Virus record (IMG/VR): IMGVR_UViG_3300032240_001134
Coordinates: 1 to 27,841 of that record
Reading direction: 5' to 3' (one strand)
From: a virus
DNA: 27,841 bases
Translations under genes and position numbers: made by a program
Notes under the pieces: generated by a model
The model's database searches: none
Told to the model about the DNA's origin: nothing
The model's input: only the letters and a program-made list of their open reading frames with translations
Shown here: positions 1 through 27,841 of the stretch, in pieces
How the letters are laid out: every line of letters begins with the position of its first letter
Position numbering within the stretch: position 1 is the stretch's first letter

Positions 1-471
1 ATGGTTTGTACAAATCACACTTACGCAAGTCAAGATATGTTTGATCCAGACGATAAAATTAGTGGTGGACAAGGTTTTGTTTATGCAAGTTCTATCGTTG
101 TTGCTATGAAAAAACTCAAACTCAAAGAGGATGAGGATGGCAATAAAGTATCAGATGTAATGGGTATTCGTGCTAGTTGTAAGATCATGAAGACTCGTTA
201 CAGCAAACCTTTTGAAACTGTGCAAATTAAAATTCCGTATGAAACAGGTATGAATCCTTATTCAGGTATGGTTGATATGTGCGAGAAAGCCGGACTGTTA
301 AAACAAGAAGGCAACAGACTCAAGTGGATTGATCCAGAGACAGGTGAAGAATTCAAATTCTACCGAAAAGAATGGAAAGATGATAAATTAGATATGATAA
401 TGAATAAATTTCATATCAGTATGACTAAACCAACTACCATTCCAGAGGAGATTGACGAGAATGTTGAATGA
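1..471 (+). CDS. uvsX: UvsX recombinase (RecA-like), C-terminal part
   Basis: UvsX is the T4 RecA homologue that forms filaments on ssDNA and drives strand exchange in recombination-dependent replication. The visible 156 residues match the C-terminal half: an NHTY segment, then SGGQG (the SGGxG of UvsX), a KTRYSKPFE stretch like the KSRF-K-F segment, and a GMNPYSGM segment like the family's G-dpySGL. T4 UvsX is about 390 aa and the Walker A region is missing, so the ATG at base 1 is almost certainly an internal methionine and the gene begins outside the window. The acidic tail (EEIDENVE) is typical of phage recombinases. It is followed at once by orf80 and uvsY, the mediator that loads UvsX, which supports the call. 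Confidence 0.9.
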   Translation: MVCTNHTYASQDMFDPDDKISGGQGFVYASSIVVAMKKLKLKEDEDGNKVSDVMGIRASCKIMKTRYSKPFETVQIKIPYETGMNPYSGMVDMCEKAGLLKQEGNRLKWIDPETGEEFKFYRKEWKDDKLDMIMNKFHISMTKPTTIPEEIDENVE

Positions 472-703
472 AACACAAATTGGCGATATTTGGCTTAACT
501 TTGTTGAATATATAGATAAAAAACAATTAGAGACTGTGGCAGAAAGATATATCGATTTGCTTGCAGACTTTGGAGTAACCGACAGGACTTTTCAGGCAGC
601 AACAGGAGTTGATGAAATTCTTGACCAAGCTATTTCATATTATCTAAATGAAGACGAAGATGCAGAACCTGAAGATGAAGACTATAGAGAATTAGACTTT
701 TAA
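461..703 (+). CDS. Small acidic hypothetical protein between uvsX and uvsY
   Basis: An 80-aa, strongly acidic protein that I do not recognise. The C-terminal third is almost all Asp and Glu (NEDEDAEPEDEDYRE). The start chosen is ATG at 461, with GAGGAG about ten bases upstream inside the end of uvsX; an in-frame TTG at 452 lies too close to that Shine-Dalgarno. It overlaps uvsX by 11 bases, and its TAA overlaps the uvsY ATG (TAATG), so the three are likely translationally coupled. The acidic, helix-prone composition would fit a protein that contacts a DNA-binding partner or mimics DNA, but that is inference from composition and neighbours only. Confidence 0.7.
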   Translation: MLNETQIGDIWLNFVEYIDKKQLETVAERYIDLLADFGVTDRTFQAATGVDEILDQAISYYLNEDEDAEPEDEDYRELDF

Positions 704-1158
704 TGACTTGGTACACAAAGATTTCAAAAGACATTTCGTATATCCCAGATGCTGTGGACTATTTTAATAGCGAGCTATTGGTTGCTAGAAATGAATGCCG
801 TATAACGGGTAATATAGAAAGAGCAGCCGCCGGTATGCCCGGCATTGTAGAACAACGATTTAGTCAGCTTCAAGAAATTGAAGCAATTTTGGAATATTTG
901 AATATTGAATTACGCCGACTTAAAAGTCAACATTTTCGTAAGTACTTAGAAAACTATCAACGTGCTCTAAGTAGTCGAGATTGTGAAAAATTTGTTGAAG
1001 GTGAGGCAGACGTTGTTGACTTTGAAAAAATTATCAATGAGTTTGCTTTACTTCGCAACAAATGGTTAGGCATTACCAAAGCACTTGATCAGAAACAATG
1101 GCAACTTACTAACATTGTAAAACTTCGTGTTGCTGGTATGGAAGATGCTACGTTATAA
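703..1158 (+). CDS. uvsY: UvsY-like recombination mediator
   Basis: UvsY helps UvsX displace gp32 single-strand binding protein and assemble on ssDNA. The 151 aa are close to T4 UvsY (137 aa), helical and rich in charged residues. The segments LRRLKSQHFRKYLENYQRAL and DVVDFEKIINEFALL-NKWLGITKAL fit the marine UvsY layout: a basic middle helix, then a helix ending in W-G/L-x-x-A-L. Identity to T4 itself looks low, so the call rests on length, pattern and position between uvsX and uvsW. It starts at ATG 703 inside TAATG. A strong terminator follows 24 bases after the stop, so uvsX-orf80-uvsY end as one transcript. Confidence 0.78.
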   Translation: MTWYTKISKDISYIPDAVDYFNSELLVARNECRITGNIERAAAGMPGIVEQRFSQLQEIEAILEYLNIELRRLKSQHFRKYLENYQRALSSRDCEKFVEGEADVVDFEKIINEFALLRNKWLGITKALDQKQWQLTNIVKLRVAGMEDATL

Positions 1159-1182
1159 ATCATTTTACCAAATTGAACTCAG

Positions 1183-1216
1183 TGGGCCTTAAATAATATT
1201 GAGGCCTATTTTTTTT
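1183..1216 (+). terminator. Rho-independent terminator after uvsY
   Basis: Arms 1183-1192 and 1199-1208 form a 10-bp stem (8 Watson-Crick pairs plus two G-U pairs) with a 6-base ATAATA loop. Eight T follow directly (1209-1216). It lies 24 bases after the uvsY stop and just before the promoter of the next gene, so it separates two transcription units. Confidence 0.9.
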
Positions 1217-1225
1217 CTATATATG

Positions 1226-1254
1226 TTGACTTTGCTAAAAAGAGAGTTTATAAT
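1226..1254 (+). promoter_or_regulatory. Sigma70 promoter, TTGACT-17-TATAAT, adjacent to the ATG
   Basis: TTGACT at 1226-1231 and TATAAT at 1249-1254 are separated by exactly 17 bases. The usual start point, 6-7 bases after the -10 box, falls on 1260-1261, the first base of the next gene's ATG. No Shine-Dalgarno is placed to serve that ATG. A leaderless transcript is predicted. Confidence 0.8.
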
Positions 1255-1260
1255 TACAAT

Positions 1261-2451
1261 ATGAACACTGTTGACAATTTAGTACTTAAAATCGTAAATT
1301 ATGTGACCCCCACGATCGAAGAATGTATTTCTTCTCGTGATGCAAGGGTCCTACGAAGCATGGCTAGTAACATTACCAGTCAATATTTTATCACTGAAAA
1401 TCAATCTAAACTAATAATTAAAATATTGAAGGAAAATTCAAAAAAAATGCCTGAATTTTCTGAAGAAATTGACCAAATAATTACCACTGCGTTGTGGTCA
1501 AGATCATTTAGACAAATTCCTGAGATAAAAAAACTGTATATTTCAAAAAATAATGATGGCGATTCAGTGCTATGTCTTGAAAGCTCTTTTATATCCACAG
1601 TAAGGCATAAAATTTCTCAAATTTCAAAAAATGTTGAAGGAATTAACATAGTCTCCCCTGGCAAAATTTTTCATGCCGACCTGACTGAAAAAAATATTGT
1701 TATACTAGTGGAAGCATTTTCTTCGTTGGACTTTGAAATTGATGAGCTGATAAAACATCACTACAAAACCATAAAATCTTGGTCAAAAACTGAGGTTGAA
1801 GACCAGTTTTTAATTACAAATATTACACACCAAACTTTTCACAAACAAATTGCCGCAGACATTGGCCTTGAGACTCATGCCAGTGATCCTATTATTTTTG
1901 ATAGGAGTGTTAGGTATCAATACAAGATAAAAAAACCTGAAAATTTCACCGAAAATTTGATAAATCTTTTGGCATTTAGAGAGCAATCTAAAATTTGGAT
2001 TGACAATACAAAGTATACTTTAAACTCAATCATCAGTGCATTAGTTGAACTAAAACGTTTACCGGTGTTAGTTGTATTCAATAGTGAAAATAATTCTACA
2101 CTGACAAAAAACGTAGAAAATTTGGCAGAATCATTGAAAGAAAACAACATAACTGATAATGTGGGGATTTATTTTAGATTAACAAATGATGACAGCGGCA
2201 AAAAATTTAATACAATCATTGCAGAAAACAATTACAATAAATTTTTAACAGATACCACAAAAGTAGTTGGTATACAAAGTGGAAGAATTCCAAAATTTTT
2301 CTTAAATTCTCCATGGAAGCCTATGAGTGTGATATTTGTAGGCGGCGGTTCGCTAAGACACAATAAAACTAGTGTGTATGCAAATGGTTGCGATTTAGTT
2401 ATTTCTTACTGCGAAAAAGATCCTTTAATTATTTACAAACCATGGTTATAA
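1261..2451 (+). CDS. Unknown 396-aa protein between uvsY and uvsW
   Basis: I do not recognise a named family. The N-terminal ~80 residues are helical and include a segment (FITENQSKLIIKILKEN) that reminds me of uncharacterised proteins of marine T4-like phages. The C-terminal half alternates hydrophobic strands and helices (LPVLVVFN, NVGIYFRL, KVVGIQSG, MSVIFVGGG, CDLVISYCE), like a Rossmann or helicase C-terminal fold, but no Walker A or DExx motif is present. It is visibly richer in A/T (AAA, AAT, ATT codons) than uvsY and uvsW beside it. It has its own promoter after a terminator, and its last 10 bases overlap the uvsW start, so the two proteins are probably made together. A role with UvsW is inference. 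Confidence 0.8.
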   Translation: MNTVDNLVLKIVNYVTPTIEECISSRDARVLRSMASNITSQYFITENQSKLIIKILKENSKKMPEFSEEIDQIITTALWSRSFRQIPEIKKLYISKNNDGDSVLCLESSFISTVRHKISQISKNVEGINIVSPGKIFHADLTEKNIVILVEAFSSLDFEIDELIKHHYKTIKSWSKTEVEDQFLITNITHQTFHKQIAADIGLETHASDPIIFDRSVRYQYKIKKPENFTENLINLLAFREQSKIWIDNTKYTLNSIISALVELKRLPVLVVFNSENNSTLTKNVENLAESLKENNITDNVGIYFRLTNDDSGKKFNTIIAENNYNKFLTDTTKVVGIQSGRIPKFFLNSPWKPMSVIFVGGGSLRHNKTSVYANGCDLVISYCEKDPLIIYKPWL

Positions 2452-3911
2452 AATTAGTTATTAAAGACGAAGTTAACATTAAAATTGAGGGTCTTCCATT
2501 AGACGCTCGAAAAAAGTTAGCCAACACATTTAAGTACGAAAATCCAACGGCAAGGTATCACCCGGCTTACAAATTGGGCCGGTGGGATGGCATGGTTAGT
2601 ATGTTTGGACTAGGTGGCAACGGCTACTTGAGCCAGCTTGAAAAAGTATTAGAAGTTTTATACAACCAAAATATTGATATTGAAGAAGTAGAAGATTTAC
2701 GCACTACTAGCAAGATTGAATTTACAGAAATTACAAATAGTTACTGGGCAGATATGGGAAAGGTATGGCCGGAAGGACACAGATTTGCTGGGCAACCTAT
2801 TATGCTACGCGACGATCAAGTTGAGGTTGTAAACCGCTTTTTTACCAATACACAAGCACTACAAGAAGTTGCCACAGGTGCTGGTAAAACTATTATGACA
2901 GCGACATTAAGTCACTGTGCAGAAAAATATGGCCGTACTATCGTCATTGTACCTAACAAAGACTTAGTTGTACAAACAGAAGCTGACTATATTAACGTTG
3001 GATTAGATGTAGGTGTTTATTTTGGAGATCGTAAAGATCTTGGCAAAATGCATACTATTTGCACATGGCAAAGTCTTAACGTATTAGACAAGAAAAGTAA
3101 GAATTGGGATTTAGATCTTGCACTAACTCTTGCAGATTTCCTTGATGGTGTACGCACAGTTATTGTTGACGAAGTCCACATGGCAAAAGCAGAAGTTCTT
3201 AAGAATTTGCTGACACAAAACTTAGCAAATGCTCCTATCCGCTGGGGACTAACTGGTACGGTTCCTAAAGACGATTTTGAAGCGCAACCTATTTTTGCAT
3301 CAATTGGGCCAGTTGTTGGCGGAATCAAAGCACACCAGTTGCAAGAGATGGGTATTTTAAGCAATCTCCATGTTAACATTGCCCAACTTATAGATTTACC
3401 AGAATTTAAATCTTATGCAGAAGAATTAAAATATCTTGTTACGAACCCTGACAGGATGAAATACATTGCACAATTAGTCAAAGGCTTATCAGAATCAGGC
3501 AACACATTAGTTCTAGTTAATAGAATTGATTCAGGCAAACAATTAATAGAATTATTAGACGACGCTGTTTTTATTTCAGGCGAAGTAAAAGGCACTAAAC
3601 GACAAGAAGAGTACAAAGAACATGCAACAAATGATAACAAGATTACTGTGGCGACTTATGGTGTGGCCGCTGTGGGTATTAATATCCCCCGTATTTTTAA
3701 TCTGGTTCTTCTTGAGCCCGGAAAGAGCTTTGTTCGCGTTATACAATCAATTGGGCGAGGCATTAGAAAAGCGGAAGACAAAGACTTTGTACAAATCTGG
3801 GACCTTACTTCGACCTGCAAGTTCGCCAAGCGTCACCTCACAACGAGGAAGAAATTTTACAAGGATGCCAAATATCCGTTCACGATTGAAAAGATAGATT
3901 GGCAAAAATAA
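2442..3911 (+). CDS. uvsW: UvsW superfamily 2 DNA/RNA helicase
   Basis: UvsW unwinds branched DNA and R-loops, and in T4 shifts replication from origin-primed to recombination-primed initiation. The 489 aa match the T4 protein (503 aa). Helicase motifs are intact: ATGAGKT (motif I, residues 144-150), DEVH (motif II, 243-246), LTGT (motif III, in GLTGTVP) and QSIGRGIR (motif VI, 435-442). The small N-terminal domain with HPAYKLGRWDGMV precedes the helicase core, as in UvsW. ATG 2442 is preferred over an in-frame ATG at 2388, which lies 64 bases inside the upstream gene, whereas 2442 begins the conserved domain and overlaps by only 10 bases. Confidence 0.95.
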   Translation: MVIKLVIKDEVNIKIEGLPLDARKKLANTFKYENPTARYHPAYKLGRWDGMVSMFGLGGNGYLSQLEKVLEVLYNQNIDIEEVEDLRTTSKIEFTEITNSYWADMGKVWPEGHRFAGQPIMLRDDQVEVVNRFFTNTQALQEVATGAGKTIMTATLSHCAEKYGRTIVIVPNKDLVVQTEADYINVGLDVGVYFGDRKDLGKMHTICTWQSLNVLDKKSKNWDLDLALTLADFLDGVRTVIVDEVHMAKAEVLKNLLTQNLANAPIRWGLTGTVPKDDFEAQPIFASIGPVVGGIKAHQLQEMGILSNLHVNIAQLIDLPEFKSYAEELKYLVTNPDRMKYIAQLVKGLSESGNTLVLVNRIDSGKQLIELLDDAVFISGEVKGTKRQEEYKEHATNDNKITVATYGVAAVGINIPRIFNLVLLEPGKSFVRVIQSIGRGIRKAEDKDFVQIWDLTSTCKFAKRHLTTRKKFYKDAKYPFTIEKIDWQK

Positions 3912-3917
3912 GGAATT

Positions 3918-4424
3918 ATGCAAATATTAACATTAGACAATGAGACATTCTCATTAAACAATTTACCAGATGAGGTAGATGAAAATACTAGATTCGCAGT
4001 ACTAGATAACAGTGATCCAAAAGAACCAGATTTTTTCTTTATGCCATTAATATTCTTAGAATCATTTAATGCTCCGGCAATGGTACTGAGAATTGGTAAC
4101 GATGAAGTTACAATGCCATTGGATTGGTCAATTGCCGTGGGAGACAGTACAGCGGCAAGCGATATTGAAATTTTACCTTTAACCAGCTTAAATGACAGAG
4201 GATTTGAGGCGCTAGTGTTTAATCCTCTTAGTAGCTTTAGGGTAGAATTTAAGAAGATTGAAATTGTAAATTTTTACAGCGATGTTAAATGGTACTTTCC
4301 TAAAATGAAAAACGGGCAACTGTTAGCAACTCCAACCCGTGCTGGCCATAAACCTGATTGTGTTTACTTTGTCAAAGAGATTAATAGACAAAGTGAAATT
4401 ATACAGCTGGATAAAATACTCTAA
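3918..4424 (+). CDS. Conserved hypothetical of aquatic T4-like phages (168 aa)
   Basis: Function unknown. The sequence is mostly beta with few basic residues, and carries the striking blocks FIFLESF-like (LIFLESFNAPAMVLRIG), MPLDWSI, LPLTSLNDRGFEALVFNPLSSFR and DVKWYFPKMKNGQLLA. I remember the same blocks from marine T4-like phages, always without a function. AAGGA lies four bases before the ATG (TAAGGAATTATG), only six bases after uvsW, so it is co-transcribed with uvsW. Its stop overlaps the next ATG (TAATG). No zinc, nucleotide-binding or membrane motif is visible. Confidence 0.85.
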   Translation: MQILTLDNETFSLNNLPDEVDENTRFAVLDNSDPKEPDFFFMPLIFLESFNAPAMVLRIGNDEVTMPLDWSIAVGDSTAASDIEILPLTSLNDRGFEALVFNPLSSFRVEFKKIEIVNFYSDVKWYFPKMKNGQLLATPTRAGHKPDCVYFVKEINRQSEIIQLDKIL

Positions 4425-4708
4425 TGGGAAGCCTTACACCCGGGGTTGGACTAGTGTATGAACGCAACGGTGAAGAGATTTATGCTCGAGAAGTTGGCGC
4501 ACCTACAGCTGAAAGAAAGTTAATAGGATACATGTACGAAAACAAAAAAGACCCTAGAACTAGTGACGGTCGTCCATTGATCGAACACTTAAGAGAAGAT
4601 CAAATGTGGGGAGAAATTCGTCGAATGGCTCCTACCAATCCAGCTTTACAAAAGACCCTTGATCGTGCTATAATGATATACAAGTTGAGTAAGGATAAGT
4701 TAAAATGA
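4424..4708 (+). CDS. Conserved hypothetical (94 aa)
   Basis: Unknown function. It begins with a small beta-hairpin part (LVYERNGEEIYAREVG), followed by a conserved-looking block (DPRTSDGRPLIEHLREDQMWGEIRRMA) and a basic C-terminal helix. This block is familiar to me from marine T4-like phages without assignment. It starts in a TAATG overlap with the gene before and ends in an ATGA overlap with the gene after, so it is a member of the five-gene coupled series that runs from 3918 to the DnaE-like gene. Confidence 0.82.
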   Translation: MGSLTPGVGLVYERNGEEIYAREVGAPTAERKLIGYMYENKKDPRTSDGRPLIEHLREDQMWGEIRRMAPTNPALQKTLDRAIMIYKLSKDKLK

Positions 4709-5181
4709 GCGAAAAGATTGAACTTAAAGAGAAGATACAGGCTGTAGATCAAAATGTCCGAGAGTTGTGGGACGCAATGGATGCCGATCAACAAAAATCT
4801 CTTAAGTCTGAACTTTTTATTCTTAACAGATACATCAGCAATGTAAAAAGCAGTGACCCGGAAGTACAACAACACTTTGTACTCACCGTGAATGAATACT
4901 TTAATAAGAACTGGAACGACTTACAGAAACACCCCAAATTACTATGGTTATTGTTGTGTATGTGCAGTTATAATGGTAAAACATTTTTTCATGAATGGAT
5001 TGGAAATAAAAAGAAATCTGGTACTGGTGGCAAGAAATTAAAATTTCTTGAAGAAATTTATCCTAATAAAAAAAGAGATGAACTAGAGCTTATGGCAGAA
5101 CTTGCCTCTGATAAAGACATGAAAGAACTTGCTCGCAAATACGGAATGGATGAAGCTATTATTGCTAAAAAATTAAAATGA
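4705..5181 (+). CDS. Helical hypothetical (158 aa), possibly a gp62-type clamp-loader subunit
   Basis: Not firmly recognised. The protein is basic and helical. Features visible are LFILNRYIS near residues 35-44, VNEYFNKNW, KHPKLLWLLLCMC and FHEWIGNKKK, with a C-terminal helix-turn (ELARKYGMDE). The order 'F-x-x-N-R-x-x-S ... VNEY ... K-x-x-WI-x-K/ LAx-YG' loosely parallels T4 gp62 (FMVENALS ... KRYGKWAK ... LAKRYQVN), and the length (158 against 187 aa) is compatible. I see no statistically certain match. It is coupled on both sides by ATGA/ATGATG overlaps and lies upstream of a zinc-finger protein and a DnaE-like protein, so a replication role is plausible but inferred. Confidence 0.8.
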   Translation: MSEKIELKEKIQAVDQNVRELWDAMDADQQKSLKSELFILNRYISNVKSSDPEVQQHFVLTVNEYFNKNWNDLQKHPKLLWLLLCMCSYNGKTFFHEWIGNKKKSGTGGKKLKFLEEIYPNKKRDELELMAELASDKDMKELARKYGMDEAIIAKKLK

Positions 5182-5873
5182 TGACTCTAATGGATACTAA
5201 ACCTTATGCGTGTCAATATTGTAACGGCAAATATTCTAAAGAAAAAACGTTAGCGGTACATGTTTGCGAACAAAAACGCAGGGCCTTGGCACAAAATGAA
5301 CGTCATGTATTGTTAGGTTTTGACACATATAATAGATTTTATAAAAAAACACAAAATGCCAAGCAAGACAAAACTTATGAAGAATTTCGAAAGAGTTCTT
5401 ATTATAATGCTTTTGTAAAATTTGGTAGTTTTGTTAGTAATGTTAATCCGTTATACCCGGACAGATTTATTGATTATGTTGTAACTAGCGGAGTTAAATT
5501 AGATCATTGGTGTCGTGACGAATTATATGATAGCTATGTTGTTGATCTTGTTAAAAGAGAACCGGTCAATGTTGCATTAGAAAGAAGTATTAAACATATG
5601 ATATCGTGGGGCGATGCAAATAATGCACAATGGAATCATTACTTTCATTATGTAAGTCTAAGTCGTGCTGCCTATGATATTAAAGATGGTAAAATAAGCC
5701 CGTGGTTAATATTAAATTCGTCTAGCGGTAAAGAAATGCTTAAGAAGTTTAATGATGAACAGTTAAACGCAATTATGGTAATAATGGATGTTCCGTTTTG
5801 GATGAATAAATTTAAAAGAGCAACCAATGATGTTGACCTAGTTAAACAAGTAGTTAAGGAGTCAAATATATAA
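5178..5873 (+). CDS. Zinc-finger N-terminus protein (231 aa) in the replication cluster
   Basis: The N-terminus carries one zinc-ribbon or finger-like motif, C-x2-C-x12-H-x-C, in YACQYCNGKYSKEKTLAVHVC region (about residues 14-33). The rest is helical (YNAFVKFGSFVSNVNPLYP, LYDSYVVDLVKREP, MLKKFNDEQLNAIMVIMDV). No enzyme motif is visible. The helical part resembles in length and helix pattern T4 gp59 helicase loader (217 aa), but I cannot show homology. Start candidates are ATG 5178, 5181 and 5190; 5178 keeps the overlap with the preceding stop. It is followed by TAATG into the DnaE-like gene. A role in binding DNA is inferred from the finger. Confidence 0.82.
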   Translation: MMTLMDTKPYACQYCNGKYSKEKTLAVHVCEQKRRALAQNERHVLLGFDTYNRFYKKTQNAKQDKTYEEFRKSSYYNAFVKFGSFVSNVNPLYPDRFIDYVVTSGVKLDHWCRDELYDSYVVDLVKREPVNVALERSIKHMISWGDANNAQWNHYFHYVSLSRAAYDIKDGKISPWLILNSSSGKEMLKKFNDEQLNAIMVIMDVPFWMNKFKRATNDVDLVKQVVKESNI

Positions 5874-6451
5874 TGCCAGATATTGATATTGATTTTGCTA
5901 ACAGAACAAAAGCACTTGAGCATTTTAAACATGTTACGGCCGCAATTGAAGATAATGGCACTTTTAAAAAACACAATACCGGTATATACTGTACTTCTGT
6001 GCCGTACAATCCTCTTACAGGAATAAGTACAATAGACTATAAAGAAGCAGAAAATAGAGGGTATTTTAAGATAGACTTTCTAAATGTTAGTGTGTATGAG
6101 GGCGTGAGAGATAAAGCTCACTTAAAACAACTAATGGAGACTGAGCCACTATGGGATCTATTACTTCAAGACGAATTTGTAAATCTATTATTTCATTTGA
6201 ACGGGCATGGGGCGGTACTGAGGAAGACTTGCCCAACTTCCGTGGAACAATTATCTGCCGTCCTAGCAATGATCCGCCCTGCCAAGAGGCATTTGATTGG
6301 TCAGGATTGGACGACGATTATGAAGGAAGTTTGGACGATCCCAGAGACTGGTGAATACTACTTTAAAAAGGCACATGCTGTTGCTTATGCAATGGTAGTT
6401 GTGGTGCAGATGAACTTAATCTGCGAAAGTATTAGTTACGAGTATAGTTAA
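5873..6451 (+). CDS. Mini DnaE-like protein (Pol III alpha palm/finger remnants, 192 aa)
   Basis: Several signatures of bacterial replicative polymerase Pol III alpha (DnaE) occur in family order in a protein one sixth of its size. They are PDIDIDF at residues 2-8 (DnaE PDFDVDF, two catalytic Asp), KHNTG at 33-37 (KHAGG), YFKIDFL at 64-70 with D68 (VKFDFLGL, third catalytic Asp), WDLLLQ...LLFHLNGHG at 94-113 (FDMLQ...VFQLES-G), AMIRP at 132-136 (ALFRPGP) and FKKAHAVAYAMV at 164-175 (FNKSHSAAYALV). PHP, thumb, beta-binding and OB parts are absent. A full polymerase is therefore impossible, and a compact derivative is the simplest reading. SD AAGGAG lies 14 bases upstream, and its stop overlaps the convergent gene by four bases. 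Confidence 0.85.
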   Translation: MPDIDIDFANRTKALEHFKHVTAAIEDNGTFKKHNTGIYCTSVPYNPLTGISTIDYKEAENRGYFKIDFLNVSVYEGVRDKAHLKQLMETEPLWDLLLQDEFVNLLFHLNGHGAVLRKTCPTSVEQLSAVLAMIRPAKRHLIGQDWTTIMKEVWTIPETGEYYFKKAHAVAYAMVVVVQMNLICESISYEYS

Positions 6452-6822
6452 CGAACCCTGCGTACAAGTTGTACTGATTTGCGTTTTACACGCTTAATAG
6501 TTAAATTCATTAGGTTAACCACTGGACCTAAAATAATGTTGGTATCTTTACTGTTAAATGTTTTTATGGCATAAGCAAATGGTTGTATTTGAGCCCTACA
6601 AAATATATTAATAGGAAATTGACGGTTTGATTCCCACCACCAAGTTTCACCTATTTCTAAAAACAATGTTTTTTCTTCTGGGGTTTTGATAGCGTTTAAA
6701 TCGTAAAAACTTGTAACGTATTGATCTTGGTTGATAATAATACCAACATACTCATTGTCACCATAGTTTATTACACTAATAAACGGTAAATTTTGTTCTA
6801 TATTGTCTCTTAGTTTTGCCAT
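6448..6822 (-). CDS. Minus-strand hypothetical (124 aa) inside the plus block
   Basis: Unknown protein. The first part is beta-rich (FISVINYGDNEYVGIIINQDQYVTSFYDL); then come a tryptophan-rich segment (GETWWWESNRQFP) and a basic tail (IKRVKRKSVQLVRRVR). It is the only minus-strand gene between 1 and 19.5 kb. Its end overlaps the convergent stop of the DnaE-like gene by four bases. The start codon is shared with a late-promoter octamer that faces the other way. No clear Shine-Dalgarno stands before the ATG. It looks coding because the frame is open for its whole length and ends exactly at the convergent stop. I remember related sequences in aquatic T4-like phages but no function. Confidence 0.75.
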   Translation of the reverse strand: MAKLRDNIEQNLPFISVINYGDNEYVGIIINQDQYVTSFYDLNAIKTPEEKTLFLEIGETWWWESNRQFPINIFCRAQIQPFAYAIKTFNSKDTNIILGPVVNLMNLTIKRVKRKSVQLVRRVR

Positions 6823-6827
6823 AAATA
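6820..6827 (+). promoter_or_regulatory. T4-type late promoter (CATAAATA)
   Basis: CATAAATA differs from the T4 late consensus TATAAATA at one base. With the T4 spacing the transcript would begin near 6833, giving a 16-base leader before the structural gene at 6849. The first three bases are also the start codon of the divergent 124-aa gene. Confidence 0.6.
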
Positions 6828-6848
6828 CTGTAAAGGATCCTGCGTCTC

Positions 6849-7673
6849 ATGCAAAAAATCTCAACATATTTATATCCAAATAGAATTGAACTATTAGCTG
6901 ATCTGGCAGGCTTTACTACGGAGTATACCAACGTGTATCAAAGAACAGTGAAAATATATAACGGGATTGATAATATCATTGAATTTGATATTAAAAATGC
7001 TGATCAAAAAAGAATAGAGACCAGAACTGGGCAGAGTCCTGTTATAACTCAAATTGAATTAAATCTTATGGATGCTAGTGGTAATGCCCTACCAAACAGT
7101 CCATATACTATAACACCTACAACACTTAAAGGCATTGCTACTGCTACTATACCACAAGAAGATTTAGATGGGTTACAACCTCAATTTTTAAAATATAGTG
7201 TAACTGCTCTTAAAGACAGCAATGATGTGATATTATATGGAGACAGTAGATTTGGTGCTGTCGGTAGAATTGAACTAGTTGGTGATGCAATGCCAACCTT
7301 TAAGGATCCAATTATATACGATACGTATACTGGAGAAATTGATTTAAATGGTAATGTTATAAATCATTTCAGTGCAATGCCTACTAAATTTTACGAAGCA
7401 GTAGCTACAGAACTTGTTGACGTTAGCGTTTATGTTACCGGATTTATTGGCACAATTTGGCTTCAAGGAACTAGAAAAGATACTATTAATACTGAAGCAT
7501 TTAAAAATGCAACACGCATTCAATCTACAACATTATCTGTTGCAACAACAACAACGGTTGAATTTAATAACATTGATGTATCCGAATTAAGTTATCTTCG
7601 AGTAAGTTTCCAAGGAAATAATCCACTTACTCCAACCGGAACAGTTGACAAAGTTGAATTAGATCCGCTATAA
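6849..7673 (+). CDS. Probable virion structural protein (274 aa)
   Basis: A 274-aa protein built mainly of beta strands. The N-terminal block (ISTYLYPNRIELLADLAGFTTEY, then RTVKIYNGIDNIIEFDIKNADQKR) has the look of an Ig-like N-terminal domain of baseplate or fibre proteins, such as BppU_N. I remember near-identical N-termini from proteins labelled virion structural in marine T4-like phages. The middle (YTGEIDLNGNVINHFSAMPTKFYEAVA) and the C-terminal part (VYVTGFIGTIWLQGT ... VSELSYLRVSFQGN) are also beta-sandwich-like. A late promoter sits directly upstream, consistent with a structural role. Which part of the virion it forms cannot be told from sequence. Its last codons contain the -35 box of the primase promoter. 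Confidence 0.8.
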   Translation: MQKISTYLYPNRIELLADLAGFTTEYTNVYQRTVKIYNGIDNIIEFDIKNADQKRIETRTGQSPVITQIELNLMDASGNALPNSPYTITPTTLKGIATATIPQEDLDGLQPQFLKYSVTALKDSNDVILYGDSRFGAVGRIELVGDAMPTFKDPIIYDTYTGEIDLNGNVINHFSAMPTKFYEAVATELVDVSVYVTGFIGTIWLQGTRKDTINTEAFKNATRIQSTTLSVATTTTVEFNNIDVSELSYLRVSFQGNNPLTPTGTVDKVELDPL

Positions 7674-7674
7674 T
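7645..7674 (+). promoter_or_regulatory. Consensus sigma70 promoter TTGACA-18-TATAAT before primase
   Basis: TTGACA (7645-7650) and TATAAT (7669-7674) are both perfect, separated by 18 bases, and lie inside or across the end of the structural gene. The ATG of gp61 is at 7680, only five bases after the -10 box, so transcription should start at or next to the ATG. Confidence 0.8.
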
Positions 7675-7679
7675 AAGGC

Positions 7680-8681
7680 ATGAGCCTAATAGCGGATACA
7701 CTACTCTCTTATCTACCGTTAAAACGAAAAACTACTCCTAGTGGTTGGATTAGTTTTAATGCTCCATGCTGTGGAGATAAAAGACAGCGCGGTGGGTTCA
7801 TTGTCAATGCAGGCGAAGCAGTAAGCTATCATTGTTTTAACTGTCAATTTAAAGCAAGCTGGCAACCAGGCAGAACAATCAGTCAAAAGATGAACAAGCT
7901 CATGCGCTTGCTCAATATTCCTGACGATTCTATTAATCAATTACGATTAGAAGCACTACGGTTAAACGACACATCGACAACTGAAATTCGTAGCATCATT
8001 CCTAAGTTTGAAACAAGGGCGTTGCCAATAGATTCTATTAGTTTTGAAGAATTAAACACATTCTTAAAACTCCCAGACGGAGATTACGCAGTTCCAACAA
8101 AGTTTACTGAAGCATACGCATACTTGATTGATAGAAAAATCGATCCGTGGAGTTATCCATTCTATTGGTGTCCTAGAACAGGATTTAATAATAGACTTAT
8201 CATTCCGTTTTTATACAAAGGTGAAATTGTAGGTTGGACTGCCCGTGCTTTTAGTGATGCTAAACCTAAGTATCTAAGCGAACAACAACCTGGATATGTG
8301 TTCAATCTAGATGCACAACACGATAATAGACAATTCGCAATTATCTGTGAGGGGCCTTTCGATGCGCTAAGTATTGACGGGTGTGCGTTACTTGGTGCAG
8401 AAATTAAAGACAGTCAGAATTGGCTACTTAAACAGCTAGGCAAAGAAATTATATTGGTTCCGGATAGAGATCACGAAGGCCCTAAAACAGTAGAACAAGC
8501 AATTGAATTTGGGTGGAGTGTTAGTATGCCTGACTGGCCCAAAGGTGTTAAAGATGTAAACGATGCCCTGTGTAAGCTAGGCAAGCTGGCAACATTATGG
8601 CTAATTATATCAGCGAAAGAATCCAACAGTCTTAAAATACAATTGAGAGCAAAAAAATGGTTCAAAGAATACTTAACATAA
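7680..8681 (+). CDS. 61: DNA primase (T4 gp61-like)
   Basis: gp61 makes the RNA primers for lagging-strand synthesis and works with gp41 helicase as the primosome. The 333 aa match T4 gp61 (342 aa). An N-terminal zinc-binding part carries CCGD (C30, C31) and YHCFNC (H51, C52, C55). The TOPRIM part has IICEGPFDALS (E224 as the acidic residue), VPDRDHEG (261-267, the DxD) and KDVNDA (291-296). ATG 7680 follows AAGG only three bases upstream, too close for a normal Shine-Dalgarno, in line with a leaderless message from the promoter above. The 3' end overlaps the following 38-aa gene by 25 bases. Confidence 0.95.
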   Translation: MSLIADTLLSYLPLKRKTTPSGWISFNAPCCGDKRQRGGFIVNAGEAVSYHCFNCQFKASWQPGRTISQKMNKLMRLLNIPDDSINQLRLEALRLNDTSTTEIRSIIPKFETRALPIDSISFEELNTFLKLPDGDYAVPTKFTEAYAYLIDRKIDPWSYPFYWCPRTGFNNRLIIPFLYKGEIVGWTARAFSDAKPKYLSEQQPGYVFNLDAQHDNRQFAIICEGPFDALSIDGCALLGAEIKDSQNWLLKQLGKEIILVPDRDHEGPKTVEQAIEFGWSVSMPDWPKGVKDVNDALCKLGKLATLWLIISAKESNSLKIQLRAKKWFKEYLT

Positions 8682-8773
8682 TTTTATATCCCTTGCACAA
8701 GTGGCAAGAACGCCGAGCATTTAAAAAACGTTTGGAAGAATTGCGGAAACGTGATCCTTTTATTTACAAATGA
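8657..8773 (+). CDS. Small basic protein (38 aa) between gp61 and carbamoyltransferase
   Basis: A short ORF with a hydrophobic N-terminal helix (MVQRILNIILYPLHKW) and a strongly basic, charged helix (ERRAFKKRLEELRKRDPF). It starts inside the end of gp61 and its TGA overlaps the ATG of the carbamoyltransferase (ATGA). I remember a very similar small protein ending in RKRDPFIYK in aquatic T4-like phages, which favours a real gene. The composition suggests a membrane-anchored, cytoplasm-facing basic peptide. Function unknown. Confidence 0.7.
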   Translation: MVQRILNIILYPLHKWQERRAFKKRLEELRKRDPFIYK

Positions 8774-9729
8774 TTAGTTGGGGGATAAACGCTCTTAACC
8801 ACGGCAGTAGTGTTGCTGTGTTTAAAGATGGCAAATATATCAACAATGTAATATCTACCAATGACAACTTATCTCCGGAGATGTATAAAAATTTTCTTGA
8901 GTATCATGGAACACCTGATAGGATATTTTGGTATGAACGCCCTTGGGTTAAGAAAGCGAGGCAAATACGTGCAGGACAATATAATACTGCATTTAGATTA
9001 GATAATCTTCCAAGTATTAATCTTAAGAAATGGGGACTAGGATATGCACCAATTACTTATACACCGCATCATGCTAGCCATGCAGCCGCAGGCTACTATA
9101 CCAGTCCTTTTAATCATTGTGCTGTTGTAGTACTTGATGCAATAGGCGAGTTTGAATCAGCATCAATTTGGAACTGCATACACGGTGAAATGACCAAAGT
9201 ATGGTCAAGGAGTTATCCACATAGCTTGGGATTATTCTATAGTGCTTTTACTCAGTTTGTAGGATTAACTCCAATCAAAGATGAATACTTGCTACAAAAG
9301 ATGGCTGAGCAAGGCGATCCAGATCGGTTCCTGCGATACATTAGAACTTATTTTCACCCCAATAAAGTTTTAGATTTAAACACAAACTTCCATCGAGGAG
9401 TGTTGCATTGGGATAATAATCAATTAACTACACTACAAGAACAATGCGATTTGGCCGCGGCAGTACAACAAGTATTTGAGGAACAGATAGAACTAGTAAT
9501 GACCACTGCCAGATTATACACCAATTCTGATTGTTTAGTTTACATGGGCGGTTGTGCTATGAACAGTACCGCTAATAAGAAGTATGTAGAACCTATGTTT
9601 AAGTATCGTTGGAGTTTGCCAAACCCCGGAGATCCTAGCAGTAGCATAGGTGCTGTTACATATCATACTAAAAATAGAGTTTGGAGGGACGACTGGGCTC
9701 CCGTCAAACATATTGCAATTAATGTTTAA
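8770..9729 (+). CDS. Carbamoyltransferase of the NodU/TobZ/HypF-like family, N-terminal ASKHA part only
   Basis: The family transfers a carbamoyl group from carbamoyl phosphate, via carbamoyl-AMP, to a hydroxyl or amine on a small molecule. Motifs visible are the HHxxH-type site TPHHASHAAAG (H100, H101, H104), VVLDAIGEFES (D123), the helical segment with LGLFYSAFTQFVG, and MGGCAMN (259-265). Length is 319 aa; full NodU/TobZ enzymes are about 550-600 aa and carry a C-terminal carbamoyl-adenylate domain that is absent here. Such short forms occur in T4-like marine phages. In a phage the substrate could be a modified DNA base or sugar, which is inference. It lies between primase and helicase, coupled to the 38-aa gene by ATGA. 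Confidence 0.85.
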   Translation: MISWGINALNHGSSVAVFKDGKYINNVISTNDNLSPEMYKNFLEYHGTPDRIFWYERPWVKKARQIRAGQYNTAFRLDNLPSINLKKWGLGYAPITYTPHHASHAAAGYYTSPFNHCAVVVLDAIGEFESASIWNCIHGEMTKVWSRSYPHSLGLFYSAFTQFVGLTPIKDEYLLQKMAEQGDPDRFLRYIRTYFHPNKVLDLNTNFHRGVLHWDNNQLTTLQEQCDLAAAVQQVFEEQIELVMTTARLYTNSDCLVYMGGCAMNSTANKKYVEPMFKYRWSLPNPGDPSSSIGAVTYHTKNRVWRDDWAPVKHIAINV

Positions 9730-9741
9730 CTAATATATAAT
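9713..9741 (+). promoter_or_regulatory. Sigma70 promoter TTGCAA-17-TATAAT before gp41
   Basis: TATAAT at 9736-9741 is perfect; TTGCAA at 9713-9718 matches four of six -35 positions; the spacer is 17. The gp41 ATG is at 9748, seven bases after the end of the -10 box, so the transcript is predicted to begin at the start codon. Confidence 0.65.
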
Positions 9742-9747
9742 TAAAAA

Positions 9748-11175
9748 ATGAAACAAAATACAGACTACGGATTTGAAATACAAAAATTGTACTTAGAGAT
9801 GATGCTAGGCGATGCGGCAACATTTGCACGATGCCAAAGTATCTTTGATCACACATTGTTCGATCGAAAACTACAAACACCTGCAGAGTTTATTAACAAA
9901 TATGTGCAGGATCATAGCGTGATGCCTACACAAGATATTATTAATGCAGCCACTGGATCTGATTTTAAAATTGCCACTGATTTACGTGATGAACACTTTG
10001 ACTGGCTTATGAATGACTTTGAAACATTTATTAGACACAAAGGACTCGAAAGAGCCATCCTTGAGTCTGCAGACATGTTAGAAAAAGGGGAATATGGCAC
10101 AGTTGAAGAAAAGATTAAGAAAGCAGTTCAAGTTGGTCTAAACAAAGACATGGGCACTGACTATTGGCAAGATCCTAAGGGACGATTACTAAAGATTAAA
10201 GATAAAAACGGCCAAGTAACAACTGGGTGGAAAACCTTAGACGATAAGTTATTTGGTGGTATGAATCGAGGCGAACTTAATATATTTGCCGCAGGATCAG
10301 GTGGCGGCAAATCGTTATTCCTTGCTAATCTCGGCGTTAACTGGGCGCTACAAGGACTCAATGTAATTTATCTCACTTTTGAGCTTAGTGAAGAGCTAGT
10401 ATCAATGCGTATTGATTCAATGGTTACAGGTATCCCAAGTAGGGAAATTTTTAAAAGTATTGACGACGTTGAAATGAAGGTTAAGATGATTGGTAAGAAA
10501 TCAGGTAGCCTTCAAGTTAAGTACATGCCAAGTGGTAAAAATGCCAACGATATCAGAGCATACTTAAAAGAGTATGAAATTAAAATGGGGCATAAAACAG
10601 ATGTGTTGTTAGTTGATTACTTAGATTTGCTAATGCCAATTAGTCGTAAAATTAGTGCTGAAAATTTGTTTATTAAAGATAAGTTTGTATCAGAAGAATT
10701 GCGTAACCTGGCAATGGAGAAGAAATGTCTGTTTGTTACTGCGGCACAGTTAAATCGCGGCGCAGTCGAAGAAGTAGAGTTTGATCACAGTCATATCTCG
10801 GGTGGCTTGAGTAAGATTCAAACTGCGGATAATGTGTTTGGTATCTTTACAAGTCGTGCTATGCGTGAACGTGGGCGTTATCAAATTCAGCTAATGAAGA
10901 CACGTAGTTCAAGTGGTGTTGGCATGAAACTTGATTTAGATTTTAATGTAGATACACTACGTATTAGTGATCTAGACGAACTTGAAAGTACCGGAGGCAC
11001 ACCTAGTGCCGGTAGCAGTTTGCTAGCCAGTATTAAACAACGTCAAACTGTAGATCCTAATACAGGTGAAATAAATCCGTTAAGTGGTGCACCAGTTCCA
11101 AAAATTAAAGCCGAAGTGCCTAGTAGTAAACTAAGAGAATTACTTAATAATTTGCCAGGGGATGATTTAGTATAA
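9748..11175 (+). CDS. 41: Replicative DNA helicase (T4 gp41, DnaB-type)
   Basis: gp41 is the hexameric 5'-3' helicase of the T4 replisome and partner of gp61. The 475 aa match T4 gp41 (475 aa). Walker A is AGSGGGKS (182-189) with the RecA-type core. Walker B is VLLVDYLDLL with D290. ELSEELVSMRID resembles the DnaB 'SLEM' region, and an LNRGAVEE-like AQLNR stretch follows. The N-terminal domain (about 1-150) is helical as in DnaB. The C-terminus is an acidic, flexible tail. No Shine-Dalgarno is present before the ATG (ATAATTAAAAAATG). It stands 18 bases after the carbamoyltransferase, with its own promoter. Confidence 0.95.
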   Translation: MKQNTDYGFEIQKLYLEMMLGDAATFARCQSIFDHTLFDRKLQTPAEFINKYVQDHSVMPTQDIINAATGSDFKIATDLRDEHFDWLMNDFETFIRHKGLERAILESADMLEKGEYGTVEEKIKKAVQVGLNKDMGTDYWQDPKGRLLKIKDKNGQVTTGWKTLDDKLFGGMNRGELNIFAAGSGGGKSLFLANLGVNWALQGLNVIYLTFELSEELVSMRIDSMVTGIPSREIFKSIDDVEMKVKMIGKKSGSLQVKYMPSGKNANDIRAYLKEYEIKMGHKTDVLLVDYLDLLMPISRKISAENLFIKDKFVSEELRNLAMEKKCLFVTAAQLNRGAVEEVEFDHSHISGGLSKIQTADNVFGIFTSRAMRERGRYQIQLMKTRSSSGVGMKLDLDFNVDTLRISDLDELESTGGTPSAGSSLLASIKQRQTVDPNTGEINPLSGAPVPKIKAEVPSSKLRELLNNLPGDDLV

Positions 11176-11180
11176 TCTTG

Positions 11181-11214
11181 TTGTAATATCGTTTTTTAGG
11201 TGTTATAATAAATA
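11181..11214 (+). promoter_or_regulatory. Composite promoter region before the GNAT gene (sigma70-like and late octamer)
   Basis: TTGTAA (11181-11186) with TATAAT (11204-11209) is 17 bases apart. Overlapping it, AATAAATA (11207-11214) is one base off the T4 late consensus. Either would give a leader of roughly 20 bases before ATG 11240, which has GGAAG seven bases upstream. Dual early and late use is possible. Confidence 0.5.
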
Positions 11215-11239
11215 CGTATATAATACTTGGAAGCGAATC

Positions 11240-11680
11240 ATGGAATTACATCACATCAGAGATATCACACACCCCTTGGCAGGGATCATTAAAGATGATC
11301 CAGTACGCCCACACATCCCTATCGAACAACGCATTAACGAGGCTGCTGAAATTATGATCCTTAAAGCAGGAGAAGAAGTTTTAGCAGCCACTTGCCTACA
11401 ATGGTTAAGTGAAGTTCCTGAGGATGAGCAAGATTTGATCAATATGAATAAAGCTAAAGATGTGGCTGTATTTTATACCATTTGGAGTTACTCGCCAGGT
11501 GCAGGTGCTCGATTATTACAAGAGGCAGCTAACTGGATTAAAACAGAATATCCCGTAAAAAGTATCGTAACTCTAAGCCCACAAACAGAAATGGCTCGCA
11601 AGTTTCATTTAAAAAACGGTGCTCGAATTCGTAGAGAAAATCCTACCAGTGTTAATTACGAATACTATAGTAAGGAATAA
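11240..11680 (+). CDS. GNAT-like acetyltransferase-fold protein (146 aa)
   Basis: The order of elements resembles the GNAT N-acetyltransferase fold: AAEIMILKAGEEVLAATCLQ (beta strands), VAVFYTIWSYSPGAGARLLQEAANWIKTEYPVKSI (strand, then the acetyl-CoA loop GAGARLL and helix alpha3), then VTLSPQTEMARKFHLKNGA, the usual strand and C-terminal helix with 'FHLKNGA' like 'FYEKNGF'. The classical Q/RxxGxG/A motif is seen only as SPGAGARL, so activity is uncertain. Proteins like this occur near late genes of T4-like cyanophages. It starts the late cassette and stops two bases before the first fibre gene, so it may modify a virion or host protein, which is inference. Confidence 0.7.
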   Translation: MELHHIRDITHPLAGIIKDDPVRPHIPIEQRINEAAEIMILKAGEEVLAATCLQWLSEVPEDEQDLINMNKAKDVAVFYTIWSYSPGAGARLLQEAANWIKTEYPVKSIVTLSPQTEMARKFHLKNGARIRRENPTSVNYEYYSKE

Positions 11681-11682
11681 CA

Positions 11683-12531
11683 ATGGGTCTTGCAACTAAA
11701 AGCCTTGTAACTAAAAATATTATTAGTAAAGATAACACACCTTCTATAGTTACTACTAATCTTCAGGCACATTTAGATGCTAGCATATCATATCCCGGGT
11801 CAACTATTTGGCCTGATGTATCAGGCAATAGCAACAGTTTCACTCTTAAAAAAGGACAAACTACCAGTAGCAGTACTGCTGTCGGGCCAACGTATCAATT
11901 TTCAAATAAAAATTACGGATTCTATTTTCGTCCAGACGGAACTTACAGTGATGCAGTAAACGACGGACAATGGCTCAGCGGCCCTACTAGTGTATTACAG
12001 ACCTATACCAGCGGTACCATCGATTGTTGGTTAAAAACACAGGCCAAGACTAGAGCAGTTGATTTTAGAGACAGTAGCGTAACTACTGCACATTGTATTA
12101 CTGCTAGGCAGCGCGATGGAAATTATAGTTATGGTGTTTTTAGCATAGGTGCTTATTGTGACAGTGCAGGACAACCACAACCAGGAGTTGCTGGGCGACT
12201 TTATTGGCATGGTCAAAATAGCGTAGTACAGGCGTTATCAACAGCTACGCTTACAGATAATACTGTATATCATATTGCAGTTACTTGGAGCGGATCTAAT
12301 TGCAAGTTTTACATAAATGGCACACTAGACAGTACTACTAGCGGCAATTACAGTATTCCTGCTGATAGCGGAGGAGCACCAACATATGGTCCAACCATTG
12401 GCGTATGGCCTGCTAGTAATTTTAACATACATCAGTTTAGTGGTGTTATCTATGCTGTTAAAATGTATAATGCACAACTGTCTGACACTCAAGTACTACA
12501 AAACTATAACGCATTAAAATATAGATTCTAA
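11683..12531 (+). CDS. LamG/concanavalin-like tail fibre protein (282 aa)
   Basis: The N-terminus MGLATKSLVTKNIIS is the short motif shared with four later fibre-like genes. From about residue 25 a LamG-like (ConA-like jelly-roll) domain is seen: LQAHLDASISYPGS, IWPDVSGN, GTIDCWLKT, YHIAVTWSGSNCKFYINGTLD, and the typical terminal FSGVIYAVKMYNAQLSDTQVLQNY. Such domains bind surface glycans. Ser, Thr and Asn are common and Cys is rare, as in secreted or virion proteins. It follows the GNAT gene by two bases and is read from the same late transcript. Probably a fibre tip or short adhesin. Confidence 0.8.
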   Translation: MGLATKSLVTKNIISKDNTPSIVTTNLQAHLDASISYPGSTIWPDVSGNSNSFTLKKGQTTSSSTAVGPTYQFSNKNYGFYFRPDGTYSDAVNDGQWLSGPTSVLQTYTSGTIDCWLKTQAKTRAVDFRDSSVTTAHCITARQRDGNYSYGVFSIGAYCDSAGQPQPGVAGRLYWHGQNSVVQALSTATLTDNTVYHIAVTWSGSNCKFYINGTLDSTTSGNYSIPADSGGAPTYGPTIGVWPASNFNIHQFSGVIYAVKMYNAQLSDTQVLQNYNALKYRF

Positions 12532-12535
12532 TACC

Positions 12536-12543
12536 TATAAATA
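12536..12543 (+). promoter_or_regulatory. Perfect T4 late promoter TATAAATA
   Basis: TATAAATA lies four bases after the stop of the LamG gene. The next ATG is at 12548, so the expected start point (six bases after the octamer) falls on or just past the ATG. It may drive a leaderless message of the 86-aa gene, or mainly the 1362-aa adhesin. Confidence 0.7.
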
Positions 12544-12547
12544 TTTG

Positions 12548-12808
12548 ATGCCACCCGGTGTCTTCTATTTGCCAGAACTATACGACTTTGAGCACTTTGC
12601 AACTGCTCCGTGGCCTCATATTCACCACAACTGGCAGTCTGACTGGGTAGATAGTGTAGATCATCTTGAAACTTGGTTAAATCGTTATGTGGGGCCGCAT
12701 TGGGCTAGCTGGGCATACGCACAACAACAAAATCAAGAATACTGGCAGGCCTGCATAGCATTTAAGTGGGCTAAACATAAAACCTTATTTTTACTAACTT
12801 GGACCTAA
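12548..12808 (+). CDS. Tryptophan-rich small protein (86 aa)
   Basis: Unknown, but unusual: nine Trp among 86 residues, with many His and Tyr (APWPHIHHNWQSDW, VGPHWASWAYAQQQ, KWAK, TLFLLTWT). ATG 12548 is chosen over the in-frame TTG at 12545. No Shine-Dalgarno is present and a late promoter ends four bases upstream. It lies between the LamG fibre gene and the adhesin. A fibre-assembly helper is a guess from position. Confidence 0.6.
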   Translation: MPPGVFYLPELYDFEHFATAPWPHIHHNWQSDWVDSVDHLETWLNRYVGPHWASWAYAQQQNQEYWQACIAFKWAKHKTLFLLTWT

Positions 12809-12835
12809 CTAAATATACAACAGCTAAAAAGTGCT

Positions 12836-12843
12836 AATAAATA
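12836..12843 (+). promoter_or_regulatory. T4-type late promoter AATAAATA before the adhesin
   Basis: AATAAATA with the extension TACTAT. The same 12-base string (TAAATATACTAT) is found before the gene at 17141. Here the ATG at 12848 follows four bases after the octamer, with no Shine-Dalgarno. Confidence 0.6.
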
Positions 12844-12847
12844 TACT

Positions 12848-15800
12848 ATGGGTTCAACATATTCAAACATTGCAATTAAAAGTATTGCATCATCAAATTC
12901 GTCAGTAAGTGTTCCAACAGTGAGTACAGTTGCCTTGACTAGTTCTATAGGAGCACTTAATAATACATTAAACACCAATGACATTGTTTATGCCACTGTT
13001 ACATTTTCAGAAGCGGTTGAAATTACAGGTGTTGTAGGTTCTACGCCGTTATTAACACTAACAATTGGTGTAAGTCCAGTAAGTGCTACGTACTATAGCG
13101 GCTCTAGGACTACTCAGATTGTATTTGCCTATACAATTTTATCTGGACAAAATGATGCTAATGGTATTAGCATTGGTGCAAATTCAATAACATTCAATGG
13201 CGGAAGCATTAAAAGTTTATCCGGAGTTACAGCAACTATAACCCATAGTGCTGTTACAGATAATCCTACTTACTTAGTTGATACTACTTCTCCAACAATT
13301 TCTAGTATCGGTATCACATCAATAACGGGCATATCAAATGGCTATGGAAATGCCGGCGACATTGTTAATGCAACCGTGGTATTTACTAAAAATATTACTG
13401 TTACCGGATCTCCTACACTAGCACTAAACATTGGCGGTACTAGTGTAATATCAGCATATAGTTCTGGATCTGGCACATCATCACTGGTATTTACGTATAC
13501 AATTTTATCCGGGCAAAATGATTCTAATGGTATTAGTATTGATGCTAACAGCGTAAGTTTAAATGGCGGCACACTTGTAGATTCGGTAGGAAATACAGCC
13601 ACTATTACTCATTCAGCAGTTACCGACAACGCCAGTTATAAAGTTGATACCTTACAACCTTACGTAACCAACGTTGCATTAACAGGTGCATCTGGTTCTC
13701 AAAATAATTTATTAAATGCCGGTGATATTGTAACAGCTAGCGTTACATTTTCTGAAATTGTAACGGTTACAGGGTCACCTTATATTGCTATTATTATAGG
13801 AGCAAGTGCTGTTAATGCTGGATATTCTAGTGGATCAAATTCTACTACTCTTACTTTTACGTATACAATATTATCGGGACAAACTGACGTAAACGGTATT
13901 AGTATTAATGCTAGCAGTATAAGTTTAAATGGTGGCTCTATTACAGATCTTGCTGGGAATCCAGCAACAACAACACATTCAGCAGTTACTGATAATTCAA
14001 CGTATCAAGTAGATACAACTAGTCCAACTGTTAGTTCAGTAGCATTTGGTACAACTTCTGGAACTCTTAACAGTATATTAAATACAGGTGATACTGTTCA
14101 AATTAATGTGGTATTTACTGAAACAGTAACAGTCTCCAGCGGGACTCCTTATATTGCTATTACTATAGGAGCAAGTGCTGTTAATGCTGGTTACATTTCT
14201 GGTAGTGGAACTTCTCAGCTAGTATTTCAATATACTATTTTAGCAGGACAAAATGATTCTAATGGTATTAGCATAGCGGCTAATTCTCTTGCCAGCAATG
14301 GCGCAACTATTGTTGATCTTGCCGGTAATACAGCAGTGTTGACTCATAATGCAGTAACAGATAATGCAAGTTATGTAGTAGATACAAGTGCTTCTACTCC
14401 TACATTAACTTCGGGATCGTTTACTACACTCGACAATGCTACAGTAACAATGCAAGAAGCTGGGACCGTTTATCTTGTTAATACCAGTGTATCAGTGACT
14501 AACGAAGCCAGTGTACTTGCTGCCGCTGATGCAAACTGGAATAGTGTAACTGTACTAGCTAATACTGCTACCAGTCTTCCGTTAACTGGCTTAAATAGCG
14601 GAACATATAGAGCCTGGGGCGTTGATTTAGCTGGAAATTTTAGTACTGGTGCTCCTAGTGCAAATAGCATAACTGTTAGTAACACAATTATACCAGTAGC
14701 AGGATCTTATACTCCGCAACTTGGCGCAACAGGAGTGCTTGTAACTAGTACAATTCAAATTACTTTTCAGACACCCATTCAACGGGGAACTGGAAATATT
14801 GAACTAAGAGTTGGATCAAGTACTGGTCTGTTGATAGAAAGTTTTATAGCAGCGTCGTCAAATCGAATAGCAATATCAGGAGTAACATTTACACTTTCTC
14901 CTACATCTTCTCTTAGTTATTATTCAACGTACTTTGTAGTATTCCCAAGCGGTTGTATTCAGTCTACTACTAGCGGAAACTGGGCAGGAACATCGAGTTA
15001 TTTTTTTACAACAGCGATAGCTACTGGAGCACCAGCAGGAAGATGGTTAGTTGCCGGCTCAAATGGTAACATTCTTTCTTCAAGCGATAACGGTGTTACA
15101 TGGAATTTTGTTGGATCTGCCGGCAACTGGTTAAATGGCGTAATTACCGGCGCAGCTATAGCAGGTGGAGTTATAGTTATAGTAGGAAACAACAGTGGTA
15201 ACACGACAACTACTTCCTTTTCTTATACTGGAGATTTTTTAAATTGGAATGCGGTTAATCTACTTCAAAGTGCTGAATATACTAGTGTAGCCTACGGAAA
15301 CGGAGTTTGGGCAATGGCAAGTCAAACTGGGCAAATTGTTATTTTATCAAGTTTTACCGGTTCAACAGCAACCACCAATGGAAGCGGTTATAATAACGTT
15401 GGATTTTGCGAAGCTAGCCAATACTTTTTCCTACAAACCACTAATGGTATATTCAGATTTACTGGGGTAGATGCCCCCAGCCTTGTTCAGGTATACACAG
15501 CATCAAACGTACTAACGTATGCTGTAGGTGGCCCAGGAATACGCAACAACACAATTATGTTTGCGCTACAATACGGAATTCTTAGAAGCGCAGACGGTGG
15601 CGCAACTTGGACGTTGATTACTACACCTGTAACAATTTCGGGTAGTGCAGATTGTCGGGGAGTAGCGTGGGTCACTGGAACCGTATGGATTGCTATAATA
15701 TATTCAAGTGCAGCCAGTACTAACTATTGTTATAGTTCTGACGACGGCGCAACATGGTCAATTCTAAGCGGAGGCCCTAATATTAGTTGGTGGTCGTGTG

Positions 15801-16936
15801 TGGGCAGTAACGGAGTAAATGGCGCCATGGTTAGAGATATCGGTATCCAAAGCGGCAACTGTTATTGGACACCGGACGGAATCAATTGGAGTACAGGAAC
15901 CTCAAGCAGCCAACCATATGCCGCAAAATTATTAGCTTATATTCCTAACTGGAACCCAACTACATCACCAACTATGATTGTTACATCAAGAACATCTAGT
16001 ACAGCATCTGGGCAAAATATATCCAGTGGTGTGTTATCTAGTCCAGATGTCTATATTTGGAGTAGATCAAGTACCAATTATATAGGTGCGTATATAACAT
16101 TTAAGGGTGTAAATACTACCCAGTTATTAGGAGGTGGCACTTCTGAGCTTGGCACATACTTTAGTTTTACTTCTACAGGAGTAACTTGCACAACTACTTT
16201 TGATAGTAATAGTTATACCTATAATGACACATTCTTTAAAAATATAGTTGGACAATTTCAAACTGGCAGCTACACCGGCGATAATAGTCAAGCTAGAGCA
16301 ATAACACACTACTTGGGAATAGCACCTGATGTTATTTGTGTTATTCCTAGAACTGGCAACGGTGCTAAATCTTGGTGGCAGCGAGGAATTTGTTATGAAA
16401 GTGCCAACGATAAAACAACTTTTACTACTTCCCGTAAAGGCACGCATTTAAATTTAGCATCTAATGTTGCATTAATCACATCAAACGGTTATTTTGGGGA
16501 TACTAGCACATCTACTAATACATCTTTAGTTTCTCAACCAACTCAATTTTTAGTAGGTACAAGCAATAATAGCACAGGTATAAACTACGAATGGTTTGCA
16601 TTTTGCCGAGTGCCGGGAGTTTGCAATATCGGAACATATATAGGCAGCGCGGGATCCAGTCGTGATTTATTTCATGGGTTTAGTGCAGGTGTTCGGTTTA
16701 TAATGATCAAAGCAATAAGCACTAGTGGAGAGTGGTGGACCTGGGACACTACTAGAGGTCTTACCAGTGCGTCCGCTACTTTTGACGATCATCAGGCCTG
16801 GTCACGTATTGATCAAGTCGCATCATCTGATGATTTAATAAACAACAGTTCTAGAACAATTACTATTAATGGTAACGTTACTACAGCCCTTAATGGTTCT
16901 GGTACTGTTTATCTATGGGTGGCATTTGCCTTATAA
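12848..16936 (+). CDS. Giant tail fibre/adhesin (1362 aa), likely receptor-binding
   Basis: Residues 1-20 (MGSTYSNIAIKSIASSN) carry the fibre N-terminal motif. Residues about 23-513 are four tandem Ig-like repeats of about 122 aa. Each runs through 'LN-GDIV-A-VTFSE-V-V-GSP', 'YTILSGQ-D-NGISI-A-S', 'NGG-I-D-AGN-A--THSAVTDN' and ends VDT (residues 144, 266, 388 and 511). An Ig-like stretch follows to ~615, then a Big_5-like domain (GSYTPQLGATGVLVTSTIQI). Residues 731-1033 have BNR/sialidase-type S-x-D-x-G-x-x-W repeats (SSDNGVTW, SADGGATW, SSDDGATW, PDGINW), suggesting a beta-propeller. The C-terminal ~330 residues (HYLGIAPDVICVIPRTG, GSSRDLFHGF) look like a phage receptor-binding tip. No signal peptide is present, and it is probably chaperone-assembled on the virion. 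Confidence 0.88.
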   Translation: MGSTYSNIAIKSIASSNSSVSVPTVSTVALTSSIGALNNTLNTNDIVYATVTFSEAVEITGVVGSTPLLTLTIGVSPVSATYYSGSRTTQIVFAYTILSGQNDANGISIGANSITFNGGSIKSLSGVTATITHSAVTDNPTYLVDTTSPTISSIGITSITGISNGYGNAGDIVNATVVFTKNITVTGSPTLALNIGGTSVISAYSSGSGTSSLVFTYTILSGQNDSNGISIDANSVSLNGGTLVDSVGNTATITHSAVTDNASYKVDTLQPYVTNVALTGASGSQNNLLNAGDIVTASVTFSEIVTVTGSPYIAIIIGASAVNAGYSSGSNSTTLTFTYTILSGQTDVNGISINASSISLNGGSITDLAGNPATTTHSAVTDNSTYQVDTTSPTVSSVAFGTTSGTLNSILNTGDTVQINVVFTETVTVSSGTPYIAITIGASAVNAGYISGSGTSQLVFQYTILAGQNDSNGISIAANSLASNGATIVDLAGNTAVLTHNAVTDNASYVVDTSASTPTLTSGSFTTLDNATVTMQEAGTVYLVNTSVSVTNEASVLAAADANWNSVTVLANTATSLPLTGLNSGTYRAWGVDLAGNFSTGAPSANSITVSNTIIPVAGSYTPQLGATGVLVTSTIQITFQTPIQRGTGNIELRVGSSTGLLIESFIAASSNRIAISGVTFTLSPTSSLSYYSTYFVVFPSGCIQSTTSGNWAGTSSYFFTTAIATGAPAGRWLVAGSNGNILSSSDNGVTWNFVGSAGNWLNGVITGAAIAGGVIVIVGNNSGNTTTTSFSYTGDFLNWNAVNLLQSAEYTSVAYGNGVWAMASQTGQIVILSSFTGSTATTNGSGYNNVGFCEASQYFFLQTTNGIFRFTGVDAPSLVQVYTASNVLTYAVGGPGIRNNTIMFALQYGILRSADGGATWTLITTPVTISGSADCRGVAWVTGTVWIAIIYSSAASTNYCYSSDDGATWSILSGGPNISWWSCVGSNGVNGAMVRDIGIQSGNCYWTPDGINWSTGTSSSQPYAAKLLAYIPNWNPTTSPTMIVTSRTSSTASGQNISSGVLSSPDVYIWSRSSTNYIGAYITFKGVNTTQLLGGGTSELGTYFSFTSTGVTCTTTFDSNSYTYNDTFFKNIVGQFQTGSYTGDNSQARAITHYLGIAPDVICVIPRTGNGAKSWWQRGICYESANDKTTFTTSRKGTHLNLASNVALITSNGYFGDTSTSTNTSLVSQPTQFLVGTSNNSTGINYEWFAFCRVPGVCNIGTYIGSAGSSRDLFHGFSAGVRFIMIKAISTSGEWWTWDTTRGLTSASATFDDHQAWSRIDQVASSDDLINNSSRTITINGNVTTALNGSGTVYLWVAFAL
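13778..14190 (+). repeat. Near-identical 44-bp DNA repeat in adjacent Ig-like domains
   Basis: Bases 13778-13821 and 14147-14190 differ at a single position (TTATTATAGG against TTACTATAGG). They encode the same P-Y-I-A-I-x-I-G-A-S-A-V-N-A-G segment in domains 3 and 4. Neighbouring sequence is clearly diverged, so the block reflects a recent duplication or gene conversion. Confidence 0.9.
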
Positions 16937-16938
16937 TT

Positions 16939-17115
16939 ATGAAAGCATATATTTACAGTAAACAATTGGATCAAACCTTATCCTTAATAAGTTCGGGGGT
17001 AGAAATGGTCTTTGATAGTCGAGAATCTGCCCTAGCTCAAGCAGTCAAAGTAGCGGGTGAGTTCAACAATGTTAACTACCTAGAAGTCCACGACTGGGAA
17101 CCCAAGTGCGAATAA
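16939..17115 (+). CDS. Small hypothetical (58 aa) after the adhesin
   Basis: Unknown. ATG 16939 follows the adhesin stop by two bases; an in-frame ATG at 16915 lies inside the adhesin and is less likely. The sequence (KAYIYSKQLDQTLSLISSG, then SALAQAVKVAGEFNNVNYLEVHDWE) predicts alpha/beta folding, with a Glu/Asp/Trp end. The gene ends exactly in a late promoter (the stop TAA is part of AATAAATA). Position suggests an accessory to fibre assembly; nothing in the sequence proves it. Confidence 0.6.
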   Translation: MKAYIYSKQLDQTLSLISSGVEMVFDSRESALAQAVKVAGEFNNVNYLEVHDWEPKCE

Positions 17116-17118
17116 ATA
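17111..17118 (+). promoter_or_regulatory. T4-type late promoter AATAAATA
   Basis: One base off consensus; overlaps the stop codon of the 58-aa gene. The expected start near 17124 leaves a 17-base leader with GAGGA before ATG 17141. Confidence 0.65.
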
Positions 17119-17140
17119 TACTATTATTTAGAGGAACACC

Positions 17141-17809
17141 ATGGGAGTTATAACACGAGGGTTAATTACAAAAAGTATTGTTGCACCAACTCAACCAATA
17201 TATTTTGTAGGCACTACATCAGGGTTTAATACACCTTTTGCTACCACTGTGGCAACTACACAAACGCCAACATTTACCACTCCCGGTGATCTATTGATCT
17301 ATACAACAGTTTGTGCTACATTTGGCGGTGTATCGCAGTACTGGACACCACCGGCAGGCTGGACTGAAGTTTTAGATAACGGCAGTCCGGGTCCTATTTC
17401 AAGTATAGGATGGAAAATAGCTACAGCCACCGACGCAGGCGCCACATGGACTAGCTCAGCGGCAGCTGATTTGCGTGTTGCTCTAGTTAATTTTAGAAAC
17501 GCAACTATTGATGTAGTAGGCTCTTTTGGGTCTAGTGCTACTAACGCAAATACCATAACGATTCCTGGTATTACAACAACAGTGGCCAACACCATGCTGG
17601 TTGCCATAATTATGAGTAGTAATGCCACCGGATCATTAGCATTGCCCGTAGGCAACTGGGTTACCAACACCTATATCACTGGTTCTGCAGGTCTAGCGAT
17701 CTTTTCAACTCTACAAGCTACCGCAGGCGCCACTGGCAATATAACCGCAAACTTTACCGGTGCCACTGGCGGCCACTGGGGTGCGCTACTTAGCATTAAA
17801 CCAAAGTAA
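17141..17809 (+). CDS. Fibre-like structural protein (222 aa)
   Basis: N-terminus MGVITRGLITKSIV carries the shared fibre motif. The remainder is low-charge, rich in Thr, Ala, Gly and Asn, and strand-forming (TPTFTTPGDLLIYTTVC, WTPPAGWTEVLDNG, RVALVNFRNATIDVVGS, ANTMLVAIIMSSNA). 'PAGWTEVLDN' and 'GDLLI' are common in phage tail proteins with a distal sandwich domain. A proper Shine-Dalgarno (GAGGA) precedes the ATG, and a late promoter lies upstream. The next gene begins four bases after its stop. Function as an alternative or accessory adhesin is inference. Confidence 0.8.
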   Translation: MGVITRGLITKSIVAPTQPIYFVGTTSGFNTPFATTVATTQTPTFTTPGDLLIYTTVCATFGGVSQYWTPPAGWTEVLDNGSPGPISSIGWKIATATDAGATWTSSAAADLRVALVNFRNATIDVVGSFGSSATNANTITIPGITTTVANTMLVAIIMSSNATGSLALPVGNWVTNTYITGSAGLAIFSTLQATAGATGNITANFTGATGGHWGALLSIKPK

Positions 17810-17813
17810 TGAT

Positions 17814-19127
17814 ATGGGCGTGATATTATCAGGTGTTAGTACTCGAGGACTGAGAGGTTATAATTATCCTATAATTGCCACGGGACTGCGACTTATGTTA
17901 GACGCAGGTGATCCGGTTAGTTATCCAGGATCAGGAACCAGTTGGCTAGATCGTAGCGGTACCAGTGCGGCCAGCACCATATCTGGGACCTATGCCTATG
18001 ATGCTAGTACATACACGCAGCCAATTCTCACCCTAAACAACTCGGGATCAGCCAGTGACGGGCGAGTAGTAGTGACCACTCAGGATCTAAATGCTCTGGC
18101 ACAGACCTATAACTTTACAGTGATGTTTGCCGCTAGAAAGCGCTACTACGGACTGCTGGGTAATCTTAACGGTAATACGGAAATATTCCAAGGTGTCAAC
18201 AACGGTTATACTTTTGGCTGGCGCATAGGTGAGAACAATCAAGGAACTCCAGGCGGGGCCTTTTCAGGAACGCACTCGTGGTACTTGGGTTTTAATGATG
18301 CCGTGACCAGTGTTACTGCCAATGACACACAGGCCAATAGAATGTGTATTGTGGCTTTTACAGTCAGCTCAACAACCCTAACCGCTTTTTGTAACGGTAC
18401 CTTTGCTACTACTGCAAACCCACAGACCTATGTAGGCGGTACAAGCGCACCTCAGATATCTTTTACCAGTGCAGGTGCAGGGTCATTTAACGGCGACCTA
18501 GGCTTTTTTGCCATATACAACAGAGCATTAACGCAAGCTGAAATCAAACAAAACTACAATACCATGTGTGGCAGATACGGGCTAGCACCATTAACTCTAT
18601 GGTCTACAGACGGTTCTAGCTTATCAGGTTGGACTAACAATGGTGTTAGTATAAACGCTAGTATAGGCAAACCTACACCCAGTTTTTCAACTACAACAAC
18701 CAATGCTTATGCTTATATTCAACCAGCTGGCATTACTACATTTGTCAACAAGACTATCATTGTGGACATGCAAACCAATGCCAGTCTAATGAATTTTTAC
18801 TTTGGCTGTAACAGTACAGGTGCAGGCAACATGGTTAGGATTGAAACTCGTGGCCTGGGCAACTACAGCGGTTTTGCTACAACAGGCACTTGGCTCAGTT
18901 GGAGCCCTCCGTATGCGGGTATAGTAAGCCATCAACAGGGCGTTTGGTACAGAGTTAAGATACAGATCTTCAACACCAACCCGGGAGGTATGACATGGTA
19001 TGTAGATGGTGTTTATGCAGGCACAGGCACCTTTATAGACAACGGCGGCTATATTGGCCTACAGCATGACGGACTAGGCGGAACCAACTACTGGGACAAT
19101 ATTCAAATCATTGACGGGATAGCCTAA
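17814..19127 (+). CDS. Fibre protein with two ConA/LamG-like domains (437 aa)
   Basis: ATG 17814 gives the shared motif MGVILSGVSTRGLRG at the very N-terminus; an upstream in-frame ATG (17760) lies inside the previous gene and is rejected. Domain 1, about residues 24-245, is LamG-like (LRLMLDAGDPVSYPGSGTSW, WLDRSG, YTFGWRIGENN, FFAIYNRALTQAEIKQNYN). Domain 2, about 255-437, resembles another jelly-roll (WSTDGSSLSGWTNNG, VDMQTNASLMNFYFGCN, WYRVKIQIFNTNPGGM, TWYVDGVYAGTG). Codons are less AT-rich than in the adhesin. The TAATG overlap couples it with the 125-aa gene. Likely binds carbohydrate on the host. Confidence 0.82.
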   Translation: MGVILSGVSTRGLRGYNYPIIATGLRLMLDAGDPVSYPGSGTSWLDRSGTSAASTISGTYAYDASTYTQPILTLNNSGSASDGRVVVTTQDLNALAQTYNFTVMFAARKRYYGLLGNLNGNTEIFQGVNNGYTFGWRIGENNQGTPGGAFSGTHSWYLGFNDAVTSVTANDTQANRMCIVAFTVSSTTLTAFCNGTFATTANPQTYVGGTSAPQISFTSAGAGSFNGDLGFFAIYNRALTQAEIKQNYNTMCGRYGLAPLTLWSTDGSSLSGWTNNGVSINASIGKPTPSFSTTTTNAYAYIQPAGITTFVNKTIIVDMQTNASLMNFYFGCNSTGAGNMVRIETRGLGNYSGFATTGTWLSWSPPYAGIVSHQQGVWYRVKIQIFNTNPGGMTWYVDGVYAGTGTFIDNGGYIGLQHDGLGGTNYWDNIQIIDGIA

Positions 19128-19504
19128 TGGGACTAATTTTTAAAAATCTCAGTGTAAAAAATTACACAGCAAAGACAACACCAGTTAGTATCAATCCTAC
19201 GTTTGCGTCTGCACCTTTTAGAACAAGTTATCAAGCCACTCCAAAGAATTTGGCTCTTTGGTATGCAAGTCCAAGTGACTCACAGTACATTGCAGCCGCG
19301 GCAGCAACAGCGGGTAATATTGTCTCGTTCGTTCAAAGCACTGTTGAGTACCGCGGAGTAGTGGCAACAGTTGCCACTTCAACTAACACAATCTACGGCC
19401 CAACAGCCTACGTAGTGACATTTACATTCTCAGGCGCCGCACCCACATATACACTACCAGCTGTAGACGGAACTCCGGATATTACGCCAGTGAACTTGAT
19501 CTAA
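19127..19504 (+). CDS. Small fibre-like protein (125 aa)
   Basis: N-terminus MGLIFKNLSVKNYTAK has the shared fibre motif, and the body is low-charge and Thr/Ala-rich (LWYASPSDSQYIAAAAATAGNIVSF, TAYVVTFTFSGAAPTYTLPAVDG). It looks like the last member of the fibre set and may be a truncated derivative of a larger one. TAATG overlaps occur at both ends. Unlike the rest it contains no recognisable carbohydrate-binding domain. Confidence 0.75.
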   Translation: MGLIFKNLSVKNYTAKTTPVSINPTFASAPFRTSYQATPKNLALWYASPSDSQYIAAAAATAGNIVSFVQSTVEYRGVVATVATSTNTIYGPTAYVVTFTFSGAAPTYTLPAVDGTPDITPVNLI

Positions 19505-19686
19505 TGCTGAGACTTGATCGCGGAGCGCGGAAAATTTTCCAAGCCCGCGAAGCGGCAGCGGTAAAACGCGAAACCAAGCGTTACAGCCTAGTGCCTCTTA
19601 TGGGTCTAAAGGTAATCCAGTGGCTAGATCTAACGTGGGATCCACATGATGAGCGCACTCGCCAAACCTCAGTAAAAACTCTGTAA
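19504..19686 (+). CDS. Small basic hypothetical (60 aa), doubtful
   Basis: Follows the 125-aa gene in a TAATG overlap. It is strongly basic and Arg-rich (LDRGARKIFQAREAAAVKRETKRYS) with a terminal WLDLTWDPHDERTRQ. Its last 89 bases overlap the oppositely oriented 72-aa gene, which has a better ribosome binding site, so one of the two frames may be empty in that part. Codon use is more GC-rich than in the fibre genes. Confidence 0.4.
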   Translation: MLRLDRGARKIFQAREAAAVKRETKRYSLVPLMGLKVIQWLDLTWDPHDERTRQTSVKTL

Positions 19687-19816
19687 GCACTGTACCTTCT
19701 GGCACCCAAAACCGTGTACGGTTCAAGTGTACTTCTACAGCTAGTCTATGATCTCGAATAAAGTCAAACAGTTCAGTGGCCCGTGGATCTCTGTTGAATA
19801 TATAGTAGTGACGCAT
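19598..19816 (-). CDS. Conserved phage hypothetical (72 aa)
   Basis: Reads toward the late genes, so this is the convergent point of the two transcription directions. AAGGA stands nine bases before the ATG. Features are RHYYIFNRDPRATELFDFIRD, HLNRTRFWVPEGTVLTEFLLRFG and the end TLDLATGLPLDP; I have seen this pattern in phage hypotheticals but know no function. A TATAAC element just upstream could be a weak -10 box. Confidence 0.7.
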   Translation of the reverse strand: MRHYYIFNRDPRATELFDFIRDHRLAVEVHLNRTRFWVPEGTVLTEFLLRFGECAHHVDPTLDLATGLPLDP

Positions 19817-19847
19817 AATACAATCCTTGTTATAACGTATATATGCA

Positions 19848-20216
19848 CTAGGGCTCAGTTGGGTAGCGAGTATAGATATAGTAACCTACTAGAGCGCCTA
19901 TGCTGACACTGACAAACAAGCTGGGCACAAAGGCAATCTGTACTAGATTGTTTACACTGGCAGCAGTCCAAAAAGAGCCCGCACGACGGTTAAATTCAGC
20001 TTGCTCTACAAGTGGACGATCTTCATAGTAGCTGATAAGCGCAACTTTGGTTAGGATAGTGCCCCAAACGCCCAAAGGATTAAGCTCACGACCTCCTAGA
20101 TGTTCTACAGCGTAGAGAGTGGTAACTGTGTCATATACGGCAGCTTCACGAGCAGTGGGATATGTTGTACAAGAGCATAAACTGAGTACAAGTAGAATGG
20201 CAAGGATCAAGCGCAT
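19848..20216 (-). CDS. Predicted lipoprotein with C-terminal membrane segment (122 aa)
   Basis: ATG 20216 gives MRLILAILLVLSLCSCTT, a signal peptide with lipobox LCSC, so the mature N-terminal Cys would be lipidated and anchored in the inner or outer membrane. The middle has AVEHLGGRELNPLGVWG, like the 'ELNPLG' motif of DUF5658-type membrane proteins. A second hydrophobic segment (LVQIAFVPSLFVSVSIGALVGYYIY) lies near the end. A TTG start seven codons upstream would place charged residues before the signal and is not preferred. Superinfection exclusion or an outer-membrane spanin are options, but only the topology is supported. It lies between the 72-aa gene and the structured intergenic region. 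Confidence 0.75.
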   Translation of the reverse strand: MRLILAILLVLSLCSCTTYPTAREAAVYDTVTTLYAVEHLGGRELNPLGVWGTILTKVALISYYEDRPLVEQAEFNRRAGSFWTAASVNNLVQIAFVPSLFVSVSIGALVGYYIYTRYPTEP

Positions 20217-20306
20217 ATGGTATTTAACGATAGACAACTATTTGGGCCCGAATGGGTTCTGGGCCGGGAAAAATTACCTGCGCAAAAAAAATTTGAGGAG
20301 TACTTA

Positions 20307-20328
20307 GAGGTCTGGTAGACCTCATTTT
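20307..20328 (+). terminator. Hairpin with T-run on the plus strand
   Basis: GAGGTCT (20307-20313), loop GGT, AGACCTC (20317-20323), then ATTTTC. It may stop plus-strand late transcripts that read past 19.7 kb. On the minus strand a T8 tract at 20283-20290 lies 16 bases beyond the same stem. Confidence 0.5.
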
Positions 20329-20460
20329 CGCTCTGCTCAAATGGGTCCTAGGGAGTTAAAAAATTGCCGCGCACTAATTTAGACTGAAGTACTTTTCCTT
20401 TCAGCCTGGTGATTTTGCACCTATATACCATGAAATTTAGAGTGGAAAAAATTGAATGCG

Positions 20461-20480
20461 CTGTTGTAATAAAACAACAG
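20461..20480. other. Perfect 7-bp hairpin, AT-rich
   Basis: CTGTTGT (20461-20467), 6-base loop, ACAACAG (20474-20480), followed on the plus strand by TTTATC. Weak terminator or structural element. Confidence 0.5.
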
Positions 20481-20495
20481 TTTATCATTTACATG

Positions 20496-20520
20496 CCCCG
20501 ACCCCCCACCCAGTCTCCCC
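20496..20520 (-). other. Possible G-quadruplex motif (minus strand)
   Basis: Read on the minus strand: GGGG, five-base loop AGACT, GGG, one-base loop, GGGGGG, two-base loop, GGGG. Four G-tracts of at least three with short loops fit the canonical G4 pattern. It is isolated within an otherwise mixed sequence. Confidence 0.6.
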
Positions 20521-20551
20521 ACTACCGGCCAGCCTCGAGATCAAAAGAAAA

Positions 20552-20694
20552 TCCTCTGGCTACCGGGAGCGAATCGGATTTATGCCAGAGGACCAAGTTG
20601 GCTAGATAGCTCTCTAGCCTGAGGAACAGCTTACCGGGAGCGAATCGTTGGGCTGTTCTGTGTGCAGGGCTAGCACTATGCTGTGCTATACCCT
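20552..20694 (-). ncRNA. Candidate structured RNA: twin hairpins with an identical 16-nt loop motif
   Basis: HP1: 9-bp stem 20552-20560/20584-20592. HP2: 7-bp stem 20600-20606/20613-20619. HP3: 7-bp stem 20624-20630/20652-20658. HP4: bulged stem 20666-20676/20683-20694. HP1 and HP3 have unrelated stems (CCTCTGGC, GAACAGC) that pair perfectly, yet share the loop string TACCGGGAGCGAATCG (20561-20576, 20632-20647). Read on the minus strand, HP1 is followed by ATTTTCTTTT, like a terminator, so the RNA is probably the 3' part of the AAA+ transcript or a processed sRNA. The minus loop contains UUCGCUCC, complementary to GGAGCGAA at three early Shine-Dalgarno sites. Function is inference. Confidence 0.6.
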
Positions 20695-20702
20695 AGTACT
20701 AG

Positions 20703-21551
20703 TTAGCGCATACAGGTAACAGCCGCTACCTCTTGCCAGCGCTGTGGGAAGCTAACACGCAGGTCTGCTAGCTTGAGCACCATACGCAGGGACAGCTCAC
20801 GTAACCTGCCCTTGTTCACGTTGATGAACTCCAACAGGTCTGCTTGCTCTTCAGCTGTCATTTCATACTTGTCCAGCATGCCATCGCCTACGATCTGACG
20901 GATACGTAACAGCTTCTCACGCTCTGTATCAATAGTCAAGTCCAAGTAGTGGCAGCGGCTCTCTAGTGCTTCCAAGTGATCTTTCAGCTTCTTGCTCTTC
21001 ACATGCTCAAACTTGATGTTGGTAATAAAGATAGCACCGCCCTTGAACTCGAATGAGCCTGGGATGCCTTCTTGACGGAGCAAGCGGCTGTCAGTGTTCC
21101 AATGGATCATACGCTTTGAACCTGAGTCCAATGCTGCCTTTAGAATGTTCAAGCTGAGATCATCAAGCAGTACTGAGTCGCAGTCATCAAACACTAGAAT
21201 GTTCTTGGGATCACTGTAGGCAAACAGTTTGGCATACAAGCCCAAGGCACTCATTGCACCCTTGACAACTTCGTACTTCTTCAGCTTCTGATCGTTAGCC
21301 ACATTGGCGAACACATCGTGCTTCTCAAGTACTTTCTCAACACCAAAGCTCTTGCCCACACCTGGAGGGCCCGTAACGATCATGCTACGGATCTTACCTG
21401 CTTTGACAGCACGAGTCATGTCGTCCAGGATCTCAAAGCGTCCACGCAGGCGTTCGATGATCTCTGCGTCAGTCTCTGTGCTGACTCGTTTGTTGTTCTC
21501 TTGTGCGAGGCTAAGAACTGAACCTTTGTCTTTGGCAATACGCTGTACCAT
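20703..21551 (-). CDS. AAA+ ATPase (282 aa)
   Basis: Walker A is GPPGVGKS (residues 61-68), Walker B ILVFDDCDS (118-126) and sensor 1 is the N of IFITN (about 178). A conserved Arg in LESRCHY may be the arginine finger. Flanking helices and the short C-terminal helical lid (residues ~210-282) complete a single AAA+ module. No N- or C-terminal partner domain is seen, so the substrate is unknown; DNA remodelling, clamp or helicase loading are all possible. AAAGGAGCGACAG precedes the ATG, and a perfect promoter lies upstream. Codons are clearly more GC-rich than in the left half. Confidence 0.85.
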   Translation of the reverse strand: MVQRIAKDKGSVLSLAQENNKRVSTETDAEIIERLRGRFEILDDMTRAVKAGKIRSMIVTGPPGVGKSFGVEKVLEKHDVFANVANDQKLKKYEVVKGAMSALGLYAKLFAYSDPKNILVFDDCDSVLLDDLSLNILKAALDSGSKRMIHWNTDSRLLRQEGIPGSFEFKGGAIFITNIKFEHVKSKKLKDHLEALESRCHYLDLTIDTEREKLLRIRQIVGDGMLDKYEMTAEEQADLLEFINVNKGRLRELSLRMVLKLADLRVSFPQRWQEVAAVTCMR

Positions 21552-21581
21552 CTGTCGCTCCTTTTGTTAAGTTAAATGTCT

Positions 21582-21610
21582 ATTATAAGGGCTTTCGCCC
21601 TGTGTGTCAA
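21582..21610 (-). promoter_or_regulatory. Perfect sigma70 promoter of the AAA+ gene
   Basis: On the minus strand, TTGACA and TATAAT are perfect and 17 apart. The spacer contains the inverted repeat AGGGC-GAAA-GCCCT. Confidence 0.92.
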
Positions 21611-21951
21611 TCAAGTCGGCTACCTGCATAAGCTTCGAAGCCATACTTCTGAAACACTTTGGCGGCAGCTTCTGCACCCGCTTCTAGTGTGTCTACGTTC
21701 TGCACGAACATGCCGCTGGGGTTCCAGATTTGAAACGCTTTGGTGTAGTCTTGCTTGACACCTGCCTGTTTGAGCATCTTGCCCAGTTTGGTGTTGCCTT
21801 TGACACCGTAGATGTTGGTCCAAGCAAAGCCGCAGGCGTACTGGTCCTTGCCGCCCAGCTTGTCATGGAAGAACTTCATTGCGGCTTCGTAAGCTGCCTG
21901 CTGAGCTTCTTTGACGATTTGATTGACTTGCTCTTGTGTAGTGATCTGCAT
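21607..21951 (-). CDS. Conserved phage hypothetical (114 aa)
   Basis: Start ATG 21951 has AGGAGCGAA seven bases upstream. An N-terminal coiled-coil-like helix (TQEQVNQIVKEAQQAAYEAAMKFF) is followed by CGFAWTNIYGVKGNTKLGKML, FQIWNPSGMFVQNVDTLEAGAEAAAKVF and KYGFEAYAGSRLD. I recall the CGFAWV, WNPSG and YAGSR-D signatures from a widespread family in tailed phages that has no known function. The end overlaps the next promoter (-35 of the AAA+ gene at 21605-21610). Confidence 0.85.
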   Translation of the reverse strand: MQITTQEQVNQIVKEAQQAAYEAAMKFFHDKLGGKDQYACGFAWTNIYGVKGNTKLGKMLKQAGVKQDYTKAFQIWNPSGMFVQNVDTLEAGAEAAAKVFQKYGFEAYAGSRLD

Positions 21952-21985
21952 AGTTTCGCTCCTATAATGTGTTGTTGAAGTAGTA

Positions 21986-22014
21986 ATTATACAGGCTTTT
22001 GGCTAGCCTGTCAA
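21986..22014 (-). promoter_or_regulatory. Perfect sigma70 promoter (gene at 21951)
   Basis: TTGACA, 17 bases, TATAAT. Spacer with inverted repeat CAGGCT...AGCCTG around CCAAAAG. Confidence 0.92.
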
Positions 22015-22018
22015 CCGC

Positions 22019-22405
22019 TCAATAGTACTCGTCCGCGTTGAACTCGTCGCCATAGTACTCTGCGGCTTCTTCATCGGTCATTTGGTAGTCATCACCATCC
22101 TCAAACAGCATGTCGTCTTTGAGCATCTTGTTGACAGTCTTGAGCTCAACCTGCTTGCTCAGTTGCTTCCACAGCTCGGCTTCACGTAGAGCCAGCTGTT
22201 CTTCAATGTAGCCTTTGATGGCCTTCATCATGGCAAAGTCTTTGTTGGTGCCCACGTTACAAGAGCACTCGTCGATCATGTCAAAGGTCTCTTGGAAGCT
22301 GAGTCCTTCGCCTGTGTTCTTGTTGTACTGTTTGCGGCTGGCACCCAGGAAGTTCACGGCATCTTGCAGGTCCATTGGGCGGATAAGGTCATCCCAGTTA
22401 TACAT
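22019..22405 (-). CDS. Hypothetical acidic protein (128 aa)
   Basis: AAGGAGCGAACCTT precedes ATG 22405. The protein is helical (LQDAVNFLGASRKQYN, IKGYIEEQLALREAELWKQLSKQVELKTVNKML) and ends in an acidic, tyrosine-rich tail (FEDGDDYQMTDEEAAEYYGDEF). Two Cys in DECSCNVG. No family recognised. It belongs to the early monocistronic series, each gene with its own promoter. Confidence 0.75.
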   Translation of the reverse strand: MYNWDDLIRPMDLQDAVNFLGASRKQYNKNTGEGLSFQETFDMIDECSCNVGTNKDFAMMKAIKGYIEEQLALREAELWKQLSKQVELKTVNKMLKDDMLFEDGDDYQMTDEEAAEYYGDEFNADEYY

Positions 22406-22434
22406 AAGGTTCGCTCCTTTGTTGCTAAGTGTTG

Positions 22435-22464
22435 ATTATACTATTTAAGCCAGCTCTTTGTCAA
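22435..22464 (-). promoter_or_regulatory. Sigma70 promoter, 18-bp spacer (gene at 22405)
   Basis: TTGACA and TATAAT are perfect, 18 apart. The -35 box is within the last codons (LVDKELA) of the upstream KOW-like gene. Confidence 0.88.
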
Positions 22465-22735
22465 CCAGCTTGAGCATGTTAGCAGGCACTCGCCACAGGC
22501 CCATGCCCGTATCAACTGTGACGTATTTAATGGCGATCTTTGTGACAAAGCCACGGGTCAAACGTCCTGTCTTTGAGCTGGTGAACTCGACATTGTCGCC
22601 TACACGGATGCTTCGTTTGACTTGATGCACCAGTTGGGCACGGTTCCATTTGACTGCATCAATCATGCTTCGCAGTTCAACGTCCGTCCAAGTCTGCAAC
22701 ATGATAGCTGAGTTAACTTCTCGAATGGTTAGCAT
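22445..22735 (-). CDS. Small KOW-like protein (96 aa)
   Basis: ATG 22735 has AGGAG eight bases upstream; a longer frame to 22816 contains the promoter and is rejected. The second half carries IRVGDNVEFTSSKTGRLTRG, then VTKIAIKYVTVDTG-GLWRVPANML, the strand pattern of KOW/SH3-like domains as found in small phage proteins. KOW domains bind RNA or proteins; which is meant here is not known. Basic N-terminal helices (ELRSMIDAVKWNRAQLVHQVK) precede it. Confidence 0.75.
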   Translation of the reverse strand: MLTIREVNSAIMLQTWTDVELRSMIDAVKWNRAQLVHQVKRSIRVGDNVEFTSSKTGRLTRGFVTKIAIKYVTVDTGMGLWRVPANMLKLVDKELA

Positions 22736-22755
22736 AGGTTTGCTCCTGTGTGTGT

Positions 22756-22860
22756 TTAAGCTGTAATTATAGCTTCGATTACCAAAGCTGTCAAGAGGAT
22801 CGCACAAAAAATCCAAAGTTCCATTGTGACATAGAACGCATAGATCAACTGATCAATCAT
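22756..22860 (-). CDS. Small membrane protein (34 aa)
   Basis: ATG 22860 overlaps the TGA of the upstream gene (ATGA), with AAGGAG seven bases upstream. The protein is almost one transmembrane helix (MIDQLIYAFYVTMELW, IFCAILLTALVIEAIITA). The following gene's complete promoter (22766-22794) is inside its coding sequence. Function unknown. Confidence 0.6.
   Translation of the reverse strand: MIDQLIYAFYVTMELWIFCAILLTALVIEAIITA
22766..22794 (-). promoter_or_regulatory. Perfect sigma70 promoter (gene at 22735)
   Basis: TTGACA-17-TATAAT within the 34-aa membrane ORF. Spacer inverted repeat AGCTT...AAGCT. Confidence 0.92.
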
Positions 22861-23234
22861 ACTGTCTCCTTACGAAAGTAGCCATAGGGCAAGCCTACCA
22901 GGTAGCAAAGGTACTCGTCGTCACCGTCTGAACCTTCTGCTTCGTGTATCCAGCGCAGGGCCATCTCATAGCTCTTAGCACCACTGGTCAACAGACCCTG
23001 CACTCGCATTTCAAAGTCGATCATAGCGGCTTCTTCGCGCTCTTTGCGAGCGATCTCTTCCTGCTCGATGACCTTGCTGAGGCTAACGAACTCAGACTCA
23101 AAGTCCGCTTCTGTCCAGCTAGAGGTATCGATGCCGCGTGGGCGGACACCGTAGGCATCCTTATACATATCCCAGAACTGGCAAGCATACTGTTCCAGAG
23201 TAGTCATCTCTTCCCAGCTTTTGAATTCGTTCAT
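22857..23234 (-). CDS. Conserved phage hypothetical (125 aa)
   Basis: ATG 23234 has AAGGAGCAAGG directly upstream; the frame up to 23294 overlaps the promoter and is rejected. The signature YACQFWDMYKDAYGVRPRG resembles a 'WDxYKDxYGxRPR' pattern I recall from many tailed-phage early proteins. A charged coiled-coil-like middle follows (LSKVIEQEEIARKEREEAAMIDFEMR), then SYEMALRWIHEAE and YLCYLVGLPYG. No enzymatic motif. Coupled to the 34-aa ORF. Confidence 0.82.
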   Translation of the reverse strand: MNEFKSWEEMTTLEQYACQFWDMYKDAYGVRPRGIDTSSWTEADFESEFVSLSKVIEQEEIARKEREEAAMIDFEMRVQGLLTSGAKSYEMALRWIHEAEGSDGDDEYLCYLVGLPYGYFRKETV

Positions 23235-23265
23235 TCCTTGCTCCTTTGTGTGTCTGTATGTGTAT

Positions 23266-23294
23266 ATTATAGCAGTTTGGGCCCAGGCTGTCAA
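23266..23294 (-). promoter_or_regulatory. Perfect sigma70 promoter (gene at 23234)
   Basis: TTGACA-17-TATAAT. The spacer contains the 8-bp palindrome TGGGCCCA. It begins four bases after the stop of the 79-aa gene. Confidence 0.92.
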
Positions 23295-23297
23295 CCA

Positions 23298-23537
23298 TCA
23301 ATCCCAGGATTTTTTACCGCCGTGAGCTTCATTGTACTCGTAGCCAGCGGCATAGGCTACGATCTCTGCAGGAGTCATGTCCTTGGCCTGTACGGGCTCT
23401 GAATCGTAGCTACCGCCTTCAAAGTAGTGAGGGTTGAAAGGACGGCTGTACCAGCTGTCTGCTGAGCCACGATCAAAGGGTCCACCATGGCGGCTGTCGT
23501 AGACTTGACCCTTGTACTCTATACGTTCTGCTATCAT
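23298..23537 (-). CDS. Conserved phage hypothetical (79 aa)
   Basis: TAAGGAGCGAAG precedes ATG 23537. The block YDSRHGGPFDRGSADSWYSRPFNPHYFEGGSYDSE, then MTPAEIVAYAAGYEYNEAHGGKKSW, is a signature I recall from many phage hypotheticals. It is rich in Gly, Tyr and Asp. Function unknown. Confidence 0.85.
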   Translation of the reverse strand: MIAERIEYKGQVYDSRHGGPFDRGSADSWYSRPFNPHYFEGGSYDSEPVQAKDMTPAEIVAYAAGYEYNEAHGGKKSWD

Positions 23538-23563
23538 CTTCGCTCCTTATTGTCTATACTGTA

Positions 23564-23592
23564 AGTATAACATCGGTTTTACCACTTGTCAA
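23564..23592 (-). promoter_or_regulatory. Sigma70 promoter TTGACA-17-TATACT with palindrome (gene at 23537)
   Basis: The -10 box is part of the inverted repeat TATACT-TAC-AGTATA. A 31-base block that contains it (23542-23572) is repeated exactly at 23779-23809. The TGA inside TTGACA is the stop of the upstream 61-aa gene. Confidence 0.88.
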
Positions 23593-23774
23593 GCAGATTC
23601 TTTAACTCTATATGCTACTACCTCGCCACCACCTTTGGCATGACTGCCATCGATGAGTTTGGTAAACATCTCAACGATCTCTTCTGCTTCTTGTCGTGTG
23701 CGATAGACGTTGAGTGGTTCCCAACGGTTGGGACGTGTCTTAAATTTCAGTTCTCGCTCTACAAAGTAGTTCAT
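23589..23774 (-). CDS. Hypothetical (61 aa)
   Basis: TAAGGAGCG precedes ATG 23774. Beta-alpha-beta-like (NYFVERELKFKTRPNRWEPL, then NVYRTRQEAEEIVEMFTKLI, then GGEVVAYRVKES), resembling small phage proteins that are read beside tRNA genes, without known function. Its TGA stop lies in the next -35 box. Confidence 0.78.
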   Translation of the reverse strand: MNYFVERELKFKTRPNRWEPLNVYRTRQEAEEIVEMFTKLIDGSHAKGGGEVVAYRVKESA

Positions 23775-23800
23775 GCCCGCTCCTTATTGTCTATACTGTA

Positions 23801-23829
23801 AGTATAACACCAAAAAGAAACCCTGTCAA
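23801..23829 (-). promoter_or_regulatory. Sigma70 promoter TTGACA-17-TATACT (gene at 23774)
   Basis: Same 31-base block as in the promoter at 23564-23592, including TATACT-TAC-AGTATA. It starts 13 bases after the tRNA-Arg 3' end. Confidence 0.88.
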
Positions 23830-23841
23830 CCGACGGGGTAT

Positions 23842-23916
23842 TGGTCCGGCGACCAGGAATCGAACCTGGATTGATAGCTTAGAAGGCTACTGTTCTGTCC
23901 ATTGAACTACCGCCAG
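23842..23916 (-). tRNA. tRNA-Arg(UCU)
   Basis: The acceptor stem CTGGCGG/TCGCCGG, D arm (GTTC...GAAC), anticodon stem GTAGC/GCTAT with loop CTTCTAA (anticodon UCU), T arm CCAGG-TTCGATT-CCTGG, discriminator A and an encoded CCA are all present. It decodes AGA/AGG, frequent in the AT-rich late genes. Confidence 0.93.
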
Positions 23917-23919
23917 GAT

Positions 23920-23997
23920 TGGTGGGCCCTCCGTGAGTCGAACACGGCACCAATGGATTATGAGTCCACTGCTCTAACCAACATGAGCTAAGGGCCC
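23920..23997 (-). tRNA. CAU tRNA, probably tRNA-Ile2 (lysidine type)
   Basis: Acceptor GGGCCCT/AGGGCCC, D arm, anticodon stem GTGGA/TCCAT with loop CTCATAA (anticodon CAU), T loop GTTCGACTC and encoded CCA. Acceptor pairs C4-G69 and C5-G68, which TilS recognises in tRNA-Ile2, are present; elongator Met has T4-A69/A5-T68. AUA decoding is therefore likelier than Met. Ends four bases from tRNA-Arg. Confidence 0.85.
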
Positions 23998-24004
23998 GGC
24001 AAGA

Positions 24005-24196
24005 TCAACTGAACTCTTTAACCAACTCGTATCCACTATCATCGCTGTCTTCGTAGACTGTGACAATAGCGTTGGTTTCTTTATGTATCTTTTCTGCTAC
24101 TTGCAATGCCTCTTTCCGGCTTGCCGTTGTTTCAACCAGCTCTTGATGTCCGGAACCATCTTCGGTCCAGACTTCGTATTGAATCCAATTACTCAT
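24005..24196 (-). CDS. Hypothetical (63 aa)
   Basis: ATG 24196 lacks an obvious Shine-Dalgarno. A beta-alpha-beta pattern, IQYEVWTEDGSGHQELVETTAS then KEALQVAEKIHKETNAIVTVYED, is typical of small phage proteins of unknown function. It lies between a strong hairpin and the two tRNAs and is probably co-transcribed with them from 24740. Confidence 0.68.
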   Translation of the reverse strand: MSNWIQYEVWTEDGSGHQELVETTASRKEALQVAEKIHKETNAIVTVYEDSDDSGYELVKEFS

Positions 24197-24213
24197 GATT
24201 GTTTAGATTGATT

Positions 24214-24234
24214 GCCCGGGCGTTGCACCCGGGC
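24214..24234 (-). other. GC-rich intercistronic hairpin
   Basis: On the minus strand, GCCCGGGTG and CGCCCGGGC pair over 9 bp (one G-U) around a 3-base loop. On the plus strand one pair is lost, so the minus RNA is the likely user. No T-run follows; it may protect or separate RNAs rather than terminate. Confidence 0.7.
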
Positions 24235-24248
24235 TCTATAGTACCTTA

Positions 24249-24653
24249 TTAGAAAGGAGCGTCTTCGCTAGCCAGCTCAGCTGCCTTAGCACGGGCTTCT
24301 GCCAATGCTTGAGCTTCGCGTGACTTCTTGGTGTCCTTGACAGTGGTAGTCTTCGCTACCGGAGTCTTCGTTGCCTTAGCAACAGGCTTAGAGACCTTAG
24401 CCTTAGGAGCCTTCTCGTCCAAGTACTCCGCGATAGCAGCTTGAGCAGCCGCATCAGAGAACTGATCCATAGACTGGATCATCTTAATGCCTTCGTACTT
24501 GCTGACGCTGACACCAACATCTTCAAGACGAACATCAAGGTGACCATGCTTGTGCAGGACCTTAGAGCGGAGAATGTCATTCGCAAAGCGAACCTTATAC
24601 TCACCATCAAGTTTGGAAACGCCAAACACGTTAAAAGTTTTATCTGTAGCCAT
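24249..24653 (-). CDS. Conserved phage protein with Lys/Ala-rich tail (134 aa)
   Basis: The N-terminal ~80 aa (FNVFGVSKLDGEYKVRFANDILRSKVLHKHGHLDVRL, KYEGIKMIQSMDQFSDAAAQAAIAEYL) form a compact alpha/beta domain I remember from aquatic T4-like phages. The remaining ~55 residues (AKVSKPVAKATKTPVAKTTT, then AEARAKAAELA) are basic and low complexity, like a nucleic-acid-binding histone-like tail. The start ATG 24653 has GAGGC eight bases upstream. Its leader is unusually long (about 50 bases) for this region. Confidence 0.8.
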   Translation of the reverse strand: MATDKTFNVFGVSKLDGEYKVRFANDILRSKVLHKHGHLDVRLEDVGVSVSKYEGIKMIQSMDQFSDAAAQAAIAEYLDEKAPKAKVSKPVAKATKTPVAKTTTVKDTKKSREAQALAEARAKAAELASEDAPF

Positions 24654-24711
24654 TGTGTGCCTCTGTGTGTTAAAATTAATGCTTCTGAGCCTATCTCGTC
24701 GGCATGTTCAA

Positions 24712-24740
24712 ATTATACAACTCTTTTGGTTAGTTGTCAA
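24712..24740 (-). promoter_or_regulatory. Perfect sigma70 promoter (gene at 24653)
   Basis: TTGACA-17-TATAAT. The TGA in the -35 box is the stop of the upstream 95-aa gene. Spacer inverted repeat ACAACT...AGTTGT around CCAAAAG. Confidence 0.92.
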
Positions 24741-25024
24741 CCATTTCTTCGCCTTTTGGGCAATTCCTTTTGTTGTTTTTTTACAACAGGTTTGGGTCGA
24801 ATCTTTGGGTTGTTAACAGTACCAAACTCACGATCTACATAGAACCGAATCAATTCGCGTTGGATCATAGTAATCAAATCACCGTGATCCTCGTTAACAA
24901 CGAACCGCACAGGACAGCGGCCCCATGCACCCGTTTGGTTAAAGTCTGCAAACCAACGTCGGTGATCTTTATCCTTAGCATCGAATACGACCCAAGGACG
25001 ACCGTGGAGCTGAAGCCTACTCAC
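24737..25024 (-). CDS. Hypothetical (95 aa), GTG start
   Basis: Begins with GTG 25024 in a GTGA overlap with the stop of the 45-aa gene. The sequence (RPWVVFDAKDKDHRRWFADF, GAWGRCPVRFVVNEDHGDLITMIQRELIRFYVDREFG) ends with a very basic tail (KPVVKKQQKELPKRRRNG) that could bind nucleic acid. I remember similar phage proteins; no function known. Confidence 0.72.
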   Translation of the reverse strand: MSRLQLHGRPWVVFDAKDKDHRRWFADFNQTGAWGRCPVRFVVNEDHGDLITMIQRELIRFYVDREFGTVNNPKIRPKPVVKKQQKELPKRRRNG

Positions 25025-25158
25025 TTAGATCCCGTGATCCATTTCCGGATTACGTCCTCTAAGGGTTTCCAAGAATACTCAACCTCTTTGGGCCGCACTC
25101 GTTCTTGTTGTTTCTTATCGTGAGCTTGATTCAGCTCTTTGTTTGGGTTATGAGTCAT
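25021..25158 (-). CDS. Small hypothetical (45 aa)
   Basis: ATG 25158 overlaps the end of the Api92-like gene by 11 bases. The body is charged (NPNKELNQAHDKKQQERVRPKE) and ends WKPLEDVIRKWITG. The frame is open further upstream, but that part overlaps the previous gene. Coupled on both sides in a three-gene unit. Confidence 0.6.
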   Translation of the reverse strand: MTHNPNKELNQAHDKKQQERVRPKEVEYSWKPLEDVIRKWITGSK

Positions 25159-25735
25159 CTTGTTCTTCTTCCTTGTTTTCTTCTTCCCACATCTCCAGGT
25201 TCTCAACGATGCACATGCACTCGTCAACCTCTGGATTAATCACTTCGGCTAGTTCAGCCGCAGTCATATCCGTATAGTCCATGTAGTCATCGCCGTTCTC
25301 GTCAAAGATACCGCAGAAGCACATGCCAGACTCCCAATAGATCAACTTGACCTTAAAGCCCAAGTCCTGGAACTTCTCCATAGCCGCAATGGGCGGTGCC
25401 CATGCTGAGTCAAAGTTCATACGCAGAGCATTAGGGCCATCTTCGGTGAGCATGTCCTCACCGCCCACATCCCACTTGGTGCCCCATTCATTCACGCAGT
25501 AGTCATACCAATTGGCGTAGCCATGCTTGGCCACATTGACTTCTTCCTGTGCTACAAGATCCTTTTGCTTTTGATCTTCGTCATCACCCACACGGCCTGC
25601 CACAATGTGTAAGTCATCAGGCACTGGGCAGAACTCAGCCAACAGTTTTCCGTCAGCATAGGCCGTCTTGGCCCGCTCAATCATTGCGGGGTCTTCGTGT
25701 TCGAGAACTAGATAGTTGTTACACCAATTAGGCAT
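25148..25735 (-). CDS. Api92/DUF1281-like ferredoxin-fold protein (195 aa)
   Basis: Starts MPNWCNNYLVLEHED, the typical MPNWCxN opening. NWYDYCVNEWGTKWD and FDSAWAPP, two further signatures of the family (ferredoxin-like fold, Pfam PF18406), follow. Length fits. A long acidic tail (MWEEENKEEEQDDS) is seen. Members occur in phages and plasmids; the role is not known. ATG 25735 is preceded by GGGAGTC within the end of the upstream gene, so it is probably in the operon from 26003. Confidence 0.88.
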   Translation of the reverse strand: MPNWCNNYLVLEHEDPAMIERAKTAYADGKLLAEFCPVPDDLHIVAGRVGDDEDQKQKDLVAQEEVNVAKHGYANWYDYCVNEWGTKWDVGGEDMLTEDGPNALRMNFDSAWAPPIAAMEKFQDLGFKVKLIYWESGMCFCGIFDENGDDYMDYTDMTAAELAEVINPEVDECMCIVENLEMWEEENKEEEQDDS

Positions 25736-25736
25736 A

Positions 25737-26003
25737 TTAGACTCCCATTTCGTAAAAGGTTACTGAAGGATCAATGCTGATCAGTTCTTCTGCACAACGA
25801 GTAAGATAGCGGAACTTGTCACGCACTTGTGCGCCACGCAGTTCACCATCGCAAGTCAGATTCTCTGGACTCAGTTCGCTGTCAATGCTGTTGGCAATAG
25901 CCTGGCGATCCTGACTGTTCAACAGGCTCAAAGGCTTTTGGTTGAAGATGGCACGCCATTTGTTCTTCTGTTCTACATACTGCTCTAGTGTGCTAATGTT
26001 CAT
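25737..26003 (-). CDS. Hypothetical (88 aa)
   Basis: AGGAG lies seven bases before ATG 26003. Helical and polar (NISTLEQYVEQKNKWRAIFN, DRQAIANSIDSELSPE, VRDKFRYLTRCAEELISIDP). First gene of the four-gene unit that goes through 25735, 25158 and 25024. No family recognised. Confidence 0.75.
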   Translation of the reverse strand: MNISTLEQYVEQKNKWRAIFNQKPLSLLNSQDRQAIANSIDSELSPENLTCDGELRGAQVRDKFRYLTRCAEELISIDPSVTFYEMGV

Positions 26004-26031
26004 GTCTGCTCCTGTGTGTGTTTAAGTAGTA

Positions 26032-26060
26032 ATTATACAACCAAAAGCCTACTTCGTCAA
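26032..26060 (-). promoter_or_regulatory. Sigma70 promoter TTGACG-17-TATAAT (gene at 26003)
   Basis: One base off perfect. The -35 lies inside the end of the upstream gene (RLTK-stop). The leader shares 20 bases (26007-26026) with that at 22741-22760. Confidence 0.9.
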
Positions 26061-26300
26061 CCGGAAGAACTGAATAACCTTATCAGCTTCAGGGGTATCA
26101 GTAATGCCCATGCCCTTGCGATAGCTCTCAACCAGCTCCAAACGCATCATTTCTACAATGCCTTCGCACTCGGCCCGCTCGCGTTTGGGCAGGGTTTTGA
26201 TAAACTTCTCTACGTCAGACCATTCTTCAATGGACCACATGATGTCTGCTAGGACCTTTTGGCGTGGGTTCAAACCTTCCAATTTGATTTCTACAGTCAT
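26049..26300 (-). CDS. Conserved phage hypothetical (83 aa)
   Basis: Helical: LNPRQKVLADIMWSIEEWSDVEKFIKTLPKRERAECEGIVEMMRLELVE, a pattern (LNPRQ-LAD--W, then F-K-LP, then V-EMM) I know from many phage hypotheticals. ATG 26300 overlaps the stop of the 46-aa gene (ATGA). AAGGAC stands further upstream. Function unknown. Confidence 0.82.
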   Translation of the reverse strand: MTVEIKLEGLNPRQKVLADIMWSIEEWSDVEKFIKTLPKRERAECEGIVEMMRLELVESYRKGMGITDTPEADKVIQFFRLTK

Positions 26301-26437
26301 TGCTCGCGTCCTTTGTGTTTGGGTTGACGTTTAAATTTCTTCTTGCTAACCACTACCTTTGGTTTGAAGGGAGTGTTTTCAGCAAAGAGAACAAAGTGTT
26401 CTCTGTGCTTTTTGGGTAGTTTGATTATGATCTTCAC
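26297..26437 (-). CDS. Small basic protein (46 aa), GTG start
   Basis: GTG 26437 has AGGAG seven bases upstream, while the frame's first ATG (26491) lies in the promoter. Very basic (KIIIKLPKKHREHFVLFAEN, then KVVVSKKKFKRQPKHKGRE). Could bind nucleic acid; function unknown. ATGA coupling to the next gene. Confidence 0.65.
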   Translation of the reverse strand: MKIIIKLPKKHREHFVLFAENTPFKPKVVVSKKKFKRQPKHKGREQ

Positions 26438-26462
26438 TTGGTGCTCCTGTCTGTATGTGTTT

Positions 26463-26491
26463 ATTATACAGCCAAAAGCTACAAGCGTCAA
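26463..26491 (-). promoter_or_regulatory. Sigma70 promoter TTGACG-17-TATAAT (gene at 26437)
   Basis: The TGA of TTGACG is the stop of the HTH gene. Spacer with CTTTTGG. Confidence 0.9.
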
Positions 26492-26667
26492 GCGCCGTTG
26501 TAGGGACTATAGATCTCGTCCTGTGGCGCTTCTGCCACACCTTGATCCTCTAGCCAATCGTATACTGTTTCAAGCGGACAATTCAATTGAGCCGCAATGG
26601 TCTTGGGACTGTACCCTTCGATGTACATCTGCTCAATGTCGTATGCTAGTTCTGCCATTTTACTCAT
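26488..26667 (-). CDS. HTH protein, resolvase/sigma region 4-like (59 aa)
   Basis: ATG 26667 is chosen because AGGAG lies seven bases upstream in the preceding gene; in-frame ATGs at 26682 and 26658 are alternatives. DIEQMYIEGYSPKTIAAQLNCPLETVYDWLEDQGV is a clear helix-turn-helix (GYSPKTIAAQLNCPLETVYDWL), as in small phage DNA-binding proteins. Too short for other domains. A regulator of the early promoters is a natural guess. Confidence 0.8.
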   Translation of the reverse strand: MSKMAELAYDIEQMYIEGYSPKTIAAQLNCPLETVYDWLEDQGVAEAPQDEIYSPYNGA

Positions 26668-26875
26668 CAAAACACTCCTCACCTAGTTGTTCTACAGTTT
26701 CAATTACCACACCCAAGTCAACGATTCGGGCTGACTGATCTTCGTTTGATACACCCTGGAACGCTGTGCGGAACGATTGGAACTCGCCTAGGAAGTCCAA
26801 GACGTCTTCGCGTTCCCATGTGTCAGGCACTTCAAGTTCCTGCATCAGCTCTGTGCGTACAATTACTTTCTTCAT
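26660..26875 (-). CDS. Hypothetical (71 aa)
   Basis: ATG 26875 follows the previous gene's stop by three bases. KKVIVRTELMQELEVPDTWEREDVLDFLGEFQSF, then RIVDLGVVIETVEQLGEE: acidic, beta-alpha pattern. I know no function. It is coupled with the HTH gene by an 8-base overlap. Confidence 0.72.
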   Translation of the reverse strand: MKKVIVRTELMQELEVPDTWEREDVLDFLGEFQSFRTAFQGVSNEDQSARIVDLGVVIETVEQLGEECFDE

Positions 26876-26878
26876 ATG

Positions 26879-27040
26879 CTACTCCGATAGGTAAGAGATT
26901 AAGTTTTCACGGGGGACGAACTTCAACAGTTCCTCAAGGGCTGTTAAGTCGCCTCCCTCTAAGTCTTGTGCAACCTGATCCAACACTCGGTCAATTAAGT
27001 CCGACTGGGCCATGGCCCGTTTGCTTTGAAACCCTGTCAT
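26879..27040 (-). CDS. Small conserved phage protein (53 aa)
   Basis: ATG 27040 overlaps the stop of the gene before (ATGA). Highly helical: SDLIDRVLDQVAQDLEGGDL, then TALEELLKFVPRENLISYLSE. The D-TALEELLKFVP--NL--YL end is a widespread small phage signature. Function unknown. Confidence 0.78.
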   Translation of the reverse strand: MTGFQSKRAMAQSDLIDRVLDQVAQDLEGGDLTALEELLKFVPRENLISYLSE

Positions 27041-27522
27041 GCCGCGCACTCCTTGGGATCCAGCTTACGGATAGCAGGAGCCAACTTCAACCAACGTCCG
27101 CCGTTGCGCTTGTAGAACCACTCGCCTGACTGATAGTCGTCTGCTTTTGAGTACTTGAAGCAGTAGTAGTAGTCGCTCCATGTATAGTGCTCTTCAGCTT
27201 CTTTAAGCGTCTTAAACACTTGGAACGGAGTGTCCTCGCCTCTGTCGCGTCCGTAGAACGTAGTCATGTTGCCGTAGAGCTTGTCGTAAGTCTCGCCGTC
27301 CATTGGAACTTCAAACTGGCTAAAGGCGTGCTTCACACCAATCTCTGGACGGAGCGAGCTGATGTCACCTAGTGCTATGAGGTTGTTGACTTTGGGGCTT
27401 GCGGCATAGTGCTTTTGCAAGATAGCGCCGTTGTGCTCCAAGTAGCCATCCCAGTGGCAGTAGACTGCGCGGACTGTTTTGTTGTAGGGATTTTGGATTG
27501 CGATCATTGAACGTGTACCCAT
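27037..27522 (-). CDS. Conserved phage hypothetical, 'TRS-YCHWDGY' type (161 aa)
   Basis: ATG 27522 has TAGGAG seven bases upstream; the ATG at 27582 lies above the promoter. The sequence starts MGTRSMIAIQN and contains VRAVYCHWDGYLEHNGAILQKHY, LIALGDISSLRPEIG, MTTFYGRDRGE and YYYCFKYSKADDYQSGEWFYKR, well-preserved blocks of a widespread phage family with no assigned function. Cys, His and Asp of YCHWDGY could bind metal, but that is not proven. Confidence 0.88.
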   Translation of the reverse strand: MGTRSMIAIQNPYNKTVRAVYCHWDGYLEHNGAILQKHYAASPKVNNLIALGDISSLRPEIGVKHAFSQFEVPMDGETYDKLYGNMTTFYGRDRGEDTPFQVFKTLKEAEEHYTWSDYYYCFKYSKADDYQSGEWFYKRNGGRWLKLAPAIRKLDPKECAA

Positions 27523-27553
27523 TTCAGCTCCTAGTGTGTTTGTGTATGTGTTA

Positions 27554-27582
27554 ATTATAGCGTCTTTTGGCTTACTCGTCAA
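27554..27582 (-). promoter_or_regulatory. Sigma70 promoter TTGACG-17-TATAAT (gene at 27522)
   Basis: Overlaps the last codons (VDE) of the gene at the window edge. Spacer with CCAAAAG. Confidence 0.9.
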
Positions 27583-27841
27583 CCTCAGACTCGCAAAGCC
27601 CGTCCTTTTCCATCAAGCATTCAAGCGCATCACGCACCCGCTCGCTAGTGTCTAAGTAGATGACAAAGTCTCCCAGCTTGCGTACATCTTCTTCGTCGAT
27701 GTACTCAAAGCCACCATAATAATTGTAGCCACGTGAGTTAGCGTCTGTGACTACGATGCAGTCGTTGTTCTCGCCAACCCAAGCACGGCCGCATCGCACA
27801 TCCAAGCCCAGCTCAGTAGCACTAACCAAGCGCAGGCCCTG
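27572..27841 (-). CDS. Hypothetical, 5' end outside the window
   Basis: The frame is open to the right edge (reading QGLRLVSATELGLDVRCGRAWVG), and the first TTG at 27829 is not a convincing start, so the N-terminus is cut. Later blocks are NDCIVVTDANSRGYNYYGG, FEYIDEEDVRKLGDFVIYL and RVRDALECLMEKDG. I recall similar small phage proteins; no known function. It lies just above the promoter of the 161-aa gene and ends in it. Confidence 0.7.
   Translation of the reverse strand, partial: QGLRLVSATELGLDVRCGRAWVGENNDCIVVTDANSRGYNYYGGFEYIDEEDVRKLGDFVIYLDTSERVRDALECLMEKDGLCESEVDE

Follow-up and report, generated by a model that had tools for sequence, protein, structure and literature searches.

Promoters fused to start codons and a predicted read-through hairpin over the primase ATG in a family of giant freshwater phages

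In bacteriophage T4 the genes e, soc, I-TevI and those of other homing endonucleases are served by an internal late promoter whose RNA is without the inhibitory arm of a hairpin, while the initiation site is hidden in the long RNA (PMC2988022). In these switches the read-through RNA is early or middle, the gene is late, and the Shine-Dalgarno (SD) sequence is sequestered. Leaderless mRNAs are represented by lambda cI in work on E. coli (cited in PMC4929434) and by mycobacterial genes (PMC3898074, PMC4633059). In E. coli, leaderless RNA remains translatable by ribosomes that lack bS1, uS2 and bS21 (PMC4929434), and for phage-encoded bS21 a role has been proposed in directing ribosomes preferentially to the messages of the phage (PMC9723584).

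The phage genes described here share with lambda cI and the mycobacterial genes a promoter distance that puts +1 on the A of the ATG, and no SD. Unlike in those systems, leaderlessness is here a prediction, and the genes concerned belong to replication and to the late class in a giant phage that has both sigma70-type and late promoters, alongside genes with SD leaders. What is new is that, by predicted folds and covariation, the primase ATG is enclosed in a hairpin for which promoter DNA supplies the 5' arm. If true, a giant phage would run two translation-initiation modes in parallel, with the mode decoding the origin of the transcript; the timing of the classic T4 switch would be reversed, and late RNA would leave a replication gene silent with no need for a regulatory protein.

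Promoters and genes in the window

The sequence analysed, here called the window, is a 27.8-kb virus fragment (IMG/VR record IMGVR_UViG_3300032240_001134, positions 1-27,841). Its gene content is related to that of T4 (UvsX, helicases, primase, DnaB-like helicase and virion proteins), and its helicase is nearest, among cultured phages, to those of Pseudomonas phage PA5oct and its kin, with which it is 50% identical. The features around the primase and helicase genes are the following:

6820-6827, + strand: CATAAATA, a late promoter motif of the T4 type, 21 nt ahead of the ATG of the structural gene at 6849
6849-7673, + strand: gene upstream of primase, encoding a virion structural protein of 274 aa (PHROG 14467)
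7645-7650, + strand: primase -35 box, TTGACA
7669-7674, + strand: primase -10 box, TATAAT, ending 5 nt before ATG 7680
7680-8681, + strand: primase, gp61-like, Toprim (PHROG 47, E 1.4e-49), with a leaderless-type start
8770-9729, + strand: carbamoyltransferase (PF02543) between primase and helicase, with no promoter at its start
9713-9718, + strand: helicase -35-like box, TTGCAA, weak, within the carbamoyltransferase C-terminus
9736-9741, + strand: helicase -10 box, TATAAT, ending 6 nt before ATG 9748
9748-11175, + strand: replicative helicase, gp41/DnaB-like (PHROG 19, E 4.5e-66), with a leaderless-type start

The first-pass annotation had placed consensus promoters five bases before the primase ATG and six before the helicase ATG, and both were found as described and are conserved in relatives. 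The primase promoter (TTGACA, 18-bp spacer, TATAAT, AAGGC, ATG 7680) is the only 12/12 consensus match in a scan of positions 1-20000, and the helicase promoter (TTGCAA, 17 bp, TATAAT, TAAAAA, ATG 9748) has 10/12 matches. The window contains 14 exact-TATAAT sites with at least 10/12 matches, compared with 1-4 in first-order Markov sequences. With -35 and -10 hexamers, spacers within 16-18 bp and an abundance beyond chance, both have the features of host sigma70 promoters under the promoter and SD rules assumed here, which are of the E. coli type.

No usable SD precedes either ATG in the window, in agreement with the earlier claim; the AAGG at 7675-7678 lies only 1 nt from the primase ATG and is not usable, and both -10 boxes sit at the position where an SD would stand. 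The strong sites of the window fall into two groups, three with an ATG 5-6 nt past the -10 box (1261, 7680 and 9748) and 10 with an ATG 28-58 nt past it, where AGGAG is mostly present. The AGGAG leaders that had been attributed to the right-arm genes are there as well, about 22-28 nt in length with one of about 52 nt.

The primase ATG lies 6 nt behind the stop codon of the virion gene, and the helicase ATG 18 nt behind that of the carbamoyltransferase. In the window the C-terminal codons of the virion gene, GTT GAC AAA (Val-Asp-Lys), overprint the primase -35 box. The choice of the primase ATG is backed by codon-position variability from codon 2 onwards (0.19/0.09/0.40). An Rfam search of the window yielded only two tRNAs; the tRNA-Met(CAT), considered as a possible initiator, is disfavoured, as its acceptor end is fully paired and it looks like an elongator.

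Conservation of the promoter-ATG fusion

For comparison, 80 IMG/VR primase relatives were fetched, giving 68 distinct primase upstream regions; these relatives share ancestry, many come from similar lakes, and they do not count as phylogenetically independent. All 68 distinct regions carry a -10 box (at least 5/6 matches) 5-9 nt before the primase ATG, at distances of 5 (35 regions), 6 (20), 7 (10), 8 (2) and 9 nt (1). The same placement occurs at 52 of 58 distinct helicase starts and at none of the 55 distinct carbamoyltransferase ATGs, relative to a background of 4.2% for any ATG in the same loci. TTGAC or TTGAT boxes recur before the primase gene in both coding and intergenic contexts, and the -35 box of the helicase is weak in many relatives. 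About 96% of the primase starts have a pyrimidine at -1. At a distance of 5 nt the A of the ATG is only the sixth base after the -10 box, and some transcripts would lose the start codon if initiation fell on the eighth base (G).

Three patterns indicate that it is the promoter itself that is kept. The primase -35 box overprints the upstream gene in some relatives and is intergenic where that gene ends earlier, the promoter being retained either way. In N-terminally extended helicases, the -10 box is placed at the extended ATG. Finally, the helicase promoter is found in all 63 loci that have a gene between primase and helicase, whereas among the seven loci with no such gene the strict promoter is found in none, three of them matching only a looser motif.

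An SD match of at least 4 nt at usable spacing is missing from 47 of 59 primase, 45 of 50 helicase and 43 of 45 exonuclease starts, the remainder having only 4-nt matches. In the relatives, then, the features of leaderless genes occur together: a -10 box that places +1 on or near the start codon, and no usable SD. These giant freshwater phages form a large family, in which the predicted primase promoter touches the start codon.

Two initiation modes and other leaderless-type genes

The distances from promoter to ATG were assessed in the window and in two longer records (345 and 356 kb), taking the first ATG that opens an ORF of at least 60 aa. Strict TTGAC-N-(16-18)-TATAAT sites show 11 cases at 5-8 nt from the ATG and none at 9-18 nt, all others lying at 19 nt or more. 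The leadered group, with SD, has distances of about 19-35 nt. A usable SD match (at least 4 nt) accompanies 47 of 55 leadered genes as opposed to 2 of 12 short-distance genes, and permuted and shifted motifs with a -35 box, used as controls, give no comparable short-distance peak. The coexistence of two initiation modes in one genome, proposed in the first-pass annotation, is supported by comparative evidence.

The T4-type late motif NATAAATA shows a similar division, with 33 sites 4-6 nt from an ATG (SD core in one) and 107 sites at 14-35 nt (SD core in 70). The controls here were permutations of the motif; its reversal is not a valid control, as ATAAATA is common to both. These late promoters are like those of T4 read with a gp55-type sigma, sharing the identical octamer TATAAATA, and a gp55-like late sigma is encoded by PA5oct and relatives. 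They are unlike those of T4 in that about a quarter of the scored motifs lie 4-6 nt from the ATG with almost no SD. Additional leaderless-type genes in the window are:

1226-1254, + strand: promoter TTGACT-17-TATAAT of ORF 1261-2451, 6 nt from the ATG; this is a third leaderless-type sigma70 gene
12536-12543, + strand: late motif TATAAATA, 4 nt before ATG 12548, a leaderless-type late gene
12836-12843, + strand: late-like motif AATAAATA, 4 nt before ATG 12848, a 1362-aa gene

The architecture of ORF 1261 is repeated in four of five relatives. Likewise, a family of PD-(D/E)XK exonucleases shows TTGAC-17-TATAAT-6-ATG in nearly all relatives with a placeable start, and the PA5oct exonuclease has the same fused architecture, at 158242. 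The predicted leaderless-type starts do not form one temporal class, because the late-motif genes show the same distance and SD split as the sigma70 genes. The geometry proposed earlier for primase and helicase was thus upheld, and the restriction of the leaderless mode to these two genes was not, since the exonuclease, ORF 1261 and late genes share it. A rule confined to the replisome was similarly rejected, because leaderless-type starts extend to ORF 1261 and to late structural genes. Two further candidates were discarded: the sliding clamp, whose first ATG lies within the SD leader of the true start, and SbcC, in which TATAAT is coding (IYNSL*), the ATG overlaps the upstream stop, and no -35 box was seen at the proper spacing.

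The predicted hairpin over the primase start codon

In addition to its fused promoter, the primase start is covered by a predicted hairpin:

7666-7694, + strand: hairpin possible only in read-through RNA, with paired arms CGCUAU/AUAGCG and AGGC/GCCU around a loop that holds AUGA (predicted fold and covariation)

In the window this hairpin has a predicted energy of -11.1 kcal/mol (z -3.43). Inverted repeats occur at the primase ATG of relatives, e.g., TTAGGC-ATG-AGCCTAA, TTAGAC-ATG-AGTCTAA and TAAGGC-ATG-AGCCTTA, and in a second type, class B (GCTATGAG..CTCATAGC), the AUG is in the stem instead of the loop. Stems are longer within a locus (4.8) than with downstream arms shuffled among loci (3.4, sd 0.2). 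The mean fold of positions -14 to +20 is -8.06 kcal/mol, compared with -5.34 (sd 0.27, minimum -5.96 of 300) when 3' arms are swapped between loci. Part of the pairing is owed to the shared MS/GL start and the fixed -10 box, the swapped arms still giving -5.3. Among the 22 distinct sequences of class A, two pairs are altered on both sides (UA/AU and GC/AU), and the covariation score was matched in one of 500 shuffles and in none of the slid versions. Helicase starts have no hairpin and are unstructured (-0.2), and exonuclease starts are nearly unstructured (-1.2), the hairpin being missing from most of these genes.

The 5' arm of the hairpin is the -10/discriminator DNA, upstream of the expected start point, so the hairpin would be possible only in RNA that enters from upstream; primase RNA beginning at the AUG has a mean fold of -0.94 kcal/mol. 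In 63 of 63 distinct relatives the virion gene preceding primase carries a CATAAATA-type motif at 17-23 nt from its own ATG, and the example sequences have AAGG-type SDs. The PA5oct gene at the homologous position encodes a structural protein detected by mass spectrometry. No terminator-like site was found between virion gene and primase in the window. Since the primase gene lies directly behind a virion gene with a late promoter motif, late transcripts would be expected to enter it.

We consider the best explanation, with a probability of about 0.62, to be that a leaderless early or middle primase message is translated and the late read-through message is locked by the hairpin. Host-sigma70-type promoters fused to the start codons would drive primase and helicase individually; as the geometry and conservation of these promoters suggest, the messages would be leaderless or carry a leader of about 3 nt at most. 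Late transcription from the virion gene would run on into primase; in this RNA the -10/discriminator sequence would pair with codons 2-5 and close a hairpin over the AUG, with UAUAAU standing at the SD position. The primase's own RNA, begun at or beside the AUG, would be without the 5' arm and hence open to translation by the leaderless route. Primase translation would then be set by the origin of the transcript, the protein being made early or middle and silenced late; the helicase would have the fused promoter and no hairpin. The initial leaderless reading of primase stands as to geometry, and it overlooked this start-codon hairpin, which would offer a more specific reason for leaderlessness.

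The main rival holds that the inverted repeat is a DNA operator, a phage repressor bound across -10/+1 shutting a genuine leaderless promoter, with no RNA switch. The repeat does overlap -10 and +1, where repressors bind, and the symmetric changes of GC to AT and AT to TA would fit an operator tracking a changing repressor. However, pairing is kept despite wide sequence variation, the loci L018, L035, L061, L073 and L077 pair well only with G-U allowed, the class B repeat is shifted, and the repeat is missing at the helicase and most exonuclease promoters. The G-U pairs and the displaced repeat of class B speak for RNA pairing, and we regard an operator as unlikely.

Alternatively, primase and helicase may be translated mainly from polycistronic mRNA by termination-reinitiation, the fused promoter being secondary. 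The closeness of the upstream stops in the window is consistent with this, as are the loci with no gene between primase and helicase, in which the helicase is without a fused promoter and AAGGA is seen in some. Against it, several relatives keep the promoter with the upstream stop tens of nt from the primase ATG, and the read-through RNA carries UAUAAU for an SD and a hairpin on the AUG, which makes reinitiation decidedly improbable. It is also highly improbable that the promoter initiates 7-9 nt downstream within codon 1, or makes mostly short non-functional RNAs, with no leaderless translation: the commonest primase distance of 5 nt is one base under the usual optimum, but helicase and exonuclease peak at 6 nt, shifts over 5-9 nt leave the A of the ATG in the start window, and the pyrimidine at -1 speaks for initiation on that A. 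Imitation of -10 boxes by A+T-rich sequence before ATGs, for which the A+T-rich genome and the one conserved false case (SbcC) could be cited, is refuted by conservation of the predicted promoters in 68/68 regions with -35 boxes and fixed spacing, and by the permuted and shifted motifs.

Like the T4 e, soc and I-TevI switches, the hairpin reading of primase has the internal promoter within the 5' arm of the hairpin and an own RNA that lacks this arm and is predicted to be open. In contrast to the T4 cases, late transcription is predicted to supply the read-through RNA, the gene is an early or middle one of replication, and the AUG itself is enclosed (in loop or stem), with no usable SD in most loci and no leader. 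The primase lock would therefore work like the T4 hairpin class with its timing reversed; we do not assign it to that class because the internal promoter is of the sigma70 type and the late motif lies upstream.

Cultured PA5oct keeps the gene order, with TATAAATA placed 5 nt ahead of the ATG of the homologous virion gene. Its primase (33% identical; start at 145890 of NC_071039) shows TTGACA-17-TATAAT-6-GTG, and the hairpin there is not significant (z -0.88). Rak2-type giants (Munch, GAP32 and CBB) use conventional leaders with SD, and Phosso/Atu_ph07 have ordinary SD leaders. A wider proposal is that giant phages of this group generally employ promoter-start-codon fusion as a second way to initiate translation of certain early and late genes, that primase promoter DNA doubles as the arm of an RNA lock such that only RNA born there is translatable, and that bS21 may shift ribosomes between leaderless and SD pools; we hold this as a whole to be tentative and rather doubtful. 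bS21 is encoded by PA5oct and by 3 of 11 IMG/VR relatives searched, several of those records being fragments. This is a co-occurrence with leaderless-type genes, and it serves as a lead, not as evidence or direct support, for the idea that 30S initiation is altered. As PA5oct has promoter-start fusions at both primase and exonuclease, a possible difference in the way phage-altered (bS21) ribosomes treat leaderless and SD messages becomes testable in a laboratory system. A query of IMG/VR with the PA5oct primase recovered one distant relative only, and it has TATAAT 6 nt before its ATG.

Late promoter motifs close to start codons

At 33 sites in four genomes (12548 and 12848 in the window; retrieved sequences L085-L120), the T4-type late promoter motif NATAAATA is followed by an ATG 4-6 nt downstream, and a Shine-Dalgarno sequence is present at almost none of them. 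Judged from this geometry, the late genes so arranged would be of the leaderless type. A conserved late motif elsewhere in the window overlaps a divergent gene:

6448-6822, minus strand: divergent gene, start codon overlapping the late motif at 6820-6827

The CAT within this motif, CATAAATA, gives the gene's start codon when read on the opposite strand, such that a single trinucleotide has two roles.

Further leaderless-type genes and the PA5oct primase

1261-2451: leaderless-type gene, 396 aa; its only Pfam match, a Zot domain, is sub-threshold (18.5 bits; cut-off 20.3)
L100:18525-19241 (retrieved sequence), minus strand: PD-(D/E)XK exonuclease

Nearly all relatives of this exonuclease family exhibit a TTGAC-17-TATAAT-6-ATG architecture, as does the cultured Pseudomonas phage PA5oct (NC_071039 158242). 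The annotated primase start of PA5oct is a GTG (NC_071039 145884) directly abutting TATAAT; a second GTG, 6 nt downstream (145890), matches a leaderless start, and the annotation is therefore probably 6 nt too long. An alternative hairpin with the -10 element in its loop can be folded in this region (L123:45866-45919, -10.8 kcal/mol); its stability does not differ significantly from that of shuffled sequences (z -0.88).

Carbamoyltransferase and bS21 genes

Between primase and helicase, otherwise similar loci harbor two divergent types of carbamoyltransferase, one about 40% and the other 60-75% identical to that of the window (8770-9729); in some relatives the gene is lacking at this position. 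Genes for ribosomal protein bS21 occur in PA5oct and three IMG/VR relatives (L127-L130).

Follow-up and report, generated by a model that had tools for sequence, protein, structure and literature searches.

What is a pair of hairpins with one and the same loop, held on unrelated stems, doing behind a viral AAA+ ATPase gene? The window (the whole stretch of DNA that was analysed) is a 27,841-base IMG/VR fragment whose replicative helicase and AAA+ protein both have their closest isolate relatives among the Pseudomonas jumbo phages of the PA5oct group, at approximately 50% and 47% amino acid identity, respectively. Going by the IMG sample numbers, its relatives are presumably "freshwater-type" phages. 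A first-pass annotation, made from the letters of the window, had read the hairpins as a functional RNA of the minus strand, being either the end of the AAA+ transcript or a small RNA processed from it. Our analysis supports this reading; what the annotation had not seen is the role of the loop, which, judging by complementarity, is antisense to ribosome binding sites (RBSs) of late genes as well as of genes in the hairpins' own cluster.

The twin hairpins

The plus-strand 16-mer TACCGGGAGCGAATCG occurs exactly at 20561–20576 and again at 20632–20647, the two copies starting 71 bases apart. With up to three mismatches allowed, the window holds two matches versus 0.04 expected, and none of 100 shuffles reached two; the twin-hairpin observation is correct and far from chance. 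The third hairpin between them is also exactly where it had been placed, and the described stems of 9, 7, and 7 bp can be read off the sequence. Since the hairpins lie 45 nt 3' of the stop codon of the minus-strand AAA+ gene, the minus strand is the relevant RNA, and here the loop reads CGAUUCGCUCCCGGUA. The features are, in the order of transcription:

20703–21551, minus strand: AAA+ ATPase gene (phrog_1250, T4 nrdC.10-like), whose 3'UTR bears the hairpins; its stop codon is 45 nt before HP2
20624–20658, minus strand: HP2, the proximal hairpin; 7-bp stem GAACAGC/GCTGTTC, same loop as HP1, no U-run
20632–20647, minus strand: loop motif of HP2, the exact 16-mer
20600–20619, minus strand: middle hairpin; 7-bp stem GGCTAGA/TCTAGCC, small loop without the motif
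20552–20592, minus strand: HP1, the distal hairpin; 9-bp stem TCCTCTGGC/GCCAGAGGA and a 23-nt loop that includes the motif with the putative antisense core
20561–20576, minus strand: loop motif of HP1, RNA 5'-CGAUUCGCUCCCGGUA-3', predicted antisense to leaders with GGGAGCGAAUC or GGAGCGAA
20543–20551, minus strand: U-run after HP1, UUUUCUUUU

Past HP1, the minus strand continues as TTTTCTTTT. The hairpin region folds better than its shuffles on both strands, with z values of −2.2 (plus) and −2.7 (minus). The middle hairpin is not conserved across the family: it is present in only some relatives (L022, L026, L045, L056, and L067), where its stem is fully variable and its small loop lacks the motif. 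Just past HP1, at 20495–20515, there is a C-rich stretch (ccccgacccccc on the plus strand) that most relatives have in the same place; read on the minus strand, this stretch is rich in G and falls beyond the terminator.

Spread and covariation

Outside the window, the exact 16-mer was found in 98 IMG/VR stretches, mostly in hairpins with other stems. To avoid a choice based on the motif, 80 IMG/VR loci were sampled by AAA+ protein similarity alone. In 79 of these, the core GAUUCGCUCCC is present with at most one mismatch on the coding strand 3' of the AAA+ gene (the remaining locus, L209, has it with two mismatches), and in 74 of the 80 it is present at least twice within 420 nt. The claim of a shared 16-nt loop thus stands for the window, where the 16-mer is exact in both hairpins, and gives way across the family to a shorter conserved part, the 11–12-nt core GAUUCGCUCCC(G) of the minus strand.

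Although the stem sequences vary at nearly every position, they keep pairing. Stems of at least 7 bp are formed by 92 of 113 distinct hairpins, compared with 16.5% after an exchange of 3' arms among hairpins, and these 113 carry 80 different inner stem sequences. In ungapped alignments, 99.2% of the cells of the proximal stem and 95.3% of those of the distal stem are paired, all 16 stem base pairs have changed on both sides, and the covariation scores of 1.12 and 1.18 compare with 0.31 and 0.28 after shuffling and are far above slid controls as well. Further copies with compensatory stem changes were what the first-pass annotation had proposed as support for a functional RNA, and across IMG/VR such homologues, with the loop preserved, are abundant.

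The two hairpins differ in what follows them. A T-run on the gene strand follows the distal hairpin in 39 of 51 homologous loci and is found on the opposite strand in none of the 51, which supports the suggestion that the minus strand is read here to the end of the AAA+ transcript; proximal hairpins have no T-run (0/42). By these sequence features, HP1 and its distal counterparts are predicted intrinsic terminators of the AAA+ transcript, and HP2 and the proximal hairpins are not.

As the annotation had stated, no named RNA family accounts for the element. An Rfam 15 search of the window returned only two tRNAs at gathering thresholds, which the hairpins did not reach for any family, C4 antisense RNA included, and at E ≤ 10 there was no credible match near the hairpins. 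(The tRNA genes, Arg(TCT) and Met(CAT), are adjacent to each other at 23842–23997 on the minus strand.) The hairpin region had no blastn match among phage isolates, and the loop core was not found in the isolates PA5oct, Melnitz, RcRudolph, and CRP-9; the three CGCTCCCG matches in RcRudolph, a GC-rich genome judging by the control counts, are at chance level.

Leaders of early genes

The sequence GGAGCGA(A), to which the loop is complementary, precedes the AAA+ gene and many of the neighboring early genes. Of the minus-strand genes of the window, four have GGAGCGA (with starts at 21551, the AAA+ gene, and at 21951, 22405, and 23537), and one, with its start at 23774, has GGAGCGG:

21552–21561, minus strand: leader and RBS of the AAA+ gene, GGAGCGACAG-ATG, with 7 nt predicted to pair with the loop
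21952–21962, minus strand: RBS GGAGCGAAACT of early gene 21607–21951 (phrog_22149), predicted target
22406–22417, minus strand: RBS GGAGCGAACCTT of early gene 22019–22405, predicted target
23538–23546, minus strand: RBS GGAGCGAAG of early gene 23298–23537, predicted target
23775–23783, minus strand: RBS GGAGCGGGC of early gene 23589–23774, weaker predicted target

Two consecutive early genes share an identical promoter-leader cassette, gttatacttacagtatagacaataaGGAGCG, at 23775–23810 and 23538–23573, which suggests that the cassette has spread by recombination. On the other strand, the gene at 11240–11680 begins with ggAAGCGAATC-ATG (11229–11239, plus strand), a partial match to the antisense of the loop.

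Among AAA+ leaders with a GGAG Shine–Dalgarno (SD) sequence, GGAGCG is found in 64 of 66 and GGAGCGA in 51 of 66. Many sigma70-type genes near the hairpins of the jumbo records G006 and G009 start as TATAAT-N20-AAGGAGCGAAC-ATG, and in both records GGAGCG is much more frequent in the gene cluster that surrounds the hairpins than elsewhere (10/18 versus 2/78 in G006, p = 2e-7; 8/18 versus 5/92 in G009, p = 9e-5). The cassette TATAAT-N10–26-GGAGCGA has six to nine copies in each of five hairpin phages searched and none in the four isolates without the loop (PA5oct, Melnitz, RcRudolph, and CRP-9). It is the closeness to the hairpins that is significant for GGAGCGA, and not the contrast between sigma70 and late promoters.

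When, in a control on duplex energies, the anti-SD part CUCC was kept and the rest of the loop permuted, the number of early leaders with duplexes of −13 kcal/mol or lower was not significantly raised, permutations doing as well in 42/200 cases for G006, 31/200 for G009, and 29/200 for the window; under this control, only the late targets stand out. The early pairing, at 7–8 bp, is short without a chaperone. Because the early-leader energy count is not significant alone, we rely on the joint change of leader and loop and on the long matches at late genes.

Leaders of late genes

Some exact 16-mers lie outside hairpins, in the sense orientation, directly before start codons and behind the T4-type late promoter TAAATA. 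Five jumbo records, G006 (265 kb), G009 (280 kb), G016 (353 kb), G062 (345 kb), and G064 (356 kb), the last two sampled by AAA+ protein only, each have, apart from the hairpins, the sense sequence GGGAGCGAATC at the RBS or in the leader of a late gene with a TAAATA promoter; in these leaders, GGAGCGA is extended to GGGAGCGAAUC, at one or two late genes. The first three records have the core twice in hairpins and once at a late-gene RBS, G009 with one further copy inside a coding sequence. The late targets are here a CsgF-like protein (PF10614) or a 93-amino-acid protein, whose relatives in phages Melnitz and HTVC008M are encoded in the curli operon. In G062 and G064, the single exact copy outside hairpins is at the start of a late DUF4337 (PF14235) gene, approximately 50 nt before the start codon in G064, where a second copy, GGAGCGAATC, is directly at the start. 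A DUF4337 membrane protein behind a late promoter is encoded at jumbo phage loci L372 (2275–2862) and L373 and has no relative in the phage isolate collection. For the curli-operon and membrane genes, a use in lysis has been suggested (Melnitz paper, PMC9004378).

Across seven records of more than 200 kb, five of the six core copies outside hairpins are at such late leaders; simple arithmetic on base composition gives an expectation of approximately 0.5 copies anywhere in the same records. The two loop/late-leader duplexes that were computed have predicted energies of −34.0 (G006) and −32.3 kcal/mol (G009). Complementarity to unlinked RBSs beyond chance, the mark of antisense action in trans, is thus found at the late leaders of five jumbo records.

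Joint change of leader and loop

A pattern search with the full-length PA5oct AAA+ protein found no relatives; the more distant ones came from an alignment query. Many of these have a different AAA+ leader, and the hairpin behind the gene is altered alongside. The leader GGAGCCAACC occurs with the loop GGUUGGCUCC in 18/18 loci, on hairpins such as CCCGGGC-ATTGGTTGGCTCCG-GCCCGGG or, with another stem, GTTTGGG-TCTGGTTGGCTCCG-CCCAAAC; the leader GGAGCUAG goes with the loop CUAGCUCC, the leader GGAGCTAG with loops containing GTCTAGCTCC, and one GGAGCTAA locus has TAGTTAGCTCC.

Sorted by leader class, a hairpin antisense to the own leader is present in 56/60 GGAGCGA and 18/18 GGAGCCA loci; of the seven GGAGCTA leaders, two have one within 600 nt and two more have one farther off. 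There are no cross-matches among the GGAGCG, GGAGCC, and GGAGCT classes. With the GGAGCG loci excluded, 20/50 loci match their own leader over a 7-mer, whereas 1000 permutations gave 7.0 on average and never more than 13. The match between AAA+ leader and own 3' loop is 7–8 nt long in the GGAGCG group and 9–11 nt in the GGAGCC group. The 18 GGAGCC loci share ancestry and represent few independent events, which still leaves at least three different matched pairs. The leader classes GGAGTGA and GGAGTTT had no matching hairpin. An AAA+ group with the long constant leader AAAAGGAGTGAGAACCAATG (L396, L402–L406, L415, L416, L424, and L429) has no matching hairpin either and may be under a different control.

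Proposed mechanism and alternatives

We propose that the element is a phage 3'UTR antisense RNA that masks SD sites on its own mRNA and in trans, to which we give a probability of roughly 0.77. The twin hairpins would form the tail of the early AAA+ transcript or else be cut out of it as a short RNA, with the loop core 5'-GAUUCGCUCCC-3' displayed on each stem. Two kinds of pairing are predicted for this core: 7–8 bp with the GGAGCGA(A) SD region, both in the AAA+ mRNA and in the mRNAs of several early genes of the same cluster that have sigma70 promoters, and, in related jumbo phages, 11–16 bp with GGGAGCGAAUC where one or two late genes for membrane or curli-operon proteins begin. A paired mRNA would be unable to bind the 30S subunit and might become a substrate for RNase III. 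With rising levels, the AAA+ transcript would exert feedback on the early cluster, and the late genes would stay silent until the RNA is gone. The base pairing between loop and leader is strongly supported by the sequence comparisons; that it represses, that the hairpin RNA is made and accessible, and that the timing is as described, we infer.

How far does the pairing reach beyond the gene that carries the hairpins? The loops might pair solely with the leader of the AAA+ mRNA itself, the neighboring leaders being alike by descent of one cassette. Self-pairing does appear to be what the matched classes have in common: each of the three has its hairpin behind the AAA+ gene, with a loop that fits the leader of that gene (most extensively, over 9–11 nt, in GGAGCC), and the early leaders do resemble copies of one TATAAT...GGAGCGA cassette, of which, however, the loop matches only the RBS part. 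The hairpins of G009 and G016 stand behind other genes, C-type (gene-overlapping) hairpins are carried by genes whose readable leaders lack GGAGCG, and the longest matches (11–16 nt) belong to late genes tens to hundreds of kilobases away. Unlinked late genes, together with hairpins behind genes without a matching leader, lead us to propose action in trans as well, and we hold action in cis alone to be unlikely.

Other readings do without the leaders. The distal hairpin is, as predicted above, a terminator, and conserved loops can be protein sites, so one might see ordinary terminators here, each with a second hairpin protecting the 3' end and a loop kept for a protein or for stability, the leader match being incidental. 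The proximal hairpin is no terminator, though, and a single protein could not recognize both loop and leader, whose sequences are each other's complement and not the same; outside hairpins, exact matches at late genes are almost confined to leaders, and loops and leaders change together between groups. Given this joint change, the reading is disfavored, and we consider it improbable. A target in the host would explain why the GGAGCG group has kept its loop almost unchanged, as would be expected for a conserved host RNA (a set of host mRNAs or a 16S rRNA stretch, presumably GGGGAGC(G/A)AAC) that the phage leaders merely tolerate; yet phages with other leaders have other loops, and the exact 15-mer in bacterial genomes is, among the matches listed, scattered over unrelated taxa as by chance, which makes such a target very improbable. 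Less probable still is a double-stranded DNA operator, bound for instance by a repressor acting on early and late promoters, that sits in hairpins by chance. The late copies are indeed just downstream of TAAATA promoters, whereas a DNA site has no need of a covarying stem or a fixed strand; in all loci the leaders are complementary to the strand that forms the hairpins, and a long distance separates the copies behind genes from promoters.

If masking of SD sites in cis and in trans is right, this is a widespread phage antisense RNA with a regulon, made visible by the co-evolution of both sides across groups, and it would tie the control of early genes to late genes for curli-operon and membrane proteins. 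In T4-like phages, the post-transcriptional regulators known so far are mostly proteins (RegA and RegB). The reading gives directly testable targets and a marker for further leader/loop codes. More speculatively, and in our view doubtful, the code of each group might let the early RNA of one phage silence a second phage with the same code; this superinfection exclusion would be RNA-based and lineage-specific and come in addition to timing the phage's own early and late genes.

Comparison with known systems

Antisense control at the RBS is known; in the open-access literature, we found no earlier account of this element, of its phage regulon, or of leader/loop pairs that change jointly. In the C4 antisense RNA of phages P1 and P7 and the CI RNA of P4, antisense loops pair with short targets that overlap an RBS. 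The present loop is likewise a predicted phage antisense loop at RBS-overlapping targets; unlike C4, it has no Rfam match, is not upstream of an antirepressor gene, would serve a regulon rather than one target, and belongs to T4-like jumbo phages.

Silencing of early mRNAs at GGAG SD sites, autoregulation included, is what we propose here and what the T4 endoribonuclease RegB does, which cuts GG*AGRAYARAA and acts on its own mRNA as well (PMC3014915). RegB is a protein, whereas the predicted agent here is an RNA loop, and the early leaders, being GGAGCGAA and not GGAGRA, do not have the RegB consensus GGAGRAYARAA.

In Staphylococcus aureus, RNAIII and RsaE pair in trans with the SD sequences of several mRNAs through C-rich UCCC(C) loop motifs (PMC3868564). 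Organism and sequence differ from ours, and the phage seed would reach past the SD into GCGAAUC, which would make it specific to the phage's own leaders. The closest known mechanism is that of the icaR 3'UTR of S. aureus: its UCCCCUG motif base-pairs with the SD sequence of the very mRNA that carries it, so that initiation is blocked and an RNase III site arises; pairing both in cis and in trans was considered (PMC3868564). As in icaR, a 3'UTR motif is complementary to the SD of the same mRNA, here in the AAA+ leader and loop. Unlike icaR, the element is phage-encoded and carried twice on covarying hairpins, one of them a predicted terminator; its loop matches a gene cluster and late genes in addition to its own gene, and the leader/loop sequence pair differs between phage groups.

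Follow-up and report, generated by a model that had tools for sequence, protein, structure and literature searches.

What is known of translational control in lytic T4-like phages concerns mainly proteins such as RegA, which competes with the ribosome at the initiation regions of about 30 phage mRNAs and thereby inhibits them (PMC3014915). The c4 RNA of P1/P7 is a phage antisense RNA, the complementary stretches of which, probably located in loops, pair around the ribosome-binding site and block translation (PMC12197685). In S. aureus, the icaR mRNA contains the 3'-UTR motif UCCCCUG pairing with the Shine-Dalgarno (SD) region, which impedes initiation and creates a site for RNase III (PMC3868564), and RNAIII is a multi-target RNA with many stem-loops, some of them C-rich, favouring the pairing with mRNA targets (PMC9266662). 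The C-rich loops of RNAIII pair with SD regions; to our knowledge there is no genome-wide SD extension matching RNAIII.

Here, we analysed a stretch of viral DNA of 27,841 nucleotides, referred to as the window (IMG/VR record IMGVR_UViG_3300032240_001134). Our data suggest that an early AAA+ (NrdC.10-like) mRNA of this and other T4-like phages likely bears in its 3' UTR a conserved antisense device that lowers the translation of a regulon; the pairing is strongly inferred from sequence, and repression, processing and timing are inferred, there being no transcript or reporter data. The closest known systems are c4 RNA, the icaR 3' UTR and RNAIII, and the element is not shown to belong to any of these families, nor to that of RegA. 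It resembles c4 as a putative phage-encoded antisense RNA with the complement of a ribosome-binding site in its loops, whereas c4 acts on the ant mRNA in temperate phages and the element described here, a terminator element of a 3' UTR, repeats the same loop and matches many leaders genome-wide. As in icaR, a 3'-UTR motif is complementary to the SD region; in contrast to icaR, with one motif acting on its own mRNA, repeated hairpin loops match and coevolve with many genes. RNAIII is a cellular quorum-sensing effector with its own promoter, unlike a phage 3' UTR. The regulatory job proposed is that of RegA, which however is a protein recognising A+U-rich sites around the AUG, while here an RNA would pair with the SD. 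The literature searched, the coverage of which is incomplete, did not describe any phage RNA in coevolution with a genome-wide SD extension.

Architecture of the 3' UTR element

On the minus strand, the AAA+ stop codon is followed by a hairpin without the motif, hairpin 2, a spacer hairpin, hairpin 1 and finally the U-tract UUUUCUUUU. The features, including the candidate target sites discussed below, are as follows.

20543..20551, minus strand: U-tract UUUUCUUUU after hairpin 1 (sequence; U6 or more in 66/74 related loci)
20552..20592, minus strand: hairpin 1, arms 20552-20560 and 20584-20592, loop 20561-20583 with AUUCGCUCC (folds, sequence; same place in relatives)
20600..20619, minus strand: spacer hairpin without the motif, GGCUAGA...UCUAGCC (fold)
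20624..20658, minus strand: hairpin 2, arms 20624-20630 and 20652-20658, 21-nt loop 20631-20651 (CCAACGAUUCGCUCCCGGUAA) (folds; 24 distinct relatives)
20661..20698, minus strand: further hairpin without the motif, between the AAA+ stop and hairpin 2 (fold)
20703..21551, minus strand: AAA+ ATPase gene, homologue of T4 NrdC.10 (PHROG 1250), the hairpins being its 3' UTR
21554..21561, minus strand: SD of the AAA+ gene, GGAGCGAC, 7/8 bases, possible cis target (sequence; -13.1 kcal/mol with the loop core)
21582..21610, minus strand: promoter of the AAA+ gene, TTGACA, 17 nt, TATAAT (consensus scan)
21955..21962, minus strand: SD of gene 21607-21951, GGAGCGAA, candidate target (-14.1 kcal/mol with the loop core)
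22410..22417, minus strand: SD of gene 22019-22405, GGAGCGAA, candidate target (-13.9 kcal/mol with the loop core)
23539..23546, minus strand: SD of gene 23298-23537, GGAGCGAA, candidate target (-14.1 kcal/mol with the loop core)

The loops of hairpins 1 and 2 share the same core, both reading UUCGCUCC on the minus strand. Hairpin 1 is directly followed by the U-tract and is therefore the probable intrinsic terminator of the AAA+ operon; no separate U-tract accompanies hairpin 2. The region folds better than shuffled sequences on both strands (z of -3.1 and -3.8). A consensus scan revealed that seven genes further upstream in the cluster each have their own near-perfect sigma-70 promoter, because of which we infer these genes to be early. 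No dedicated promoter for a small RNA was seen. Searching the window and the region with Rfam returned only two tRNAs elsewhere in the window and no match of the element at gathering score, so that homology to the c4 RNA family is not supported, and no isolated phage matched the 481-bp region in a blastn search.

Complementarity to leaders of the early cluster

By word count, GGAGCGAA occurs in five exact copies in the window, two on the plus and three on the minus strand, compared to a mean of 0.35 in shuffled windows and no case with five copies in 100 shuffles. The plus-strand copies correspond to both hairpin loops (20566-20573 and 20637-20644), the minus-strand copies lie at 21955-21962, 22410-22417 and 23539-23546 with an ATG just downstream of each. 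An earlier note made from the sequence alone had claimed that the SD octamer of the genes starting at 21951, 22405 and 23537 finds its exact complement in the minus-strand loops and that the AAA+ SD matches in seven of eight bases; both claims held, with all positions being right and the latter site being GGAGCGAC at 21554-21561. The interaction prediction that it had proposed yields -13.1 to -14.1 kcal/mol for the loop core with the four minus-strand leaders at 21551, 21951, 22405 and 23537, versus -0.7 to -7.5 kcal/mol for plus-strand leaders, the gene at 11240 excepted (-15.0 kcal/mol).

The further claim that the CGAA extension lies outside the SD core held as well. Within 22 related loci with this loop, GGAG is followed by CGAA in 37 of the 94 leaders having GGAG, versus 49 of the 542 GGAG words outside these leaders (p = 3e-12), a background containing the hairpins themselves, and in relatives without the loop in 0/93 leaders having GGAG. 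The frequency of the extension exceeds what is expected from SD plus composition.

Two further observations concern leaders in the window. The plus-strand gene 11240-11680, with the leader GGAAGCGAATC-ATG at 11229-11239, might be an imperfect late target. Two early genes have a promoter-leader repeat of 39 nt in common (23534-23572 and 23771-23809; 92% identical), one SD being GGAGCGAA and the other GGAGCGGG, which we read as early leaders having spread by duplication.

Conservation of the hairpins and the transcribed strand

The 15-mer ACCGGGAGCGAATCG is present in at least 120 viral-contig stretches. As the chance expectation in a collection of this size is, by our own rough estimate, of the order of 100, bare matches were not counted and a hairpin, twin or leader context was required. 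Under strict criteria, 65 of the 143 occurrences fall into hairpins with ≥7 perfect pairs, the arms of which differ but stay complementary, and often two copies are found 60-100 nt apart. Among 24 distinct hairpin-2 sequences, pairs 1-6 are always paired and the loop is invariant; over 8 positions, pairing amounts to 89% versus 58% with arms shuffled among hairpins. The stems covary in a compensating manner around a fixed loop, a further example being the third hairpin of L112 with the closing CCG/CGG replaced by CCA/UGG and the same core. Folds, covarying stems and fixed loop together show the complement being displayed in a hairpin loop. The element is located directly 3' of the AAA+ gene in all 16 of 16 twin loci, window included, which together with the 7/8 match of the AAA+ SD fulfils what defines an icaR-like anti-SD element of a 3' UTR.

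Three signs show the RNA being the minus strand, i.e. the AAA+ sense. Of 74 loci, 66 have at least six U after the last hairpin, compared to a single one with the mirror sign for the other strand. Across 58 stems there are 15 G-U pairs in AAA+ sense versus a single A-C, equivalent to G-U on the other strand. In clade B, the genes on both sides of the hairpins are co-directional with AAA+. Minimum free energies of sense versus antisense strand do not tell which strand is transcribed. The choice left open before, between a minus-strand anti-SD RNA and a plus-strand SD decoy, is thereby settled for the minus strand, and the loops are therefore anti-SD.

Several of these phages also have another recurrent type of terminator, the arms of which read TAACCC/GGGTTA around a 7-nt loop of variable sequence (CTGGCTC, CTCGCAC, CTGCCCT, CGGTTGC), as at L271:1925, L275:10942, L332:14647 and L321:3290.

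Loop and SD sequences change together between lineages

Clade A combines loops UUCGCUCC with the early SD GGAGCGAA. Clade B, a second AAA+ clade, has 3'-UTR hairpins, often two to four, with UUGCCCUC/GUGCCCUC loops such as UGUGCCCUCG or GCCCUCACGC, and the SD sites are GAGGGCAA/C, the early SD reading AGAGGGCAAU-AUG, most of the sites being AGAGGGC without GGAG. In the SD zone, GGAGCG is present in 72/263 genes of 22 A loci versus 18/483 genes of 35 B loci, and GAGGGC in 0/263 genes of the A loci, 123/483 of the B loci and 7/773 of the 72 remaining loci. In the 101 kb of G023, GAGGGCAA occurs 11 times, ten times in leaders and once as the loop complement.

Motif-free comparison of 7-mers gives the same picture: A loops match 24% of their own leaders versus 1.5% of B leaders, B loops 18% of their own versus 0.9% of A leaders, and reversed loops as a control 1-2% of leaders. 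Loops match the leaders of their own lineage about 16-20 times more often than those of the other, and the own loop outperforms the swapped loop in 45 of 53 loci (p = 9e-10); only about a quarter of the leaders match the loop. This test was focused on the 3' UTR and replaced a test of all hairpins against all leaders over whole records, which was uninformative, true hairpins being lost to ORF masking and AU-rich loops being dominant. The complementarity to ribosome-binding sites of genes encoded elsewhere is beyond chance. The likeness of SD cores, named in the earlier note as a source of some complementarity, cannot explain that loop and SD change jointly between lineages; among all lines of evidence, this comparison is the decisive one.

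Leaders of late genes

Some leaders contain the full complement right before the start codon and about 10 nt past a T4-type TAAATA late promoter. The genes concerned encode CsgF (PF10614), a 93-aa membrane protein (phrog_18771), a DUF4337 protein and secreted proteins; leaders of endonuclease VII (PF02945) also have the complement, with no clear late promoter in front. The csgF and small membrane gene leaders of large genomes are complementary to the loop over about 15 nt. Four records of 265-383 kb combine the hairpins with such leaders, three having the exact 14-mer and one having one mismatch. In the B-type genome G052 (357 kb), the leaders are GGAGGGCACG-ATG for csgF and GCGUGAGGGGCAUAC for phrog_18771, with predicted energies of -19.9 and -29.6 kcal/mol with the B loop and -11.4 and -11.6 kcal/mol with the A loop; the A-type orthologues reach -35.2 and -33.7 kcal/mol with the A loop. 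Two phages without hairpins start phrog_18771 almost directly after TAAATA, with no SD.

Homologues of CsgF, a curli secretion protein (PF10614), were observed in the T4-like phage contigs L004/L166, L162, L167 and L602, mostly behind a TAAATA late promoter.

Presence and absence among relatives

Records having GGAGCGA leaders and no twin at the AAA+ gene contain the 13-nt loop elsewhere in 19 of 27 cases; in 27 records chosen for lacking GGAGCGA leaders, three B-type records among them, it was found once, and the reversed loop as control is absent from all 54. Several relatives have the two hairpins 6-9 kb apart. About a third of the records with GGAGCGA leaders show no loop, most of these being short fragments. 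The impression that many relatives have GGAGCGAA leaders but no loops turned out to be largely wrong, the loop being located elsewhere in most such records.

When mapped onto a tree of 84 AAA+ proteins, the four states require 4 changes, compared to a mean of 46 after shuffling, and the single exception with a loop and without GGAGCGA leaders (L223) lies inside the loop-bearing clade. The lineage association rests on few independent events, and gene-level p-values therefore overstate the evidence. Two separate groups are devoid of loops, one of them having SDs without a strong shared extension; relatives without hairpins have neither lineage's SD extension. A third loop/SD pair was not found in the hairpin-less freshwater relatives, the SDs of which are heterogeneous, and T4 itself has no such loop after nrdC.10.

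Proposed mechanism and alternative explanations

Hairpins, transcribed strand, stem covariation around a fixed loop and loop-SD covariation across lineages are shown from sequence. In the model built on these, two or more hairpins, including the intrinsic terminator, display a loop of about 9 nt (here AUUCGCUCC), the exact complement of an SD region common to many phage genes. The active RNA may be the mRNA tail or a small RNA cut from the AAA+ mRNA; its loops would pair with SD sites of leaders in trans and of the AAA+ mRNA in cis, competing with 30S binding and lowering translation of the regulon. Its members would be early genes matching over 8-9 nt and the AAA+ mRNA itself, joined in large genomes by a few late genes that match over about 15 nt; these late targets, csgF, small membrane protein and endonuclease VII, would stay off until late. 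Short matches to many early and long matches to few late genes suggest graded control.

That translation of several early mRNAs is blocked, as the earlier note had put forward, is an interpretation largely supported, with the blocking and its timing remaining inference. The early-gene shut-off suggested there is plausible; yet the longest complementarities belong to late-promoter genes (csgF, small membrane gene, endonuclease VII), invisible to that note, and the sequence cannot distinguish early shut-off from a delay of late genes.

It could be argued that the loops act only in cis, pairing as in icaR with the SD either of the AAA+ mRNA carrying them or of neighbouring genes reached by read-through, all other matches being a by-product of a common early leader sequence. 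The 7/8 match of the AAA+ SD, the hairpins remaining at the end of the AAA+ gene or its operon and the likeness of early leaders support this; we nevertheless regard it as unlikely, as the longest complements belong to late genes that lie far away behind TAAATA promoters, and these complements switch with the loop; in some phages, a second hairpin is also 6-9 kb away. Unlikely too is a pairing that is real and not repressive, by which early leaders would be stabilised or protected, e.g. from a RegB-like endonuclease cutting GGAG, or mRNA decay be tuned via RNase III. RegB does cut GGAG in early leaders with structure being protective (PMC3014915), and pairing in icaR creates an RNase III site (PMC3868564); against it, most clade B sites are AGAGGGC lacking GGAG, and pairing over the SD should hinder 30S binding.

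Two alternatives have very little left in their favour. A plus-strand product with GGAGCGAA loops as SD decoys for a protein binding early leaders would fit the identity of plus-strand loops and leaders and the folding of the plus strand too; we rejected it, since U-tracts and G-U pairs favour the minus strand and the co-directional neighbours in clade B leave no transcript for the other strand. Ordinary terminators matching by SD-core coincidence would agree with one hairpin being a terminator and GGAG being common to SD cores. However, the extensions beyond the core match and switch with the loop, hairpin 2 lacks a U-tract, and the loop is invariant with stems being variable; the covariation contradicts this explanation, unless it is a founder effect of very few lineages.

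We thus retain the antisense device, and lean, with only slight preference, towards a bolder reading taken as a whole: a private SD code, in which the genes of the regulon would be marked by the SD extension and the mark be read by an RNA with several loops that ends an early operon. Between lineages, the code would have changed (GGAGCGAA to GAGGGCAA), the loop and dozens of leaders being altered jointly, and it would govern both the shut-off of early genes and the release of late genes for secretion or lysis. If true, an RNA does a RegA-type job for a whole regulon in widespread environmental T4-like and jumbo phages. It would also account for the shared early SD extension (CGAA, GCAA), which is not expected to pair with the conserved 16S tail, and predicts held-back late genes including a curli-secretion homologue. 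A natural compensatory evolution of loop and SD is already in hand.

Other genes near the element

Past the terminator lies a small lipoprotein-like gene (19848-20237, minus strand) with a signal peptide ending LCSC and no Pfam match. The early cluster also includes two phage tRNA genes (23842-23997, minus strand), Arg (TCT) and Met (CAT).
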